Shown here in pieces: positions 1-64,000 of a DNA stretch of 64,000 nucleotides; positions within the stretch are counted from its first letter, which is position 1, and each line of letters starts with the position of its first letter. Origin of the DNA: Streptosporangium carneum (GTDB lineage: Bacteria > Actinomycetota > Actinomycetes > Streptosporangiales > Streptosporangiaceae); the NCBI RefSeq assembly GCF_027922005.1, contig NZ_BSEV01000002.1, positions 1 through 64,000 on the forward strand, in the 5' to 3' direction. The translations under genes and the position numbers were made by a program. The notes beneath the pieces are model-generated. The model had not been told where the DNA came from and made no database searches. It worked only from the letters and a program-made list of their open reading frames with translations.

Positions 1-126
1 TCATGCACTGGCTTTTAACACACTGTTGAGTTCTCAAGAAACGGACGCGTTCACCGTCCGCTCCGAACCGGGTGATCCGGTCGGCGCTTCCGGGGCGTTT
101 CGTTTCGTTCATTTCGTTGTGTCTTT
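1..126 (-). other. rRNA operon leader (16S gene lies beyond the left edge)
   Basis: Read on the minus strand, positions 5-38 carry TTGAGAACTCAACAGTGTG followed by TTAAAAGCC, the processing/antitermination-type leader found in front of actinobacterial 16S rRNA genes. Just upstream (rightward) are three promoter-like sites pointing the same way. The 16S body itself is not in the window, so an rrn operon transcribed leftward is an inference from leader and promoters. Confidence 0.72.
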
Positions 127-155
127 ATTCTTTCAGACCCGCTTTTTCGTGTCAA
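127..155 (-). promoter_or_regulatory. rrn promoter, proximal
   Basis: On the minus strand TTGACA (150-155) is followed after 17 bases by AAGAAT (127-132); with an 18-base spacer the -10 reads AGAATA. It is the closest of three promoters to the rRNA leader and has a perfect -35 hexamer. Confidence 0.6.
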
Positions 156-237
156 ACCGATCCGTTCGGATCCATTTGATTCGATCAAGCCCGCCTGAAG
201 GGAATTCAGACCGCCCCGTCTCCGGAGCAACCCTTCT

Positions 238-266
238 AACTTACTCCACCATCCGGTCCCTGTCGA
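238..266 (-). promoter_or_regulatory. rrn promoter, middle
   Basis: Minus-strand TCGACA (261-266), a 17-base spacer, then TAAGTT (238-243). Same direction as the other two candidate rrn promoters. Confidence 0.55.
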
Positions 267-366
267 ACCGGACTCCCGTCAGGACACACGTGTCCCACCG
301 GGGGATTTGATCAGAAGGAGGGTCCCGAGGCCTTGGTGATCTCCACCGACCCCCTCGGGCCTGTGA

Positions 367-395
367 ACTCTATGTACGGCGTCCGCCCTCGTCAA
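367..395 (-). promoter_or_regulatory. rrn promoter, distal
   Basis: Minus-strand TTGACG (390-395), a 17-base spacer and TAGAGT (367-372), close to consensus for a housekeeping sigma factor. It lies back to back with the start of the plus-strand permease gene at 451. Confidence 0.62.
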
Positions 396-450
396 ATCAA
401 CGCCCCTCCGGTCAAGACGTGTTTCTCCCCATATGGGTAGAGATCCGAAT

Positions 451-1506
451 ATGACGGACCAAAAGCTGGTTCCCCGAGCCCTCGTCGTGCTGCTCTGTGC
501 CGCGAGCGCCGTGGTCACGCTGGCCGGAATCAGAGAGGTCGGATCGATCGTCGGACCCGTGCTGCTCGCACTGGTGCTCGTCCTGGCGGTCGCCCCGGTC
601 AGGACCTGGCTGGCCAGGCGCGGTGCGCCCGGGTGGACTCTCGTCGCGGTTCCCCTGGTGCTGGTGCTGCTCCTGCTGCTGGGCATGGTCGCGATCCTGA
701 CCTTGTCCGTCGCCCAGATGGCGACCCTCGCCTCGACCTACGGCCAGCAGTTCAACCAGCTCGTCGCCCGAGCGCAGCAGTTCGCGGGACAGCTCGGAAT
801 CGGCGGCAAGGAAATGAGCCAGGCGATCCGGACTCTCGACCCGAGCAAGATCTTCGACCTTCTCACCGGCTTCGCCTCCGGCCTCCTGGGGGCCTTCTCC
901 AGCCTGGTGCTCATCGTGGTCCTGGTGCTGTCCATGTGCCTGGACGCCCGCAACTTCGACCGGATCCTGGCGTCCGGCACGGCGCGACGACGACCTGAGC
1001 TCATCCACGCGCTCGGGCAGTTCGCCCACAACACCCGTCGCTACCTCGTCGTCTCGACGGGGTTCGGCCTCGTCTGCTCCACGCTGGACGTGATCGCGTT
1101 GTGGGTGCTCGGCGTTCCGCTTCCGCTGCTCTGGGGCGTGCTGGCACTGATCACCAACTACATCCCGAACATCGGCTTCGTCATCGGCCTCGTCCCGCCC
1201 GCCCTCCTCGGCCTGCTCGAGGGCGGTCCCAAGACCATGCTCCTCGTGATCGCCTGCTACATGGCGATCAACTTCGTGGTCCAGTCGCTCGTCCAGCCCA
1301 AGTTCCTCGGCGACGCCGTGGGGCTGTCCACGACCGTGACGTTCCTGTCCCTGCTGCTGTGGGCGTTCGTGCTGGGCCCGCTGGGAGCCCTGCTCGCCAT
1401 CCCGCTCAGCCTGCTGACGAGGGCTCTGCTGGTCGACAGCGATCCCGAGGGGAAATGGGCCGCGGCGCTCATCTCCGGACAGGCCCCCGACGACGGGCGG
1501 GCATGA
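451..1506 (+). CDS. AI-2E family transporter (putative membrane permease)
   Basis: A 351-residue integral membrane protein with about eight hydrophobic segments. The C-terminal half has the family pattern of the AI-2E/PerM permeases (PF01594): a run around PPALLGLLEGG, then VQPKFLGDAVGLSTT, and a final glycine/proline-rich membrane segment. The family includes exporters and sodium/proton antiporters, so the substrate cannot be named. ATG at 451 is preferred over ATG at 433 because GGTAGAG lies just upstream of it. The gene is divergent from the rrn promoters and has no same-strand partner close enough to define an operon. Confidence 0.85.
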   Translation: MTDQKLVPRALVVLLCAASAVVTLAGIREVGSIVGPVLLALVLVLAVAPVRTWLARRGAPGWTLVAVPLVLVLLLLLGMVAILTLSVAQMATLASTYGQQFNQLVARAQQFAGQLGIGGKEMSQAIRTLDPSKIFDLLTGFASGLLGAFSSLVLIVVLVLSMCLDARNFDRILASGTARRRPELIHALGQFAHNTRRYLVVSTGFGLVCSTLDVIALWVLGVPLPLLWGVLALITNYIPNIGFVIGLVPPALLGLLEGGPKTMLLVIACYMAINFVVQSLVQPKFLGDAVGLSTTVTFLSLLLWAFVLGPLGALLAIPLSLLTRALLVDSDPEGKWAAALISGQAPDDGRA

Positions 1507-1636
1507 CCGCGCCGACCGGGAGCACGCGGTCGCGGCGCCGCCGGTCACGCACGACACGGCGTGGCCCGGCCCTGCCGACCGGACGGCGAGCGGCTGTCAG
1601 GACGGCCGCCGCAGTCCCCGGCTCTAGCCTGGGAAC

Positions 1637-2302
1637 ATGTACCTCGAGTGGGCCCCGGATCCGGCGCTCGCCGGACGGGTGGCCCGGATCTGGACGAACG
1701 TCGCCACCTCCTCCTCGACCCAGTTGGTGGTTCCCGACGGCTGCGTCGATCTGATCTGGGGGCCGGACGGGCCGCATGTCGCCGGCCCTGACACGGGGCC
1801 GATGCCCGTGCGCATGTCCCCCGGCGACCGCTACAGCGGCGTCCGCTTCCGGCCGGGCGCGGTGGGCGAGGTGTTCGGCGTGCCGGTCGAGGCGCTGCGA
1901 GACTCCCGGGTGCCGCTGGCCGACCTGGGCGTGCTGCCGGACCTGACGCCCGGGACCATGCAGGAGGCGCTGGCCGTACGGCTGCGCGAGACGCCGGAGC
2001 CCGACCCTGCGGCGTCGGCCATCGCGGCGGCGTTGCTGGCGGGCCGGAGCGTGGGGCAGGTGGCCTGGGAGCTCGGGCTCGGCGAACGGCAGTTGCACCG
2101 CCGGTCGCTGCGGGCCTTCGGGTACGGCCCGAAGACGCTGCAGCGGGTGGTGCGGTTCCAGCGGGCGCTGCGGCTGGCCAGGCGCGGGGTGCCGGCCGCC
2201 GAGGCGGCACTGGCCAGCGGGTACGCCGACCAGTCGCACATGGCCAACGAGGTGAGACGGCTGGCCGGAGTGCCCCTGGGCAGGCTGCTCGCACGCCCGT
2301 GA
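1637..2302 (+). CDS. AraC family transcriptional regulator
   Basis: 221 residues. The N-terminal part carries VVPDGCVDLIW, the hallmark of the DUF6597-type sensor domain that precedes AraC helix-turn-helix domains. The C-terminal half (about residues 130-215) has two helix-turn-helix motifs, including LGLGERQLHRR and LASGYADQSHMANEVRR. The ligand is unknown. It starts 130 bases after the permease, and its 3' end converges on the N-acetyltransferase gene, so it probably stands alone. Confidence 0.85.
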   Translation: MYLEWAPDPALAGRVARIWTNVATSSSTQLVVPDGCVDLIWGPDGPHVAGPDTGPMPVRMSPGDRYSGVRFRPGAVGEVFGVPVEALRDSRVPLADLGVLPDLTPGTMQEALAVRLRETPEPDPAASAIAAALLAGRSVGQVAWELGLGERQLHRRSLRAFGYGPKTLQRVVRFQRALRLARRGVPAAEAALASGYADQSHMANEVRRLAGVPLGRLLARP

Positions 2303-2377
2303 CATGAGAATTCCCGGCCTGGACTCGGACGCCGAGCCGAGGACGTTCACCGCGTCGCGTACCGCCCGCGCGGTGCG

Positions 2378-3166
2378 TCACTCGCCCGCTCGCTCCCGCT
2401 GTCGCGGGGGCGTGGCAGGCGGCCTGGTCAGCTCGATGCCGAAGTGGTCGCGGTAGGCGGCGAGGGTTTCGGCGTCGGTGGCCAGGTTCCGTTCCTCCCG
2501 GGCGTCTCCGACGGTTCGGACGAGCAGTCTGTCGGTCAGGGTGAGACGCCCTTCCTCGGTGAGGATCGTGCAGACGGGCGAGCGGGTGAAGTGCGACTTG
2601 GGCGAGGTCTGCTGCCACCAGCAGGTGGCCTCGAAGTCGGCCAGGACGCGTGGCCGCCGTTCGAGGCGGTACTGGGGCACGCCGTCCCTCAGCACGTCGA
2701 GATCGCCTTCCTCGGTCTCGGTCAGGCGGAAGACGCCTCCGGGGTCGAGCTGGTCGGTGCGCAGGTCGAGGCGGAGCGGGTGGTGGGCGAACCTGCCGAA
2801 GCCGACGTCGACGAGCCAGGGGTCGGGGGCGTTGACCCGCAGGGCCATGTGGTCGAAGGGCGGCCCGAGGACGCCGTCGGCGAAGACTCTGGCGGACAGG
2901 AGGGTCACCTCGTGGCCCAGCGTGCGAAGCAGTACGGCGAAAGCGCCGTTGAGCTCGTAACAGAAGCCGCCTCTGCGCCTGCCGACGACCTTGTCGACCA
3001 GTGCCCCGTCGTCGAGCACGACGGGCTCTCCGAGGTGGATGCTCAGGTTCTCGAACGGAACCGTCAGCAGGTGGCGCAGTTGCAGTTCGCGTAGCGACCC
3101 GCTGTCAGGGCTCGCGGGGCGGGCCGCCCCGATCCGCTTCAGGTATTCGTCCATGGAGCGATTCAC
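2378..3166 (-). CDS. nat: Arylamine N-acetyltransferase
   Basis: 262 residues. The enzyme transfers acetyl from acetyl-CoA to arylamines or arylhydrazines through a cysteine-histidine-aspartate triad. All three are visible: Cys69 in RRGGFCYELN, His106 in FDHMALRV and Asp120 in LVDVGFG, at nearly the canonical spacing. The N-terminal PFENLSIHLG motif is also typical. The GTG at 3166 gives Cys69; an in-frame ATG at 3154 would shorten the protein by four residues, and neither has a strong ribosome-binding site. It converges with the AraC gene. Confidence 0.93.
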   Translation of the reverse strand: MNRSMDEYLKRIGAARPASPDSGSLRELQLRHLLTVPFENLSIHLGEPVVLDDGALVDKVVGRRRGGFCYELNGAFAVLLRTLGHEVTLLSARVFADGVLGPPFDHMALRVNAPDPWLVDVGFGRFAHHPLRLDLRTDQLDPGGVFRLTETEEGDLDVLRDGVPQYRLERRPRVLADFEATCWWQQTSPKSHFTRSPVCTILTEEGRLTLTDRLLVRTVGDAREERNLATDAETLAAYRDHFGIELTRPPATPPRQRERAGE

Positions 3167-3254
3167 TCATATGCGAACGCTCTTCCATAGCCCAGGCTCT
3201 CCGGTCGCGGGAAGAGCCTGGGAGCACGTTCACCGGGGGATGCCGGGACGACGA

Positions 3255-4097
3255 CTACCGGGAGGTGTTCAGGGCGACTGCGCCGCCGCTGACCCGGGTG
3301 CGGCCGTCAGGAGAGGCGATCGACACCTTCAGGGTGCTCGGCCGCCCCATGTCCACGCCCTGGATGACCGTGAACTCGGCGGATCCGGTCCCCAGCACGC
3401 GGAGATAGCCGCCGAAGGCGGCGGCTGCGGCCCCGGTCGCCGGGTCCTCGACCACTCCCCCGACCGGGAACGGGTTGCGAGAGTGGAAGCGCTGGTCGTT
3501 CTCCCGCCAGAAGAGATCCACGGTCGTCCAGCCGTGGCCGGTCATCACCGACCGCAGCGCGTCGAAGTCGTAGTCGAGATCGGCCAGCCGCTCGCGGGAG
3601 GCCGCGGCGAGCACGAGGTGTTCGACTCCGCCGAAGGCGACGTGCGGCGGGAAGGCCGGGTCGAGGTCCTCCCGTGACCAGCCGAGCGCCGCGAGCGTCT
3701 CGTCGAGTTCCTCCTCCTTCGCCGGACGCGAGCGGGTGGGCACGCTGGTGAGCGTGGCGAGAAGCGTGTCGTCGACGACCTCGGTGTCCACGGCGACCTC
3801 GCCCGCGTTGGTCTCGAACAGCAGCCGCCCGACTCCGATCCGCTCGGCCATCGCCACCGCGGTGGCGATGGTGGCGTGCCCGCAGAACGCGACTTCGGCC
3901 TCTGGGGCGAAGTAGCGCACCCGGAACGCGCGCCGCTCGTCGTCGCGTTCGGTCAGGAAGGCCGTCTCCGAGTATCCGACCTCGGCGGCGACGGCGAGCA
4001 TCTCGGCCTCGGACAGCCCTCCGGCGTCAAGGACGACTCCGGCGGGGTTGCCCCCCTCGGGGTCGTGGGTGAAAGCGGTGTAGCGCAGGACTTCCAC
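3255..4097 (-). CDS. PhzF family phenazine-biosynthesis-like isomerase/epimerase
   Basis: About 280 residues. It shows the PhzF fold signature: FTHDPEGGNPAGVV at the N-terminus, the catalytic-glutamate motif GYSETAFL, FCGHATIATA, and DPATGAAAAAFGGYL in the second half. Members isomerise or epimerise small acids; no phenazine genes are nearby, so this is likely a housekeeping paralogue. An upstream TTG at 4115 also opens the frame, but GTG at 4097 is preferred because GAGGA sits 5-6 bases before it. Confidence 0.88.
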   Translation of the reverse strand: MEVLRYTAFTHDPEGGNPAGVVLDAGGLSEAEMLAVAAEVGYSETAFLTERDDERRAFRVRYFAPEAEVAFCGHATIATAVAMAERIGVGRLLFETNAGEVAVDTEVVDDTLLATLTSVPTRSRPAKEEELDETLAALGWSREDLDPAFPPHVAFGGVEHLVLAAASRERLADLDYDFDALRSVMTGHGWTTVDLFWRENDQRFHSRNPFPVGGVVEDPATGAAAAAFGGYLRVLGTGSAEFTVIQGVDMGRPSTLKVSIASPDGRTRVSGGAVALNTSR

Positions 4098-4152
4098 GTT
4101 GTTCCTCACAGTCAACCGAACCTAGCAGTCGCCTCTCCGGCGGACGTCCCCG

Positions 4153-4180
4153 GTCTCGTCGGCGTGCGAACCGACGAGAC
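4153..4180 (-). terminator. Hairpin after the VWA-domain gene
   Basis: GTCTCGTCGG (4153-4162) pairs perfectly with CCGACGAGAC (4171-4180) across an 8-base loop. It lies 17 bases past the stop of the minus-strand VWA gene. No U-tract follows. Confidence 0.5.
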
Positions 4181-4196
4181 GGCCGCCGGCCGGGGA

Positions 4197-6008
4197 TCAC
4201 TTCATGCGGAAGATCGGGCCGCGGGGGCGGAAGGGCAGGCTCGCGCCCTGGGGGATCAGGAAGGCGTGCTCGCGGCGTACGCGGACGACGTCGCACTCGC
4301 CGTCGGTGATCACGAGGATGGGGCCGTCGGGCGGGAAGTCGTCGGCTCGCTCGAGAAGGTTGACGCCCGGCTGCAGGATGGTGCCGCCCCTGCCTCTGAC
4401 CCGGACGCGGTGCGCGATCTCCTCGACCGGGAGGTAGCCGGCGTCGTAGGCGGCGGCGTCGCAGAACACGACCCTGGCTCTGGGCACGTCGCGGGAGGCG
4501 GCGTACGAGGCGATCGCCCCCAGCGCCTTGCCGAGGAGCCGGGTGTCCATGGAGCCCGAGGTGTCCAGCACGACGCCGAAGGTGGCCTGCCGCACGAGCT
4601 CCTCGGGGCGGATCCAGCCGGGGCGTGGGATGCCGGGACTGGCGGACTGGCGGCGGGAGGCCCTGGCGTAGGAACGGCGTCGCTCGACGGCGGGGACGTG
4701 CTCGTCGAACCAGCGGGCCAGTGCCGCGCCCCAGGGCAGCGGGGGCTGGTCCAGGGCCCGGATCTCCTGTTCGAGGCCGCTGGGAAGAAGACCCCTGCGG
4801 CCGTTGTGGTGATAGGCGAGCCCGGTGCACAGGGCGTTGCGGTAGTAGTCGTCGAGGTCGACGTAGCGCCCCGGCGCGCCCGGATGCGGCAGCGGGTGGT
4901 CGAGGACGTCTCCGATTCCGCGTCCGCGCAGGGTGGAGAGCTTGCGCATGCGACGCAGGTCCGTGCTGATCTGGTCGTATACGGCCTCGACGGAGAGCCC
5001 GGCCAGCGACTGGTCGTACAGCAGCCCCTCCGGCATCTCGCCCACGGCCATCTCCACCAGCCAGCCGTTGATCACGTAGTCGGCGCTGACGTTCCAGAGG
5101 TAGGGGTCGCGACCGCCGAGGCGGTCGCCGTGGCGGAGGGCCGCGTGCAGCATCTCGTGGGCCAGCACGAAACGCCACTCCTCCGCCGGCATCCGTACCA
5201 GCGGGTTGACGTAGATCTCGGCGGCCTGCGGACTGACCGCGGCGATCGAGATCTGCCAGCCCTTGGCGACCTCGACGTCCGCGACGAGCCTCATGCCCGC
5301 CGCGAGGGCGCCGAGCAGGGGGTACGACGAGACGAACCAGCGCAACGCCAGGTCCCACGGCCCCTCGACGTGGTTGGCGACGGTGCTGCGGGGCTTTCCC
5401 GCCAGGTCCAGCGCGGCGGTCGCCGAGCCGGCGACGCCGACGGCGAACTCGCGCTGGAAGTCCTCGTTCTTCGCGGTCCGCTCGTCCCCGATCACGAAGT
5501 CGGGCGGCCCGAGCGGGCGGTACTCGGACGGCAGGCTCAGGCGTCGCCACTGCTCGGACAGCGTGACCTCGTCCTCGGCGGGCAGTTCCTGGGGCAGCGG
5601 TGTGGGGCAGCGGCCGAGCTTCAGGGTGCGCAGGAAGCGGTCGACGGCCAGGCAGCACGCGGCGTGGTAGGCGGGGTCGGGCAGGTGGACTCCTCCGTCG
5701 CTCTCGTTCACCCTGACGCCGAGGTCGCCCGGGGCCGCGGAGCGCGGGTCCGCGTGGCCGAAACCCAGGTGGAGCAGGAGATGGGCGAAGATCCAGGCCC
5801 ACTCCTCCGGCTCGGCGCGGCGGCGGGGGTGGTGGCGCACGTGCCCCCGCGCGGAGACCACGGCCCAGGTGTGGGGGGAGAGCTCGTCGTCGTTCGCGAC
5901 CTCGAGGTAGGCGTAGAAGGCGCCGAACAGCGGGTGCCGGGTGACCATCCGCCAGCCGGCGTGCACGGCCTCGCGCCAGGGGTCGACCTTGGCCTTCTGA
6001 CGGCCCAT
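4197..6008 (-). CDS. VWA-like domain protein with duplicated metallopeptidase-like region
   Basis: 603 residues, starting at ATG 6008 behind AAGGAA. The N-terminal 400 residues look like two copies of a zinc-metallopeptidase-like unit (DUF2201 type). The first has AHLLLHLGFGH at about 75-85, lacking the glutamate. The second has AHEMLHAALRH (HEXXH at 284-288) and looks intact. The C-terminal 150 residues are a von Willebrand A-like domain with MIDAS residues DTSGSM, GGT and TDGE. The MoxR-type ATPase gene lies upstream on the same strand, so the two probably form an ATPase/VWA chaperone-like pair comparable in layout to RavA-ViaA. The open frame runs further upstream, but that part is antisense shadow of the ATPase gene. 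Confidence 0.85.
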   Translation of the reverse strand: MGRQKAKVDPWREAVHAGWRMVTRHPLFGAFYAYLEVANDDELSPHTWAVVSARGHVRHHPRRRAEPEEWAWIFAHLLLHLGFGHADPRSAAPGDLGVRVNESDGGVHLPDPAYHAACCLAVDRFLRTLKLGRCPTPLPQELPAEDEVTLSEQWRRLSLPSEYRPLGPPDFVIGDERTAKNEDFQREFAVGVAGSATAALDLAGKPRSTVANHVEGPWDLALRWFVSSYPLLGALAAGMRLVADVEVAKGWQISIAAVSPQAAEIYVNPLVRMPAEEWRFVLAHEMLHAALRHGDRLGGRDPYLWNVSADYVINGWLVEMAVGEMPEGLLYDQSLAGLSVEAVYDQISTDLRRMRKLSTLRGRGIGDVLDHPLPHPGAPGRYVDLDDYYRNALCTGLAYHHNGRRGLLPSGLEQEIRALDQPPLPWGAALARWFDEHVPAVERRRSYARASRRQSASPGIPRPGWIRPEELVRQATFGVVLDTSGSMDTRLLGKALGAIASYAASRDVPRARVVFCDAAAYDAGYLPVEEIAHRVRVRGRGGTILQPGVNLLERADDFPPDGPILVITDGECDVVRVRREHAFLIPQGASLPFRPRGPIFRMK

Positions 6009-6145
6009 CGGTTCCTTCCCTTCGTCCTGTCCGTGTCCCCGCCGGTTCCCCGTCCCGGTCCCGGTCTCCGTCTCCGGTGTCCCGCCGGTCCCCCGTCCCC
6101 GCCCGGTGTCCCACCGGTTCCTCGCCTCGGCCCTCCCCGCGCCCG
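6009..6145 (-). repeat. Low-complexity linker between ATPase and VWA genes
   Basis: 137 bases built from short purine-rich runs on the coding strand: GGGACCGG, GGAGACGG and GGGACACCGG are repeated several times. It contains the ribosome-binding site of the VWA gene near its end. No gene or clear terminator was found in it. Confidence 0.5.
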
Positions 6146-7207
6146 TCAGTTCCTCGCGGCGATGAGGCGGGGCAGGTCGCGCCCCACCTCGACCAGGAAC
6201 CAGGTGGGCAGCGCGGGGGCGCCGTTCTCGTCGTTCGCGATGACGAGCTGCGCGCACTCCAGCGAGACGCCGGCCAGCTCGACCAGGAGTGTCTTGGCCC
6301 TGAAGGCGAGGTCCCTGCCGCGGGAGGAGGCTCCGCGCTTGTCCCCGGGCAGTTCCTTCATCAGGCGGGCGCGGAAGGTCTCCGACAGGAAGTAGAGCAG
6401 GTCGCGGTCCTCGGGGCGGCGCGGCCACGGGACGTCGCCCTTGATCACGGCGTCGAGGTCGTAGGCGTGACGGACGGTCTTGACGTAGGCCCGGAAGGCG
6501 GAGGCGTGGGCGGTGGTGAGGGTGCCGAAGGCCAGCATGGCGAGGGTTTCGTCGTCGATGCCGTCGCCGTAGGAACGCATGACGTCGGAGAGCATGTGCC
6601 AGGCGCGCGGGGAGGAGAACGTCTCCTCGGTCTTCGGCGGAGCGCTCCACAGGTGGTCGGGGCGCTGCACGAGGTAGTCGACGATCCAGGGGTGGATGCC
6701 GTTGGCCGTGGCCCAGGTCAGCCAGTCGGTCGCCGAGGCGCGCAGGTGCACGTGGACCAGGCGGTTGATCAGGGCGGAGGCCATCGGCCTGGCCAGGGCG
6801 TTGTCGGTGGCGCGGTTGCCCGCGCCGATCACGACCGACCCCTCGGGAAGCTCGTAGGCGCCGATGCGGCGGTCGAGGATGAGCGAGTAGAACGCCTTCT
6901 GCACCTCGGGCGCGGAGGCGTTGAGCTCGTCGAGGAACAGGCAGTACGGCTCGGCCCTGGCGATCGACTCGGGCGGGGCGAAGCGGCTGCGCCCGTCGAC
7001 CAGCTCGGGCACGCCGACGAGGTCCTCCGGGGCCAGCTGGGTGCCGAGCATGGTGACGCACTCCAGGCCGAGCGAGGCGGCGAACTCGCGGACCAGTGAG
7101 CTCTTGCCGATGCCGGGCGCGCCCCAGAGGAACACCGGGCGCACGACGGCGACGTGGAGGAGCACGCCGGGCAGCTGGGCCGGGGTCACGCTGACGGTTG
7201 CCTGCAT
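6146..7207 (-). CDS. MoxR-type AAA+ ATPase
   Basis: 353 residues. Walker A is GAPGIGKSS (about 29-37), Walker B is LFLDELN, and GAGNRATDNA is the sensor-1 region typical of MoxR/CbbQ-like ATPases. These proteins remodel partner complexes, usually with a VWA protein encoded next door, and here the VWA gene follows 137 bases downstream on the same strand. The ATG at 7207 fits the start of the conserved domain. The ribosome-binding site is weak. Confidence 0.88.
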   Translation of the reverse strand: MQATVSVTPAQLPGVLLHVAVVRPVFLWGAPGIGKSSLVREFAASLGLECVTMLGTQLAPEDLVGVPELVDGRSRFAPPESIARAEPYCLFLDELNASAPEVQKAFYSLILDRRIGAYELPEGSVVIGAGNRATDNALARPMASALINRLVHVHLRASATDWLTWATANGIHPWIVDYLVQRPDHLWSAPPKTEETFSSPRAWHMLSDVMRSYGDGIDDETLAMLAFGTLTTAHASAFRAYVKTVRHAYDLDAVIKGDVPWPRRPEDRDLLYFLSETFRARLMKELPGDKRGASSRGRDLAFRAKTLLVELAGVSLECAQLVIANDENGAPALPTWFLVEVGRDLPRLIAARN

Positions 7208-7276
7208 GCCCCAAGGGTGACAAGTCGCCCCGGGGCACGCACCCGGTTTTTCCCGCGGGGGGCGGGGAGCCGGGCC

Positions 7277-8662
7277 TCAGACGGGGGCGGAGACGGGGAC
7301 CTTCCGGACGGCTCCCGCGGACGGGACGGAGGCCGTGGAGACGCGGCGCCCCCACGGCATGGCCGCGGCCAGGATCGGCAGCAGCACGATGGAGCTCCTG
7401 GACCAGACGGAGTGCAGCCCCCACCAGGTGTCGGTGTCGAACTGGGTCATGTAGAGGTAGCCGTACCCCGCCCAGAGGGAGACGCCGATGATGGCGGGCC
7501 AGGCGAAGCGGGTGGGGCGGGCGATCAGGAACGGCATGAACCACAGCAGGTACTGCGCGCCGAGGCGGGGGGTGGTGACCATGAAGGCGAGCAGCAGGGC
7601 GGTGGTGAGGTCGATCGGGTCGGCGCGACGCCAGAGGAAGGCGACGACCAGCATCGTGACGTAGATCAGCCGGGTGCCGAACGTGGCGATCTCCGGGCTG
7701 AGCGTCCAGTCGCCGCCGACGAGGATCGCGCTGTAGGACCACTCGCCGACGATCGGCCGGACGTCTCCCATGATCCGGATGACCTCGGGGATCTGGTCGA
7801 GCGAGGTGCCCGCGAAGACCGGCAGGGTGGCCAGGAAGAAGATCGGCGGGACGGCCGTGGCGACGAACGCGGCCGCGCGGGCGCGGAAGGTCGGCAGCAG
7901 CAGGAGCATGCCGGGGATCAGCCAGATCGGCCAGCTCTTGGCGCACAGGGCCAGGCCCATGAGCAGTCCGGCGAGCAGCGCCCTGCGCATGACGGCGGCG
8001 TCGTCGGAGCGGGGCGTGAGCGCCCTGCGCACCACGCCGTCGGGGCCCACGGCCCGCCGTACGGCTCCGCTGAGGCCGCGGGCGGAGACGCTCCTCCTGA
8101 CCAGGGCGACCATGTTGGTCGTGAGGCCGGGCCGCTCGGGGGCGCCCGGACCTCTGGCGACGACGAACGCGGCGACGCCGAAGACCAGCGCGACCGGCTC
8201 GACCTGGCCGTGGACCGCGGCGACGAGGAGGGCCAGCGGGTTGCAGGCGTACTGGAAGGCGCGCAGCGACGCCTTCTCGCCGCCCGCGAGCTTGCCGACG
8301 AGCGGAATCAGCACGATGTCGGCGACCACGGTGACGAGCCTGCCGCCGATCTCCCACGGGATTCCCAGCCAGAGCAGCAGGCCGTAGACGTAGGGGATGG
8401 TCGGCAGGAAGTGCCAGCCGCCCTCGCTGCCCAGCACGGGGTCCTGGTGGTTCAGGATGGCCTCGCCCGCAGGCTTGAAGCTCTCCATGAAGTCCACCGG
8501 CTGCCAGGTGTCGATCGCGGAGGTGGTCATGATGAGCACCCTGAACCCGATCCCGACCGCGAGCACGGCGAGAAGCGAGGGACGCCAGCCCCTCCACTGC
8601 GCGACCAGAGCCAGCACGACACCTGTGACGAGGACGAACCCCGTAAGAATTGCGTAATCCAT
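7277..8662 (-). CDS. Multi-spanning membrane protein, GT-C glycosyltransferase-like
   Basis: 461 residues with ten or more membrane segments. An early acidic/aromatic loop, a segment rich in PYVYGLLLWLGIPWE, and the HGQVEPVALVFG motif resemble polyprenol-phosphate-dependent mannosyltransferases (GT-C/DUF2029 type). Donor and acceptor are unknown. A GTG at 8698 is an alternative start 12 codons earlier; ATG 8662 begins immediately before the first membrane segment. It lies 69 bases downstream of the start of the ATPase gene and is divergent from the LapA-like gene. Confidence 0.7.
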   Translation of the reverse strand: MDYAILTGFVLVTGVVLALVAQWRGWRPSLLAVLAVGIGFRVLIMTTSAIDTWQPVDFMESFKPAGEAILNHQDPVLGSEGGWHFLPTIPYVYGLLLWLGIPWEIGGRLVTVVADIVLIPLVGKLAGGEKASLRAFQYACNPLALLVAAVHGQVEPVALVFGVAAFVVARGPGAPERPGLTTNMVALVRRSVSARGLSGAVRRAVGPDGVVRRALTPRSDDAAVMRRALLAGLLMGLALCAKSWPIWLIPGMLLLLPTFRARAAAFVATAVPPIFFLATLPVFAGTSLDQIPEVIRIMGDVRPIVGEWSYSAILVGGDWTLSPEIATFGTRLIYVTMLVVAFLWRRADPIDLTTALLLAFMVTTPRLGAQYLLWFMPFLIARPTRFAWPAIIGVSLWAGYGYLYMTQFDTDTWWGLHSVWSRSSIVLLPILAAAMPWGRRVSTASVPSAGAVRKVPVSAPV

Positions 8663-8716
8663 GACGGTAACAGCCTGCCGGAACCTGTCGTCGAGCACCC
8701 ACCCGGCCTCGAAAAC

Positions 8717-8757
8717 GAGACCAGTCTCTCAGCTTACAGAGCTGAAAGTAGTATAAT
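8717..8757 (+). promoter_or_regulatory. Promoter with two adjoining palindromes before the LapA-like gene
   Basis: A perfect TATAAT lies at 8752-8757. Immediately upstream are two abutting inverted repeats, GAGAC-CA-GTCTC (8717-8728) and TCAGCT-TACAG-AGCTGA (8729-8745), where the -35 element would lie. The -35 match is poor, which suits a regulated promoter. The divergent membrane gene begins at 8662, so the site could serve both. Confidence 0.5.
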
Positions 8758-8786
8758 AGTCACAATTGGTAGTCACGGGGGTGCGT

Positions 8787-9056
8787 ATGACATCGACACC
8801 CGCTGCCGGCCCGGCCCCCGCCGCCGGATCGAGGTCGTTCTGGAGGCGGATCGCGGCGGCGCCGCCGCGACTGTGGGTCGCGCTGGCGCTGCTGGCGCTC
8901 GGCGTGAGCTTCGTCGCGCAGAACCGCGGCGCCGTCAGGATCCGCTGGCTGGTCCTCGACGTCACCTCGCCGCTGTGGGCGGCGCTGCTGGCGATGTTGC
9001 TGGTCGGCGTGCTCATCGGGCTGCTGGCCCGCCGCTGGCCGCCGAAGCGGAGGTGA
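8787..9056 (+). CDS. LapA family (DUF1049-like) small membrane protein
   Basis: 89 residues with two membrane segments. The sequence FVAQNRGAVRIRWL between them matches the lipopolysaccharide-assembly-protein-A-like domain (PF06305), which actinobacteria also have without LPS; the function there is unknown. ATG 8787 follows ACGGGGGTG. The last 44 bases overlap the 3' end of narK on the other strand. Confidence 0.78.
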   Translation: MTSTPAAGPAPAAGSRSFWRRIAAAPPRLWVALALLALGVSFVAQNRGAVRIRWLVLDVTSPLWAALLAMLLVGVLIGLLARRWPPKRR

Positions 9057-10212
9057 ACGCCTTCCAGGTGTAGAACAGCGCGGCCAGCGCCGTCAGGGAG
9101 AGCAAAGCGTAGCCGATCGTGTAGGCCTGGGTGGCGGAGTAGACGACACCCATGACCAGGGGCGGGAAATAGCCTCCCAGACCGCCCGCCGCGCCGACCA
9201 GGCCGGTGACCGTGCCCACCCTGGACGGCTCGACGAGCTTGGCGACCAGGGCGAAGACGCCTCCGGTGCCGAGGCCGAGGAAGAGGGCCATCAGCACGAA
9301 GCAGGTGCCCGCGAGGATCTCGGGCGGCGGGTTGAAGGCCAGGACGACCGCCATGATCGCGGTCCCGGCGAACGAGACCACCAGCACCCTGGCCGCGCCG
9401 ACCCGGTCGGAGAGCGTGCCGCCGACCGGCCTGGCGACGACCGCGGCGATCGAGAACCCGGCGTCGCGCAGGCCCGCGCCGGTCTGCGTGAAGCCGTAGA
9501 CGATCTGCAGCAGGGTGGGCAGGTAGGTGGAGAAGGCGACGAAGCCGCCGAAGGCGACGGCGTAGAGGAACGCGCACTGCCAGGTCGCCTTGATCCTCAT
9601 GGCGTCGCGCATCCGGGGCAGCGCGGACTCGGTCGCGGGCTTCCACCCGGGCGAGTTGCGGCTGAACAGCAGCATGACGACGCCCATCACGGCCAGCACG
9701 ACGGCCATCAGCACGTGGGTCTGCGCCCTGCCGAGGGACTCGACCAGGCGGGGGGTGAGGAACGCCGACAGGGCCGTGCCGCCCATGCCCATGCCGAAGA
9801 CGCCGGTGGCGAAGCCGCGCCGCGCGGGTTCGTACCAGGCGTTGACGAACGGCACGCCGACGGCGAAGGAGGTGCCGCCGACGCCGAGCAGGAAGCCCCA
9901 CAACAGCAGCCAGCCGTAGGAGTTCGACCAGCCGACCCCGAGCACCGGAACGATCGTGACGAAGCAGACGGCCGTGAACATGAGCCGTCCGCCGAGCCTG
10001 TCGGCGAGCACGCCGACCGGGATGCGGCCGAGCGAGCCGACCAGCACCGGGATCGCGATCAGCAGGGACGTCTGGGTCGGCGACAGGCCGAGTTGCCTGC
10101 TGTAGCTCCCGGCGAGCGGACCGATCAGGTTCCACGCCCAGAAGGTGATCGCGAAAGCGGCCGTGGCGAGCGCCAGGTTGGAGACCTGGCCTTTGCGAAG
10201 TTCATTCGACAT
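9013..10212 (-). CDS. narK: Nitrate/nitrite transporter of the major facilitator superfamily
   Basis: 399 residues with about twelve membrane segments. It has the MFS loop motif GVLADRLGGRLMF and two glycine-rich nitrate-signature stretches, GVGGTSFAVGVPFVNAWY and AAGGLGGYFPP. It imports nitrate and/or exports nitrite for the adjacent nitrate reductase. ATG 10212 follows GGGGGGTACGC. The divergent narG start is only 50 bases away, so both are probably controlled from one small region. Confidence 0.9.
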   Translation of the reverse strand: MSNELRKGQVSNLALATAAFAITFWAWNLIGPLAGSYSRQLGLSPTQTSLLIAIPVLVGSLGRIPVGVLADRLGGRLMFTAVCFVTIVPVLGVGWSNSYGWLLLWGFLLGVGGTSFAVGVPFVNAWYEPARRGFATGVFGMGMGGTALSAFLTPRLVESLGRAQTHVLMAVVLAVMGVVMLLFSRNSPGWKPATESALPRMRDAMRIKATWQCAFLYAVAFGGFVAFSTYLPTLLQIVYGFTQTGAGLRDAGFSIAAVVARPVGGTLSDRVGAARVLVVSFAGTAIMAVVLAFNPPPEILAGTCFVLMALFLGLGTGGVFALVAKLVEPSRVGTVTGLVGAAGGLGGYFPPLVMGVVYSATQAYTIGYALLSLTALAALFYTWKAFTSASAASGGPAAR

Positions 10213-10245
10213 GCGTACCCCCCGACACCACAAATGCTAACTATG

Positions 10246-10263
10246 TGTGATGAACTGCTCACA
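10246..10263. promoter_or_regulatory. Inverted repeat between narK and narG
   Basis: TGTGA (10246-10250) and TCACA (10259-10263) form an inverted repeat with an 8-base spacer, reaching the first base of the narG ATG. It resembles a Crp/Fnr-type half-site pair, but the normal spacer is six bases. A TAACTAT stretch at 10238-10244 is a possible -10 for narG. No Shine-Dalgarno precedes narG. Confidence 0.35.
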
Positions 10264-13200
10264 TGGGGTCCGAGGCGGAGGAGTTGCTCCTCAAGACCGG
10301 CCGGTTCTTCAGGAGGGTTCCGGAGAGCCGTGACCTGCACACGCTCCACCTGACCGGGGGCAGGGAAGGCGACTCCTTCTACCGGGACCGGTGGAGCCAC
10401 GACAAGGTGGTCCGCTCGACGCACGGCGTGAACTGCACCGGCTCGTGTTCCTGGAAGGTCTACGTCAAGGACGGGATCATCACCTGGGAGGCCCAGCAGA
10501 CCGACTACCCCAGCGTCGGCCCCGACCGCCCCGAGTACGAACCGCGCGGCTGCCCCAGGGGCGCCGCCTTCTCCTGGTACACCTACTCCCCCACCCGGGT
10601 CCGTCACCCCTACGCGCGCGGCGTGCTGGTCGAGATGTACCGGCAGGCCAGGGCCAGGGGCCTCGACCCGGTCGCCGCCTGGGCGGAGATCACCACCGAC
10701 CCCGAACGGCGGCGCGCGTACCAGAGCGCCAGGGGAAGGGGCGGCCTGGTCAGGGTCGGCTGGCCGGAGGCGGTCGAGATGATCGCCGCCGCGCACGTGC
10801 ACACCGTCAAGGCCTACGGCCCCGACCGGATCGCCGGGTTCTCCCCCATCCCCGCGATGTCGATGGTCTCCCACGCGGTCGGGTCCCGGTTCGTCTCGCT
10901 CATCGGCGGCACCATGCTGTCGTTCTACGACTGGTACGCCGACCTGCCGGTGGCCTCCCCGCAGGTCTTCGGCGACCAGACCGACGTGCCCGAGTCCGCC
11001 GACTGGTGGGACGCCGCCTACCTGATGCTGTGGGGCGCGAACGTCCCGGTCACCAGGACCCCGGACGCCCACTACATGGCCGAGGCCCGCTACCGGGGGC
11101 AGAAGGTCGTGGTCGTCTCCCCCGACTACAACGACGCGGCGAAGTTCGCCGACGAGTGGCTGGCGATCCGCCCCGGAACCGACGGCGCGCTGGCCATGGC
11201 CATGGGGCATGTGCTCCTCAAGGAGTTCTTCGTCGACCGCCGGGTGCCGTACTTCGCCGACTACGTCAGGCGCTTCACCGACCTGCCCTTCCTCGTACGG
11301 CTGCGCGAACGCGACGGCGTCCACGTCCCCGACAAGTTCCTCACCGCCGCCGACCTGGGCGACACCGGCGAGGGGGCGGAGTGGAAGACCGTCATGATGG
11401 GCGCGGACGGCGAGCCCTTCGTGCCGAACGGCTCGGTCGGCTTCCGCTGGACCGCCTCGGGCAAGGGCCGCTGGAACCTCAGGCTGGACAACGACCCCCT
11501 GCTGACCCTGTACGGCAGGCGCTCCTCGGCGGCGGTCGACCTGCCCCGCTTCGACGGCGGGGCGGGGAGCGTGCGCAGGGGCGTGCCGGTGCGCCGGGTC
11601 GGCGCGCTCGGCGAGCATCTGGTGACCACGGTCTTCGACCTGATGCTCGCCCAGTACGGCGTGGCCAGGGACGGACTGCCGGGGACGTGGCCGAGCGGCT
11701 ACGACGACCCGGCGGAGCCGTACACCCCCGCCTGGCAGGAGCCGATCACCTCCGTCCCCGCGGCCAGGGCGGCGCGGATCGCCAGGGAGGTCGCGGAGAC
11801 GGCGGAGCGGACGAAGGGCCGCTTCATGATCGTGCTGGGTGCCGGGACCACCCAGTGGTTCCACGGCGACACGATCTACCGGGCGTTCCTGTCGCTGCTG
11901 ATGCTCACCGGCTGCCAGGGCGTCAACGGCGGCGGCTGGGCGCACTACGTCGGCCAGGAGAAGTGCAGGCCGCTGGCGGGCTGGGCCCAGCTCGCGGGCG
12001 GGCTCGACTGGGCGCGGCCGCCCCGGCAGACGCCGGGCACGCCGTACTGGTACCTGCACACCGACCAGTGGCGCTACGACCGCTTCGACGCGAGCGAGCT
12101 CTGCTCCCCGCTGGGGCCCGGCGAGTTCGCGGGGCTGCGCACGGGCGACCTGGTGGCGCGGGCGGTGCGCAACGGCTGGATGCCGATGTCGCCCGCCTTC
12201 GACCGCAACCCGCTGGAACTGGGCGAGGCCGACGACCCGGTCGAGTTCACCCGGCGGGAGCTGCGGGAGGGCAGGCTGCGCTTCGCCGCCGACGACCCCG
12301 ACGACCCCCGCAACTGGCCGAGGGTGCTCACGCTGTGGCGCTCGAACCTGCTCGGCTCCTCGGCCAAGGGCAACGAGTACTTCCTGCACCACCTGCTCGG
12401 CGCCGACTCCAACCTGCCCGCCCCCGACCCCGAGGGGCCGCGCGGCAAGCTGGACCTGCTGCTCACGCTGGACTTCAGGATGACCTCCAGCACGCTGTTC
12501 TCCGACATCGTGCTGCCCGCCGCGACGTGGTACGAGAAGCACGACCTGTCGTCGACCGACATGCACCCGTTCGTGCACGCGTTCAACCCGGCGATCGACC
12601 CGCCATGGGAGACGAGGACCGACTTCTCCGCCTTCCACGCCATCGCGGAGGCCTTCTCCGCGCTGGCCGCCGAGCACCTGGGCAGGCGCAGGGACGTGGT
12701 GGTCGTGACCGCCCAGCACGACACCCCGGGAGAGACCGCGCAGCCGGGAGGCAGGGCTCCGGCGGGTCCCGTTGTGCCCGACCTGGCGGTGGTCGAACGC
12801 GACTACGCCGCGATCGCGGAGAAGATGGCCTCGCTCGGGCCGCTCGCCGAGGAGAAGGGGGTGCCGGCCAAGGGCGTGGTCTTCCATCCGGAGGCCGAGA
12901 TCACCTGGCTCGGGCAGAGCAACGGGTGGGGCGACGGGCGGGGCCGTACCGGGGTCTCGGGGGGAAGGCCGATGATGGACACCGACGCCAGGATGTGCGA
13001 GACGCTCCTGGCGCTGTCGGGCGTCAGCAACGGCCGCCTCTCCGCGCAGGGCTTCGCCCAGCTGTCGGAGCGGACCGGCGTCGACCTGTCCGGGCTGGCG
13101 CACCGCGACCACCGGATCGTCTTCTCCGACACCCAGGCGCGGCCCGTCGCGGTGGCCCCCAGCCCCGAGTGGTCGGGCAAGGAGGCCCGCGACCGGCGCT

Positions 13201-13829
13201 ACTCGCCGTTCACGGTCAACGTCGAGCACGGCAAGCCCTGGCACACGCTCACCGGGCGCATGCACTTCTTCCTCGACCACGACTGGATGCACGAGTACGG
13301 CGAGGCGCTGCCGGTCTACCGCCCCCCGCTGGACATCGCGGCGCTGTACGGCGTGGACGACCAGGTCAGGGACGGGCTCGTGGTCCGCTACCTCACCCCG
13401 CACTCCAAGTGGTCGATCCACTCGGAGTATCAGGACAACCTGCTCATGCTCACCCTCTCGCGGGGCGGTCCGACGATCTGGATGTCGGTCGAGGACGCCG
13501 CGCTGATCGGGGTCGCGGACAACGACTGGGTGGAGGCGGCCAACCGCAACGGCGTGGTCGTGGCCAGGGCGGTCGTGTCGCACCGGATGCCCGCGGGGAC
13601 GGTGTACATGTACCACGTGCAGGAGCGCGTGGTCGACGTGCCGCTGACGGAGCGGACGGGGCGCAGGGGCGGCATCCACAACTCGCTGACCCGGGTGCTG
13701 ATCAAGCCGACGCACATGATCGGCGCGTACGCGCAGCTGTCGTTCGCCTTCAACTACCTCGGCCCGACCGGCAACCAGCGCGACGAGATCACGGTCATCC
13801 GGCGGCGCTCGCAGGAGGTGCGGTACTGA
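10263..13829 (+). CDS. narG: Respiratory nitrate reductase alpha subunit
   Basis: 1188 residues, close to the mycobacterial NarG length. It is the molybdenum bis-MGD catalytic subunit that reduces nitrate to nitrite at the inner membrane face. The N-terminal FeS ligands are His54, Cys58, Cys62 (HGVNCTGSCSWK) and Cys97 (RGCPRG). Blocks such as DRWSHDKVVRSTHG, YDWYADLPVASPQ and FGDQTDVPESADWW are those of membrane-bound NarG. No Tat signal is seen, as expected. It begins the narGHJI operon; the start has no obvious ribosome-binding site. Confidence 0.97.
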   Translation: MGSEAEELLLKTGRFFRRVPESRDLHTLHLTGGREGDSFYRDRWSHDKVVRSTHGVNCTGSCSWKVYVKDGIITWEAQQTDYPSVGPDRPEYEPRGCPRGAAFSWYTYSPTRVRHPYARGVLVEMYRQARARGLDPVAAWAEITTDPERRRAYQSARGRGGLVRVGWPEAVEMIAAAHVHTVKAYGPDRIAGFSPIPAMSMVSHAVGSRFVSLIGGTMLSFYDWYADLPVASPQVFGDQTDVPESADWWDAAYLMLWGANVPVTRTPDAHYMAEARYRGQKVVVVSPDYNDAAKFADEWLAIRPGTDGALAMAMGHVLLKEFFVDRRVPYFADYVRRFTDLPFLVRLRERDGVHVPDKFLTAADLGDTGEGAEWKTVMMGADGEPFVPNGSVGFRWTASGKGRWNLRLDNDPLLTLYGRRSSAAVDLPRFDGGAGSVRRGVPVRRVGALGEHLVTTVFDLMLAQYGVARDGLPGTWPSGYDDPAEPYTPAWQEPITSVPAARAARIAREVAETAERTKGRFMIVLGAGTTQWFHGDTIYRAFLSLLMLTGCQGVNGGGWAHYVGQEKCRPLAGWAQLAGGLDWARPPRQTPGTPYWYLHTDQWRYDRFDASELCSPLGPGEFAGLRTGDLVARAVRNGWMPMSPAFDRNPLELGEADDPVEFTRRELREGRLRFAADDPDDPRNWPRVLTLWRSNLLGSSAKGNEYFLHHLLGADSNLPAPDPEGPRGKLDLLLTLDFRMTSSTLFSDIVLPAATWYEKHDLSSTDMHPFVHAFNPAIDPPWETRTDFSAFHAIAEAFSALAAEHLGRRRDVVVVTAQHDTPGETAQPGGRAPAGPVVPDLAVVERDYAAIAEKMASLGPLAEEKGVPAKGVVFHPEAEITWLGQSNGWGDGRGRTGVSGGRPMMDTDARMCETLLALSGVSNGRLSAQGFAQLSERTGVDLSGLAHRDHRIVFSDTQARPVAVAPSPEWSGKEARDRRYSPFTVNVEHGKPWHTLTGRMHFFLDHDWMHEYGEALPVYRPPLDIAALYGVDDQVRDGLVVRYLTPHSKWSIHSEYQDNLLMLTLSRGGPTIWMSVEDAALIGVADNDWVEAANRNGVVVARAVVSHRMPAGTVYMYHVQERVVDVPLTERTGRRGGIHNSLTRVLIKPTHMIGAYAQLSFAFNYLGPTGNQRDEITVIRRRSQEVRY

Positions 13830-13925
13830 TGCGCGAGCGAACCTCCCGCGCCTCCCGCGGTGAACGAAGTGGACGGTCGAGGAACGAGAGCGACCGCGGA
13901 GCGAACGAGGAGAGGTGAGCGAGCG

Positions 13926-15557
13926 ATGAGCAGGGTGATGGCCCAGATCGCCATGGTGATGAACCTCGACAAGTGCATCGGGTGCCACACCTGCTCGGTC
14001 ACCTGCAAGCAGACGTGGACCAACCGCAGCGGCGTCGAGTACGTCTGGTTCAACAACGTCGAGACGCGTCCCGGGCAGGGATACCCGCGCCGTTACGAGG
14101 ACCAGGAGAAGTGGCGGGGCGGCTGGGAGCTCGACCGGCACGGGCGGCTGACGCTCAAGTCCGGCGGGCGGCTGCGCAGGATGCTGAGCATCTTCGCCAA
14201 CCCGATCATGCCGTCCATCCAGGACTACTACGAGCCCTGGACCTACGACTACGAGAACCTGACCTCGGCCCCGCTGTCCGCCGACACCCCGGTGGCCCCG
14301 CCGCGCTCGCTGATCAGCGGCGAGCCGATGGCCGTGCGGTGGGGCGCCAACTGGGACGACGACCTCGGCGGCGGGCCCTCGCTGGCCTCGGCCGATCCGG
14401 TGGTCCAGCGGATCGGCGACAGCGTGCGGCTCGACTTCGAGCGGGCCTTCATGTTCTACCTGCCCCGCATCTGCGAGCACTGCCTCAACCCGGCGTGCGT
14501 GGCGGCGTGCCCCTCGGGGGCGCTGTACAAGCGCAGCGAGGACGGGATCGTGCTGGTCGACCAGGACAGGTGCAGGGGCTGGCGGATGTGCGTCACCGGC
14601 TGCCCGTACAAGAAGGTCTACTTCAACCACAGGACCGGCAAGGCCGAGAAGTGCACGTTCTGCTTCCCCCGGGTCGAGGTCGGGCTGCCGACGGTCTGCT
14701 CGGAGACGTGCGTCGGGCGGCTGCGCTACCTGGGGGTGATGCTCTACGACGCGGACCGGGTCGTGGAGGCGGCCTCCGTGCCCGGGGACGAGGATCTGTA
14801 CGAGGCGCAGCTGTCGCTGTTCCTCGACCCGCGCGACCCCGAGGTCGCGGCGGCGGCGACGCGCTCCGGCATCCCCGACGACTGGCTCGAGGCGGCCCGC
14901 AGGTCGCCCGTCCACGACCTGATCATGAAGTACCGCGTCGCGCTGCCGCTGCACCCGGAGTTCAGGACGCTGCCGATGGTCTGGTACGTGCCGCCGCTGT
15001 CCCCCGTGGTCGACGCGCTGGCGGGCGGCGGCCACGACGGCGAGGACGCGGGCAACCTGTTCGGCGCGATCGAGACGCTGCGCATCCCCGTCGAGTACCT
15101 GGCCGAGCTGTTCACCGCGGGGGACCCGGTCCCGGTGAAGGCCTCGCTGCGGCGGCTGGCGGCGATGCGCGCCCACATGCGCCGGATCAACCTCGGCGAG
15201 GAGCCCGACCCGTCGATCGGCACCCGCGCCGGGCTGACCGGCGAGGACGTCGAGGCCATGTACCGGCTGCTGGCCCTGGCCAGGTACGAGGAGCGGTACG
15301 TGATCCCGACGGCCTACGCCGCGGAGCCGGGGTCCGTCGAGGAGATCGGCTGCAGCCTCGACTACGAGGGCGGTCCCGGCATGACGGGACCGTTCGGCGA
15401 GGCCTCGGGGACTCCCGCGCCGGTCTCCGTGGAGAGCTTCCACTCGCTCAAGCAGCGCCAGACGAGCGACGAGGTCACCCACGAGCGCGTCAACCTCCTC
15501 AACTGGGACGGCAAGGGCGTCCCCGATGGGATGTTCCCGAAGAGGGACAGGCGATGA
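13926..15557 (+). CDS. narH: Respiratory nitrate reductase beta subunit
   Basis: 543 residues. It carries the electron-transfer FeS clusters between NarI and NarG. The first cysteine group is Cys17-Cys20-Cys23-Cys27 (KCIGCHTCSVTCK). Further on are CEHCLNPACVAACPSG, and CRGWRMC in which tryptophan replaces a cysteine, as in the 3Fe-4S site of NarH. ATG 13926 follows GAGGTGAGCG. A 96-base linker rich in GAGCGAAC-like words separates it from narG. Its stop overlaps narJ by four bases. Confidence 0.97.
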   Translation: MSRVMAQIAMVMNLDKCIGCHTCSVTCKQTWTNRSGVEYVWFNNVETRPGQGYPRRYEDQEKWRGGWELDRHGRLTLKSGGRLRRMLSIFANPIMPSIQDYYEPWTYDYENLTSAPLSADTPVAPPRSLISGEPMAVRWGANWDDDLGGGPSLASADPVVQRIGDSVRLDFERAFMFYLPRICEHCLNPACVAACPSGALYKRSEDGIVLVDQDRCRGWRMCVTGCPYKKVYFNHRTGKAEKCTFCFPRVEVGLPTVCSETCVGRLRYLGVMLYDADRVVEAASVPGDEDLYEAQLSLFLDPRDPEVAAAATRSGIPDDWLEAARRSPVHDLIMKYRVALPLHPEFRTLPMVWYVPPLSPVVDALAGGGHDGEDAGNLFGAIETLRIPVEYLAELFTAGDPVPVKASLRRLAAMRAHMRRINLGEEPDPSIGTRAGLTGEDVEAMYRLLALARYEERYVIPTAYAAEPGSVEEIGCSLDYEGGPGMTGPFGEASGTPAPVSVESFHSLKQRQTSDEVTHERVNLLNWDGKGVPDGMFPKRDRR

Positions 15558-16120
15558 GAAGACGTCTGGACGACCGCGTGGTGTGGCAGGCCGCGGCGCA
15601 CCTGCTCGCCTACCCCGACGAACACTTCTGGGAACGGCTGCCGCTGGTCCGCGCGGCCGCCGGGCCGTGCTTCGAGGCGTTCCTCGGCCACCTGTCGCGG
15701 GTCGGGCGGGGCGAGCTGGCCGCGCACTACGTGGAGACCTTCGACCTGCGGCGCAGGTGCTGCCTCTACCTGACCTACTACGCCGATGGGGACACCCGGC
15801 GGCGGGGCGCGTCGCTGGCCAGGCTGAAGGTCCGTTACCGCGCGTGCGGGTGGGAGCTGTGCGGGGACGAACTGCCCGACTACCTGCCGGTCATGCTGGA
15901 GTTCGCCGCCCTGGAGCCGGAAGGGGCCGCCGTCCTGCGGGACAACCGGGCGGGACTGGAGCTGCTACGGCTCGCGCTGCGTGAGTGCGGCTCGCCGTAC
16001 GGGTCCGTGGTCGAGGCCGTGTGCGCCACGCTCCCGCCCGTCGACCGGGCGGAACGGGCGCTGGTGGCCAGGCTGGCGGGGCAGGGGCCGCCGTCGGAGT
16101 CGGTGGGGGTGTACGGATGA
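15554..16120 (+). CDS. narJ: Nitrate reductase assembly chaperone
   Basis: 188 residues, the normal length of NarJ/NarW, a private chaperone that holds apo-NarGH until molybdenum cofactor is inserted. The motifs LLAYPDEHFWE, ETFDLRRRCCLYLTYY and DYLPVMLEFAAL are typical. Its ATG overlaps the narH stop (ATGA), and its own stop overlaps narI in the same way, so the three are translationally coupled. Confidence 0.93.
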   Translation: MRRRLDDRVVWQAAAHLLAYPDEHFWERLPLVRAAAGPCFEAFLGHLSRVGRGELAAHYVETFDLRRRCCLYLTYYADGDTRRRGASLARLKVRYRACGWELCGDELPDYLPVMLEFAALEPEGAAVLRDNRAGLELLRLALRECGSPYGSVVEAVCATLPPVDRAERALVARLAGQGPPSESVGVYG

Positions 16121-16842
16121 GCTGGAGCGAGACCGCCATGTGGGTGGTCACGCCGTACCTGACGCTGGTCCTGCTGGTCGGCGGGCTGATCTGGCGTCAC
16201 CGCTACGACAGGTTCGGCTGGACCACCCGTTCCTCCGAACTGTACGAGAGCAGGCTGTTGCGGATCGGCAGCCCGCTGTTCCACTTCGGGCTGCTGTTCG
16301 TGCTGCTCGGGCACCTGTTCGGGCTGGTGATCCCGGAGGGCTGGACCGACGCGGTCGGGATCGGCGAGCCGCTCTACCACGCGAGCGCGCTGATCGTCGG
16401 CGGCGTCGCGGGGGTGTGCACGCTGGGCGGGATCGCCCTGCTGATCTACCGTCGCCGCACCACGGGGCCCGTCTTCCTGGCCACCACGAGGAACGACAAG
16501 ATGATGTACGTCGTGCTGGTCGCCGCGATCGTCGCCGGGCTCGCGACCACGCTGCTCAGCGCCGCCTTCCAGGCCCATGACTACCGTCAGACGGTGTCGC
16601 CGTGGTTCCGCGGGGTCTTCGTCCTGCAGCCGGACGCCTCGGCCATGATCCGCGCGCCCTGGACCTACAAGCTGCACACGCTGGTCGGCATGGCGCTGAT
16701 CGCGCTGTTCCCCTTCACCCGTCTGGTCCACGCCTTCGCCGCCCCGGTCGGCTACGTGTTCCGCCCCTACATCGTCTACCGCAGCCGTGGCGCGGCCGGA
16801 CGGCAGGCCGTACGGGCTCCCCGTCCCGGGTGGGACCGGTGA
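16117..16842 (+). CDS. narI: Respiratory nitrate reductase gamma subunit
   Basis: 241 residues with five membrane segments. This is the cytochrome b subunit that oxidises menaquinol and passes electrons to NarH. Histidines in RIGSPLFHFGLLFVLLGHLFG and TYKLHTLVG are in the positions expected for the two haem b groups. The start overlaps narJ by four bases. It is the last gene of the operon and is followed by a strong hairpin. Confidence 0.95.
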   Translation: MSWSETAMWVVTPYLTLVLLVGGLIWRHRYDRFGWTTRSSELYESRLLRIGSPLFHFGLLFVLLGHLFGLVIPEGWTDAVGIGEPLYHASALIVGGVAGVCTLGGIALLIYRRRTTGPVFLATTRNDKMMYVVLVAAIVAGLATTLLSAAFQAHDYRQTVSPWFRGVFVLQPDASAMIRAPWTYKLHTLVGMALIALFPFTRLVHAFAAPVGYVFRPYIVYRSRGAAGRQAVRAPRPGWDR

Positions 16843-16849
16843 CTCCGCA

Positions 16850-16890
16850 GGAAGGCCCCCGACCGGCGCGACTGCGGCCGGGGGCCTTCC
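16850..16890. terminator. Hairpin between narI and the GH19 chitinase gene
   Basis: GGAAGGCCCCCG (16850-16861) pairs perfectly with CGGGGGCCTTCC (16879-16890). It lies between two convergent genes and could end transcription in both directions. Confidence 0.75.
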
Positions 16891-16936
16891 TCGGGCCTGC
16901 CCGGCGGCCTGGGGCCGCCGGGCGGTCTGAGAGGGA

Positions 16937-18055
16937 TCAGCAGCTCAGGTTGCCGCCGGGGGTCACTCCCAGGATCTGGGTGAACCTCTGGTAGTTGTTG
17001 ATCCGGCTCTGGACCTGGCCGGGGTTGCCGCCGTTGCACTCCAGGGAGCCGTTGATGCTGCGGATCGTCTCGCCGAAGCCCGCGCCGTTGACCATCGCGT
17101 TGTGCGGCGTCATCGTGCCGGGGCCGTTCTGGGTCATCCAGTACCAGATGCCGGTCTTCCAGGCCACCGCCGGGTCGGTCTGCACCAGGTTGGGGTTGCG
17201 GAGCAGGTCGATGCCCAGGGCGTCGCCCGCGGCCTTGTAGTTGTAGTTCCAGCTCAGCTGGATCGGGCCCCTGCCGTAGTAGGCGGCCTGTCCCGCCGGG
17301 CAGCCGTAGGGCTGGGTGGCGTCACAGTAGTGGGGGTAGTTCGAGGTGTTCTGCTCGACCACGTACACCAGGCCGCCGGTCTCGTGGCTGACGTTGGCCA
17401 GGAACGCCGCCGCCTCCTGCCTCCTGACGGTGTCGTTGCCGGTCCCGGCGAAGGCGGGGTAGGCGCTCAGCGCGTTGACCAGGCCGTTGTAGGTGTAGAA
17501 GGAGTTGCGGCTCGGGAACATCTGGTTGAACTGCGCCTCGCTGACCACGAAGCCGCCCGGGTTCGTCGACGTCGGGGTCGGAGTCGGCGACGAGGTCGGG
17601 GAGGGCGACGGGGTGGAGGAACGGCAGATGTACGGCGACCAGTACCACGTGCTGATGACGGGGTCGTAGCCCGGGTTGTCGTGGGTGGCCTGGTAGTACC
17701 GCCCGTTGGTGTACTTGACGATGTCACCGGTGACATACGTCTTGCCCGCCACCCAGTCGGGGTGGTCGCAGCTGGACGAGGTGGGCGTGGGAGAGGGGCT
17801 CGGCGTGCCGCCGCCGCCGCACACTCCCTGGTCGGCCCAGACCGCGGCGGTGCCCGGGGTCTCGTTCTGGGTCCACCACTTGGCCGACCAGTTGTGGCTG
17901 TTGTGGGAGGCGGTCGCACCGCCGGTGTAGACCTTCGAGGCGCTCCAGGGGGCCGCGCAGGCGGCGGCGGAGGCGGAGGTCGTCGGGAGGATGACCGCCA
18001 GCGCGCCCGTCACCGCGACCGCGGCGATGGACGCCATGATGCGTAGTCTCAACAC
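16937..18055 (-). CDS. Secreted GH19 chitinase with two chitin-binding modules
   Basis: 372 residues. A signal peptide (1-31) is followed by two CBM5/12-like modules: about 34-79 with WSASKVYTGG and WWTQNETPG, and 96-144 with WVAGKTYVTGD and YYQATHDNPG. They are separated by proline/serine/threonine linkers. The GH19 domain spans about 169-372, with general acid Glu225 in NVSHETGG and YYGRGPIQLSWNYNY. It cleaves chitin with inversion. GTG 18055 follows AAGGAG at good spacing. It is the last minus-strand gene of the chitinase island, and the four-hairpin array lies upstream. Confidence 0.95.
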   Translation of the reverse strand: MLRLRIMASIAAVAVTGALAVILPTTSASAAACAAPWSASKVYTGGATASHNSHNWSAKWWTQNETPGTAAVWADQGVCGGGGTPSPSPTPTSSSCDHPDWVAGKTYVTGDIVKYTNGRYYQATHDNPGYDPVISTWYWSPYICRSSTPSPSPTSSPTPTPTSTNPGGFVVSEAQFNQMFPSRNSFYTYNGLVNALSAYPAFAGTGNDTVRRQEAAAFLANVSHETGGLVYVVEQNTSNYPHYCDATQPYGCPAGQAAYYGRGPIQLSWNYNYKAAGDALGIDLLRNPNLVQTDPAVAWKTGIWYWMTQNGPGTMTPHNAMVNGAGFGETIRSINGSLECNGGNPGQVQSRINNYQRFTQILGVTPGGNLSC

Positions 18056-18100
18056 TTGGCAACTCCTTGGGGGGCGACGGCGGGGGAAACCGGCAAAGAC

Positions 18101-18258
18101 ATCGGCGCCGGGAGTCCGTCTCCCCCGGCGCCGATGGAAACCTCACCTCCGGGGGTCCGTCTCCCCCGGAGGTGATCACATCTCGCCTCCGGAGGTCCGT
18201 CTCCTCCGTCGGCGATCAAAACCTCGCCACCGGGGGTCCGTCTCCCCCGGCGGCGAGG
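18101..18258 (-). repeat. Four tandem hairpins between GH18 and GH19 chitinase genes
   Basis: Four stem-loops about 40 bases apart share the loop core TCCGTCT (plus strand) but differ in stem sequence. Arms are 18101-18112/18124-18135 (12 bp); 18143-18155/18163-18175 (13 bp, perfect); 18183-18195/18203-18215 (two mismatches); and 18222-18236/18244-18258 (one mismatch). On the minus strand the first one met after the GH18 stop is followed by TTTT, so at least that one could terminate. The array is also the 5' region of the GH19 gene. Confidence 0.8.
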
Positions 18259-18265
18259 GGCTTTT

Positions 18266-20548
18266 TCAGTTCAGGGCGTCGAGGTAGGCCCTGTGGTTGC
18301 GGGAGAACTCGAAGTTGTTGTACTTGTCCCAGTTGATCGACCAGGTCATCAGGCCGCGCAGACCGGGCTTGACGCCGGCCCTGGGCTTGTACGACCCGCA
18401 GTTGGTGCCCTTGGCCAGGCAGTCGAAGGCCTTCTGGACCTCGGCCACCGAGGTGAAGCCGCCGCCCGCGTAGGTCGCGGCCGGCAGGCCGATGGCGACC
18501 TGGTCGGGACGCAGGGCCGGGAAGACGTTGTTGACGTTGCCCGCGATCGGGAAGCCCGCGAGCAGCATGTCGGTCATGGCCACGTGGAAGTCCGCGTTGC
18601 CCATGGTGTGGTACTGGTTGTCCAGTCCGGTGATCGGCCCGGAGTTGTAGTCCTGGACGTGCAGCAGGGTCAGGTCGTCGCGCATCGCGTGGATGACGGG
18701 CAGGTAGGACCCGGCCCGCTGGTCGGCCGAGCCGTTCGCGCCGGGACCGTAGAACTGGTAGCCGAGCTGGACGAAGAACGTCTCGGGGGCCATGGTCAGC
18801 ACGAACTTGGAGCCGTACTTGGCCTTGAGGCTCTTCAGCGCGGAGATCAGGTTGACGATGACCGGGGTGGTCGGGGCGGCGAGGTTGGTGTCGCCCTGGT
18901 TGAGGTAGAGCGAGTGGCCCTCGAAGTCGACGTCGAGGCCGTCGAGGCCGTACTTGTCGATGATGGCGCCGACCGACTGGACGAACTTGTCACGCGCGGC
19001 GGTGGTGGTGAGCTGGACCTGGCCGTTCTGGCCGCCGATCGAGATCAGCACCTTCTTGCCCTGGGCCTGCTTGGCCTTGATCGCCGCGATGAAGTCGGCC
19101 TCGGGCTCGACGTTGGGGCACTCGGCGACCGGGCACTGCTGGAAGCGGATGTCACCGGAGGTCACCGAGGTCGGCTCGCCGAAGGACAGGTTGATGAAGT
19201 CCCACTCCTTCGGCACGTCGGCCATCCGGATGTAGCCGGAGCCGTTGGCGAAGGAGGCGTGCAGGTAGCCGACCAGGACGCGCTTGGCGGGCGGGTCGCC
19301 GGGGCCGACCGTGACGGTGATCGGGGCCGACTTGGGCGACTCGCCCACCGGGTTGAAGGCGCTCACCTGGTAGGCGTAGGTGCCGCCGGCGAGGACCTCG
19401 CTGAAGGTGGTGGCCGTCGGAGAGGCGACCTTGGTGTTGCCACGGTAGACGTTGTAGCCCGTCGGGGCGCCCGAGGCGGTGTTCCAGTTCAGCGTCACGG
19501 TGTTGCCGTTGACCGCGGCGGTCAGCCCGGTCGGCGTGGCCGGCGGCGGGGCGTCGCCGCCGACCATGACGGCGACCTGCGCGGACTTGGCGGACTCGCC
19601 CACGGCGTTGACGGCGGTCACCTGGTAGGCGTAGGTGCCCGGCGGGAGGGCCTCGGTGTAGGTGGTCGTCGTGGCCGAGCCGACCTTCGTGCCGCCCCGG
19701 TAGACGTTGTAGCTCGTCGCCCCGGTGACCGCGGTCCACTTCAGGGTGGCCGAGTTCGAGCCGCCCGTGCCGGTCAGGCCGGTGGGGGTGGCCGGGACCT
19801 GCGGGTTGTCGTTGCCGAGCACCAGCGTGACCGACTCGGACCTGCCCGACTCGCCCGCGGCGTTGACGGCGGTCACCTGGTACACGTGGCTGCCCGCCGC
19901 CGCGCCCACGTCGGTGTAGGTGGTGCTGGAGGTCGAGCCCACCTTGACATTGTCACGGTAGACGTTGTAGCTCGTCGCCCCCTCTGAGGCGGCCCACTTC
20001 AATGTGGCGGTGCTGGGGGTGCTGGTGCCGGTCACGTTCCCGGGGACGGCCGGGACCGCCGCTCCAGGCGGGCCGTCCAGGACGATGTCGTCGGCCTGGT
20101 AGGCGCCCTGGCCGTACCAGCTGTTGACGTAGATCGTCACCGAGCTGGTGGACGCGCCGGTGGTGAAGGTGCGGGTGAGCTGGGAGTAGGCCGACGGCGA
20201 GGACGTCCAGGTGCTCTGGTCGGTGGTGCCGGTGCCGGTCACACCGAGGAAGACGTAGCCGCCGCGCACCCAGCCCGACAGCGAGTACGACGAGGACGGC
20301 TTGACGGCGACCGTCTGCTGGCAGCGCGCGGTGTCGCTGCCGACGGGCGTGGCCTGCAGGGCCTTGGAGCCGCCGTGCACCGGTGAGGAGACCGCCGTCG
20401 CGCCCGAGGACGCCGTACAGGTCCAGCCGGTCAGGCCGTCCTCGAACCCGGGGTTGGCCGCGATGTTGGCGGCGTGCGCGGGCGACGCGGCGAGCATCGT
20501 CGTGCCGATCGCCAGTATGGTCGCCGCAGCGAGTTTCCTGAGGTTCAT
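18266..20548 (-). CDS. Secreted GH18 chitinase with N-terminal CBM and three FnIII domains
   Basis: 760 residues from ATG 20548. Signal peptide is 1-27, ending SPAHA. A beta-sandwich carbohydrate-binding module (28-165) starts NPGFEDGLTGWTC. Three fibronectin III domains (about 170-435) follow, each with a SYNVYR or GYNVYR strand. The GH18 domain spans 440-760, with the full DGLDVDFE motif at 536-543 and Glu543 as proton donor. The QDYNSGP and MTWSINWD motifs place it near bacterial ChiC/ChiD-type enzymes. Its ATG overlaps the stop of the preceding GH18 gene (ATGA), so the two are coupled. Confidence 0.95.
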   Translation of the reverse strand: MNLRKLAAATILAIGTTMLAASPAHAANIAANPGFEDGLTGWTCTASSGATAVSSPVHGGSKALQATPVGSDTARCQQTVAVKPSSSYSLSGWVRGGYVFLGVTGTGTTDQSTWTSSPSAYSQLTRTFTTGASTSSVTIYVNSWYGQGAYQADDIVLDGPPGAAVPAVPGNVTGTSTPSTATLKWAASEGATSYNVYRDNVKVGSTSSTTYTDVGAAAGSHVYQVTAVNAAGESGRSESVTLVLGNDNPQVPATPTGLTGTGGSNSATLKWTAVTGATSYNVYRGGTKVGSATTTTYTEALPPGTYAYQVTAVNAVGESAKSAQVAVMVGGDAPPPATPTGLTAAVNGNTVTLNWNTASGAPTGYNVYRGNTKVASPTATTFSEVLAGGTYAYQVSAFNPVGESPKSAPITVTVGPGDPPAKRVLVGYLHASFANGSGYIRMADVPKEWDFINLSFGEPTSVTSGDIRFQQCPVAECPNVEPEADFIAAIKAKQAQGKKVLISIGGQNGQVQLTTTAARDKFVQSVGAIIDKYGLDGLDVDFEGHSLYLNQGDTNLAAPTTPVIVNLISALKSLKAKYGSKFVLTMAPETFFVQLGYQFYGPGANGSADQRAGSYLPVIHAMRDDLTLLHVQDYNSGPITGLDNQYHTMGNADFHVAMTDMLLAGFPIAGNVNNVFPALRPDQVAIGLPAATYAGGGFTSVAEVQKAFDCLAKGTNCGSYKPRAGVKPGLRGLMTWSINWDKYNNFEFSRNHRAYLDALN
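20067..20548 (-). repeat. 482-bp direct repeat, copy 1 (signal peptide and CBM)
   Basis: Matches 22010-22491 at a constant offset of 1943 bases without visible indels. It encodes the same signal peptide and CBM in two neighbouring chitinases. Only about five amino acids differ over roughly 135 mature residues. Confidence 0.85.
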
Positions 20549-22491
20549 CCCGTGAATCCCTTGAAGATGTTGGTGAACTCCCACGGCGACTGCGAGACGC
20601 CGCTGCAGGTGGGCGAGACCTGGCCGTTGGGGCAGCCGCCGTTGTCACGGCCGCTGGACCAGAAGCCGATGAACGCCACGTGGTTGCTGTTGGCCCAGCT
20701 GAGCAGCGTGCGCGCGTCGGCCTGGGTGGTGGTCATGCCGGTGTCGTTCTTGCCGATCATCGGGGTGAGACCGAGCATCTTCTTCAGCTGCGCGTCGGTC
20801 TTGGCGGGCCAGACGCCCTTCATCTGGTTGAGGGTGGCCTGGGCCGCGGCGGTCATCGCGCTGCCCCAGTTGCCGGTGTAGCCGAAGTTCATCAGCATCG
20901 GGTTGACGATCACGTCGAGGCCCTTGGCCGCGGCGTCCTGCAGGATCGACAGCGAGAACGGGTCGAGGCCGTAGTCCTGGCCCTGGATCCGCAGGGTGTA
21001 GCTGACCACGGTGCCGCGCTCGGCCTGGAGCTGCTTCAGCGCGGTGTTGACCTTGTTGGTGTCGATGGTGGCCTCGACGTCGATGTCGAGGTGGTTGGTG
21101 CCGACGGTGTCGAGCACCTTCTTGTAGGCGGCGAGCAGTGCGGCGGAGGTGCCGCAGGTGTGCTCGAGGTACGGGCCCTGGGCGCCGCCGGTCGCCACGA
21201 TCACCTGGCCGCCCTGTGCCTGGAGCGCCTTGACGTCGTTGATGATGCGCGGCTCGTCCAGCGGGATGGTGCCGCCCCAGGCGGGGTTGCAGCCGCTGCT
21301 GTCGCCGAGGGCGAAGGCGAGGGTGTAGTTCTTCACGCCGGTCGCGGCGGCGGCGTTGACCAGCGAGGGCGTCGTCATGGTGATGTCGATGTACGGCGCG
21401 TAGCGGATCTCGCCGCTGGGCTGCGTGACGTCGCTGGTCTTGCCGCTGACCGAGGAGGTGTAGGCGGAGCAGTTGTCCGAGGCGTCACAGGCTCGCACCC
21501 GGAAGCCGTAGGTCGTGTTGGCGCTCAGGCCGGTCGCGGTGTGGCTCAGGTTCGTGCCCGCGCTCACCGGGGCCGCGTTGTCCCGCGACACCTCGTAGCG
21601 GTCGACCTTGCCTGAGTCGTCGGTGGAGGCGGACCAGGTCACCTTCAGCGAACTGGTGGTGGGGCTGCCGACGGCCGGGCTCCCGGGCACGGTCGGCGCG
21701 GTGGTGTCGGGGCCGCCGCCGGTGGTCCTGCCGTTCACCACGGGGGTGTAGGCGGAGCAGTTGTTCGCGGCGTCGCACGCGCGGACCCGGAAACCGTAGG
21801 TCGTGTCGGCGTTCAGGCCGGTCGCGGTGTGGGTCAGCGCCGTGCCCGCGTTCACCGGGGCCGCGTTGTCCCGCGACACCTCGTAGCGGTCGATCTTGCC
21901 TGAGTTGTCGGTGGAGGCGGACCAGGCCAGGTCGAGTGAGCTGCCGGTCGCGCCGCCGACGGTCAGGTTGCCGGGCACGGTCGGCGCGACGGTGTCGGTG
22001 TCGTCACCGGGCGGGCCGTCCAGGACGATGTCGTCGGCCTGGTAGGCGCCCTGGCCGTACCAGCTGTTGACGTAGATCGTCACGGACTTGGTGGACGCGC
22101 CGGTGGTGAAGGTGCGGGTGAGCTGGGAGTAGGCCGACGGCGAGGACGTCCAGGTGCTCTGGTCGGTGGTGCCGGTGCCGCTCACGCCGAGGAAGACGTA
22201 GCCGCCGCGCACCCAGCCCGACAGCGAGTACGACGAGGACGGCTTGACGCTGACCGTCTGCTGGCAGCGCGCGGTGTCGCTGCCCTGGGGCGTGGCCTGC
22301 AACGCCTTGGAGCCGCCGTGCACCGGTGAGGAGACCGCCGTCGCGCCCGAGGACGCCGTACAGGTCCAGCCGGTCAGGCCGTCCTCGAACCCGGGGTTCG
22401 TCGCGATGTTGGCGGCGTGCGCGGGCGACGCGGCGAGCATCGTGCCGCCGATCGCCAGTACGGCCGCCGCCGCGAGTTTCCTGAGGTTCAT
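20545..22491 (-). CDS. Secreted GH18-family protein with CBM and two FnIII domains
   Basis: 648 residues from ATG 22491. The signal peptide and CBM (1-165) are almost identical to those of the next gene. Two fibronectin III domains follow, each with DRYEVSRDNAAPV and YGFRVRACDA. The C-terminal GH18 domain has HLDIDVE ending at Glu473; the outermost aspartate of DxxDxDxE is replaced. Motifs WEFTNIFKGF and PMIGKND place it with the non-canonical GH18 group also seen in the two genes upstream. Both ends overlap neighbours by four bases. Confidence 0.9.
   Translation of the reverse strand: MNLRKLAAAAVLAIGGTMLAASPAHAANIATNPGFEDGLTGWTCTASSGATAVSSPVHGGSKALQATPQGSDTARCQQTVSVKPSSSYSLSGWVRGGYVFLGVSGTGTTDQSTWTSSPSAYSQLTRTFTTGASTKSVTIYVNSWYGQGAYQADDIVLDGPPGDDTDTVAPTVPGNLTVGGATGSSLDLAWSASTDNSGKIDRYEVSRDNAAPVNAGTALTHTATGLNADTTYGFRVRACDAANNCSAYTPVVNGRTTGGGPDTTAPTVPGSPAVGSPTTSSLKVTWSASTDDSGKVDRYEVSRDNAAPVSAGTNLSHTATGLSANTTYGFRVRACDASDNCSAYTSSVSGKTSDVTQPSGEIRYAPYIDITMTTPSLVNAAAATGVKNYTLAFALGDSSGCNPAWGGTIPLDEPRIINDVKALQAQGGQVIVATGGAQGPYLEHTCGTSAALLAAYKKVLDTVGTNHLDIDVEATIDTNKVNTALKQLQAERGTVVSYTLRIQGQDYGLDPFSLSILQDAAAKGLDVIVNPMLMNFGYTGNWGSAMTAAAQATLNQMKGVWPAKTDAQLKKMLGLTPMIGKNDTGMTTTQADARTLLSWANSNHVAFIGFWSSGRDNGGCPNGQVSPTCSGVSQSPWEFTNIFKGFTG
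22010..22491 (-). repeat. 482-bp direct repeat, copy 2 (signal peptide and CBM)
   Basis: Partner of 20067-20548. Unequal crossing-over between the copies would delete or duplicate one whole chitinase gene. Confidence 0.85.
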
Positions 22492-23873
22492 CCGGTGTAC
22501 CCCGCGAAGATCTTGGCGAACTCGTAGGGCGTCTGGGAGATGTTGGTGCACTTGTACAGGGGGCCGTTGCAGGCGTTGCGGTCGCGCATCGACTCCCAGA
22601 ACGAGAGCATCCCCAGGTGCTTGGTCTTGGCGAAGGCGACGAGCTGGCGCGCGTCGTTCTGGTCGAAGACCCGTCCGTCGTCGTTCTTGCCGACCATCGG
22701 CGTGACGGCGACCATCTTCCACACCTGGGCGTCGGTCTTGGCCGGGTAGAGGGTCTTGAGCTGGGCGAAGGTGCTGTTGGCCGCCTGGACGGCCGCGTCG
22801 CCGTAGTCGACGTCGCGGTAGTAGTCCATGGCCATGACGTTGACGAGGTCGAGGTTGACCCCGGCGTCACGCGCCGACTTGACCACGTTGATCCCGCTCT
22901 CCACGAGGCCCTCGGGCAGCACGGGCAGGGTCAGCGAGACCTTGAGGTTGGGGTAGGTCTGCTGGAGCCTGGCCAGGGCCTGCGACCTGCGGTTGACGGA
23001 GGCGGTGTCCTGCGTGGCCGCGCCTTCGATGTCCAGGTCGATGTACTTCAGGCCGTAGGTGTCGACGACCGCCTTGTACTCGTTGTAGAGCGCGGTGACG
23101 TCGCTGCACGCCTGGGCGAGCTCCACGCCGCTGGCTCCGCCGAAGGAGATCTTCACGTCTCCGCCGGCCGCCCTGACGGTGTCGATCTGGTCCTTGCCCC
23201 ATCCCGAGCGCGGGTCGTAGGCGCCGAACCAGGTGGCCTTGCAGGTCCCCGCCCCGATGAAGGCGAGGGTGTAGTTCTTCTGGCCGGAGGCCGTCACCAT
23301 CTCGGACAGGACGGGGTGCGGCCAGGCGCCCATGTCCACGTAGGGGGCCACCCACATGGGGCCGCCGGGCTGCACGGTCGGGCTGACCGTGGGACTGGGG
23401 CTCACGGTCGGAGAGACCGTCGGGCTCGGGCTGACCGTGGGGCTCACGGTCGGCGACGGCGAGGGCTCGGGGCCGCCGGTGCAGGGGTTGCCGTTGAGGG
23501 TGCAGCCGGTCGGCGCGCCCGTGCCGGTGCCGACCCAGCCGAAGGTGGCGGTCGCGCCCGGCGCGAGCGTGCCGTTGTAGTCGCGGTTCTTGAAGGTGTA
23601 CCTGCTCCCGGACTGCGTCATGAGCGCGTCCCAGTAGGAGCCGACCGTCGTGCCCGAAGGCAGGTCGAAGACCACCGTCCAGCCGTTGAGCGTGGTGGTT
23701 CCGGTGTTCTTGACGGTGATCTGGCCGGTGTAGCCGCCCGACCACTCGGAGGCCTTGACGAAGGTTGCGGTGTCGGCCTGGGCGGGGGCGGTCGCCAGCA
23801 GCGTCGCCCCGCAGGCGAGCGCGGCGGCGACGGCGAGCGTCGTCAACCGTACCCGTGCTGATCGTTGGTTCAT
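22488..23873 (-). CDS. Secreted CBM2-GH18 chitinase-like protein
   Basis: 461 residues from ATG 23873, behind GAGGCAGG. A signal peptide ends near APAQA. A CBM2 module (about 34-130) has WSGGYTGQITVKN and FGWVGTG. A long (SPTVSPTVSP)n linker follows. The GH18 domain begins WVAPYVDMGAWPHP and has KYIDLDIEG, so the catalytic DxE is kept while the first aspartate of DxxDxDxE is absent. Similar proteins with WVAPYVDMG act on chitin or chitin-like glycans. The ATGA overlap with the next gene makes it the first cistron of a three-gene unit. Confidence 0.93.
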   Translation of the reverse strand: MNQRSARVRLTTLAVAAALACGATLLATAPAQADTATFVKASEWSGGYTGQITVKNTGTTTLNGWTVVFDLPSGTTVGSYWDALMTQSGSRYTFKNRDYNGTLAPGATATFGWVGTGTGAPTGCTLNGNPCTGGPEPSPSPTVSPTVSPSPTVSPTVSPSPTVSPTVQPGGPMWVAPYVDMGAWPHPVLSEMVTASGQKNYTLAFIGAGTCKATWFGAYDPRSGWGKDQIDTVRAAGGDVKISFGGASGVELAQACSDVTALYNEYKAVVDTYGLKYIDLDIEGAATQDTASVNRRSQALARLQQTYPNLKVSLTLPVLPEGLVESGINVVKSARDAGVNLDLVNVMAMDYYRDVDYGDAAVQAANSTFAQLKTLYPAKTDAQVWKMVAVTPMVGKNDDGRVFDQNDARQLVAFAKTKHLGMLSFWESMRDRNACNGPLYKCTNISQTPYEFAKIFAGYTG

Positions 23874-23890
23874 GACCTGCCTCATGTGGC

Positions 23891-23927
23891 TTCGAAGGGG
23901 GGTGTCAGGGGGGTGGGTTCGAAGGGG
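23891..23927 (-). promoter_or_regulatory. Direct repeat TTCGAAGGGG upstream of a chitinase gene
   Basis: TTCGAAGGGG occurs at 23891-23900 and again at 23918-23927, just before the first gene of the three-chitinase unit. Actinomycete chitinase promoters often carry direct repeats, but this word is not one I recognise. Function is not shown. Confidence 0.3.
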
Positions 23928-23959
23928 CCACGGGGACGCCATGGGACGTCACGGGGACA

Positions 23960-23991
23960 CGGCCCGCACCCGGTGCACGGGGTGCGGGCCG
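23960..23991 (-). terminator. Hairpin after the 603-residue GH18 gene
   Basis: CGGCCCGCACCC (23960-23971) pairs perfectly with GGGTGCGGGCCG (23980-23991) across an 8-base loop, 8 bases past the gene end at 23999 on the minus strand. Confidence 0.7.
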
Positions 23992-23998
23992 CGTCCGG

Positions 23999-25810
23999 CT
24001 AGAAACCAGCCGTGATCTTGGTGAACTCCCAGTCGGCCTGCGCGACGCCGCTGCAGTTCTCCTGGACGCCGCCGCCGGGGCAGGGGCGGTCACGGTTGAC
24101 GGACCAGAACGCCAGGCGGGTCAGGCCCTTGGACTTGGCGTAGTCGGTGATCTGCTGCCAGGTCGCCGGGCTGGTCACCTCCTGCTGGTCGGACAGGCCG
24201 TTCATGCCGGAGATGCCCATGTGGGCGTAGGCCTCGGCGTCGGTCCAGCCGTTGGCGGTCTTCAGCCTGGCCTTCAGGCCCTCGGCCGCGTTGACCGTGC
24301 TCTGGTACATGTTCGCGCCGCCGCTGAAGTCGAACGGCATGATCGTGTAGTTGTCGATCGGCACGGCCAGTTCCTTGGCCCGGTTGATCAGGCGGACACC
24401 GTGCGAGGTGGGGCCGCTGGTCGCGGTGCCGAAGGTCACCACGATCTTGACGTTGGGGTTGGCGGCCTTGACGATCTTGAGGCCGTTGAGGATGCGGTCC
24501 TGGACGGTGTAGTTCTCGAACTCGTCGGTGTTCTCGATGTCGAAGTCGACGACGGCCGGGCCGACCGCGTTGATGACCTTCTGCACCGCGCCCGCGAAGG
24601 CCTCAGGGGTGGAGCAGTTCGGGCCGAGCTTGTTGCCGCTCCAGCCGCCGAAGGAGATCTGGACGTTGCCGCCCGCGGCCTTGACCGCGTTGATCGCGGC
24701 CTGGTCGGCGCCGCCGGTCAGCGGACGCTGGCCGTCCCACGCCGGGTTGCAGCCGTTCTGGGCGAGGATGAAGGCCATCGTGAACGACTTGATGCCGGTG
24801 GCGTTCATCACGGTGGTGATGTTCGGCGGGTCGCCCCAGCCGGTGTAGTAGTACGGCGCGCCCGCCATCTTCTGGGTCTGCGGGCAGCCGGTGGTGGTGC
24901 CGCTGACCGCGGCGCTGGCGGCCGACTCGCCCTGGTCGTTGTAGGCCTTGACCGTGTAGGTGTGCGCCTCACAGGTGCCGAGCCCGGAGATCGTCGCCGA
25001 GGTGCCGGTGACGGTCGCCTTGGCGGTCGTGCCCTCGTAGACGCGGTAGCCGGCGACCGTGCCGGTCGACGCGCCCCACGACAGCGAGATCGAGGAGTTC
25101 GTGCTGCCGCTGACCACCACGTTGGCCGGGACGCCGGGGGTGCCGCTGGTGCAGCCCGTGGTGGTGCCGCTGACCGAGCCGCTGGCGGGCGACTCACCGG
25201 TGCCGTTGTAGGCCTTGACCGTGTAGCTGTGCGCCTCACAGGTGCCGAGCCCGGAGATCGTCGCCGACGTGCCGGTGACGGTCGCCTTGAGGGTCGTGCC
25301 CTCGTAGACGCGGTAGCCGGTCACCGTGCCGGTCGACGCGCCCCACGACAGCGAGATCGTGGAGTTCGTGGTCGCGGTCACCAGCGGGACGCCCGGCGTG
25401 CCGGGGACCTGCTCGACCGGGCCGCCGCCGCAGTCCGCGCCGTTGACCTTGCAGTTGGACGGAGTCGCCGCGGCGGGCGAGGCGATGAAGCCGAAGCTCA
25501 CGCTGCCCCCCGCCGGGAGGTTGCCGTTCCAGCCGACGTTGCTCAGCGTGAAGTGGGTGCCGCTCTTGGTCAGGCTGGCGTCCCAGGCGGAGCTGACGTT
25601 GCCGCCCGCGGGCAGGTCGAACTCGACCTTCCAGCTGTTCAGGGCCGCGCCGCTGTCGTTCTTGATCGTGTACTTGCCTTCGAAGGCGGACCCCCAGCTG
25701 GAGGTCTTGGTGAAGGTCGCCGTCACCCCGGCCGCGTGGGCCGGTGCGCTGGCGAGCAGTACACCCGACGCGGCCAGCGCGGCCGCGACGAGGATACGTA
25801 AAGGTCGCAT
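23999..25810 (-). CDS. Secreted CBM2-FnIII-FnIII-GH18 chitinase
   Basis: 603 residues. ATG 25810 is preceded by GGAGAG. The signal peptide ends SAPAHA. CBM2 is about 33-130 (FEGKYTIKNDSGAALNSW). Two fibronectin III domains are close copies of each other, both with GYRVYEGTT and SATISGLGTCEAH, so they arose by internal duplication. The GH18 domain has YYYTGWGDPPN and the active-site motif VVDFDIEN. The frame is open for 57 codons upstream of the ATG, but that stretch is a decayed chitinase tail (25918-26079), not part of this protein. Confidence 0.94.
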   Translation of the reverse strand: MRPLRILVAAALAASGVLLASAPAHAAGVTATFTKTSSWGSAFEGKYTIKNDSGAALNSWKVEFDLPAGGNVSSAWDASLTKSGTHFTLSNVGWNGNLPAGGSVSFGFIASPAAATPSNCKVNGADCGGGPVEQVPGTPGVPLVTATTNSTISLSWGASTGTVTGYRVYEGTTLKATVTGTSATISGLGTCEAHSYTVKAYNGTGESPASGSVSGTTTGCTSGTPGVPANVVVSGSTNSSISLSWGASTGTVAGYRVYEGTTAKATVTGTSATISGLGTCEAHTYTVKAYNDQGESAASAAVSGTTTGCPQTQKMAGAPYYYTGWGDPPNITTVMNATGIKSFTMAFILAQNGCNPAWDGQRPLTGGADQAAINAVKAAGGNVQISFGGWSGNKLGPNCSTPEAFAGAVQKVINAVGPAVVDFDIENTDEFENYTVQDRILNGLKIVKAANPNVKIVVTFGTATSGPTSHGVRLINRAKELAVPIDNYTIMPFDFSGGANMYQSTVNAAEGLKARLKTANGWTDAEAYAHMGISGMNGLSDQQEVTSPATWQQITDYAKSKGLTRLAFWSVNRDRPCPGGGVQENCSGVAQADWEFTKITAGF

Positions 25811-25873
25811 TTTCTCTCCACTGGGAAAAGCTGCGAAGCGAGGCTCGATGTTCGGGGGGTGTCGCTGAGGTAG

Positions 25874-25905
25874 GGCCCGCGCCCCGGGGGCAGGAGGCGC
25901 GGGCC
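25874..25905 (-). terminator. Hairpin in the chitinase intergenic region
   Basis: GGCCCGCGCC (25874-25883) pairs with GGCGCGGGCC (25896-25905) across a 12-base loop. It lies between the decayed chitinase tail and the next active gene, in the position expected for the terminator of the upstream unit. Confidence 0.6.
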
Positions 25906-25917
25906 GTACCGGCCGTG

Positions 25918-26079
25918 GTCCCGTGACGGTCCTGGTGAGCTCCAGGGCGGCCTGAGCGATGCCGCCGTTCTCCGAGGTCACACCACGGGGGTGGGGACGG
26001 TCACGGTCGGCCGCCGGTGGGCGGCCCCGCGAGGTCCCTGCGGCACGGCCCAGTAGGTGATCTGGGCCCGTGTCGCCGG
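25918..26079 (-). pseudogene. Remnant of a GH18 chitinase C-terminus
   Basis: Minus-strand translation gives ADRDRPHPRG, VTSENGGIAQAALELT and RTVTG, which align with NRDRPCPGGG, VQENCSGVAQADWEFT and KITAG at the end of the neighbouring 603-residue chitinase. Further upstream, in another frame, ATRAQITYWA aligns with ATWQQITDYA, so a frameshift separates the two parts. The stop codon is lost and the aromatic residues are mutated. It is a non-functional fragment of a duplicated chitinase gene. Confidence 0.7.
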
Positions 26080-26125
26080 ATGCGCTGATGACGCATGTCT
26101 GTCTCCCCTGAGAAGGGGCGCCGCC

Positions 26126-27970
26126 CTACGGGAGGGTCGCGAGGTGCGGCTTGACGGTCTTGGAGAAGTTCCAGTTGTTGCTGGCGTCCCAGTTGATCGA
26201 CCAGGTCATGGCGCCCCGGATCCCCGGGTACGCGTTCGGCGGCACGAAGCTGCCGCAGTTGGTCTTGGTGGCCAGGCAGGTCAGCGCCTGGTTCACCAGG
26301 GACGGGGCGACGATGCCGCCACCCGCCGCACCCGGTCCTGCGGGCAGGCCGAGGGCCACCTGGTCGGGACGCAGGCCGTTCTCCGTCTGGATGCAGGCCA
26401 GCGCGGTCATGAAGTTGACCGTGCCCTGGGAGTAGGCGGCCATCTTGTCGCAGCCGAGCATGGAGCCGGAGTTGTAGTACTGGGTGTGGACGACGGTGAG
26501 GATGTCCTTGATGTTCAGCGCGAGCTTGAAGTACTCAGCGCCCGTCGACTGCATGTCGATCGTCTGCGGAGCCATCGTGATGATCAGGCCGGCGCCCGCC
26601 TTGGCGCGCAGCGACCGCAGGGCCTGGCCCATGTAGGTGGAGTTGAGGCCGTTCTCCAGGTCGATGTCGACGCCGTCGAAGCCGTAGTTCTGCATCAGGG
26701 CGTAGACCGTGTCGGCGAACTTGGTCGCCGCGGCGGCGCTGGCGACCTGGACGCGGCCCTTCTCGCCGCCGACCGAGAGGATGACCTTCTGGCCGCGCGA
26801 GTGGAGGGTCTGCACGTCGGCCTTGAACTGGGCGTCGGTGTAGCCGCCCAGGGAGGTCGACAGGCCCGGGTCGATGCCGAAGACGACCTCGCCCGCGGTC
26901 GAGGAGGCCTCACCGAAGGAGACGGCGACCAGGTCGTACTCCCTGGGCACCGAGGCCAGCTTGAGCTCGACGGCCGGGTTGTCGAAGTTGTGCCAGTAAC
27001 CGGTGAGGAAGTGCTTGGGCAGCGGGGTGGTGGTGCAGCCGGTCGTGGTGGCGCCGGCCGGGTCGCTCTTCGGCCCCTCGCCGGCCGGGTTGTAGGCCGC
27101 GACGGTGTAGGTGTGCAGCTCGCAGTCGCCCAGACCGGAGATCGTCGTCGAGGTGCCGGTGACGGTCGCCTTCAGCGTCGTGCCCTCGTAGACCTTGTAC
27201 CCGCTGATCGGGCCGGTGACGTCGGTCCACGACAGCGCGACGCCGTTGGCGCCGCCGGTCGCGGTGAGCCCGCCCACCTTGTTGGGGAGTCCGTTGGTGC
27301 AGTTGTTCGTGGTGGCGCTGGCCGGGTCGCTCTTCGCGCCCTCACCGGCCGCGTTGTAGGCCACGACGGTGTAGGTGTGCGGCTCGCAGTCGCCCAGGCC
27401 GGAGATGACGGTCGAGGTGCCGGTGACCGTGGCCCGCAGGGTCGTGCCCTCGTACACCTTGTAGCCGGTCACGGTGCCGCTCGCGGCGCCCCACGACAGG
27501 GCGATGCCGTTCCGGCCGCCCGTCGCGGTCAGCGCGCCCGGCTTGCCCGGCACGGTCTCGCTGCTGCCGCCGCCGCAGTCGGCGCCGTTGAGCTTGCAGT
27601 TCAGCGGAAGGGAGTTGGCCCCGCCCGGCGTGCCGAGGAAGCCGAACGTCACGCTGCCGCCCGCCGGGACGCTGCCGTTCCAGCCGACGTTGCTGAAGGT
27701 GAAGTGCTGGCCGCTCTTGGTCAGTGTGGCGTCCCAGAAGGAGCCGACGTTGATCCCCGTGGGAAGGTCGAACTCCACCTTCCAGCTGCTCAGGGCCGCA
27801 CCGCTGTCGTTCTTGATCGTGTATCTGCCCTCGAAGCCCGAACCCCAGTCGCCGACCTTGGAGAAGGTGGCGGTGGCCGAGGCGGCCTGGGCGGGTGACG
27901 CGACCGCCGTGGCCGCGACGGCCAGGGCCGCCGCGGCGACGAGCGATCGAGCTATGACGCGAAATCTCAC
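26126..27970 (-). CDS. Secreted CBM2-FnIII-FnIII-GH18 chitinase
   Basis: 614 residues from GTG 27970, which has GAGG six bases upstream; an ATG five codons earlier (27985) has no ribosome-binding site. Signal peptide ends SPAQA. CBM2 is followed by two related fibronectin III domains (GYKVYEGTT in both). The GH18 domain has a complete FDGVDIDLEN active site, QYYNSGSM and MTWSINWDAS, close to the 760-residue enzyme downstream. It is probably the most upstream active chitinase of the island. Confidence 0.94.
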   Translation of the reverse strand: MRFRVIARSLVAAAALAVAATAVASPAQAASATATFSKVGDWGSGFEGRYTIKNDSGAALSSWKVEFDLPTGINVGSFWDATLTKSGQHFTFSNVGWNGSVPAGGSVTFGFLGTPGGANSLPLNCKLNGADCGGGSSETVPGKPGALTATGGRNGIALSWGAASGTVTGYKVYEGTTLRATVTGTSTVISGLGDCEPHTYTVVAYNAAGEGAKSDPASATTNNCTNGLPNKVGGLTATGGANGVALSWTDVTGPISGYKVYEGTTLKATVTGTSTTISGLGDCELHTYTVAAYNPAGEGPKSDPAGATTTGCTTTPLPKHFLTGYWHNFDNPAVELKLASVPREYDLVAVSFGEASSTAGEVVFGIDPGLSTSLGGYTDAQFKADVQTLHSRGQKVILSVGGEKGRVQVASAAAATKFADTVYALMQNYGFDGVDIDLENGLNSTYMGQALRSLRAKAGAGLIITMAPQTIDMQSTGAEYFKLALNIKDILTVVHTQYYNSGSMLGCDKMAAYSQGTVNFMTALACIQTENGLRPDQVALGLPAGPGAAGGGIVAPSLVNQALTCLATKTNCGSFVPPNAYPGIRGAMTWSINWDASNNWNFSKTVKPHLATLP

Positions 27971-27998
27971 GTTGACCTCATGCATTCGGTGGGGGGTG

Positions 27999-28071
27999 GC
28001 CGTACGGCTCGCGCCCCTTTGGGGGGTGCTCCTCTGCAGGCGGCGAGGAGGCGGGGTGCGAGCCGTACGGC
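27999..28071 (-). terminator. Long hairpin upstream of the 614-residue chitinase
   Basis: A 19-bp stem: 27999-28017 pairs with 28053-28071 (core GCCGTACGGCTCGC) with one G-T wobble. The 35-base loop itself contains CTCCTC...GAGGAG. It follows the end of the degenerate CBM2 gene and precedes the chitinase start by about 30 bases, so it may terminate the former or regulate the latter. No U-tract is seen. Confidence 0.6.
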
Positions 28072-28121
28072 GGGTAGGGCGCGTTCCCGGGGCCGCAGGA
28101 AGGCCGGGACCGCGCCGTGGT

Positions 28122-28634
28122 TCAGCGCAGGCCGTTGTCCGGGGCGGTGGCGGAGGAGGCGACGTCGCAGTTCGTCTCCCCGCTCGTCGCTCCGGACGGG
28201 GTGCCTGTCTCTATGTGGTCGGTCCCGCCGGCGGTGACCGGCGGCGCGTCTGACCGGGTGGGGAACTCTCGCCGCGGCAGGGCCTGATCGGTGGTGGCAT
28301 CGGCTCCTGCGGACGCGTGCGAGCCGCCCGGAGTGGTGAGTGCGGCCGCGTCGTTGCGGCCCGCGATGGCGCGGGTGAGGTGCCGCCCGCTGTGAGTCGG
28401 CACGACGTGCGGAAAGGACCCGACGACGGTGTCCGCCGAGAGGTCGAATTCAGCTTTCCGGCCCGCCGGAACCGCGATGGTGGCATTCTTGAGGGCGTAC
28501 CTGATCCTGAGCCCCGGCCTCCGGTCGGAAGACGCGGTGAGAGCGGCCGTGGCGACGACGTCGTCAGGCACGGACACCTCGGACAAGGGGCTTGCAAACT
28601 CAGTCAGAACGAGTAAGGGAAGAGTACGCCGCAT
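28122..28634 (-). CDS. Degenerate CBM2-like protein, probably a decaying chitinase fragment
   Basis: 170 residues from ATG 28634, behind GGGAG. The segments YALKNATIAVPAGRKAEFDL, GSFPHVVPTHSGRHLT and VTAGGTDHIETGTPSGA align in order with the CBM2 of the adjacent chitinase (YTIKNDSGAALSSWKVEFDL, GSFWDATLTKSGQHFT, VPAGGSVTFGFLGTPGGA). The binding tryptophans are gone, about 40 residues are inserted, and no catalytic domain follows. The signal peptide is also weak. The frame remains open and a good palindrome lies upstream, so it may still be expressed. Confidence 0.5.
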   Translation of the reverse strand: MRRTLPLLVLTEFASPLSEVSVPDDVVATAALTASSDRRPGLRIRYALKNATIAVPAGRKAEFDLSADTVVGSFPHVVPTHSGRHLTRAIAGRNDAAALTTPGGSHASAGADATTDQALPRREFPTRSDAPPVTAGGTDHIETGTPSGATSGETNCDVASSATAPDNGLR

Positions 28635-28786
28635 GATCGCTCCCATGAAGGGGGAACCTGGGGGGTGGAGGCGTCCGAACGCTCGGACCTTCACGTGGTG
28701 ACGACTTCCGTCTTCACGTTCTCGCAGCTCGCGATCGCTCAAGATGGCGGGGGGCGCACCATCGGGACCTCGCTTCCTCATTTCTT

Positions 28787-28803
28787 TTAGGAAAGTTTCC
28801 TAA
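28787..28803. promoter_or_regulatory. Palindrome TTAGGAAA-G-TTTCCTAA
   Basis: A perfect 8-bp inverted repeat around one base, 153 bases upstream of the degenerate CBM2 gene. From memory it resembles the AGGAAA-N-TTTCCT operators of ROK-family regulators of actinomycete chitosanase genes (CsnR type). The rest of 28635-28949 holds no gene that I can support. Confidence 0.55.
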
Positions 28804-28902
28804 GAGTTGTCGCGATCGTAGCCTTGACAGAGATTCGCCACAAGGCCCAAAAGCTCCAGGATTCAACGATCCAGCTAGGCACGTTCCAAAATCCGTTCAT
28901 GA

Positions 28903-28937
28903 CGACGCCCGCGACGCACCATGCGTCGCGGGCGTCG
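28903..28937. terminator. Hairpin after the nitroreductase gene
   Basis: A perfect 16-bp stem, 28903-28918 with 28922-28937 (core GACGCCCGCGACGCA), around a 3-base loop, 13 bases past the nitroreductase stop on the minus strand. TTTT appears about 12 bases further on. Confidence 0.75.
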
Positions 28938-28949
28938 CCACGGACACTG

Positions 28950-29621
28950 CTAACCCAGCACCTGGGAGAGCGGTTTGCGGGCCAGGTCGGGGACCTCGGC
29001 GTCGTGGGCCGCGTAGCCGATCGGGAACAGGATGTAGGGCCGTTCGTTGCCCGGGCGTTCGCAGATCTCGGTCAGGAAGGCCATCGGGTTCGGCGTGTGG
29101 GTGAGGGTGGACAGGCCCATCGCGTGCAGGGCCGCGATGAAGAACCCGCAGGCGATGCCCACGCTCTCGTTGACGTAGTAGTGCTTGACCCGGGCGCCGT
29201 CGGGGCGCACGCCGTACTTCTCCGCGAAGCAGACCACCAGCCACGGCACGGTTTCGAGGTAGCTCTTGTCGGAGGTGGTCTCCAGGTGGGCCAGGGCCTC
29301 GCGCCACTCGGGGGTGAGCCGCCCGCCCTCGTAGTTCTGCCGTTCCTCGACCTCGGCCGCCTCCCTGATCCGCTTCCTGGTCTCGAGGTCGCCGATGACG
29401 ATGAACTTCCAGGGCTGCTGATGGGCTCCCGAGGGCGCGGTGTTCGCGGTCCTGATCGCCAACTCGACGCATTCGCGCGGCACGGGCTCGTCACTGAAGA
29501 AGCGCACGCTTCTGCGCAGGTCCATGTGTTCGTAGAACCGCTGTCCCCGCTCGACCATCTCGGCCTCGGGATAGCGCGCGGGCCGGTATGGAATGAATGG
29601 GTGTGAATGCTCCCGTGCCAT
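28950..29621 (-). CDS. Nitroreductase family protein (FMN-dependent)
   Basis: 223 residues. The family fold is shown by RRSVRFFSDEPVPRE (FMN-binding N-terminus), NTAPSGAHQQPWKFIVI, and a glycine-rich GIACGFFIAALHAMGL. Members reduce nitro compounds, flavins or related substrates; this one resembles the iodotyrosine-deiodinase-like branch. ATG 29621 follows GGAGG. It is divergent from an Lrp-type regulator gene with 136 bases between them, a layout suggesting that the regulator controls it. Confidence 0.88.
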   Translation of the reverse strand: MAREHSHPFIPYRPARYPEAEMVERGQRFYEHMDLRRSVRFFSDEPVPRECVELAIRTANTAPSGAHQQPWKFIVIGDLETRKRIREAAEVEERQNYEGGRLTPEWREALAHLETTSDKSYLETVPWLVVCFAEKYGVRPDGARVKHYYVNESVGIACGFFIAALHAMGLSTLTHTPNPMAFLTEICERPGNERPYILFPIGYAAHDAEVPDLARKPLSQVLG

Positions 29622-29633
29622 TTCGCCTCCATC

Positions 29634-29653
29634 GTTGCCATATGTGCCATATA
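29634..29653. promoter_or_regulatory. Repeated GCCATAT motif between nitroreductase and Lrp genes
   Basis: GCCATATGTGCCATATATGC contains GCCATAT twice, 10 bases apart, close to one helical turn, in an AT-rich patch just upstream of the nitroreductase start. It is a reasonable operator for the divergently encoded Lrp protein. Confidence 0.35.
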
Positions 29654-29757
29654 TGCAGGCGTAGTCTGAGTCACGGCTCCAGGCTGGGCAACACACCTGC
29701 CGCTTCACTGCCAGATCGTCAGTGCCGGGCACGAGCCGCACTCCGGAGGTGAACAGA

Positions 29758-30231
29758 TTGGCAGCTCGGAGGAACGGGCTGGACGAGCTCGACCGCAGGG
29801 TGCTCCACCTGATCAGAGAACGTCCCAGGACCGGCCTGCTAGAGATCGCCCGCCTTCTCGGCGTCGCCAGGGGCACCGTCCAGGCCCGCCTCGACCGGAT
29901 GGTCGCCGACGGCGTGATCACCGACTTCGGCCCCAACCTCTCCCCCCGCGCTCTGGGCCACCCCGTGCAGGCGTTCACCACGCTCGAGGTCGAACAGGTC
30001 TCCCGCGCCGAGATCTCCGCCGCCCTCGAGGCGATCCCCGAGGTCCTGGAGGCCCACATCGTCACCGGTCCCGGCGACGTCTGGTGCCGGATCGTGGGCC
30101 GCGACCACGAGCACATCCAGCAGATCATCGACCAGACTCTCGCCATTCCCGGAGTACGGCGCAGCAGCACGGTGATCACGTTGTCCACGGTGGTCCCGCA
30201 CCGGGTGCAGCCCCTGGCCGACAACCTCTGA
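29758..30231 (+). CDS. Lrp/AsnC family transcriptional regulator
   Basis: 157 residues from TTG 29758, chosen because GGAGGTGA lies exactly at Shine-Dalgarno distance; GTG codons at 29722 and 29749 are possible but poorly placed. The helix-turn-helix is in the first 60 residues (LLEIARLLGVARGTVQARLDRM) and an Lrp ligand-binding domain with VTGPGDVWCRIVG follows. It is divergent from the nitroreductase gene. Confidence 0.88.
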   Translation: MAARRNGLDELDRRVLHLIRERPRTGLLEIARLLGVARGTVQARLDRMVADGVITDFGPNLSPRALGHPVQAFTTLEVEQVSRAEISAALEAIPEVLEAHIVTGPGDVWCRIVGRDHEHIQQIIDQTLAIPGVRRSSTVITLSTVVPHRVQPLADNL

Positions 30232-30318
30232 CCGCGTCCGCCGGCCTTCGCCGTGTTCGTACCCCGTCCTCGCGTCCCGTCACCGTGACCGCCGGGGCCC
30301 GGCCCCGCCACCTCCGCA

Positions 30319-30474
30319 CTCACCCCGCTGGGCGAGACGCTCAAGGAGACCGTCTCCTCCCTGGTCCTGTGGGCGCACGAGCATCTCGACGACATCGACC
30401 GGGCCAGGGAGCACTACGACGAGACGAACGGCGGGCCGGCACGGCCTGCCGCACCGGCCCCCGGTCTCAGGTGA
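30319..30474 (+). pseudogene. C-terminal remnant of an HxlR family regulator
   Basis: 51 codons read LTPLGETLKE, then LVLWAHEHLDD and REHYDE before TGA. This is the conserved tail of HxlR-type winged-helix regulators (Y-x-LTPLG ... W ... AR-x-x-YD). There is an in-frame stop at 30286-30288 and no start or DNA-binding part, so it is a gene fragment. Its end overlaps the last 8 bases of the convergent exporter gene. Confidence 0.55.
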
Positions 30475-31597
30475 CGGCGAAACCGCCGAACAGCAGGAGG
30501 GCGAGCCCGAGGGCGACGACCACGTTGACCACGGTCGCGGCGGCGAAGACCCCCACCGGACGCCAACCGGCCTCCTTGAGCGAGGCCACCCTGAACTCCA
30601 GGCCGATGCTGACGAACGCCAGCGTCAGGAACCAGGCCCTCAGATCGTTGACCTCGCCGATGGTCGCCTTGCCCTCGGCCGGGGTCACCGTGGTCAGCCA
30701 CCAGGTGGCCACCACGGAGGCCGCGACGAAGCCGAGCACGAACTTGGGGAAGCGACGCCAGAACTCGCCGGGGCCGGGGCGCTTCGCGTCCGCGCGGCGC
30801 TCGACCCTGAAGGCGAAGTAGGCGGTCAGCGCGATGGTCACGATGCCGATCAGGGCGTTCTGGGTGACCTTCACGATGCTGGCGACCGCCAGGGCGTCGT
30901 CTCCGACGATCGCGCCGGCCGCGGTGACCGCCGCGGTGGTGTCGATGTTGCCGCCGATCCACGCCCCGGCCACCGCGCCCTCCAGCCCGAACACGCCGGC
31001 CAGCCAGGGCAGGATGAAGATCGACGGCAGCGCGAAGGCGATGACCAGGCTCGCGCTGTAGGCGAGTTGCTCGCGCTTGGCCTGTACGGCGCCCGCCGCG
31101 GCGATGGCGGCGCTCACCCCGCAGATCGACACCGCGGCCGACAGCAGCGCGCGGAGCCTGTCCTCGAGGCCGAGCCTGCCGCCGAGCCACCAGGTGAACA
31201 GGAACACCGTGGTGATCAGCACGATCGCCTGGACGATCGCGGGCCCCGCGGCCGTGGCGATCACCTTCAGGTTGATCGAGGCGCCCAGCAGGACCAGGCC
31301 CGTCTTGATGAAGAACTCGGTCCTGAAGCCGCCCGCGAGGCGGTCGCGCAGCCCGGCCGCGGTGAGCACGGCGTTGCCCACCAGGCCGATGACGACGGCG
31401 TAGACCGGATACTCGATCGCGGCGGCGACGCCCTCGAGCGCGGTGCCCTTGAGCAGGGCGGGGACGTTCTGGTCCAGGTAGCGGGTCGCCGCGGCCAGCA
31501 GCAGGACGACGAGGACCCCGAGCAGCGCCCATCCGGCGCCGGGACCCGGCCGCGCCGCGGCCGTCACCGTGACGTCCCTTCTCTCCTCGGCGCTCAT
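30467..31597 (-). CDS. YeiH family putative sulfate exporter
   Basis: 376 residues with about ten membrane segments. It belongs to the conserved membrane family PF03601 (YeiH), shown by FFIKTGLVLLGASINLKVI, AAVSICGVSAAIAA and WIGGNIDTTAAVTAAG. The family is annotated as a sulfate or other anion exporter on limited evidence. ATG 31597 overlaps the stop of a small membrane-protein gene (ATGA). Confidence 0.88.
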   Translation of the reverse strand: MSAEERRDVTVTAAARPGPGAGWALLGVLVVLLLAAATRYLDQNVPALLKGTALEGVAAAIEYPVYAVVIGLVGNAVLTAAGLRDRLAGGFRTEFFIKTGLVLLGASINLKVIATAAGPAIVQAIVLITTVFLFTWWLGGRLGLEDRLRALLSAAVSICGVSAAIAAAGAVQAKREQLAYSASLVIAFALPSIFILPWLAGVFGLEGAVAGAWIGGNIDTTAAVTAAGAIVGDDALAVASIVKVTQNALIGIVTIALTAYFAFRVERRADAKRPGPGEFWRRFPKFVLGFVAASVVATWWLTTVTPAEGKATIGEVNDLRAWFLTLAFVSIGLEFRVASLKEAGWRPVGVFAAATVVNVVVALGLALLLFGGFAVT

Positions 31598-31731
31598 CAG
31601 GGCACCAGCCCGACGGGGATCACGCCGGTGAGGACCAGTGCCAGCAGCACCAGGCCGACGACCGTGGCCGCCCAGTCCTCGCTGACCGCCGTCCGGCCCT
31701 CTGTCTCCGTGGGGGGATCTGTCTCGCTCAT
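31597..31731 (-). CDS. Small membrane protein coupled to the YeiH exporter
   Basis: 44 residues. A polar N-terminus (about 16 residues, rich in Glu and Thr) is followed by EDWAATVVGLVLLALVLTGV, one membrane helix, and a short tail. ATG 31731 has TGAGG eight bases upstream. Its stop overlaps the YeiH start in ATGA, so it is the first cistron of the operon. The EDW-A-GL pattern resembles the extreme N-terminus of longer YeiH proteins, so it may be a split-off first helix or a small partner subunit. Confidence 0.65.
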   Translation of the reverse strand: MSETDPPTETEGRTAVSEDWAATVVGLVLLALVLTGVIPVGLVP

Positions 31732-31886
31732 CTCACGACCTCACTCGTCGTCCTGCGGCGCCCCCCGAGCATTTCCATGGTAAGCAGATCGGAATTAAAG
31801 GTAAATACGCTCTTTGCCGGCGGATGGGAGAGTCTCCTGCGAGGAGTAGCGTGGACGCGTCCGGTAACACCCCATGGAGCACCGCT

Positions 31887-32537
31887 ATGTTCTTCGGCAT
31901 CACCGATATATGGACCTATGTCCTCGGCGCCTTCTTCATCGTCCTGCTGCCCGGCCCGAACTCTCTCTACGTGCTCGCGACCGCCGCGCAGCGCGGGGTA
32001 CGGCAGGGATACCGCGCCGCGGCGGGAGTCTTCATCGGCGACACCGTCCTGATGGTGCTCGCGGCGGCCGGAGTCGCCTCGCTCCTGAAGTCGACACCGG
32101 TCCTGTTCAACGTCGTGAAGTACGCCGGAGCGGCCTACCTGGCGTGGATCGGGTTCCAGATGCTCCGCGGGGCCTGGCGCTCGTGGCGCTCGCCCGACGC
32201 CGTACAGGCCGCCCCCGCGCCACAGCGCACCGCGGAGAACCCCCTCCGCAAGGCGCTGGTGATCAGCCTGATGAACCCGAAGGCGATCCTGTTCTTCATC
32301 TCGTTCTTCATCCAGTTCGTCGACCCGGCCTACGGCGCGCCCGCGCTGTCGTTCCTGATCCTGGGCGCCATCTGCCAGCTGTTCAGCGTGCTCTACCTGT
32401 CCATGCTGATCTTCGGCGGCACCTTCCTCGCCGCCCAGTTCCGGGCACGCCGCAAGCTGTCGGCCGGGCTGACCACCGGGGTCGGCGCGCTGTTCATCGG
32501 CTTCGGCGCACGTCTGGCCACCGCGACGCTCGGCTGA
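31887..32537 (+). CDS. LysE/RhtB family amino-acid exporter
   Basis: 216 residues, matching LeuE-like exporters in length. Six membrane segments are visible, with LLPGPNSLYVLATAAQRG near the N-terminus (the PGP motif of the family) and LMNPKAILFFISFF in the middle. It likely exports a neutral amino acid such as leucine. ATG 31887 is used, with GGAG 8 bases upstream; a longer open frame exists but the family begins here. Its 3' end overlaps the next minus-strand gene by 44 bases. Confidence 0.9.
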   Translation: MFFGITDIWTYVLGAFFIVLLPGPNSLYVLATAAQRGVRQGYRAAAGVFIGDTVLMVLAAAGVASLLKSTPVLFNVVKYAGAAYLAWIGFQMLRGAWRSWRSPDAVQAAPAPQRTAENPLRKALVISLMNPKAILFFISFFIQFVDPAYGAPALSFLILGAICQLFSVLYLSMLIFGGTFLAAQFRARRKLSAGLTTGVGALFIGFGARLATATLG

Positions 32538-32895
32538 CCGGGAAAGGCGACCGGTCCCGCGGCTGGTTCACCTTGATCGCCACGCTGACGAGCGAGAGGA
32601 ACAGCTCGGCGTCGGCCCTGCCGTCGATGGCCATGGTCACCCACCCGGCGTCCCTGCCGGGGGTGACCCGCCTGCAGTCGGTGAGCACCCGGGCCCACCT
32701 GTCGATCACGGCTGTGGTGAGCAGCAGTTCGGCGGTGTGGTCCCCCCTCATCCTGACGATCTCCCGGCCCCTGGCCCGGAAGCCCAGGCCTTTGCGGGTA
32801 CGTTTCAACGCCAGGTCCGGCCAGCCGATGAGCTGAGCCGCCACATTCGCGACACCCTCGGTCGACCGCCCAAACGTGTGCGCGCGCACTGCCAT
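32494..32895 (-). CDS. Hypothetical protein, possibly DUF5519/luciferase-domain-like
   Basis: 133 residues, soluble and basic. The order GREIVRMRGD, a middle helix with RWARVL, and DAGWVTMAIDGRADAELFLS near the C-terminus resembles the small luciferase-domain/DUF5519 proteins, but identity looks low and the assignment is tentative. No strong ribosome-binding site is seen before ATG 32895. The 3' end overlaps the LysE gene. Confidence 0.55.
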   Translation of the reverse strand: MAVRAHTFGRSTEGVANVAAQLIGWPDLALKRTRKGLGFRARGREIVRMRGDHTAELLLTTAVIDRWARVLTDCRRVTPGRDAGWVTMAIDGRADAELFLSLVSVAIKVNQPRDRSPFPVSRASRWPDVRRSR

Positions 32896-33271
32896 GTTCG
32901 AATCGTCGCGGACCCGCCCTCATCGGGAAAGCTGCTGTTTCCGAACCGTTACACCGTTCCCACGATCCTTGGTCTTTCGGCCCGCGACGGCGCTGCGCCG
33001 TGCCCGCGGGAGCCCGTGGCGGGCGTCCGCCCGGCGCGCGGCGGCCACGGGACGAGCCGGGTCAGGCCGCCCGCTTTCGGCCGCACGACGGTCATGCCGC
33101 GTCGGCAGGTATAGCGAAGGCATGCGTTTGGTTCGGGTACGGTAAGTGGCCGGTCCACGCCGGAGTAGCTCTCCCGTAAGCCAATACGACAAACCCGACA
33201 AGTCTGGTAGTCCTCTGCCTGGGTAGGCGCGGATCCTCAGCGCCGGTCATTCCACCGTCCCGTGGAGCGTC
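32896..33271. other. Intergenic region without a recognised gene
   Basis: 376 bases between divergent genes. Frames here are short and have no convincing start. A GGAGTAGC word at 33164 recalls a manganese-riboswitch core but the rest of that motif is missing. It presumably holds the promoters of both flanking genes. Confidence 0.4.
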
Positions 33272-33919
33272 ATGAGTCATGCACCCGTCGCCCTCCCCCG
33301 CCTCACCGCCCTGATACGGCAGGCGGTGCCCAAACTTCTCGAAGGCGTGGTCGCCCCCCTGGCCGTCTTCTACGCCGCGCTGGCGGTCCTCGGCCTGAAC
33401 GGGGCACTGATCGCGGCGGTGAGCTGGGTCTACGCGGGAGTGGGATGGCGGCTGGTCCGGCGGGTCCCGGTGCCGGGAACGATGATCCTGGCAGCCATCG
33501 CGATCACCGTCAGGGCGCTGCTCGGGCTGTGGACCGGAAGCGCGGTGGTCTACTTCCTCCAGCCCGAGCTGGGCACGATCTGCATCAGCGTGGCCTTCCT
33601 GGCCTCGGTCCGGCTGAACCGTCCCCTGGCGCAGAAGCTGACCCTCGACTACATCCACCTGCCCTCCGCGGTGCTGAGGCACGAGCGCGTCAGGCGGTTC
33701 TTCGCCAGGATCACCCTGCTGTGGGCCTTCGTGCTGCTGGCCAACTCCTCGGTGAGCATCTGGCTGCTGCTCCACCAGTCGATCGGCACCTACCTGCTGG
33801 TCCGCACCTCGGTCGTGGCGCTGATCAGCGGCCTGGCGGCGGCCGTCTCCGTCTACGCCTTCCGGCGTGTCCTGCGCCGCCTGCACCACGACCCCGCCCC
33901 CGCCGCCCTGACCGCCTGA
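33272..33919 (+). CDS. Membrane protein, VC0807/DUF3159-like
   Basis: 215 residues with about six membrane segments and little polar sequence. The short loop RRVPVPGTM and the stretch RLNRPLAQKLTLDYIHLP are typical of a small family of uncharacterised actinobacterial membrane proteins often named VC0807. No function is known. ATG 33272 follows GGAG. It converges with the next gene. Confidence 0.7.
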   Translation: MSHAPVALPRLTALIRQAVPKLLEGVVAPLAVFYAALAVLGLNGALIAAVSWVYAGVGWRLVRRVPVPGTMILAAIAITVRALLGLWTGSAVVYFLQPELGTICISVAFLASVRLNRPLAQKLTLDYIHLPSAVLRHERVRRFFARITLLWAFVLLANSSVSIWLLLHQSIGTYLLVRTSVVALISGLAAAVSVYAFRRVLRRLHHDPAPAALTA

Positions 33920-33931
33920 CCCGGCGCGAGG

Positions 33932-34918
33932 TCAGGGGGTTCGGGGGTCCGCCCGGCGCTCCCGTTCGACCAGGGCGAAGGCGCCGGTCATGGCCGCGAC
34001 GAGACCGGTCAGCAGGGTGAACAGCGCCACCAGGCCGAGCAGGCCGACGTCGCCGACGCCACCGGAGCCGAACGCGCCCGGCGTCAGCATGACGATCATC
34101 TCCCACAGCGACCCGCCGAACATGACCCCGGAACCGAGCCAGGCGAAGGCGACCGGTCCCCTGAGCGGCCGTGCGGAACGGCCGAGGACGACCGTCAGCA
34201 GGCCGGTCGCGGCGGCGATCGGCGCCAGCGTGTTCGTGGCCGCGCGCAGGTGGAAGACGACGGATCTCGCCGCGACCGCGTCCTCGGGGAGCCCGAGGGT
34301 CGAGCCGAGCAGCCAGCTCAGGTTGACGGCCGCCAGGACCGCGGCGACAACCGCCACCCCTCCGGCGACGAACACCTGAAGCTCCCGCGTCCGGCTCGCC
34401 GGGCCGTCCGAGATCCGACGGGTGAACACACCGGGCCAGCGACGGCGCGCGTGCGACAGGAAAGCCGCGGTGAGCCCCAGCGCCTGGCAGGTGAAGCCGG
34501 TGTAGACGACGGCGTAGACCCACCCCGCCACCGGACTGCCCGGGGCGGTGAGCGGGGCCCCGGAGAGCAGGCCGGCCAGGACGGCGAGCGGCGCCTGAAC
34601 CGCGATCGGGATCAGCAGGCCGGTGCCGAGCCACACGGGCGGCAGGATCATCCCGGCCGGGATCCCGCGTCCCCAGGGCATGACGAAGGCCAGCACGATC
34701 ACCGCTCCCACGGCGTCCATGGCGAAGGTGAGAAGGTTGAGGGCGAAGAAGGCGCCGCCTCCGAACCGTGCGGGGTCGTCGACGCCGAGCGTGCCGCCGG
34801 CCAGCCAGATGATCTTGATGGTGAGGTACGGGAGCATGCCCGCGAGGGCGACCGAGGTCGCCGTGAGCCGCAGGGCCGCGCCCCGGGCCTCGTCCGTCGT
34901 CCGGATGGTTTCCGTCAT
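33932..34918 (-). CDS. Multi-spanning membrane protein of unknown function
   Basis: 328 residues with eight or nine hydrophobic segments. Notable stretches are AGMLPYLTIKIIWLAGG near the N-terminus and GSGVMFGGSLWEMIVML near the C-terminus. I do not recognise the family. ATG 34918 is preferred, behind GGAGGGTCGGGG; the upstream extension of the frame is low-complexity shadow. It is divergent from the tspO-like gene. Confidence 0.7.
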   Translation of the reverse strand: MTETIRTTDEARGAALRLTATSVALAGMLPYLTIKIIWLAGGTLGVDDPARFGGGAFFALNLLTFAMDAVGAVIVLAFVMPWGRGIPAGMILPPVWLGTGLLIPIAVQAPLAVLAGLLSGAPLTAPGSPVAGWVYAVVYTGFTCQALGLTAAFLSHARRRWPGVFTRRISDGPASRTRELQVFVAGGVAVVAAVLAAVNLSWLLGSTLGLPEDAVAARSVVFHLRAATNTLAPIAAATGLLTVVLGRSARPLRGPVAFAWLGSGVMFGGSLWEMIVMLTPGAFGSGGVGDVGLLGLVALFTLLTGLVAAMTGAFALVERERRADPRTP

Positions 34919-35036
34919 GTCCCCGACCCTCCACGGCGCGCGCCCGCCGCTCCTCCCGCCCGGCGGTGATCCGTCTCCCCCACATGGGGGAAACCGCCGC
35001 GTGCCTACGGCGCGAAGAAGAGGGCAGGGAGGACTC

Positions 35037-35510
35037 ATGGTCATCGCTGGACAACCGAAACGCTGGGCGGGGCTGCCCGTCTTCGTCGTCGCACTGGTGC
35101 TGGTCGCGGCCGTCGGATCGCTCGCGGCGATGGACGCGGGCCGCGAGTACCTCGCGCTGGAGCGTCCCCCGTGGGCCCCGCCGCAGTGGCTGTTCGGCCC
35201 GGCGTGGACGGTGCTCTACATCATGATCGCCGTCTCCGGCTGGCTCGCCTGGTCGGCGCGCGGCTGGACCCCCGCGCTCGGCGTCTACGCCGCCCAGCTC
35301 GTGCTCAACGCCGCCTGGACCCCGCTGTTCTTCGGAGCCGACCGGTACGGCCTGGCCTTCGCCGAGATCGTGGTGCTCTGGGGGACGATCGTGGCCACGA
35401 TCGTCATGTTCCGGCCGATCAGCCGCCCGGCCGCCTGGCTGCTGGCGCCGTACCTGGCGTGGGTGACCTACGCGGGCTCGCTGAACCTCGCCGTCTGGCT
35501 GCTGAACTAG
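35037..35510 (+). CDS. tspO: TspO/MBR family tryptophan-rich sensory protein
   Basis: 157 residues with five membrane segments, the normal TspO length. Diagnostic motifs are PPWAPPQWLFGPAWTVLY, AAQLVLNAAWTPLFFG and the final NLAVWLLN. These proteins bind porphyrins and cholesterol-like ligands in membranes; the bacterial role is often linked to tetrapyrrole or stress signalling. ATG 35037 follows GGGAGGACTC. A hairpin overlaps its stop codon. Confidence 0.92.
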   Translation: MVIAGQPKRWAGLPVFVVALVLVAAVGSLAAMDAGREYLALERPPWAPPQWLFGPAWTVLYIMIAVSGWLAWSARGWTPALGVYAAQLVLNAAWTPLFFGADRYGLAFAEIVVLWGTIVATIVMFRPISRPAAWLLAPYLAWVTYAGSLNLAVWLLN

Positions 35511-35555
35511 GTCCCTGTCCCGCCGCGGCGGCCCCCGTGGCGGGACAGGGCCTAG
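35507..35555. terminator. Hairpin spanning the stops of tspO and the response regulator gene
   Basis: CCCTGTCCCGCC (35513-35524) pairs with GGCGGGACAGGG (35539-35550). Outer bases CTAGG and CCTAG extend the stem with one bulge, so both TAG stop codons lie inside the symmetrical structure. It fits a bidirectional terminator between convergent genes. Confidence 0.75.
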
Positions 35556-36202
35556 TCGAGCAGCCCCGCCTCGTGGGCCAGGATCGCGACCTGGACCCGG
35601 TTGCGCGCCCCGAGGCGGGTGAGGATCGTGCTCACGTGGGCCTTGACGGTCCCCTCCACCAGGTGCAGGCGGCGGGCGATCTGCGCGTTCGACAGTCCCT
35701 CGCCGACCAGGGCCAGCACGTCGCGCTCCCTCGGCGTGAGCGCGGCGACCTGCTCGCGGGCGGCCGCCGCCTTCATCGCCCTGCCGTCGCCGAACTCGGC
35801 GATGACCCACCGAGCCACATGCGGCGACAGGTAGGCCGCGCCCTCCGCGACGGCGTGGACCCCGGCCAGCAGCTCCCTGGGATCCCCTGACTTGAGCAGG
35901 AATCCGCTCGCCCCCTGGCCGAGCGCCCTGGCGATGTGGTCGTCCTCGCCGAAGGTGGTCAGCATCAGCACGCCGGCCCCGGGCACGAGACGGCGCAGCT
36001 CCACGAGCGCCGCGAGCCCGTCCATCCTGGGCATGCGGATGTCGAGCAGGACGACGTCCGGACGGTGGCCGAGGCTCAGGTCGACCGCCTGCCGCCCGTC
36101 CCCCGCCTCGGCGACGACCTCGATCTGCGGGTCGGCGTCCAGGATGGCCCGCACCCCGGCCCTGATCATGGCCTCGTCGTCGGCCAGCAACACCCGGATC
36201 AT
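35552..36202 (-). CDS. NarL/FixJ family response regulator
   Basis: 216 residues. The receiver domain (1-120) has Asp8, Asp9, the phospho-acceptor Asp54 in VVLLDIRMP, Thr in LMLTTF and Lys in FLLKSGD. A LuxR-type helix-turn-helix (about 150-210) has LTPRERDVLALVGEGLSNAQIA. It is encoded directly after, and overlaps by four bases, the histidine kinase gene, so the two form a cognate pair. The target genes are not evident. Confidence 0.95.
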   Translation of the reverse strand: MIRVLLADDEAMIRAGVRAILDADPQIEVVAEAGDGRQAVDLSLGHRPDVVLLDIRMPRMDGLAALVELRRLVPGAGVLMLTTFGEDDHIARALGQGASGFLLKSGDPRELLAGVHAVAEGAAYLSPHVARWVIAEFGDGRAMKAAAAREQVAALTPRERDVLALVGEGLSNAQIARRLHLVEGTVKAHVSTILTRLGARNRVQVAILAHEAGLLD

Positions 36203-37506
36203 CGTGCTCCGTCCTCGCTGAAGAACATCCGCTCGTCGTCGGAAGGCGTCACCCCGCCCGGCGGACGCCCCGTCTTTTTGGGGAACCCCCCGTCCTCAGG
36301 GCCTCCTGCTCCCGCCTCGCGGGCGGGCCCCTGCCGGGGAAGCCTGACCGCGACCCGGAAGCCGCCGCCCTCCGGGCCCGCCTCCAGGGTGCCGCCCGCG
36401 AGCCGTACCCGCTCGTGCAGGCCCACCAGGCCAAGCCCGAGGCCACCGCCGCGCGGACGATCCGACGGCGTCTCGGACGCCCGGTTGACGACGTTCACCG
36501 TGATCGCGGCGGTGGTCTCGAGCACCTCCACCGTCACCGGGGAACCCGGGGCGTGCTTGGTGGCGTTGGTCAGCGCCTCCTGGACGACCCGGCACGCCGT
36601 GCGGTCCCGCAGCCTTCCCTCACCGCGCAGCTCGACGGGCACCCCCGAGCCTCTCGCCCTGCCGACGATCTCCGCGACGCTCTCTCCCGCGGGGGCGAGC
36701 GACGCCGGTTCCCCCTCCCTGAGGACGCCGATGATCTCACGGAGGCGTTCGGTGGTCTCCGCGGCGGCCGCGCGCAGCTCCCCCGCGGCTCCGCGGTGCC
36801 GTTCCGGCAGGTCGGGGGCGACCTCGAGGGCGCCGGCCCGCAGCGCGATGAGCGCGAGGTCGTGGCCGAGGGAGTCGTGCATGTCCTGGGCGATGCGGTT
36901 GCGCTCGCGGAGCCGCGCCTGGCTCATGACCAGACGCCGCTCGCGGTCGCGCTGCTCGGCGCGCTGTCGTACCAGCCTGCCGACCGTCCACGGCAGTGCC
37001 GCGGACAGCAGGACGCCGGACAGCGCGGGGATCCAGAGCTCCCTGACCGCGTCGTCCCGGCCGAGGCCGTACGACAGGACGGGGACGGCGACCGCGGCCA
37101 CGGCGAGGATCGCGGCGAAGACGAGCACGGCGGGCCTGGAGCTCGCCGACCTGCGTCCCGCCAGGTAGGCGAGCACGACGGTCGCGAGGGTGAACCCGTT
37201 GAGCGGCCCCACCTTGATCAGCCGGTCTCCCCACAGGGCGCTCGTGGCCAGCCCGTCGTGGACGCTCCACGCCCCCGCCGCCAGGGCGAGCAGCGCCGCC
37301 GCCAGGGGGACCCGCCTGCTCATCGGCACGGCCACCGCCAGCACGACCGCCCCGGCGGCCGCGACGAGGAGCCGCACCGTGTCCGCGGCGGGCTCCCACC
37401 AGAACGGGACGGCGGGGGCCAGGACGGCGGGCAGGCAGAGCACGGCCCAGAGCAGCAGGTCGCGGAGGGCGTCGCCGCCGCCCGGGCGTTGGATCCACCT
37501 CGTCAC
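36199..37506 (-). CDS. Sensor histidine kinase, HisKA_3 (NarX/DesK-like) type
   Basis: 435 residues. About five membrane segments occupy 15-190, without a large extracellular sensor. The phospho-acceptor is in RNRIAQDMHDSLGHDLALI, the HisKA_3 pattern. The ATP-binding domain has QEALTNATKHAPGSP and GGGLGLGLVGLHERV. A polar 50-residue tail follows. It starts with GTG. It autophosphorylates and passes phosphate to the overlapping NarL-type regulator. Confidence 0.93.
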   Translation of the reverse strand: MTRWIQRPGGGDALRDLLLWAVLCLPAVLAPAVPFWWEPAADTVRLLVAAAGAVVLAVAVPMSRRVPLAAALLALAAGAWSVHDGLATSALWGDRLIKVGPLNGFTLATVVLAYLAGRRSASSRPAVLVFAAILAVAAVAVPVLSYGLGRDDAVRELWIPALSGVLLSAALPWTVGRLVRQRAEQRDRERRLVMSQARLRERNRIAQDMHDSLGHDLALIALRAGALEVAPDLPERHRGAAGELRAAAAETTERLREIIGVLREGEPASLAPAGESVAEIVGRARGSGVPVELRGEGRLRDRTACRVVQEALTNATKHAPGSPVTVEVLETTAAITVNVVNRASETPSDRPRGGGLGLGLVGLHERVRLAGGTLEAGPEGGGFRVAVRLPRQGPAREAGAGGPEDGGFPKKTGRPPGGVTPSDDERMFFSEDGAR

Positions 37507-37646
37507 CCCATGACGTTACAGGGCGGCCCCGGTGGCGCGGCTCGCCCTCAAGGAGGGGGCCTCCCCTGACGAAAGTAGGGGGTCGAAGCGGCCGAACGCG
37601 GGATGTGCGAGGCCGTGGCCGATTCCTATGGTCGATGCGAAGGATC

Positions 37647-37735
37647 CCTGAGCCACCTCAGGGACACGCCCCGAAAACTCCGGGGAGCCCCCGGATGTCC
37701 GGAGACCGACAGCTCGGCACCGTGCTGTGAGCAGT
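37647..37735 (+). ncRNA. Structured 5' leader of the DedA gene
   Basis: Successive hairpins: TCCCTGAG/CTCAGGGA (37645-37652/37657-37664), CCCCG/CGGGG, a CCGGA/TCCGG stem and ACAGC/GCTGT. The first three stems appear in the same order in the leader of the gene at 39017 (38870-38923). A shared cis-regulatory RNA is possible. I could not assign it to a known riboswitch class. Confidence 0.4.
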
Positions 37736-37760
37736 CCCCCACACCTACAGGAGCACGGCT

Positions 37761-38390
37761 GTGACGCAGGCCATCCTCGACGTCGTCCATCAGGCGATGT
37801 CCTCACCCTGGATCTATCTGGCGCTGTTCGCGCTGGCGATGCTCGACGGGTTCTTTCCCATCGTGCCCGCCGAGACGTCCGTCATCACGGCGGGCGTGTT
37901 CGCCGCCTCGACCGGCGCCCCCAACCTCGCGCTGGTGATCGCGGTGGCGGCGCTCGGCGCGTTCGTCGGCGACCACGTCTCGTACGCCATCGGACGGACC
38001 ACCAACAACCGGCTGCGCAACGGCAGGCGCAGCGGCAAGGCGATGGCCTGGGCCGAGAAGGCCCTGGCCGAGCGGGGCGGGCTGGTCCTGGTCGTGGCCC
38101 GCTACATCCCCGCGGGCAGGACGGCCTGCACCATCACCATGGGAGCCGTCGCCTACCCCCGCCGCTCGTTCGCCTTCTTCGACGCCGTCGCCGCCGTCTC
38201 GTGGGCGATCTACTCGGGGCTGATCGGCTACGTGGGCGGCGCGGCCTTCGAGAACGACCCGATCAAGGGCCTGCTGCTCGGTCTCGGCATCGCCCTGTCG
38301 ATCACCGCGGTGGTCGAGATCGTCCGTCACGTGCGACGTCGCCGTACCGCGGAGGAGCCCCGGCCCGCCGCCGTCAAGGTCCGCGACTGA
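37761..38390 (+). CDS. DedA family membrane protein
   Basis: 209 residues with the DedA/SNARE-associated layout. MLDGFFPIVPAETSVI carries the conserved acidic and proline residues, GDHVSYAIGR and ARYIPAGRTACTI are the G-D and R-F-x-P-x-R-like motifs, and GAVAYPRRSFAFFD follows. DedA proteins are linked to undecaprenyl-phosphate and phospholipid flipping and to proton-motive-force maintenance. GTG 37761 has AGGAG upstream. A structured leader precedes it. Confidence 0.9.
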   Translation: MTQAILDVVHQAMSSPWIYLALFALAMLDGFFPIVPAETSVITAGVFAASTGAPNLALVIAVAALGAFVGDHVSYAIGRTTNNRLRNGRRSGKAMAWAEKALAERGGLVLVVARYIPAGRTACTITMGAVAYPRRSFAFFDAVAAVSWAIYSGLIGYVGGAAFENDPIKGLLLGLGIALSITAVVEIVRHVRRRRTAEEPRPAAVKVRD

Positions 38391-38403
38391 CCGGAGGCGC
38401 CTT

Positions 38404-38805
38404 TCATCCTCTCCGCCAGATCAGGGTGTGCCATCTGCCCCCCTCGGGGGCGGCGAGGATGAGCCGGTCGCCGTCGAAGTTCATCTCGCGGATCTGGGTC
38501 GTGCCGGTGAAGGCCGGGTTGAGCGCCATCTCGATGTCATGGGCCACGTAACCCTCGCGGACCTCGTAGCGGCCGGAGTAGCAGAAGAACGACGCGAACG
38601 CCTCCGCCCGCGCCTCCGGGGGCGCCTGGCGGGGGTCGGCTCCGGGCAGCGGCGGACGGCGCGCACGCGCGACGGTCACGCTCATGTGGCCGTCGGCGGT
38701 GTAGCAGAGCAGGCCGACCGCGTCGCGGCCGAAGGGGTGGGAGGCCCGCCCGCCGGAACGGGTGATCCGCCACTCGACCAGGCGCCAGGCTCCGACCAGA
38801 TCCAT
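38404..38805 (-). CDS. Lipocalin-like domain protein
   Basis: 133 residues. The pattern LVGAWRLVEWRI, then FGRDAVGLLCYTADGHMSVT, then SGRYEVREGYVAHDIEMALNP and a WRRG end, is that of lipocalin-like domain PF13924, a single small beta-barrel. The ligand is unknown. It converges with the DedA gene (13 bases between them). Confidence 0.85.
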   Translation of the reverse strand: MDLVGAWRLVEWRITRSGGRASHPFGRDAVGLLCYTADGHMSVTVARARRPPLPGADPRQAPPEARAEAFASFFCYSGRYEVREGYVAHDIEMALNPAFTGTTQIREMNFDGDRLILAAPEGGRWHTLIWRRG

Positions 38806-38844
38806 GCCCGCGAAACTACGATAAGCGAAGCCAGCGGGTCAACA

Positions 38845-38971
38845 GCCCCGATCCGGATCCCGGGGAATTCCCCTGCGAGTCAGGGAGAACCCCGATGGTT
38901 TCGGGGCCCGCGTCACGGGACGCTGCCAGTGGTCCTCCGGAAGACCTCAATCGGACGCCTCCTTGAGGCGT
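38845..38971 (+). ncRNA. Structured 5' leader of the DMT-GT4 operon
   Basis: Consecutive hairpins: CCCTG/CAGGG (38871-38885), CCCCGA/TCGGGG (38890-38906), CCC-GGG around GCGTC/GACGC, GGTC/GACC, and a final perfect ACGCCTC-CTT-GAGGCGT (38955-38971) some 45 bases before the start codon. The first three match the DedA leader in order and partly in sequence. No U-tract follows the last stem. Confidence 0.4.
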
Positions 38972-39016
38972 ATCGGCCATCTCGCCATGTCTTCATCTGC
39001 TATGGAAGGAGTGCGC

Positions 39017-39835
39017 ATGACCGTTTTGGCCGCCGGCCTGGCATTGCTGGGATCGCTGTTCTTCGCACTCGGGGCCGCACTGCAACAGTCCGAAGCGGTG
39101 AGTGCGGGACGGCCCACCCTGCGTCACCTCGCCAGGCGTCCCCGATGGCTGCTCGGCGGCCTCGCCATCGGGGTCGGCACCGCGCTGCACGTCCTCGCCC
39201 TGAGGTACGGCCCGCTCACGATCGTCCAGCCGATGGGCGTGGCCAGCCTGCTGTTCGCCCTCCCCTGCGCCGCCGCTCTCGGGCGTCGCAGGCCCAGGCC
39301 CGGTGAGCTCGCCGCCGCGGCCGTGATCGCCGTCGGGCTCATCGGCCTGGTGACGGTCGTGCCCCAGCACACCGGCGATCCGCGTCTCAGCACCGGAGGG
39401 GCGGTGACCCTGCTCGCGGGGGCGGCCACCGTCGCCCTCGCCCTGTGGGTCGCCGCCCGGCAGGCCCCGCCCGCCGGGCGCGCGGTGCTGCTCGCCCTGG
39501 CGGCCGGGGTGCTGTACGGCGCGACCGCCACGCTCACCAGGGTCCTGGTCTACGGGAACTGGGAGTTCTGGTTCCTGCTCGCCGTCCCGCTGCCCGCCCT
39601 GATCGCGCTGGCACTGCTGCAGCGCGCCTACGCCGTCGGCCACTTCGGCGTCGCCTTCGCGGCCCTCCAGGTGGCCGACCCTCTCACCGCTGTCGCATTC
39701 GGAGCCCTGCTGCTCGGCGAACCTCTGCCGACCGGTGTGGCGAGCACGCTGACCGCGCTGGCCGCGGCCGCGCTCACCGCCGGGGGCACCGTCGCGCTGG
39801 CACGCACCACTCCGCTGTCCCCCCACATCCGATAG
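39017..39835 (+). CDS. DMT superfamily membrane transporter (EamA/NIPA-like)
   Basis: 272 residues, about nine to ten membrane segments. The LRYGPLTIVQPMGVASLLFAL and FAALQVADPLTAVAFGALLLGE blocks are the two internal-repeat signatures of drug/metabolite transporters and magnesium-transporter NIPA relatives. The substrate is unknown. ATG 39017 has AAGGAG at ideal spacing. The glycosyltransferase gene follows after 19 bases, so they are likely co-transcribed. Confidence 0.8.
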   Translation: MTVLAAGLALLGSLFFALGAALQQSEAVSAGRPTLRHLARRPRWLLGGLAIGVGTALHVLALRYGPLTIVQPMGVASLLFALPCAAALGRRRPRPGELAAAAVIAVGLIGLVTVVPQHTGDPRLSTGGAVTLLAGAATVALALWVAARQAPPAGRAVLLALAAGVLYGATATLTRVLVYGNWEFWFLLAVPLPALIALALLQRAYAVGHFGVAFAALQVADPLTAVAFGALLLGEPLPTGVASTLTALAAAALTAGGTVALARTTPLSPHIR

Positions 39836-39854
39836 CCAGACGAACGGAGTAACG

Positions 39855-41063
39855 ATGGCCATGTCAGCAGCACCGATGCTCGCCCCCGCTCTCCCCGCCG
39901 TCCGACCGAGGCGGGTTCTGATAGCCACCGACACCTACCCTCCGGACGTGAACGGCACCGCCTACTTCACCTACCGGCTGGCCTGCGGCCTGGCCGAGCG
40001 CGGCAACGAGGTCCACGTGGTCTGCGCGTCGGACGAGGGACCCGCGAGGACCCACCAGATGGACGGAGTGACCGTGCACCGGTTACGCTCCGCGCCGCTG
40101 CTGGTGCACCCGACCATGCGTTTCTCCGTGCCGGCCCGCCTCGACCGGCTGGTGGACGCGGTCGCCCCCGACGTGGTCCACGTCCAGGGGCACTTCGTGA
40201 TCGGCAGGGCCGCGATCTCGGCGGCCCGGCGCGGCGGCGTGCCCGTGGTCGCGACCAACCACTTCATGCCGGACAACCTCTTCCAGTTCGCGCACGTCCC
40301 GGGCCCGCTGCGTGAGCGGGCGGCCCGCCTGGCGTGGCGGGACTTCAACCGGATCTTCTCCCGGGTCGACCGGGTGACCACGCCGACCAGGATCGCCGCC
40401 GGGCTGCTGACCGGCAGGCGTTTCACCCGCACGGTCGAGGCGGTCTCGTGCGGCATCGACCTCGAACGGTTCCACCCGCACGCGGAGCCCAGGGCGTGGG
40501 CGCGCAAGGCCTTCGACCTGCCCGACCGGGACACCGTGCTGTTCGTGGGGCGGCTTGACGAGGAGAAGAGGCTGGACGAGCTCATCAGGGCCCTGCCGTA
40601 CGTCCTCAACGAGACGGACGCGCAGGTCGCACTGGTCGGCACCGGAGGGCAGCGGGCCGCGCTGGAGAGGCTGGCGCACCGGATCGGGGTGGGCGAGCGC
40701 GTGATCTTCCTCGGGTTCGTGCCCGACGAGGCGATCCCGCAGGTCTACGCCGCGGCCGACGTGTTCGCCATGCCCAGCGTCGCGGAGTTGCAGAGCATCG
40801 CGACGCTCGAGGCCATGGCCACCGGCCTGCCGGTGGTGGCGGCGGACGCGATGGCGCTGCCCCACCTCGTACGGCCCGGCGAGAACGGCAGGCTGTTCAC
40901 TCCCGGTGACGTGCGGGGGCTCGCCCGTCACCTGAGCGACCTGCTCGGTTCCCCGCAGACGCGCGTCACCATGGGCGCGGCGAGCCGCGCGATCGCGCTG
41001 ACCCACGACCACCAGTCGTCCCTCGCCCGTTTCGAGGCGATCTATCAGGAAGTGGCGCGGTGA
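39855..41063 (+). CDS. GT4 family glycosyltransferase
   Basis: 402 residues in two Rossmann halves (GT-B fold). The N-terminal half has IATDTYPPDVNGTAYFTYRLA and VVHVQGHFVIG. The C-terminal half has VLFVGRLDEEKRLDELI and the nucleotide-sugar motif MPSVAELQSIATLEAMATGLPVV, though E-x7-E is in ELQSIATLE form. It resembles mycobacterial PimB/MgtA-like enzymes that use mannose or glucose donors. It is the middle gene of a three-gene operon and its stop overlaps the next start. Confidence 0.9.
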   Translation: MAMSAAPMLAPALPAVRPRRVLIATDTYPPDVNGTAYFTYRLACGLAERGNEVHVVCASDEGPARTHQMDGVTVHRLRSAPLLVHPTMRFSVPARLDRLVDAVAPDVVHVQGHFVIGRAAISAARRGGVPVVATNHFMPDNLFQFAHVPGPLRERAARLAWRDFNRIFSRVDRVTTPTRIAAGLLTGRRFTRTVEAVSCGIDLERFHPHAEPRAWARKAFDLPDRDTVLFVGRLDEEKRLDELIRALPYVLNETDAQVALVGTGGQRAALERLAHRIGVGERVIFLGFVPDEAIPQVYAAADVFAMPSVAELQSIATLEAMATGLPVVAADAMALPHLVRPGENGRLFTPGDVRGLARHLSDLLGSPQTRVTMGAASRAIALTHDHQSSLARFEAIYQEVAR

Positions 41064-42079
41064 ACCCGGGCTCCGCGGGCAGAGACGCCGTCAACGGAAG
41101 CTCTGCGGGTGGAGGAAACGTGAACGAAAGCCCGGTGATCGGAAACGCTCTGGCCGGAGGCGCGCCAGGCGGGGGCGTGGCGAGCACAGGTGTGGCGGGC
41201 ACAGGTGTGGCGGGCACAGGTGTGGCGGGCACAGGTGTGGCGAGCATGGGCGGGGCGGGCAGGGCTGTGGCGGGCAGGGCAGGCGCGGACGGGGGCTTCG
41301 CGGGCGGGGACGCCGTGTGGCGCTGGCCGGGAGTGGCCGGGGCGCTGCTCGCCGTCGCCGCGACCGCCTACGCCCACCTGGCCGCCGGGGGCCTGGTGGA
41401 CCCGATGAGAACCCTCATCAGCGACTACGCCCTGCTCGACGGCAGCGCGCTCGCGATGATCTGCGGGACGATCACGCTCGCCATGGGCTCGGTGTGGGTC
41501 GCCTACGGCCTGGCACGGGTCGACCCGGCACGCAGCGCCGCCGCCCGCGTGCTGTTTCTCGCCGGAGCGCTGGGGCTGCTGCTCACCGCGGCCTTCACCA
41601 CGGACGCGGCGCCGGACGTCGTCTCGGCGGGCGGGGAGATCCACCGCTGGTCGGCGGCCGTGGTCTTCACCGCGCTGCCCTGCGCGGGCTGGATGCTCGG
41701 CAGGCGGTTCGGGAGCCCGGCGCTGACGGCCGTCAGCGCGCTGTCGGTCGCGCTGCTCGCGACGTTCCTGGCCGCCCATCCCGGCTCACTGGTCTCGCCC
41801 CTGATCGACGGCCCCGACTACTACGGGCTGGTCCAACGCCTGCTCGTCCTCTCGGACACGGCCCTGGTCCTCCTCGCGGCCCTGACCCTGAACCGCGGGA
41901 TCCGAGGGGGCGGCGAGGGCCGCGGGGACAGGGTCCTCCTCTTCCACCGCGACGCCGGGGGGCGGCCCGCCGGGGGCGCGGCGACGCCCGCCATGTTCAC
42001 CGGCGTCACCCGGTCCTCGAAGACGCCCATCGATGACGTTTCCGCCTCCTCCCTGCCGATGGGCATGGGCCCCGCCTGA
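41060..42079 (+). CDS. DUF998 family membrane protein with repetitive N-terminus
   Basis: 339 residues. The first 90 residues are low-complexity Gly/Ala/Val, including four GVAGT-type units from a 15-bp minisatellite. About six membrane segments follow, with VDPMRTLISDYALLDG and IHRWSAAVVFTALP as in DUF998 proteins. The last 50 residues are polar. GTG 41060 overlaps the glycosyltransferase stop (GTGA). An internal start after the repeats cannot be excluded. Confidence 0.75.
   Translation: MNPGSAGRDAVNGSSAGGGNVNESPVIGNALAGGAPGGGVASTGVAGTGVAGTGVAGTGVASMGGAGRAVAGRAGADGGFAGGDAVWRWPGVAGALLAVAATAYAHLAAGGLVDPMRTLISDYALLDGSALAMICGTITLAMGSVWVAYGLARVDPARSAAARVLFLAGALGLLLTAAFTTDAAPDVVSAGGEIHRWSAAVVFTALPCAGWMLGRRFGSPALTAVSALSVALLATFLAAHPGSLVSPLIDGPDYYGLVQRLLVLSDTALVLLAALTLNRGIRGGGEGRGDRVLLFHRDAGGRPAGGAATPAMFTGVTRSSKTPIDDVSASSLPMGMGPA
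41176..41250 (+). repeat. 15-bp minisatellite in the DUF998 gene
   Basis: Units close to GTGTGGCGGGCACAG are repeated about five times in frame, encoding G-V-A-G-T. The 15-bp period keeps the frame when copy number changes. Confidence 0.85.
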
Positions 42080-42090
42080 GCGGGCGCCGT

Positions 42091-42675
42091 TCAGAGCGAG
42101 GGACCCGGCTGCCCGTCACCGGCGCTCGGGGCGGGCACGTCCACGCCCCGAGCCCAGTCGACGGTGAGCCGTCCGGGGTCCGCCGGGTCGACGCGCACCG
42201 ACACGCCCCTGCCGGGGAGCACCGCGCCGACCAGCAGCCTCGGCAGCGTCTGGCGGTGGTCGACGACGTACGGCTCCGCCTCCCCCGCCCTGACCGCGAG
42301 CCGGAACCGGACGACGGGGCAGTCGTTGACGGACATGCCCGTGTCGGTCATCGCCAGGATGTCGGCCCTGCCTGGCAGGCCCGCGACCAGCAGGTCGTCC
42401 TCACCGCTCAGCCTGCTCACCGCGGACAGGAACCCGCCCATGCCGCCCTCCGCCCCGGGGAGGACCGCCTGCAGGGAACGGTCCCACATCCGGTTGAAGG
42501 AGACGTGGAACAGCAGCGACGAGGCGCCGACGTCCAGCAGGAGCCCGACGATGAAGACGGGAACCGCCCAGGTCGGCAGGTGGAACTCAGTGGTCGGGAC
42601 AACGGCCATGCCGTACAGGCCGACCAGCGTCATCGCCGTGCCCACGCCCACTCCGGCCCAGCCCAGTGCTCTCAT
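42091..42675 (-). CDS. Membrane-anchored protein of unknown function
   Basis: 194 residues. Two membrane helices lie in the first 65 residues, followed by a soluble domain with VVRFRLAVRAGEAEPYVVDHRQTLPR and VSVRVDPADPGRLTVDW, a beta-rich pattern like cell-surface DUF3592-type proteins. The family is not recognised with confidence. ATG 42675 has GAGGTGAGG upstream. It converges on the DUF998 gene. Confidence 0.7.
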   Translation of the reverse strand: MRALGWAGVGVGTAMTLVGLYGMAVVPTTEFHLPTWAVPVFIVGLLLDVGASSLLFHVSFNRMWDRSLQAVLPGAEGGMGGFLSAVSRLSGEDDLLVAGLPGRADILAMTDTGMSVNDCPVVRFRLAVRAGEAEPYVVDHRQTLPRLLVGAVLPGRGVSVRVDPADPGRLTVDWARGVDVPAPSAGDGQPGPSL

Positions 42676-42972
42676 CGTCCTCACCTCTCGTGATCGTCGG
42701 GCGATCACCGGTGCCGCGCCCCGGTGAGGCCCGGCCGCGGTGATCGACGGGATGATTCTGGGAGGCGCCGCTTGATCGCGGCTTGCGGGACGGTTGCCCG
42801 TCCCTGTCACGGGCGGTGACCGACGAGACGAGGCTTCCCTCGATCATCCAGACGTGCTGTTCCAGCCCCGGCACCGTGGGAGTGTTTCCGTCCCGCCGTG
42901 GCCCCGCCCGCTCACCTCGAGACCCCAGGATGGGCGAGCGGACGGCGTATCCCGCTTACCCGGCTTCGGCCT

Positions 42973-42990
42973 ACCTACGCTAACGTAGGT
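42973..42990. promoter_or_regulatory. Palindromic operator before the desaturase gene
   Basis: ACCTACG-CTAA-CGTAGGT, a perfect 7-bp inverted repeat, lies 34 bases before the start codon. A possible -10 (TAGTCT, 43001-43006) follows, so the palindrome covers the -35 region. The size fits a TetR-family repressor; none is encoded nearby. Between 42676 and 43023 no gene is seen. Confidence 0.6.
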
Positions 42991-43023
42991 TACGGTTCCG
43001 TAGTCTGTGAGGGAGAAGGCCGT

Positions 43024-43956
43024 ATGCGAGAGTTCAGTCAGACCGAGCTGCTGCTTGAGCTTGAGCCCGTCGTCGCCGGTGAGCTGGACCGGCATCACAA
43101 GGTGGCCAAGGAGTGGTTCCCCCACGAGTACGTCCCCTGGTCGGAGGGCAGGGACTACGACGGCGTGTTCGGCGGCGACGCCTGGGTCGAGACTGACTCC
43201 ACGATCCCCGAGGAGGCCCGGGTCTCCCTCATCGTCAACCTGCTGACCGAGGACAACCTCCCCAGCTACCACTACGAGATCGCCACCGCCTTCGGCCGCG
43301 ACGCCGCCTGGGGCACCTGGGTGCACCGGTGGACCGCCGAGGAGGGCCGTCACGGCACCGCCATCCGCGACTACCTGACGGTCACCCGCGCCGTCGACCC
43401 GGTGGCGCTCGAGCGCGCCCGCATGTCGCACATGGAGGAGGGGTTCACCAACTCCTACGAGGGCGTGCTCCACTCCCTGGCGTACGTCTCCTTCCAGGAG
43501 CTGGCGACCCGCATCTCACACCGCAACACCGGCAAGGCGTCCCAGGACCCGAACTGCGAGCGGCTGCTCGCCAGGATCGCCGCCGACGAGAACCTGCACA
43601 TGCTCTTCTACCGCAACCTGCTCGACGCGGCCTTCAAACTGACCCCGAGCCAGACGATGCGCGCCGTCACCGACGTCGTGACCACCTTCCAGATGCCGGG
43701 AACCGGGATCGAGGGCTTCAGCCGCAAGGCGATGACCATCGCCAACGCCGGAATCTACGACCTGCGCCTGCACCTCGACGACGTCCTCATGCCGGTCCTG
43801 CGCCAGTGGGCCGTCTTCGACATGAAGGACCTCGACGGCGAGGGCGAGAAGGCCCGTGAGGAGCTCGCCGAGTTCCTCGCCCGCCTTGAGGTCTCCGCCT
43901 CCCGCTTCGTCGAGCGCCGCGAGGCCCGCCGCGCCCGCCAGGCCGCCACCTCCTGA
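43024..43956 (+). CDS. Acyl-ACP desaturase (DesA-like)
   Basis: 310 residues of the soluble ferritin-like di-iron desaturase family. Iron ligands are visible as E in TEDNLPSYHYE, EEGRH, E in MEEGFTN and DENLH. The enzyme introduces a cis double bond into acyl-ACP using ferredoxin and oxygen, as mycobacterial DesA1/DesA2 do. ATG 43024 has GGGAGAAGG upstream. It is probably a single-gene unit: palindrome before, terminator after. The reductase-like gene at 47522 could be a redox partner, but this is only an inference. Confidence 0.92.
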   Translation: MREFSQTELLLELEPVVAGELDRHHKVAKEWFPHEYVPWSEGRDYDGVFGGDAWVETDSTIPEEARVSLIVNLLTEDNLPSYHYEIATAFGRDAAWGTWVHRWTAEEGRHGTAIRDYLTVTRAVDPVALERARMSHMEEGFTNSYEGVLHSLAYVSFQELATRISHRNTGKASQDPNCERLLARIAADENLHMLFYRNLLDAAFKLTPSQTMRAVTDVVTTFQMPGTGIEGFSRKAMTIANAGIYDLRLHLDDVLMPVLRQWAVFDMKDLDGEGEKAREELAEFLARLEVSASRFVERREARRARQAATS

Positions 43957-43965
43957 CCGCCGCCT

Positions 43966-44003
43966 CCCTCGGGACCGCGCTCCACAGGGCGCGGTCCCGA
44001 GGG
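43966..44003. terminator. Hairpin between the desaturase and GNAT genes
   Basis: A 15-bp perfect stem, 43966-43980 with 43989-44003 (core CCTCGGGACCGCGC), around an 8-base loop, between convergent stops. Confidence 0.8.
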
Positions 44004-44011
44004 GCAGGCCG

Positions 44012-44503
44012 TCATCCGTCCGCGGTCGCCCTGACAGGCCTGCTCAGCCGTACGTCCTCCGCGACGTAGCCCAGGGACCGGTAGAACCCGAGGGCCCGCA
44101 GGTTGGCCGCCCCCGTCTCCAGGACGACGTTCTCCAGACCCCGGTCACGCGCCCACGCCTCGGCCCGGGCGACCAGGGCCCGTCCGACGCCCCGCCCGGT
44201 CTGCCGGGGGGCGACGGCGAGCTCGCCGATGTAGCCGTCGACCTGCCCGGTGAAGTGCGCGCGCTCGGTGACGGTCACGAACCCGACCACCCGGCCCGCG
44301 CTCTCGGCCACGAACACCTCGCCCTTCCCCCCGGCCGCCCGCTCCAGCGAGTCCGTCACCCAGCCGACGACGGCCTCGGCGACCGCTCCCGCCTCACGCC
44401 ACGCCGCGACGCCCTGGGTGAGCCGGGGCGCGAGGGCGACGACGGCGTCACGGTCCTCCTCGCGGTAGGACCGGATGACGACCCGCGCCCGCTCGGTTCC
44501 CAT
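44012..44503 (-). CDS. GNAT family N-acetyltransferase
   Basis: 163 residues. The GNAT acetyl-CoA motif is GELAVAPRQTGRGVGRALVARAE, followed by NVVLETGAANLRALGFYRSLGY. The acceptor is unknown. ATG 44503 is preferred over GTG 44512, which lies directly against its purine-rich stretch. Confidence 0.88.
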   Translation of the reverse strand: MGTERARVVIRSYREEDRDAVVALAPRLTQGVAAWREAGAVAEAVVGWVTDSLERAAGGKGEVFVAESAGRVVGFVTVTERAHFTGQVDGYIGELAVAPRQTGRGVGRALVARAEAWARDRGLENVVLETGAANLRALGFYRSLGYVAEDVRLSRPVRATADG

Positions 44504-44637
44504 GGGCCCCACTCTCCCACCGGGACCGCGTCATAAAAAAGCCCCGGCCACGAGGCCTGCCTTCCGGTGGACCGGGAGGCGGCGGCGAGGAGGCCGGAGG
44601 CCGGCGATTGTCGGTGGGCGTCCCTATGGTGCCGATC

Positions 44638-44802
44638 ATGAAAGATGCGGTGCGGGTGCACCTTCCCTCCTGTCCCTTCGCCCCGGTGGCGGACGGGCCC
44701 TCCTCATCCGGTCCTGGTGACGGGAGCGCCACGACGCTCGACGGCCACGCCGGCCCCGCGGTCGCGGTCGTCACCCGCCCCGGGACGCGGGTGATCGCGT
44801 GA
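44638..44802 (+). CDS. Small ORF coupled to the large repeat protein
   Basis: 54 codons ending in a GTGA overlap with the gene at 44799. The product has no recognised domain and an undistinguished composition (Pro, Gly, Val). The overlap and same strand suggest translational coupling, but the ribosome-binding site is poor. Confidence 0.3.
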   Translation: MKDAVRVHLPSCPFAPVADGPSSSGPGDGSATTLDGHAGPAVAVVTRPGTRVIA

Positions 44803-47498
44803 GCGCGGCGTGGGAGGCGGTCCGGGAGGCGGTCGACGCCGGGGACGCCGCCGCCGTGGCGACGCTGGTGGCCGGGTTCGACGACGGGGAACGGCGCGAG
44901 GTGGCGCGTGAGCTGCCCGGCCACCTGCCGCTCGCGCGCCGTCTGGGAGAGGAGAAGGACCGCCTGCGGGAGGCCGAACGGGAACGGGTGCGGCAGGAAC
45001 GGCTGGCCGAGCAGCGGCGTGAGGCCGCCAGGCGGGGCTGGTCGGAGGACTCGGTGTGGGACAACTGGCACTACGACACCTGGGAGGAGCAGGTGGAGGA
45101 GCGGTGGATCGAGCCCATGCGCGTCGCGGGCGCGGGGACGATCACCGGGGCGGCCGCCGTGGTCTCCTGGCTGAACCGGCGCGACCTGAGACGCTGGTGG
45201 GAGCCCGTCGAGGTCGACGACGTGCCGCTGATCCTCCAGGCGGTCGCCGCCAGACCCGCGAAGTGGCAGGGGGACCTGGCCGTCCGCCTGGCGCTGCGGC
45301 TGCGCGGGCTGCGCCCCACCGTGGACCGGCCCACCAGGCTGGCGCTGGAACTGCTGCGCCGTACCGGGGTCGAGCCGCCCGCCCACGACCCGCTCACCGT
45401 CGCCTGGATCGCGGCCGTCTCCTCACCCGGGAGTCTGGGCGAGGACCCGCTGCTCGAGGTGATGCTGCCCCGGCTGTTCGAGGCCGAGGGAGTGGGCAGG
45501 GCGCTGCGCGACGACCGCGAGTGGCCGTCCGCGCTCAGCGCTCTCGCCAGGAAGGGGCGGATCGGCCGCGAGGCGCTGCTCGACGGCTGTCTCAGCCGCT
45601 TCCTGCGGGGCGGCCCGGCCCCCGACATGCGCTTCTTCGTCCGCCTGCACGAGGCGCTCGACCCGACGGCCGAGGAGGTGGACACGCGCCGCCGTGACTA
45701 CCTGCGGTTGCTGCCCGCCGCTCCGGCCAACGTCGCCGACCTGGCGCTCAAGCAGGTGCGCCGCCTCGACTCCGTGGACGCCGAGGAGGCGGGAGAGGCG
45801 GTGGAGGGCCTGCTCTTCCGCGCGGAGAGCAGGCTGGTGCTCGCCGGGCTCGCCTGGCTCGACCGGCTGGCCCGCGACCAGCGGGAGGACCTCGACGGCT
45901 ACGCCCCGGCCCTGGCCGTAGCGCTCGTCTCCGAGTCGGCCGACGCCCGTGCGCGCGCCGTACGACTGGTCGTCAAGCACGCGGGGCGCTTCACCCCGCC
46001 GGGCGCGGAGGTGATCGTCGACGTCGTGCCCCTGCTTCCCGCGGTACCCGGCTCCCGCCTCGCCGCGGCCTTCGGCGGCGAGCCTGTGGCCGCCGAGCCG
46101 GAGCCCCAGCCGGAGCCGTTCGTCCCCTTGCCGCTGCCGCCCGCGCCCACGCCGAACCTCATGCCGCCGCCGGTCCTCACCGTGCACGAACTGCTGCGCT
46201 CCAGGATGTCGAAGTCCCAGTGGCGCAGCGTCGAGGACTGGCTCGACGGGTTCGTCAGGCTGGTCGCCCAGGAGCGCGACGCGCTGACCGCCGCGCTCGC
46301 GCCCATCGCCGCACAGTTCAGGGACGAGCACTACTGGTCGGCGCCGTGGGACCTGCGCGAGTGGGTGGTGGCGATGGCCAGGGAGCTGGCCGACCCGGGC
46401 GCGGAGTCGAGGGCGGTCGCGCCGGACCCGTACGGCCCGCGCCGGACCGTCCAGGAGCGGGTGCCGGAGCCCGGCCGCCGCGAGCACAGCCGGCGGCTGC
46501 CGCTGCTTCGCTTCGCCGAGGTCTACCAGGCGCTCATGGACGGAAGACTGCCGCCGTACCTCCTGGCCACGCCGACCCATGAGAACGGCCGCCTGGACGC
46601 GGAGAAGCTGGTGGAGAGGCTGGAGGGATACGAGCGGGCGGGCGTCGAGGCTCTCCCTGTCGACCTGGAGCAGGCGCTGCTCCGCCTTCCCCGCGCGGTG
46701 CCCGCCGAGGTGGCCGAGCGAGCCGCCGGGCTGACCGGCGAGGCCGGCAGGACCGCCGCCCGTTGGATGACGACGGCCCGCCCCGAACCCCGGATCACGC
46801 TGCGCCGGGAGGTCGACGATCAGGAGGTTCGCCTCGTTCCCGAGGCCGTCGGCGGGCCCACGGGCGTGACGCTGCTCGACGACATCCTCGCCGCCCCTCG
46901 GACCGAGGAAGGCTGTGACGCCCTGCTCGGCGTGCTGCCCGCGCATCGGGAGGTGGTCGCCGCGAACACCGTCCAGATGCTGCTGGTCCACATGACGTCC
47001 TACCGCAAACCCTCGCCGGAGGACCTGGCCACACTGGCCTGCGCCGAAGGGCCGGGAGGCGAGGGCGTGGCGCTGATCCTGGCCTACCACCTGCGCCGCG
47101 GGGCCACGAGCGGGGTCGTGACGCCGTTCCTGAAACTGGCCGCCTCGGGAGGGCTCCCCGGCCGGGAGACGGGCAGGCAGCTGGCGGCGCTCCTGCGCCA
47201 CCACGGAGACTCCCCCGCCGAGGCGCTGGCCGTGCTGCGGACCGCGGCCCGGCGGGGCGCGCACCGGGAGGTGTGGCAGGTGATGGCCGGCCTGTTGCCC
47301 GCCTACCTGCCCGAATCCGGCGAACGGGCCACGACCGCGCACACCAGGCTGGTGGAGTTCGCCGCCGACGTGGCCGAGTGGGCGCAGGCCAGGGGCGAGC
47401 TGCCGGAGATCGCGCGACTCGCCGAACGGCGGCGGGCCAGCGACCTGGTACGGCACGCCCGCCGCCTGCACGGCCTGCTCACCGGCCGGCCCGGGTGA
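44799..47498 (+). CDS. Large helical-repeat protein, DUF6493-like
   Basis: 899 residues, soluble. A charged coiled-coil-like stretch rich in Arg and Glu spans about 48-80. Most of the rest is made of short helix pairs as in HEAT-like scaffolds. A Pro-rich hinge occurs near residue 430-455 (several PEPQPEP/PLPLPP runs). The overall layout and the segment ADARARAVRLVVKHAGR resemble DUF6493 proteins, often encoded beside SWIM zinc-finger and MoxR/VWA genes. None of those is adjacent here. The role is unknown. Confidence 0.75.
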   Translation: MSAAWEAVREAVDAGDAAAVATLVAGFDDGERREVARELPGHLPLARRLGEEKDRLREAERERVRQERLAEQRREAARRGWSEDSVWDNWHYDTWEEQVEERWIEPMRVAGAGTITGAAAVVSWLNRRDLRRWWEPVEVDDVPLILQAVAARPAKWQGDLAVRLALRLRGLRPTVDRPTRLALELLRRTGVEPPAHDPLTVAWIAAVSSPGSLGEDPLLEVMLPRLFEAEGVGRALRDDREWPSALSALARKGRIGREALLDGCLSRFLRGGPAPDMRFFVRLHEALDPTAEEVDTRRRDYLRLLPAAPANVADLALKQVRRLDSVDAEEAGEAVEGLLFRAESRLVLAGLAWLDRLARDQREDLDGYAPALAVALVSESADARARAVRLVVKHAGRFTPPGAEVIVDVVPLLPAVPGSRLAAAFGGEPVAAEPEPQPEPFVPLPLPPAPTPNLMPPPVLTVHELLRSRMSKSQWRSVEDWLDGFVRLVAQERDALTAALAPIAAQFRDEHYWSAPWDLREWVVAMARELADPGAESRAVAPDPYGPRRTVQERVPEPGRREHSRRLPLLRFAEVYQALMDGRLPPYLLATPTHENGRLDAEKLVERLEGYERAGVEALPVDLEQALLRLPRAVPAEVAERAAGLTGEAGRTAARWMTTARPEPRITLRREVDDQEVRLVPEAVGGPTGVTLLDDILAAPRTEEGCDALLGVLPAHREVVAANTVQMLLVHMTSYRKPSPEDLATLACAEGPGGEGVALILAYHLRRGATSGVVTPFLKLAASGGLPGRETGRQLAALLRHHGDSPAEALAVLRTAARRGAHREVWQVMAGLLPAYLPESGERATTAHTRLVEFAADVAEWAQARGELPEIARLAERRRASDLVRHARRLHGLLTGRPG

Positions 47499-47521
47499 CC
47501 CGGACGGCCGGGGCGACGGGG

Positions 47522-48757
47522 TCAGCTCTTCGCGAGGTCGGCCAGCGGCACGGAGAGGTCGGTGAGACGGGCCGGATCGACGGGAACGGCGGCGCGGATC
47601 AGCTCCTGCACCGGGGAGATGCCGTCGTCCCACTGGTTGACGTGCATCCCCGCCACGACCCGGCCGCCCGCGAGCCAGAAGGCGTAGAAGGCGTTCCCCT
47701 CCAGGTCTCCGCGGACGACGACGGAGTCGTAGCCGCCGGGCGCGAACCATCCGGAGAACTCCATGCCGACGTCGTACTGGTCGGTAAAGAAGTAGGGGGG
47801 CCTGTCGTAGACGACCTCCTGCCCCAGCATCGCCTTACCCGCCGCCAGACCGCCGTTGAGCGCGTTGGCCCAGTGCTCGACACGGATGTGGGCGCCGTAA
47901 CGCGGGTTGAAGGCGTTGGCCACGTCGCCCGCGGCGTGGACGTCGGGGTCCTCCGTGCGCAGGGACGCGTCGACGACGATGCCGTTGTCGACGGCCAGGC
48001 CCGCCAGCACGGCGAGCTCGACGTTGGGCTGCACGCCGACGCCCACGATCACCACGTCGGCGGGGATCTCGGCGCCGTCGTCGGTCACCACCTTCCTGAC
48101 CCGCTCCTCGCCGACGAACCCGGTCACCTGCCTGCCGAACCGCAGGTCGACTCCGTGCCGCCGGTGGACCTCCGCGAAGAAGGCGCCCATCTCCGGGCCG
48201 AGCGCGGCCCGCAACGGCACCGGCTGCGGCGCGACGACGGTCACCTCGCAGCCGTACTCCCGCGCGGCGGCGGCCGTCTCGAGCCCGATCCATCCGGCTC
48301 CGACGACGACCACCCGGCCGCCGCCCCTGATCGCCTCGCGGAGCCGCCGTGAGTCCTCGAGACTGCGGAGGTAGTGCAGGCCGTCGAGCTCGACGCCGGG
48401 CACGTCGAGGCGGCGCGGGGACGCGCCGGGGACGAGCAGCAGCTTGTCGTAGCCGAGATGACCGCCGCCGTCGAGCTCCAGCCTGCGCGAGCCCCTGTCG
48501 AGGCCGGTCACCCGGCTGCCGAGCACCAGCTCGACGGAGTGCTCGCCGTACCAGGCCTCGTCGTGGACGTAGACCTTGGCCTGGTCCTCCTTGCCGAGCA
48601 GGAAGCCCTTCGACAGCGGAGGTCGTTCGTACGGCAGCTCGGTCTCGGCGCCGATCAGTGTGATCCCGCCGTCGAAGCCCTCCTCCCGCAGGGACTGGGC
48701 GGCCTTCGCACCGGCGAGGCCGGCGCCGACGATGACGAACGTCTGCTCGGTAGTCAT
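47522..48757 (-). CDS. FAD/NAD(P)-dependent ferredoxin reductase-like oxidoreductase
   Basis: 411 residues. FAD-binding GxGxxG is IVGAGLAGAKAAQSL near the N-terminus, the NAD(P) motif is VVVVGAGWIGLETAAAA in the middle, and DVHAAGDVANAFNP is the second FAD motif. The ELPYERPPLSKGFL motif is that of the putidaredoxin/rhodocoxin reductase family, which passes electrons to ferredoxins for P450s or dioxygenases. ATG 48757 follows AAGGAGG. No ferredoxin or P450 gene is adjacent. Confidence 0.92.
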   Translation of the reverse strand: MTTEQTFVIVGAGLAGAKAAQSLREEGFDGGITLIGAETELPYERPPLSKGFLLGKEDQAKVYVHDEAWYGEHSVELVLGSRVTGLDRGSRRLELDGGGHLGYDKLLLVPGASPRRLDVPGVELDGLHYLRSLEDSRRLREAIRGGGRVVVVGAGWIGLETAAAAREYGCEVTVVAPQPVPLRAALGPEMGAFFAEVHRRHGVDLRFGRQVTGFVGEERVRKVVTDDGAEIPADVVIVGVGVQPNVELAVLAGLAVDNGIVVDASLRTEDPDVHAAGDVANAFNPRYGAHIRVEHWANALNGGLAAGKAMLGQEVVYDRPPYFFTDQYDVGMEFSGWFAPGGYDSVVVRGDLEGNAFYAFWLAGGRVVAGMHVNQWDDGISPVQELIRAAVPVDPARLTDLSVPLADLAKS

Positions 48758-48850
48758 GCCCTCCTTCTTATCCAATTCCCGTGCCGGTTTCGATCAGTTG
48801 GCGGAATCGGCTCGGGAGTGGCGTCCCCGTCCACAGGAGCCCCAGGAGAC

Positions 48851-49624
48851 CTACAGGGGAACGAGGTCCTCGCGGGGGCGCGGACCCGTCGCCCTCTGGA
48901 TGCGGTGAGGACCGCTCCGCCGCAGCTTCCACGGGACGTCCCCCTCGACCGTCACGAGAAACGTCCCGTCGGGAAGCTCCTCCTCCACCTCGCCGGGGTC
49001 GACCTCGTTGGCCAGCAGGCTCGAGTCCTCCTCGGTGTAGCCCTCGACCGCGAAGTGTTCGTCGCCGGTGAACGCCGATGTGATCGTCTCGCCTCCCTCG
49101 GCCTCGGGTTCCAGGTAGAGCACGTCGTCCCCGAACCCCCTGACCGTCGGGCCGCTCCACACGCGGGCCTCCTGAACGGACTTCAGGGTGATCTTCCACG
49201 AGCCCCGCGCGGTGACCCTCAGCGCGGCCACGGGCTCCTCGTCCCCGAGGTTGTACATCCGCGTTCCCCGGTAGCCGTTCTCTCCCTCGGCCAGGAACTC
49301 GACGTCGTCCCCTGAGGCGTCGACGCTCTGGACCATGAAGCTCCCCCTGCCCCGGGCCACGACCGTGATCAGTCCGGCCGCGGTCGTCGGCTTGATCGGG
49401 ATCAGCCTGTCGCCCGACCCCCTGTAGTGCCCCACCGCGGCCCGGGAGGTCTCCGTCTCCGTCTCCGTCTCTGTTTCCGTCGGCGTCGGCGTCACGGACG
49501 GCGGGGCGGTGGACGGCGGAGGGGTGGGCGCCCGCACTCCGTAGGGGAAGGAGAGGGGGATGGTGCTGCATCCGGCGAGGCTGAGCACGAGCCCAACGGT
49601 CGCCGCCACTGGCAGAACACGCAT
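48851..49624 (-). CDS. Putative lipoprotein with Thr-Glu repeat
   Basis: 257 residues. A lipoprotein signal ends in the lipobox LSLAGC, so the mature protein is probably anchored to the outer face of the membrane. A proline-rich stretch and a TETETETETE repeat (from repeated GAGACG codons) follow. The rest is beta-rich with no known domain. ATG 49624 places the signal peptide correctly. Confidence 0.75.
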   Translation of the reverse strand: MRVLPVAATVGLVLSLAGCSTIPLSFPYGVRAPTPPPSTAPPSVTPTPTETETETETETSRAAVGHYRGSGDRLIPIKPTTAAGLITVVARGRGSFMVQSVDASGDDVEFLAEGENGYRGTRMYNLGDEEPVAALRVTARGSWKITLKSVQEARVWSGPTVRGFGDDVLYLEPEAEGGETITSAFTGDEHFAVEGYTEEDSSLLANEVDPGEVEEELPDGTFLVTVEGDVPWKLRRSGPHRIQRATGPRPREDLVPL

Positions 49625-49776
49625 TTTTCCGATCTTAGACGCGGGTCGAGCGAACCGAGCGAGATACCACAAAACAGGCATTGTCCGCGATTGACAGGCA
49701 CCGGGCGGTCTCCGTGCACCCGGTCGCCGGCGGTCTCCGGTCGCACGAGCGCACCGCACCCTTATTTCATCACTTG

Positions 49777-49805
49777 TTGACTTTCTGGGTGCCCCGACTT
49801 ACCGT
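49777..49805 (+). promoter_or_regulatory. Promoter of the MarR-RPH-like operon
   Basis: TTGACT (49777-49782), a 17-base spacer, then TACCGT (49800-49805), ending 41 bases before the GTG start of the regulator. Confidence 0.45.
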
Positions 49806-49821
49806 TGCGATGACGCACTGG

Positions 49822-49835
49822 TTGCAGCTATGCAA
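49822..49835. promoter_or_regulatory. MarR-type operator TTGCA-GCTA-TGCAA
   Basis: A perfect 5-bp inverted repeat with a 4-base spacer lies between the promoter and the start codon of the MarR gene, the usual place for MarR autoregulation. A further TTGCG half-site lies at 49805. Confidence 0.55.
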
Positions 49836-49846
49836 GGAGTTGCCCC

Positions 49847-50326
49847 GTGGACAGCGTGGAGCGCGACCGCCTCGCCGACGCCATCGGCGACTTCAGACGG
49901 GCCATGATCCCCGGCTTCGTCCTTCACCTGCTGCGCGGCTTCGAAGGCGACGAGCCCTCGATGATCCAGCTCGCCACGCTCTACGTCCTCGACCGCCCGG
50001 ACCCTCCGACGCTCCGCGTGCTCGCCGAGCGCGTCGGCCGGTCGGTCTCCGCGACCAGTCGCCTGGTCGACCAGCTCGTACGGCGAGGCCTGGCCGACCG
50101 CCGCGAGGACCCCGACGACCGGCGACTGCGACGGATCGTCCTCACCCAGGACGGCACGGACTTCCTACGGAGGTTCGAGCGCGCGAGGGCGGACGCCCAG
50201 CTCCAGGTCATGGCCCATCTCACCGCCGAAGAACGCGCGCTCGTGACCCGGGCGTTCACGCTGCTCGGCGAAGCATCGAGGAGACGCACTGATGCCCGAC
50301 ACCCCACTGATCCTGAAATTCGATGA
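49847..50326 (+). CDS. MarR family transcriptional regulator
   Basis: 159 residues. The winged helix is about 45-115, with LRVLAERVGRSVSATSRLVDQLVRRGLADRRED-type sequence: a recognition helix followed by the basic wing DPDDRRLRRIVLT. GTG 49847 has AAGGAG upstream. The last 35 bases overlap the start of the downstream enzyme gene, so the two are one operon, and the palindrome at 49822 is the likely autoregulatory site. Confidence 0.92.
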   Translation: MDSVERDRLADAIGDFRRAMIPGFVLHLLRGFEGDEPSMIQLATLYVLDRPDPPTLRVLAERVGRSVSATSRLVDQLVRRGLADRREDPDDRRLRRIVLTQDGTDFLRRFERARADAQLQVMAHLTAEERALVTRAFTLLGEASRRRTDARHPTDPEIR

Positions 50327-53057
50327 CATCGGGGCGGACACGCTGCCCCTCGTCGGCGGCAAGGCCGCCAACCTCGGCGTGCTCACCTCGGCCGGACTCC
50401 CCGTGCCGCCCGGCCTGTGCGTCACCACCGAGGCCTACCGCAGGGTGACCGAGCGGGCCGGTCTCGACGACGTGCTCGACGCCCTGGCCGTCACCCCCGC
50501 CTCGGACGTCACGGCCCTGAACGAGCTGGCCCGCCGGGCCCGCGAACTCGTGCTCTCCGCCCCCGTGCCCGACGACATCGCCGACGCCGTACGGCGCAGC
50601 GCGCACGGCCCCGTCGCGGTCCGCTCCTCCGCGACCGCGGAGGACCTGCCGCACGCCAGCTTCGCCGGGCAGCAGGACACCTACCTCAACGTGGTCGGCG
50701 CCGACGCGGTGCTGGACGCGGTCAGGCGCTGCTGGGCGTCGCTGTGGACCGACAGGGCGGTCGCCTACCGGGCGGCCAACGGCATCGACCACCGGACCGT
50801 CCTGCTGGCCGTCGTGATCCAGGAGATGGTGCAGTCCGAGATCGCCGGGGTGATGTTCACCGCCAACCCCGTCACGGGGCGGCGGCACGAGGCGGTGATC
50901 GACGCCAGTCCCGGACTCGGCGAGGCCGTGGTCTCCGGGGCGGTCAACCCCGACCACTTCGTGGTGGACACCGCGACCGGGCGGATCACCGAGCGGCGGC
51001 CCGGCGACAAGCGGCTGGCCGTACGGTCACTGCCGGGAGGCGGCGTCGAGCGCGTCGAGACCTCGACCTCGGCCGAACGGTCGTGTGTCACCGATGCCCA
51101 GGTCAGGGCGCTGGCCGAGCTGGGAGGACGGGTCGAGGGGCACTACGGGGCCCCGCAGGACACCGAATGGGCCGTCGACGCCGACGGCACGCTGTGGCTG
51201 ACCCAGTCCCGCCCGATCACCACCCTCTTCCCCGTCCCCCGGCACTCCGCGCGGGACGCGGAGACCGACGGCACGCGGATCTACTTCTCCGTCAACGTGG
51301 CGCAGGGCGTCTACGCCCCGTTCACCCCGATGGGCGTCTCGGCCTTCCGGCTGCTGTCGTCGGCGGCGGCCACGCTGTTCGGAGCCCCCGTCGCCGACAG
51401 GGCGAGCGGGGCGCCCCAGATCGCCGAGGCGGCGGGACGGCTGTTCATCGACGTCACCGGGCTGGTGCGCAGCCGGGTCGGCCGGATGATCATGCCCCGT
51501 CTGCTGGACGTGATGGAGGCCAGGTCGGCTGTGGTGCTGCGCGGCCTGTTCGACGACCCCCGCTTCGCCGTGACCCAGCGCTCCGTGCGCCCCGCCCTGC
51601 GACGGTTCCTCAGGATCGCGACCCGGTTCCGGATTCCCTCGCACACTGTGCGGGCCGTGCTCAGCCCGGCGTCGGCGCACAGGCGGGCGGGCCTGCTGGA
51701 GTCACGGCTGCGCTCGCGGCTCGCGCCCCTGGCGGAGGCCACGCCCCTGGAGCGGCTCGACCGGGTCGAGCGGGTGCTGGGCGGCCAGGCCATCACGCTG
51801 GTCCCCACCGTCGTGCCCGGCCCCGCGGCGGGGTTCGCCATGCTGGGCCTGGCCGCGCGTCTCCTGGGCGACCACGCGAAGCAGGGAGAGCTGTCGACCG
51901 TCCTGCGCGGCCTGCCGCACAACGTCACCACCGAGATGGACCTGGCCCTGTGGCGTCTGGCGGAACGGATCCGCGCGGACAGGAGCGCCGCGTCCCTGCT
52001 GCTCGACACCCCGGCGGCGGAGCTCGCCCGGCGTTTCCACGACGGATCGCTGCCGGAGGCGGTGGACCGGGGACTGCGGGACTTCCTGTCGGTCTACGGC
52101 TCCCGCGCGGTCGCCGAGATCGACCTCGGGGTTCCGCGCTGGTCGGAGGATCCCACGCACATCATCGGCGTGCTGGCCAACTACCTGCGTCTTGAGGACC
52201 CCTCGCTGGCACCCGACGCCGTGTTCGCCAGGGGAGCCGCGGAGGCCACGCGCATGATCAGGACCTTGGGCTCCCGGGTGGGCGGCCCGCGCGGCCTGGT
52301 CGTCCGTTTCGCCCTCGGCAGGGCACGCGCCCTGGCCGGTCTCCGCGAACTGCCCAAGTTCCTCATGGTGACCGTCCTGGCCGCGATGCGCGCCGAGCTG
52401 AGGACCGTGGGCGCCCACCTGGTCGGCCTCGGACTTCTCGACTCCCCCGACGACGTCTTCCTCGTGACGACGCGCGAGGTCAGGGCCGCCCTGACCGCGC
52501 CCTCCCGGCCCGCCGATCCGGCCGCCCCGGCGGGCCGGGAGACGCTCAGGGCGCTCGTCTCCGAGCGGCGCGAGGACGCCGTCCGCGAGCGGGGCCGCAG
52601 GCACCTGCCCCGGATCGTGCTGTCCGACGGCACGGAACCCGAGGCCGTCGCCACGGCCGCGCCGGTCGACGGCGCGATGACCGGCACCCCCGCCTCCGCC
52701 GGCGTCGTGACAGGGGTCGCCAGGGTGGTGCTCGACCCGGTCGGCGCCCACCTCGAGCCCGGCGAGATCCTGGTCTGCCCCTCGACCGACCCGGGCTGGA
52801 CCCCGCTGTTCCTCACGGCGGGCGGTCTGGTCATGGAGATGGGCGGGGCCAACTCGCACGGCGCCGTGGTCGCCCGCGAGTACGGCATCCCCGCGGTGGT
52901 CGGCGTCGCCCGCGCGACGGAGCACGTCGTCACCGGCCAGGTGATCACGGTCGACGGCACCTCGGGCGTGGTGGTCGCCGCCTCGGAGCCCGGCTCCGTC
53001 GCCTCCGGTCCGGCCCCCGGGGCCGCCGGCGGGGGGTCCTCCGCTATCCGACGGTGA
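50292..53057 (+). CDS. PEP/pyruvate-binding phosphotransferase, rifampicin-phosphotransferase-like
   Basis: 921 residues. The N-terminal ATP-grasp domain (about 10-320) has VGGKAANLGVL and VRSSATAEDLPHASFAGQQ. A central helical domain (about 330-810) follows. The C-terminal swivelling domain has GGANSHGAVVAREYGIP, with phospho-accepting His856. This three-domain order is shared by PEP synthase-like enzymes and rifampicin phosphotransferase, which transfers the beta-phosphate of ATP to rifampicin. The central domain decides the substrate and cannot be judged by eye. The upstream MarR gene supports a drug-response role. No rifamycin-associated element was seen. Confidence 0.82.
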   Translation: MPDTPLILKFDDIGADTLPLVGGKAANLGVLTSAGLPVPPGLCVTTEAYRRVTERAGLDDVLDALAVTPASDVTALNELARRARELVLSAPVPDDIADAVRRSAHGPVAVRSSATAEDLPHASFAGQQDTYLNVVGADAVLDAVRRCWASLWTDRAVAYRAANGIDHRTVLLAVVIQEMVQSEIAGVMFTANPVTGRRHEAVIDASPGLGEAVVSGAVNPDHFVVDTATGRITERRPGDKRLAVRSLPGGGVERVETSTSAERSCVTDAQVRALAELGGRVEGHYGAPQDTEWAVDADGTLWLTQSRPITTLFPVPRHSARDAETDGTRIYFSVNVAQGVYAPFTPMGVSAFRLLSSAAATLFGAPVADRASGAPQIAEAAGRLFIDVTGLVRSRVGRMIMPRLLDVMEARSAVVLRGLFDDPRFAVTQRSVRPALRRFLRIATRFRIPSHTVRAVLSPASAHRRAGLLESRLRSRLAPLAEATPLERLDRVERVLGGQAITLVPTVVPGPAAGFAMLGLAARLLGDHAKQGELSTVLRGLPHNVTTEMDLALWRLAERIRADRSAASLLLDTPAAELARRFHDGSLPEAVDRGLRDFLSVYGSRAVAEIDLGVPRWSEDPTHIIGVLANYLRLEDPSLAPDAVFARGAAEATRMIRTLGSRVGGPRGLVVRFALGRARALAGLRELPKFLMVTVLAAMRAELRTVGAHLVGLGLLDSPDDVFLVTTREVRAALTAPSRPADPAAPAGRETLRALVSERREDAVRERGRRHLPRIVLSDGTEPEAVATAAPVDGAMTGTPASAGVVTGVARVVLDPVGAHLEPGEILVCPSTDPGWTPLFLTAGGLVMEMGGANSHGAVVAREYGIPAVVGVARATEHVVTGQVITVDGTSGVVVAASEPGSVASGPAPGAAGGGSSAIRR

Positions 53058-54321
53058 CCGTCCTGGCCGCGGCGCGCGCGACAGGCGGCACGGCGAGCCC
53101 GGCCAGCGCGAAGACCACGCCGAACAGCACCCACCCCGCCTCCCCCCAGCCGATCACGGCGGCGGTGAGCAGGGCGGGGGCGAGGATGTTCGCGAGCTGG
53201 TAGCCCATCCCGTAGAACCCCTGGTACTGCCCGAGCGCGTACGCGGGGGCCAGCTCGTAGGACAGGCCCCACGACCCCGCGGCCTGCAGCAGCTCCCCCA
53301 CGACGTGGGCGAGCGCGCCCGCCGCCAGCACCGCGACCGCGACCCACTCGGACCGGCCCGCCGAGGCGGCGAACAGCAGGCAGGAGACGAGGAGGACCAG
53401 CCCTGAGCGGCGCTGCGCGCGGGCCGCGCCCGCGACGTTCTCGGTTCCCCTGCTGAAACGGACCTGCAGGAGGGTGACGGCGACGGTGTTGAGCATCAGC
53501 ATCACCCCCACCGTCGCCGTGGGAGCGGCGGTGCGCTCGACGACCCAGATCGGGATCGAGACGGTCAGCAGGCCGCCGTGCACGGACAGCACCCCGTTCA
53601 GCAGGGCGAGCAGCGCGTAGGGGCGATCGCGCAGCACCGCCCGCACGGGTCCGTCGCCGGTCCGCGAGGGCGTCCTGGCGGCGGGAACCCTGAGGGTCAG
53701 CACCGCCCCGGCCAGGTAGCAGGCCGAGCAGCCGAAGATCATCGTCAGGTACACGGGCCGGGTGTCGTAGTGGAGGGCGACCGCCGCGCCCAGCCCTCCG
53801 ACCGACCAGCCCACGTTCGTGACGGCCCGCAGGTAGGCCCTGGCCTTGACCCGTCTGTCCGGGGGGACGGCCACGCCGATCAGGGCGCTGCGCGCGGTCT
53901 GCTCGGCGGCCTCGGTGAAGGTCGCCAGACCCGCCACGAGCACGAAGCCCGCGAACCCGTCCACGACGACGTAGCCGCAGGTGAGGACGGCGCCGGCCGC
54001 GGAGAACGCGACAGTGACGCCGCGCGGGCCGAACAGGTCGGAAAGACGCCCCGCGGGCAGGCCGCCGAGAAGCCCGGCGGCGGAGGCGATCGTCAGGCCG
54101 AGCCCCACCTCGACCGCCGACATGCCGACCGAGGAGGTGAAGTAGATCACGCTGACGGTGACGAACAGGCCCCGCCCGACCGTTCTGCAGGCGGTCGCCC
54201 AGGTGAGCGCCGTCACCACGCCCGGCTCGGGGAGCAGCGCCGCCAGGGGCGGCCGAACGACGCGTCTCCTCTCCGCCGCCCGTACCGTCTCGCCCACGCG
54301 GCGTTCCCCGTCAACCGTCAC
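53044..54321 (-). CDS. Major facilitator superfamily transporter
   Basis: 425 residues from GTG 54321; the frame opens further upstream with ATG 54360. About twelve membrane segments, with the loop motif GGLPAGRLSDLFGPRG between helices 2 and 3 and long helices with few charges. It is probably a drug/proton antiporter. It is the last gene in the same direction as the radical SAM cluster, but 297 bases lie between it and the kinase gene, so co-transcription is uncertain. Its end overlaps the RPH-like gene by 14 bases. Confidence 0.8.
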   Translation of the reverse strand: MTVDGERRVGETVRAAERRRVVRPPLAALLPEPGVVTALTWATACRTVGRGLFVTVSVIYFTSSVGMSAVEVGLGLTIASAAGLLGGLPAGRLSDLFGPRGVTVAFSAAGAVLTCGYVVVDGFAGFVLVAGLATFTEAAEQTARSALIGVAVPPDRRVKARAYLRAVTNVGWSVGGLGAAVALHYDTRPVYLTMIFGCSACYLAGAVLTLRVPAARTPSRTGDGPVRAVLRDRPYALLALLNGVLSVHGGLLTVSIPIWVVERTAAPTATVGVMLMLNTVAVTLLQVRFSRGTENVAGAARAQRRSGLVLLVSCLLFAASAGRSEWVAVAVLAAGALAHVVGELLQAAGSWGLSYELAPAYALGQYQGFYGMGYQLANILAPALLTAAVIGWGEAGWVLFGVVFALAGLAVPPVARAAARTVTVG

Positions 54322-54413
54322 ACCGACCCCCGCACCACGCCTCCCCGCACCCCCGACCATCTCGGCTCACCCGCGCGGCGTTCCCCGTCAACCGTCACAC
54401 CGACCCCCGCACC
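54297..54413. repeat. 77-bp tandem duplication at the start of the MFS gene
   Basis: Forty bases starting CGCGGCGTTCCCC at 54297-54336 recur exactly at 54374-54413. The period (77) is not a multiple of three, so the upstream copy of the start region is out of frame. More irregular repeats of GTGCCCGC and TCCCGGCCTCAC fill 54508-54618 up to the kinase stop. Confidence 0.8.
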
Positions 54414-54618
54414 CCCGACCGTCCCGGTTCGCCCGCGCGACGCCTTCCCCGGCGCGCCGGGCCGCCCGCACGGAACGTCTCTCATCGCACCGGCCGCACC
54501 GGATCATCCGCCCCGTGCCCGCGGCGCTCTCCCGGCCTCACGGATCACCCACCCCGTGCCCGCCCCGGGCCCATCCCGTGCCCGCCCCGTGCCCGCGGCC
54601 TCCTCCCGGCCTCACGGG

Positions 54619-55551
54619 TCATCCGCACAGCACCTTCTCGCACCACTCCAGCCCCGCCGTTCCCCTGTCGACGAGTGCCTGGTCCGCGAACTCGTCGGTG
54701 CCGAGCAGGCCGAGGAGCGCGAAGGTGTCGGCCGCGTAGGCGGCCACCGTGGCCTCTCCCGGCACGTCCGCCCCCGGGGAGCCGTAGCCGTCGAGGAGCG
54801 GCGCTCCCAGCAGGCCGTAGGCCCTCATCCTGCCGAGTTCGGCCGCGGGGTCGCCCATGGTGCAGTTGGACAGGTCGATCACCGCGACGAGGTCGTCCCC
54901 GCGGAAGCAGAGGTTCTCCGGACGCAGGTCCATGTGGAGCAGGCGGAGGGGCACCCCGGCCGAACGCTCCTTGATCACCGCCGTGGCCGCCTCGACCAGC
55001 GCCCGATGGCCCCTGACCGGCACCCGTTCCGCCAGCGCGCCCACCCGGACCGCGATCCGCTCGATCATCGCCTCCGGAGCGCACTCGGCCCCCAGACGGG
55101 CCCGCAGGGAGGCGGGCACCGGTATCCCGTGGATCAGTCTGAGGACCTCGCCGAGACGGTGGAGTCGCGCGTCGCCGAGTTCGGTCACCTCGTCGTTGGC
55201 GACGAAGTCCAGGAGCATCCACGAGTGCGCGTCCTCGCCGTGGGCGCGCCGCCATCCCCTGAGGGACGCCGTGGGAACACCAGCGTCCGCGAGGATCCCG
55301 TGAACCAGGGCCTCCCGTTCGAGCACCGCGCCGAAGTCGACCGTGCCGTCGTACGCGGAAGGGGCGATCTCCCTCAGCGGCACACGGAGCACGAAACGCC
55401 TTTCGCCGTCCACCTCGACGAGCAGGGCGGCGTAGTCGGCGCCTCGCCGCCACGGCGAAACCCGGCTGCCCGGCGGCAGCCGGTCAGCCAGTTGCCCGGC
55501 CATGCTCCTGGCCAGCAGTTCCTCGTCCGGGACTTCCACACTCTGCAACAA
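54619..55551 (-). CDS. APH family phosphotransferase (aminoglycoside/choline kinase-like)
   Basis: About 310 residues. The kinase motifs are LLHMDLRPENLCF (catalytic loop with Asp and Asn) and VAVIDLSN (metal-binding Asp). The N-lobe has FVLRVPL with the ATP lysine replaced or displaced, and EREALVHGIL. It could phosphorylate a cluster metabolite or confer self-resistance. The start is uncertain: TTG 55551 follows GGGAAG, GTG 55536 is possible, and the open frame to ATG 55659 would overlap the previous gene. Confidence 0.8.
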   Translation of the reverse strand: MLQSVEVPDEELLARSMAGQLADRLPPGSRVSPWRRGADYAALLVEVDGERRFVLRVPLREIAPSAYDGTVDFGAVLEREALVHGILADAGVPTASLRGWRRAHGEDAHSWMLLDFVANDEVTELGDARLHRLGEVLRLIHGIPVPASLRARLGAECAPEAMIERIAVRVGALAERVPVRGHRALVEAATAVIKERSAGVPLRLLHMDLRPENLCFRGDDLVAVIDLSNCTMGDPAAELGRMRAYGLLGAPLLDGYGSPGADVPGEATVAAYAADTFALLGLLGTDEFADQALVDRGTAGLEWCEKVLCG

Positions 55552-55618
55552 GGCGACTTCCCATCTCCAACGCGGCTCAGGCCGTGCCCTTCGGCGGGGC
55601 GCCGTGTCGAAGGCTCCG

Positions 55619-56689
55619 TCACCGTGCCGGGAGCAGCGCCCCCTGGAGCGGGCGAACACGGCAGCCTCGCCGGACCTTCGCGTCGACGGCGGCGCCTCCG
55701 TAGTCGATCAGCGTGCACCTCGGGCCCTTCAGCGCCCATTCGATCATCGCATAGTAAGTGGCCTCGAAATAAGCGAACCCCTCCCTTCCCTCGAATCCCG
55801 CGAGTTTCGGCACGAGCCAGTCCGCCTCCTGGATCGCGAGAACATGGCCGACGACGCCGGAATCACCGCGTACCGCCGTAAGGAAAACCAGCCTCCCCTC
55901 ATACTCCTTCTGCAAAGAGCGAAACTGCCCCAATATCCGCTCCTCGGTAGAAACAAGGCCATATCTTCGGTAGTGATTGATCTGCCTTCTCACGACGTCG
56001 GCGGAGACCGGCACGACCGGTGAGGTCTCCACCCGCAGCCCCGCCTCGGCGAAGGCCCGGCGTTCACGCAGGACCTCACGTCTGCGTTTCGCGGTGAACC
56101 CCGAGAGATATTCGCCGAACGTCGACGTCCCGCCAAGGTCGAGATACGCCGAGGCTCCCATGGGGAACAGGTGGGAGGGGCCGGAGATCCCCTCGACGAG
56201 CCAGTCGGGCGCGGGGTCGGGGAGGTGCGGGAGGAACAGCGAGCTCGCCCCGGAGTCGACGGCCACCTGGCCGATCGCCCGTAGCAGGGCACCGACGGCG
56301 GCTCCCGCCGTGCGCCGCCCGACTCCCGCCGCCACGTGCAGACCGGACACGTATGAGCTGGGGGCGACGACCACGACGGACGGCTCCCCGAGCAGGTCCC
56401 CCGCCCCCTCGAACGGCGGATCCGGGACCGCGGCCCCGACGTGGTTCGACAACCGGTACTTCGTGTGGTGGTCGGTGTCGAACCGCAGGTGGAACACGGC
56501 GACCGCGACAGGCCGCCCCTCGGCGTAGGCGATGGCGTACTCACAGGGCCGGTCGAACCCCGCGCCGTGACAGACGAGCCAGCGGACCGAGAGCTGAGGC
56601 GGCCCTCCCTCGACGGCCGCCGCCCAGTCGAGCGCCGCCACGGGGTCGTCGAGGGTGACGCGCCTGGTGGTGATGCCGGTTGTTTTCAT
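55619..56689 (-). CDS. FemAB/GNAT-like acyl- or aminoacyl-transferase
   Basis: 356 residues. The second half resembles the peptidoglycan biosynthesis/recognition family PF04339 and the FemAB-like GNAT group: YLSGFTAKRRREVLRERR, FAYFEATYYAMIEWAL and LIDYGGAAVDAKVRRGC. Such proteins transfer amino acids from aminoacyl-tRNA or acyl groups from CoA. ATG 56689 follows GGGGAA. In a biosynthetic operon it could add an amino acid or acyl unit. Exact donor and acceptor are unknown. Confidence 0.75.
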   Translation of the reverse strand: MKTTGITTRRVTLDDPVAALDWAAAVEGGPPQLSVRWLVCHGAGFDRPCEYAIAYAEGRPVAVAVFHLRFDTDHHTKYRLSNHVGAAVPDPPFEGAGDLLGEPSVVVVAPSSYVSGLHVAAGVGRRTAGAAVGALLRAIGQVAVDSGASSLFLPHLPDPAPDWLVEGISGPSHLFPMGASAYLDLGGTSTFGEYLSGFTAKRRREVLRERRAFAEAGLRVETSPVVPVSADVVRRQINHYRRYGLVSTEERILGQFRSLQKEYEGRLVFLTAVRGDSGVVGHVLAIQEADWLVPKLAGFEGREGFAYFEATYYAMIEWALKGPRCTLIDYGGAAVDAKVRRGCRVRPLQGALLPAR

Positions 56690-56709
56690 GTCCGGTTCCC
56701 CATGTGTCC

Positions 56710-57324
56710 CTAACGGGTCGTCACTTCGGTGATGTTCGGCGTGGTGGTACGGCCGAGCGGATAGTCCGTGCGAAGCGTCAGGCCTGCCACGATGTCACGG
56801 ACCTCGTGCTCGTCCAGGCTGACGCTCACCCTCTCCCGCGGCCGGGCGGCCCGCCTGCTGAGGAACAGGTCGGCCAGCTCACCGAGGGCCGAGGTCGCGT
56901 GGGAGCCCGACAGGTCGACGGCGACCAGCCGGAAGACGTCGACGATCTCCAGTTCGATCGAGTCCTGGCTGGGGTCGTGCCGCTGGAGGGCGAGCCACTC
57001 CTGGGCGAGCTGGAAGTCGATGCCTCCGGTCGCCTCGAGGATGTCGTCCAGCGCGATCTCCGCGAGCTCCGAGACGCCCAGCTCTCCGGCCACGACCAGT
57101 TCGGCCGCGCCGCCCGCGACGGCGACGGCCACCTGCGCGGCGATGCTGCGCGTCTTCTCCTCGGCCGCGGTCCAGTCGGCGTCCGCGCTGACCTCGGTGA
57201 AGGTGAACCCCTCCGGCGACCACACGCTCGCGCTCACCGAGACGACCCTCTGCGCCCATCCGACGAGAAGGTGGCCCGCCTCGTGGATCGCCAGCGCCCG
57301 CGCGTTCTCGTGTTCGCGTTTCAC
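56710..57324 (-). CDS. Stand-alone M41-like (FtsH-type) metallopeptidase domain
   Basis: 204 residues from GTG 57324, which overlaps the preceding stop (GTGA). The zinc site AIHEAGHLLVGW gives His14, Glu15 and His18; ATGGIDFQLAQEW supplies the third ligand Asp103, and VAGGAAELVVAG matches the FtsH helix between them. The AAA+ domain and membrane helices of FtsH are absent. A free peptidase domain next to tailoring enzymes could process a peptide or act on a protein partner. Confidence 0.78.
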   Translation of the reverse strand: MKREHENARALAIHEAGHLLVGWAQRVVSVSASVWSPEGFTFTEVSADADWTAAEEKTRSIAAQVAVAVAGGAAELVVAGELGVSELAEIALDDILEATGGIDFQLAQEWLALQRHDPSQDSIELEIVDVFRLVAVDLSGSHATSALGELADLFLSRRAARPRERVSVSLDEHEVRDIVAGLTLRTDYPLGRTTTPNITEVTTR

Positions 57325-58421
57325 GCCGTCACCCCCAGTCTGGCGAGTCCCTGTTCCCATTCCCTCGCGAGCCACGATTCGTACTCGGGCCCGGCGGGTT
57401 TGTCGACCACGACGCAGACCGGGCAGATCTGCCGGTCCCTGGCCGAGAAGGCCGCGTGCATCTGGGAGAGGTTGTTGCCGATGAGCAGATCGCCCCGCTC
57501 GCCGACGACCGTGCTCTCGTAGCGTTCCCGCACTCCGGGCCAGGAGAGGCCGAGCGTCTCGAAGGTCGCGTGGCAGACGAGCCTGGCCCCGGGGCCCTCA
57601 CAGGCGCCGCAGGGGCAGCCCTCGACCAGGCCCCAGATTCCGGGAATCGAGGCGTACTGCTCCGGCCACAGCTCGCTCTCGGCGCGGGGGCCGCTGGGAA
57701 GCACGTGGTGGGCCGGGTTGGCGGAGCCGAGCAGGGAGCCCAGCGTCAGGTAGCGCGAGCGGTGCACGTCGCTCAACCGCAGGGAGCGCGCGATGTTGTC
57801 GCCGAGGAAGCGCTCCACGTCCGCGCCGCGTTCCGGCGGCGCGCCGAACCTCAACCGGTACGCCTCGACCAGCAGGGCGATGAGGTTGTAGTAGTACGTC
57901 TCTCCGGGAAACGCCCCGGGGCGGGTGATCAGGAAGCCCTGGTACATCTTGTGGGACGGGCGCTTGAAGAAGACCGTGTTCGAGAACATCCGGTCGTCGG
58001 TGACGCCGTGGCCGTCGTTCTCCCTGCGGGGGGTGAGGAAGCTCGAATGCGCCCCGTCCTGGTGGGGCAGCAGGAACCTGGACCTCCCGCGGGGCGCCGT
58101 CGGCGTGCCGTAGCTCTCCTCGTCGACCTCGACGTAGGCGTCGCCGGGCAGCAGGTGCTCCTGTCTCATGACCGTGGTGACGGCCAGCAGCGCGGCCCTC
58201 GCCCTGGAGATCAGCTCCGCGGCGGCCCCGGGCAGGCCCTCACGGGCCAGCCGGATCGTGACCGACCCGCCACCTGACAGGTGCTCGGCGGCGCTGTCCA
58301 CCCAGGGCGCGGCCCCGGCCTCGGCGAACCAGGACGGGGGGACGTCGACGGTCAGGACGTCGATCCTGACGGGATCCGACGTGTCGTGCGGGCTTCGCGT
58401 GGCATGTTCGGAACGGGTCAT
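57321..58421 (-). CDS. Putative Fe(II)/2-oxoglutarate-dependent oxygenase with cysteine motifs
   Basis: 366 residues. FLLPHQDGAHSSF provides His120 and Asp122, and GDLLIGNNLSQMHAAFSARDR provides His322 and Arg330; this is the HxD...H...R layout of TauD/SyrP-like oxygenases. Unusually, C269-x-C271-xx-C274 with C283 and a CPVC pair at 333-336 suggest an added metal site. No close family was recognised. ATG 58421 has AAGGGA upstream and starts 3 bases after the ureohydrolase stop. Confidence 0.6.
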   Translation of the reverse strand: MTRSEHATRSPHDTSDPVRIDVLTVDVPPSWFAEAGAAPWVDSAAEHLSGGGSVTIRLAREGLPGAAAELISRARAALLAVTTVMRQEHLLPGDAYVEVDEESYGTPTAPRGRSRFLLPHQDGAHSSFLTPRRENDGHGVTDDRMFSNTVFFKRPSHKMYQGFLITRPGAFPGETYYYNLIALLVEAYRLRFGAPPERGADVERFLGDNIARSLRLSDVHRSRYLTLGSLLGSANPAHHVLPSGPRAESELWPEQYASIPGIWGLVEGCPCGACEGPGARLVCHATFETLGLSWPGVRERYESTVVGERGDLLIGNNLSQMHAAFSARDRQICPVCVVVDKPAGPEYESWLAREWEQGLARLGVTA

Positions 58422-58424
58422 GGA

Positions 58425-59474
58425 TCATCCCTTGTGAAGTCGGAAGACGGCCTCGAACAGCAGCCTGGCCGCGATCTGCGGGGTACGGCCCGTCGGATCG
58501 AGGCGGGGCGCCACCTCGGCGATGTCGAAGGCCCCGACGGGCAGGGTGTGCAGAAGCTCCCAGACGTCCAGGAACGCCGAGCCGGTCAGCCCGCCGAGGG
58601 TGACGTTGCCCGTTCCCGGAGCGACGGAGCAGTCGAGGATGTCGATGTCGGTCGAGATGTAGACGACGTCGCAGTTCTCCCCCAGCCGTTCGACGAGAGC
58701 GGCGACCGGTCCCGTGTCGTCGCGCAGCTCGGGGGCCGCGATCACGGAGTAGCCGCAGTCGGCCAGGTGGCGCAGCTGGTTGCGGCGTGTCACGTCGCCG
58801 ACCCCGACGAAGGCGATGTTCTCCGGTCTCATCCCCGGCAGCTCGGAGATCCTGCGGGAGTTGGACCCGTGGTAGATCGGCCCGTGCAGACGGCTCGAGT
58901 CGCCGAAGTCGAAGTGGTGGTCGAGGTTGACGAACCCGATCCGCTCCGGCGGGACGCTCTCCCTCGTGGCCAGGTAGAAGCCGGTGAAGGTGCCGATCGT
59001 GCACGAGTGGTCTCCGACGAGGAAGACGCCGCGACGCCCGCCCTCCAGCAGCGTCCGCGTTCCCGAGGCCACGGAGGCGACCGTCGCCATCGGGTCGCTG
59101 GGGAAGACGGACAGGTCTCCGGCGTCCACGACCGCCGGATGCCCGTACTCGAACTCCTTGCCCGTCCGCATGTCCGTCATCGGCTCGACCGCGCGGGTGG
59201 ACAGGGAGCTTGAGTAGACGAGGCTCGCCACGCGCATCGCCCTCGGCCCCTCGGCCGCGCCGGGGCGGGAGCTGGTGGTCCCGTCGAAGGGGACCCCGGC
59301 GGCCACCCACGTGGAGGACTCGGACGGCAGGCGGTCCCAGTCGGTCACCAGGTCGGCCCCGAACAGCGTGGGCACTCCGGCCCAGCCGGGCGCGGCGGCG
59401 ACGCGGGCGGGCGCCGACTCGGCGGCGGCGACGAGGACGGCGGGGTCGAAGGCCGACTCTCTCACTTCAGGCAT
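58425..59474 (-). CDS. Ureohydrolase (arginase/agmatinase family)
   Basis: 349 residues. Mn-binding motifs are all present: LVGDHSCTIG, FVNLDHHFDFG (DxHxD), YISTDIDILD (DxD) and AFDIAEVAP with the conserved Glu. The cysteine after DILD replaces the usual proline. The enzyme should hydrolyse a guanidino or amidino compound to urea and an amine. It sits between a radical SAM and an oxygenase gene rather than among arginine catabolic genes, so a pathway intermediate is the likely substrate. It overlaps the radical SAM gene by 13 bases. Confidence 0.9.
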   Translation of the reverse strand: MPEVRESAFDPAVLVAAAESAPARVAAAPGWAGVPTLFGADLVTDWDRLPSESSTWVAAGVPFDGTTSSRPGAAEGPRAMRVASLVYSSSLSTRAVEPMTDMRTGKEFEYGHPAVVDAGDLSVFPSDPMATVASVASGTRTLLEGGRRGVFLVGDHSCTIGTFTGFYLATRESVPPERIGFVNLDHHFDFGDSSRLHGPIYHGSNSRRISELPGMRPENIAFVGVGDVTRRNQLRHLADCGYSVIAAPELRDDTGPVAALVERLGENCDVVYISTDIDILDCSVAPGTGNVTLGGLTGSAFLDVWELLHTLPVGAFDIAEVAPRLDPTGRTPQIAARLLFEAVFRLHKG

Positions 59475-60793
59475 GCGTTCTCCGCTTCGCGTCTTCCGGC
59501 CAGGAGGTCGGTCATGACCTCCACCTTCTCCATGAACAGTTCCCAGCTCCTGCCGGGCGTCAGGTGATAGGGCTCGAACACCACGGGCGCGTCCTCCCGC
59601 CAGTGCGCGAAGTCCCAGTCGTGGATGCGCGGGCGCAGCGCGGGGAAGTCGGGCACCAGCGGGTAGGGGACGAAGTTGTAGAGGTTGGCGAGCCAGACGA
59701 CGTCGGCGCACTCCCGCAGCCAGCGGACCGTTTCCGCGTGGCCGTTCTCCGTCTCCCTGGCGAGGCCGCCCATCACGTTGAGCACCACGCGCATGCCTCG
59801 CCGCTCGATCGCCAGCAAACTGTCGCGGTAGTGGTCCAGGCCCCGCGACAGCTTTCCCGACTCGCGGAGCATCTCGGTGTCGGCGGACTCGAACCCGAGC
59901 TCGACCGCCACGACGCCCAGCTCGGACATCGCGTCCAGCACCCACGGACGCACGGCCAGGACGTGTGTCTGCACGATGAAGCGATAACCGGGCCTGTCGC
60001 GGAAGACGGCCAGCAGGTTCCGCACGGCCTCGCGCGACTGGCCGAACGTCTTGTCCCCGATGTAGACAAGCCGCGTGCCGGGGTAGCGCTCGGCGAACTG
60101 GTCGACCTCCCGCCCCAGCGCGTTCTCCTCGACGAGGGTGAGTTGCTGGCTCCAGGCGTCTCCGCAGAAGCGGCACTTGTAGAGGCAGCCGTGGCTGGCG
60201 TTGAGCCTCAGCAGGGGGACCCGTCCCGCGTACCCTCCGAGGTGGCGGTACTGGGGCGCCCAGCTGATGCGCTCCTCGGCGATCCCCGAGCGGCTGCGCA
60301 CGGACAGCAGCCCGTCGGCCGAGGTCTCGGGGCGGAGGACCGCGCGCAACTGCTCGATCCCGACCTGCCCCCTGACCACCCTGCTGACGTCGTCGGGAGT
60401 GGCGAGAGGCGCCATGTTCCCCCCGAGCACGGTGATCCGCCCCATCCGCTTCAGGGCGCGGCTGACGCGCAGGGCCAGGTCGAGGTTCTGCGCCAGCGGG
60501 CTGAGCAGGATCGCGTCTCCGGGAGCGCTCACCTCGACGAGCGAGCGCAGGCAGTCGTCCGAGGAGGCGGCGGAGCTCAGGTCGACGAAGGAGGATTCGA
60601 CGTCGAGTTCGTCGAGCAGCGCGGTGATGTGGGCGACCCACAGGGGCATTTCCCAGAGACTCGCCTCCGGAATGAAGAACTCGGGAAAGAGGAGTGCGAA
60701 CTCCCGCTCGTACAGCTCGTAATAGCGGTTCAGGTCGCGTTGCGGCTCACTGGTCGAGGGAAACGGTAACTGGACGATATGCGCTGCGGGCAA
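59462..60793 (-). CDS. Radical SAM enzyme with cobalamin-binding-like N-terminal domain
   Basis: 443 residues from TTG 60793, with GGAGAAG just upstream. The N-terminal 150 residues have the Rossmann layout and LGGNMAPLATP motif of B12-binding domains, but no DxHxxG was seen, so cobalamin may bind base-off without a histidine ligand or not at all. The radical SAM cluster ligands are Cys203, Cys207 and Cys210 (GCLYKCRFCG). Later GFESADTEMLRESGK is a typical family motif. It may methylate or rearrange an unactivated carbon. It is the first large gene of the cluster. Confidence 0.9.
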   Translation of the reverse strand: MPAAHIVQLPFPSTSEPQRDLNRYYELYEREFALLFPEFFIPEASLWEMPLWVAHITALLDELDVESSFVDLSSAASSDDCLRSLVEVSAPGDAILLSPLAQNLDLALRVSRALKRMGRITVLGGNMAPLATPDDVSRVVRGQVGIEQLRAVLRPETSADGLLSVRSRSGIAEERISWAPQYRHLGGYAGRVPLLRLNASHGCLYKCRFCGDAWSQQLTLVEENALGREVDQFAERYPGTRLVYIGDKTFGQSREAVRNLLAVFRDRPGYRFIVQTHVLAVRPWVLDAMSELGVVAVELGFESADTEMLRESGKLSRGLDHYRDSLLAIERRGMRVVLNVMGGLARETENGHAETVRWLRECADVVWLANLYNFVPYPLVPDFPALRPRIHDWDFAHWREDAPVVFEPYHLTPGRSWELFMEKVEVMTDLLAGRREAENACLK

Positions 60794-60807
60794 TGACTTC
60801 TCCGTTA

Positions 60808-60921
60808 CTACGATTCAGTGCATGCGAATTCCGAGGAGTTGAAAGGCGATCCCCGCGCATAGGGGCGCATGGCCCCGGACACCCCTCTGAGGATTTCGGC
60901 GCCGCATCCGCCGACATCCAT
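60808..60921 (-). CDS. Candidate 37-residue peptide upstream of the radical SAM gene
   Basis: ATG 60921 opens 37 codons closed by TAG TAA, 14 bases before the radical SAM start. The product begins MDVGGCGAEIL and ends NSSEFACTES, with two cysteines, four arginines and a Ser-rich tail. There is no Shine-Dalgarno, but the -10 of a good promoter ends 9 bases before the ATG, so translation could be leaderless. An internal ATG would give the last 20 residues. It could be a precursor peptide or chance. Confidence 0.3.
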   Translation of the reverse strand: MDVGGCGAEILRGVSGAMRPYARGSPFNSSEFACTES

Positions 60922-60958
60922 AACAAACATGGATAATATTCTTTTCAACGAGAGTCAA
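60920..60958 (-). promoter_or_regulatory. Promoter of the radical SAM cluster
   Basis: Two overlapping solutions on the minus strand: TTGACT (60953-60958)-17-TATCCA (60930-60935), and TTGAAA (60943-60948)-17-TGTTAT (60920-60925). The AT-rich patch is exceptional in this G+C-rich window. Confidence 0.6.
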
Positions 60959-61355
60959 TAACCGTTCAGCGACATCGCACTACTCTCTGTTGCGACAAGA
61001 CGCCCCCACCTGCGCGGAAACCACCGGATAAAAACTGGTGCGAGCGTCCGGCGGGTGCGACGGGCACCTCGTCCGCCCCGTGCCTCACCCGGCCGCGGCC
61101 GCCCTTTTCCGCTTTTGCGGCCCGCCCTTTTCCCGGGCCGCCGGATCTCCCGGGTCACTGAACTTCCCGGGCCGCCGACCGCGTCGGCCCCGGAGGGCGT
61201 CCCGGCACGACGCCTCGGACGCGACCGGGCGGCACGACGCTCCGACGGAGGGCGGGCACGACGGCGGTTCGGACCCTGGACTGTAACAATCGGCTTGACG
61301 GGTCGGCGATGCCGACGGAGCGCCTCCTGTCAGGCCGTCTCAGAAAGGGCAGCCC
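60959..61355. other. Intergenic region between the cluster and the PfkB gene
   Basis: 397 bases. It holds an AT-richer part near 60960-61040 and then G+C-rich sequence with arginine-rich open frames that look like composition effects. A small hairpin GTCGGC-GAT-GCCGAC lies at 61302-61316, upstream of the kinase start. No gene is supported. Confidence 0.4.
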
Positions 61356-62324
61356 ATGTCCCGCAGCCAGGTCGCCGTGCTCGGCGAATGCGTCGCCGAC
61401 GCCTTCGCCACCGGGAAGGCGTCGCAGGGCGAGCTCACCCTGCGCGTCCTGCCCGGTGGCAGTCCCGCCAACACCGCCGTGGCCCTGTCACGGCTCGGCA
61501 CGCCCACCCGTTTCCTCGGACGGCTCTCCCGTGACACCTTCGGCGCGCTGTTCCGTTCCCACCTCGAGGCCTCGGGGGTCGATCTGACCGGCTGCGTGAG
61601 CGCGGCCGAGCCCAGCACGCTCGCGGTGGCCACGCTGGACGAGTCGGGGCGGGCGGACTACGCCTTCTACGCGGAGGGCTCGGCCGACTGGCAGTGGAGC
61701 GCGCAGGAGCTGAGCGCGGAGCAGATCGGCGACGTCGCCTGCCTGCACACCGGTTCCATCGCGCTGGTCCACGCCCCCGGGGCCGAGCGCATCGAGGAGT
61801 CGCTGGCACGGGTCGCCGCCCACGCCACGGTCTCGATCGACCCCAATGTGCGCGCGGGCTTCGTCGACCTGGCCGTCTACCGGGAGCGGATGCTCATGTG
61901 GTGCGCGCTCACCGACATCGTCAAGCTGAGCGACGACGACATGGAGACGATCCACCCCGGCGAGCCCGTGGAACGGGTCTGCGACGCCTGGCACGCCGCG
62001 GGCGCGCGGCTGATCGTGGTGACGCGCGGCCCCGAGGGCGCGCTCGTCTCCCTGGACGGCGAGCGCGCCACGGTGCCGGCCCCCGTCGTGAAGGTGGTGG
62101 ACACCGTCGGGGCGGGCGACTCCTTCACCGCCGGGCTGCTGCACCACCTGCACGCGGGCGACCTGCTCGGCGGACGGCTCGACGCCCTCGACCTCGACCG
62201 GGCCGCGAAGGCGGCCGCCTTCGCGGCCCGCGTCGCCGCGCTGACCTGCTCGGTACCGGGAGCCGACCCGCCGTGGGCCCGGGACCTCGCCGACGGCGGC
62301 TCACCGGGGGTGCGCCTGCCGTAG
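61356..62324 (+). CDS. PfkB family carbohydrate kinase (fructokinase-like)
   Basis: 322 residues. The two PfkB signatures are visible: GGSPANTAVALSRLG near residue 34, and DTVGAGDSFTAGLLHHL near 250 with the catalytic base Asp in GAGD. The substrate is likely fructose or a related sugar or nucleoside. ATG 61356 has AAAGGG upstream. It converges with the antiporter gene and is divergent from the radical SAM cluster. Confidence 0.92.
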   Translation: MSRSQVAVLGECVADAFATGKASQGELTLRVLPGGSPANTAVALSRLGTPTRFLGRLSRDTFGALFRSHLEASGVDLTGCVSAAEPSTLAVATLDESGRADYAFYAEGSADWQWSAQELSAEQIGDVACLHTGSIALVHAPGAERIEESLARVAAHATVSIDPNVRAGFVDLAVYRERMLMWCALTDIVKLSDDDMETIHPGEPVERVCDAWHAAGARLIVVTRGPEGALVSLDGERATVPAPVVKVVDTVGAGDSFTAGLLHHLHAGDLLGGRLDALDLDRAAKAAAFAARVAALTCSVPGADPPWARDLADGGSPGVRLP

Positions 62325-62363
62325 GGCACGGCGGACGGTCACGGGCCGCGAAGGCGCGCGGAA

Positions 62364-63578
62364 CTATCCCGACTGGGAGACGGCCCGCTCCCGGGTCCGG
62401 GTCCTGGCCCGCTCCAGCCTGCCCGTGAGCACGCGGGCGATCCATTCGGAACGGCTGGCGATCAGCGGCCCGAACAGGGCGAGCACGAGCACGTATCCGG
62501 CGATGAACGGCGCGAGCCTGCCGTCCAGTCCGGCGGCGAGCGCCATGGTCGCCAGGACCAGGGCGAACTCGCCCCGCGAGAGCACGGTCAGCGAGACGTT
62601 GACCGCCTCCGTCATGCCGAAGGAGTTCATCCTGGCGGCCAGCCCGCCGGCCACGACGTTGAGCACCAGGGTGATCGCCACCGCGGCCGCGATGGGCCAG
62701 GCGACGGAGAGCATGTCGCCCGGCTCGATGGACAGGCCGAACGTGAAGAAGAACAGGGCCGCGAAGGCGTCCCTGAGCGGATGGACGAGCTTGCGGATGC
62801 GCGGCGCCGCCCTGGTCGAGCTCAGGATGAGCCCGATCATGAAGGCGCCGATGGCGTCGGAGACACCGAGCTCCTCCGCGACGCCCGCGGTGAGGATCGC
62901 CAGGCCGGTGAACATCACCACGAGCAGTTCGTCGTCCTTGGTGGTCACGAGCTTGTCGACCAGCCGGGTGCCCCACCTGGCCAGCGCGGTCAGCGCGATC
63001 AGGAAGGCGAACGCCCTGCCGAAGGAGAGCGCGGCGGCGGCGAAGGTGTCGGCGCCGCTGAGAACCGGTTGCAGCACGGCCAGGTAGAGGGCGAGGAAGA
63101 CGTCCTCGACCACGATGATGCCCAGGATGAGGCGGCTCTCCGGGTTGCCGAGCCGCCCGAGGTCGACGAGCAGCTTGGTCACGATGGCCGAGGAGGAGAT
63201 CCCGACCACCCCGGCCAGGACCAGCGCCTCCCTGGTGCCCCAGCCGAGGGCGAACCCGAAGGCCAGGCCGCCGCCGACGTTGAGCACGATGTAGGTCACC
63301 CCGGCGAACACCAGCCGCTTGCCCCCCGCGGCGAGGTCGTCGAGGGAGAACTCGATGCCGAGGTAGAAGAGCAGGAAGATCAGGCCGAGCGCGGCGATGA
63401 CCTTCAGGTCGGCCGGGTTCTCCACCAGGGCGAGCCCGGGAGTGTGCGGGCCGAAGATGATGCCCGCGAGCATGAACAGGGGGATCGTCGGCAGCCCGAT
63501 CCGGGCCCCGAGCCTGGCGATGACCCCGGCGGCGAGGAAGGAGCCGCCGAGCGCGACGAGAGCGTCACCCAGTGCCAC
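62364..63578 (-). CDS. CPA2 family cation/proton antiporter
   Basis: 404 residues, about twelve membrane segments. Motifs of the KefB/KhtU branch are FLLFYLGIEFSLDDL, GISSSAIVTKLLVDLG and AIGAFMIGLILSST. It exchanges potassium or sodium for protons. The C-terminus lacks the RCK/TrkA domain of KefB, as in KhtU, whose regulator is a separate protein; none is seen downstream. GTG 63578 follows AAGGGGG. Confidence 0.9.
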   Translation of the reverse strand: MALGDALVALGGSFLAAGVIARLGARIGLPTIPLFMLAGIIFGPHTPGLALVENPADLKVIAALGLIFLLFYLGIEFSLDDLAAGGKRLVFAGVTYIVLNVGGGLAFGFALGWGTREALVLAGVVGISSSAIVTKLLVDLGRLGNPESRLILGIIVVEDVFLALYLAVLQPVLSGADTFAAAALSFGRAFAFLIALTALARWGTRLVDKLVTTKDDELLVVMFTGLAILTAGVAEELGVSDAIGAFMIGLILSSTRAAPRIRKLVHPLRDAFAALFFFTFGLSIEPGDMLSVAWPIAAAVAITLVLNVVAGGLAARMNSFGMTEAVNVSLTVLSRGEFALVLATMALAAGLDGRLAPFIAGYVLVLALFGPLIASRSEWIARVLTGRLERARTRTRERAVSQSG

Positions 63579-63645
63579 GGTGTCCCCCTTCCGGGCGGAT
63601 TCCGGGCATGGTGAAGGCGCATTCGTAGAACATGGAAAACCTCCG

Positions 63646-63978
63646 TCAGATGATCTCGGTGTCGGTTCGTCGGAGATCGCCGGACGGAGGCGCGCGGGGT
63701 TCGGAGTCGCCGGGTACGGGCTGCGCCACGGAAGGCGCGCAGGGACGGGGAAGGCCGGCCCGGGTCGCCCGTGTCGGCGGTCCCTGCCCGATGGCGGGCG
63801 GGAGCAGGCCGTGGCTCTCCGGATGCGGGAGGGCGGGGGGAAGCACCCCGCCGCCCGCCAGCGTGACGGCGAGCCCGGGTTCGTGGTGGAGGTCGCGGGG
63901 CGCCTGAAGCGGCGCGTGCACGACGGCGAGCAGGACGAGCAGAAGGGCGGCGACGGTACCGACGACCTTCCGCGACAA
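63646..63978 (-). CDS. Small putative exported protein
   Basis: 110 residues from TTG 63978. An N-terminal hydrophobic stretch VVGTVAALLLVLLAVVHAP could be a signal peptide or anchor. The rest is rich in Pro, Gly and His, without a recognised domain. It ends 67 bases before the antiporter start on the same strand. A TAGAGT box at the window edge may be its -10. The start and reality of the gene are uncertain. Confidence 0.4.
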   Translation of the reverse strand: MSRKVVGTVAALLLVLLAVVHAPLQAPRDLHHEPGLAVTLAGGGVLPPALPHPESHGLLPPAIGQGPPTRATRAGLPRPCAPSVAQPVPGDSEPRAPPSGDLRRTDTEII

Positions 63979-64000
63979 ACCGGGCCCTAACTCTAGGGAG

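Follow-up and report, generated by a model that had tools for sequence, protein, structure and literature searches.

A compact Streptosporangium carneum gene cassette proposed to make an amino-acid-derived metabolite

Introduction

In clavulanate biosynthesis, proclavaminate amidinohydrolase works alongside clavaminate synthase, so that an arginase-family ureohydrolase and an Fe/2-oxoglutarate (2OG) oxygenase both act on guanidino intermediates. The viomycin, capreomycin, and streptothricin pathways have the arginine hydroxylases VioC, CmnC, and OrfP, respectively. Among radical SAM enzymes, members exist that bind B12 without a DxHxxG motif.

Aminoacyl-tRNA transferases of the FemABX/GNAT fold, such as VlmA, DhpH-C, PacB, and Orf11, are described in an excerpt of PMC12945691. 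Two further groups of proteins bear on the present locus: the LanB-like PEARLs of pearlin pathways (excerpts of PMC12945691 and PMC9303977) and the peptide arginases, assigned to pfam12640 in an excerpt of PMC12703449. Here we describe a gene cassette of Streptosporangium carneum that shares individual features with these systems and compare it with related clusters in other genomes.

Organization of the cassette

Within the 64,000-nucleotide stretch of DNA that was analyzed (the window), seven genes form one minus-strand cassette from 60793 to 53044, in the 5' to 3' order RSAM, UREO, OXY, HEAGH, FemAB, APH, and MFS. An earlier note on this DNA had described five leading genes, each overlapping the next or lying no more than 20 bases from it, followed by a kinase and then an MFS gene, and the measured spacing bears this out. 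RSAM and UREO overlap by 4 bases, UREO and OXY are 3 bases apart, OXY and HEAGH overlap by 4 bases, and HEAGH and FemAB are separated by 20 bases; the FemAB/APH gap is 70 bases and the APH/MFS gap 258 bases with an MFS start at ATG 54360. From this spacing we infer that the cassette is co-transcribed. The motifs listed in the same note (CxxxCxxC, the Mn site, HxD...H, HEAGH, and the APH HxDxxxxN) were all re-read directly in the proteins. No cassette protein reached an NCBIfam equivalog cut-off. An anti-phage defence system was rejected, as six of the seven proteins were unmatched by PADLOC defence models and RSAM matched one candidate model weakly (22.2 bits).

Related clusters in other genomes

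All seven genes are collinear in Sinosporangium siamense at 60-79% identity, which argues against a chance assembly since this is another genus. Six of the seven are collinear in Umezawaea, and five (RSAM, UREO, APH, OXY, and HEAGH) are found in Labrenzia. Conserved co-occurrence of at least four genes, proposed earlier as support for a small-molecule biosynthetic cluster, was thus observed in three genera, and independent scattering of the genes in related genomes was not the pattern found. A genome scan for OXY identified at least 16 loci, a lower bound because the scan relied on two peptide patterns. The Sinosporangium locus (L007, L011) and that of Acrocarpospora macrocephala (L008, L016) each appeared under two identifiers and were counted once. 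Thirteen of the 16 loci carry an RSAM-UREO-OXY block, in five actinobacterial families and one alphaproteobacterium, and no RSAM homologue was found at E 1e-10 in the genomes of the remaining three. Across 14 members, the pairwise identities of RSAM, UREO, and OXY covary (Spearman 0.87-0.89). The clusters span only about 8 to 12 kb. OXY is rare: among 297 genomes belonging to the order, three carry it.

An APH homologue is present at 15 of the 16 OXY loci, making OXY and APH the most constant gene pair; in Micromonospora mirobrigensis (L022), an APH-like frame seen by eye on the other strand (13210-14589) had no match to the cassette kinases and was not counted. The pumps, in turn, vary from cluster to cluster. 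A FemAB-like gene occurs at six loci and a LanB-like pair with a PHP-domain protein at eight; two loci have neither, and none of the 16, over 21 kb each, has both. The two LanB-like proteins of these sister clusters match Lant_dehydr_N, and no elimination domain was matched. Thus, the view of the seven genes as one set holds for Sinosporangium, whereas the conserved heart of the clusters is RSAM-UREO-OXY with APH; likewise, where the window has a FemAB-like gene, sister clusters have two LanB-like genes. Gene calls in the relatives were made with a custom GC-based caller rather than Prodigal, and the relatives' rows in alignments A3, A4, A5, and A8 are mostly tblastn match ranges rather than entire genes.

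Radical SAM protein and the question of cobalamin

RSAM (59462..60793, minus strand; 443 aa) opens with a TTG codon at 60793, as does the Sinosporangium reading frame. It is a member of the radical SAM superfamily (PF04055, 47.5 bits against a cut-off of 29.5), and its CxxxCxxC motif at residue 203 is present in 14 of 14 aligned members. By eye, the part N-terminal to the radical SAM core looks B12-binding-like and has no DxHxxG, a motif absent from all 14 aligned members; no B12-binding Pfam family matched RSAM of the window. At four of the 16 OXY loci a PduO cobalamin adenosyltransferase gene lies directly behind APH, with a fragment at a fifth, and each of these five genomes has another full PduO copy elsewhere. 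The PduO copies behind APH occur in two different cluster types, and their presence as extra genes hints that RSAM is a cobalamin-using radical SAM enzyme.

A competing reading, to which we give somewhat less than an even chance, is that RSAM is a cobalamin-independent enzyme of the AprD4 type that would use radical chemistry to dehydrate or deoxygenate a hydroxylated substrate, with the PduO neighbours incidental and the other parts of the pathway unchanged. AprD4 (6fd2), similar in length to RSAM, is its nearest solved relative across the radical SAM core, being the best of six chains in a profile search (E 2.2e-10) and the only solved chain found at E 0.01 in a single-sequence search. This alternative also fits the missing DxHxxG, the unmatched B12 families, and the 11 of 16 loci at which PduO was not found. 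However, the match to AprD4 is limited to the core, RSAM scores 34.9 of the 500 bits set for the NCBIfam equivalog of the AprD4 diol-dehydratase, and incidental neighbours would have to account for PduO directly behind APH in two cluster types in addition to another genomic copy.

Ureohydrolase, oxygenase, and accessory proteins

UREO (58425..59465, minus strand; 346 aa) is a Mn-type ureohydrolase of the Arginase family (PF00491, 186.7 bits against a cut-off of 22) in which GDHS, DHHFD, and DID motifs were read directly. Residues H153, D182, H184, D186, D273, and D275, which we take to be the metal ligands, are invariant in 14/14 aligned members. Its nearest solved structures are 3-guanidinopropionase, agmatinase, and proclavaminate amidinohydrolase, joined in a profile search by guanidinobutyrase. 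UREO remained below the NCBIfam equivalogs for agmatinase (99.2 of 174.3 bits), arginase (65 of 227.6), and formimidoylglutamase (96.8 of 229.15). Like the peptide arginases it is a ureohydrolase in a biosynthetic setting, but it matches PF00491 only, rather than the pfam12640 given for those enzymes in the excerpt of PMC12703449, and no precursor gene was found beside it.

OXY (57321..58421, minus strand; 366 aa) gave nothing useful by sequence or profile in Pfam, NCBIfam, or the PDB, and its fold was settled by predicted structure only. In this model, OXY is a double-stranded beta-helix of the Fe(II)/2OG oxygenase fold. Its predicted iron triad, H120-x-D122 and H322, is invariant in 17/17 members, as is R330, which immediately precedes strand 331-339 and is a candidate 2OG-binding arginine after the distal histidine; four cysteines (C269, C271, C274, and C283) are also invariant. 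TauD (PF02668) matched neither OXY of the window nor any of the 17 members at E 5, and the OXY profile, when set against five TauD proteins from the same genome, reached a probability of about 1%. When the model was compared by VIA-align with 1000 preselected chains, a set outside which further families are possible, the rows included CmnC, VioC, OrfP, and clavaminate synthase. The three arginine hydroxylases share 11-14% identity with OXY in the listed rows, and they differ from it in its four invariant cysteines and lack of a TauD match.

The HEAGH protein (56710..57324, minus strand; 204 aa) had been described as an M41-like peptidase. The HEAGH motif is indeed present, but the Peptidase_M41 score (PF01434) is 17.6 bits, below the family cut-off of 29.9. 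At E 1e-3 the protein was matched in only 4 of 17 members, namely the clusters of the window, Sinosporangium, Umezawaea, and Labrenzia. HExxH is retained in three of these four, Labrenzia having Arg for the first zinc His.

The FemAB-like transferase (55619..56689, minus strand; 356 aa) belongs to PF04339 (51.2 bits against a cut-off of 27), and K338 in its AKxxRG motif is invariant in 8/8 aligned sequences. It resembles VlmA, DhpH-C, PacB, and Orf11, as these appear in the excerpt of PMC12945691, in its Fem-like family, its late conserved lysine, and the small-molecule genes clustered alongside; it differs in belonging to PF04339, and its use of aminoacyl-tRNA is putative. K338 is a candidate equivalent of Lys305 of FemX described there.

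The APH-type kinase (54619..55548, minus strand; about 309 aa from a TTG start at 55548, with longer starts possible up to 55659) is a family member by score (PF01636, 58.3 bits against 23.2) and by its directly read HMDLRPEN; H205, D207, N212, and D225 are invariant in 10/10 aligned sequences. The MFS exporter (53044..54360, minus strand; up to 438 aa) matches MFS_1 (PF07690, 87.7 bits against 33.4), and homologues of it occur in the clusters of Sinosporangium and Catenulispora.

Proposed pathway and alternatives

On balance, we favour a biosynthetic role: the cassette would be a complete cluster, acquired by horizontal transfer, whose enzymes make a small molecule from an amino acid, and family resemblance suggests that the product derives from arginine or a guanidino acid. 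OXY would hydroxylate an omega-guanidino amino acid, either arginine itself or a relative of it, and the guanidine may serve as a mask that UREO later takes off as urea, by analogy with clavulanate biosynthesis. RSAM, most likely with the help of cobalamin, would bring about a carbon-centred change, either C-methylation or a rearrangement. FemAB would attach an amino acid whose probable donor is aminoacyl-tRNA; APH may phosphorylate a hydroxyl, perhaps the one installed by OXY given the constancy of the OXY/APH pair, for activation or self-protection; and MFS would export the product.

One close parallel is the clavulanate pair, and both of its enzymes appeared as relatives in the structure or sequence searches. 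In contrast to that pathway, no carboxyethylarginine synthase or beta-lactam synthetase domain was matched among the seven cassette genes, RSAM, FemAB, and APH are added, and OXY falls outside the TauD Pfam family.

More tentatively, the clusters could together make template-free antimetabolites of a modular class that has not been described before. A constant OXY-APH pair would make a hydroxylated, phosphorylated amino-acid core; RSAM-UREO, with dedicated cobalamin supply in some strains, would be an optional module that C-methylates or rearranges a core derived from arginine and releases urea; and capping with amino acids would fall to either of two unrelated types of aminoacyl-tRNA ligase, one FemAB-like protein or two LanB-like proteins that act on a small molecule with no scaffold peptide. 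If biosynthetic, the cassette would represent a rare and compact pathway family, including an OXY family unrecognised by the profile libraries scanned for it (Pfam, NCBIfam, and PADLOC). The swap of a FemAB-like for two LanB-like proteins around the same core would offer a direct test of carrier-free small-molecule aminoacylation by LanB-like proteins. The compactness of the clusters suits expression in laboratory hosts, and the near-constant kinase hints at a bioactive product in need of masking or activation.

A previously known metabolite, with a cluster described in other papers or databases, is unlikely in our judgement. Several hosts come from genera that we take to be antibiotic producers, and the literature search was limited to open-access papers; the matches listed there, however, include no matching pathway, in line with the view of the earlier note that no named pathway is known to have this gene set, and the unreached equivalog cut-offs also speak against a described system.

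We consider it improbable that the genes form a catabolic or resistance island, in which oxygenase, ureohydrolase, kinase, and pump would import a guanidino compound or render it harmless. Resistance is conceivable from the kinase and pump, and in Mesorhizobium RSAM-UREO-APH lies on a conjugative plasmid amid IS elements; nevertheless, the radical SAM protein and the FemAB-like or two LanB-like proteins resemble building enzymes, the pumps differ among clusters, and OXY is rare in the order.

No conserved precursor peptide was found in scans for ORFs of 20-130 codons that compared the window with three loci, and the sister clusters L017 and L025 with four loci each: every ORF conserved at two or more loci lay in or overlapped a called gene. 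A 40-codon ORF ending just before RSAM (60930-60808) has no counterpart upstream of the Sinosporangium cassette, and the RiPP reading was dropped. A RiPP or pearlin-like peptide-scaffold pathway, with UREO acting on peptidyl-arginine and HEAGH as the releasing protease, is thus very improbable: radical SAM, arginase-like, and peptidase-like genes do occur together, and the paired LanB-like proteins of sister clusters recall the PEARLs of the PMC12945691 and PMC9303977 excerpts in lacking a matched elimination domain, but none of the seven window genes is LanB-like, the L017 and L025 scans found no scaffold ORF, UREO is of a different family from the peptide arginases in the PMC12703449 excerpt, and HEAGH is confined to a few members, one with a lost zinc ligand.

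Flanks of the cassette

When the upstream intergenic region and cassette edge (60794..61355) are aligned with those of the Sinosporangium cassette, the RBS and the start of the gene match but nothing else does, and no coding sequence is conserved. Compared for signs of a mobile element, the two cassette edges gave no 13-base direct or inverted match. Outside the cassette lie a PEP-synthase/rifamycin-phosphotransferase-like gene (50292..53057, plus strand) and a PfkB family sugar kinase gene (61356..62324, plus strand), both identified by profile matches. These two genes are neighbours in all eight congener stretches compared, and no cassette gene was matched between or near them at E 1e-3 in any of the eight; another three congeners in which PfkB was matched fall outside this comparison. 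The flank-to-flank gap in these congeners ranges from 117 to 4770 bases, the L036 value being taken from a match that is only partial, at the end of a contig, and some gaps contain other genes; the locus is therefore itself variable, not one clean empty site.

The cassette forms one unit at a variable locus

The cassette consists of seven minus-strand genes in the order RSAM (radical SAM protein), UREO (arginase-family ureohydrolase), OXY (oxygenase of predicted Fe(II)/2-oxoglutarate fold), HEAGH (small M41-like protein), FemAB-like, APH (kinase) and MFS (exporter), running from 60793 to 53044, and it forms one unit. Junctions from RSAM to the FemAB-like gene are 4-base overlaps or 3- and 20-base gaps; spacing then widens to 70 bases before APH and, taking the longest MFS reading, to 258 bases before MFS. 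The earlier claim of five genes tightly joined by overlaps or gaps of at most 20 bases, followed by a kinase and an MFS gene, was thus confirmed. The proposed check, conserved co-occurrence of at least four of the genes, came out in its favour: all seven occur in identical order in Sinosporangium siamense, with 60-79% identity. Three flanking genes of the window had no match within the 18-kb Sinosporangium siamense stretch. Pfam matches bore out the earlier family assignments for the radical SAM, arginase-family, FemAB_like, APH and MFS proteins, and HEAGH falls below the Pfam cut-off for M41. OXY had no Pfam match, and none of the seven proteins reached an NCBIfam equivalog cut-off. A 40-codon reading frame immediately upstream of RSAM (60808-60930, minus) is not conserved in Sinosporangium.

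At E 1e-30, one of the 16 genomes from the window's own genus has RSAM. PfkB matched strongly in 11 other genomes of the genus, and eight of these were compared. In these eight, homologues of both flanking genes, the PEP-synthase/rifamycin-phosphotransferase-like gene and the PfkB gene, adjoin (117 to 4770 bases apart), and the stretches contained no match to any of the seven cassette proteins (E 1e-3). This places the cassette edges at about 53050 and 61350, and the cassette has therefore been gained or lost en bloc at a variable locus. The PEP-synthase/rifamycin-phosphotransferase-like protein (50292-53057) scores under curated NCBIfam cut-offs and is kept in the congeners examined.

The cluster is rare and widely scattered

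Counting the window's genome each time, OXY was found in 3 of 297 genomes of the order (E 1e-5), RSAM in 1 of 394 genomes of a class sample (E 1e-20) and the OXY profile in 1 of 396 genomes of a phylum sample (E 1e-5). A genome contig collection described as covering 84,980 species was scanned for patterns, and 201 pattern matches led to 16 loci: Sinosporangium, Umezawaea, the alphaproteobacterium Labrenzia, two Acrocarpospora, two Actinacidiphila, five Streptomyces, two Catenulispora and two Micromonospora. RSAM and UREO adjoin OXY at 13 of these; the remainder are the two Acrocarpospora and Actinacidiphila bryophytorum, whose genomes lack an RSAM homologue (E 1e-10).

Among 72,556 plasmid records, OXY had no match and RSAM had one, on the conjugative plasmid pMspAR02c of Mesorhizobium sp. 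AR02, where RSAM, UREO (agmatinase family) and APH (phosphotransferase) occupy 11992-16015, followed by an IS6 transposase. Since this RSAM-UREO-APH order is shared with Labrenzia, we read the plasmid set as a putative truncated Labrenzia-type cluster.

A nearly constant kinase is combined with alternative putative ligase modules

APH homologues were present at 15 of the 16 loci, the exception being Micromonospora mirobrigensis (L022), which has only the bare RSAM-UREO-OXY triad. About 2 kb from that triad lies an APH-like reading frame (13210-14589, minus) that matches none of the cassette kinases. A FemAB-like gene was found at six loci (L011, L012, L014, L016, L019 and L020), and two LanB-like proteins with a PHP-domain protein at eight (L015, L017, L018, L021 and L023-L026); the two modules co-occurred at none of the 16 loci, within 21 kb, and neither was found in Labrenzia (L013) or L022. 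In a family scan of the LanB-like pair of S. naganishii (L017), whose type of cluster comprises eight genes, the sole match was Lant_dehydr_N. Some members of the Fem-like and LanB-like protein types use aminoacyl-tRNA (PMC12945691). As both protein types include such users, we infer that the cassette product would bear an aminoacyl amide.

The RSAM tree nested Catenulispora among Streptomyces sequences (supports 83/86, under the starred level); the OXY and UREO trees did not resolve its placement. Yet the Catenulispora loci carry FemAB and a window-like MFS instead of the LanB module, so that modules appear to have been swapped. RSAM, UREO and OXY identities correlate across 14 members (Spearman 0.87, 0.89 and 0.89), which may be partly due to shared strain descent.

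The Umezawaea (L012) and Labrenzia clusters are without an MFS homologue; upstream large membrane proteins there (L012 3809-7243; L013 2879-5074) resemble ABC exporters by eye. The Acrocarpospora clusters have two FemAB/GNAT-like genes near OXY-APH (L008 4377-5441 and 6691-7785), together with an MFS-like gene and, by eye, a HAD-type phosphatase-like gene.

Proposed working of the cluster

OXY would hydroxylate arginine or a guanidino relative, UREO would remove urea and RSAM would change the carbon frame; FemAB would add an amino acid, APH would phosphorylate a hydroxyl and MFS would export the product. OXY and APH are the most constant pair of the cluster, and the loci without RSAM-UREO probably follow the same OXY-APH-ligase logic with a different amino acid as substrate. 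Small specialised-metabolite clusters as such are well known; among the matches listed from a collection of 5.39 million open-access papers, we found neither a pathway with this gene set nor a description of this gene combination and this oxygenase family.

Possible cobalamin use by RSAM

Directly 3' of the kinase, Umezawaea, S. cellostaticus, Actinacidiphila acididurans and M. okii each have a gene for a cob(I)alamin adenosyltransferase of the PduO type (L012 13741-14313; L018 16597-17169; L021 16627-17202; L024 16614-17189), and a truncated remnant follows APH in S. naganishii (L017 16598-16723). PduO identity was checked individually for two of the proteins, and the adjacency to the kinase was seen in two cluster types. 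All five genomes also carry a complete copy at another site; of ten further genomes examined, none of them from Acrocarpospora, nine have one PduO copy and Sinosporangium has two, neither within the cluster locus. The extra copies behind APH suggest that RSAM may use cobalamin, and its N-terminal part looks B12-binding-like by eye. Counting against such use, RSAM has no B12 family match, DxHxxG occurs in 0 of 14 RSAM members and the window contains no PduO.

Divergent homologues and other features of the window

The genome of Acrocarpospora macrocephala, to which L008 also belongs, encodes a second OXY-like copy (L009 9244-10206), a few kb from genes that by eye are NRPS-like, in which HxD (now HGSS) and the distal His are lost; this copy is possibly decayed. 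The Labrenzia HEAGH homologue (L013 10963-11619) carries REAAH at the HEAGH position but keeps D103 and the WLALQR region, perhaps pointing to a non-catalytic role. Elsewhere in the window, 10263-16120 holds ordinary nar-like genes, encoding a nitrate-reductase-like molybdopterin oxidoreductase and a nitrate reductase delta subunit domain, and 20545-27985 encodes proteins binding or degrading polysaccharide (CBM_4_9/fn3, CBM_2/fn3 and chitinase-like CBM_2/fn3/GH18).
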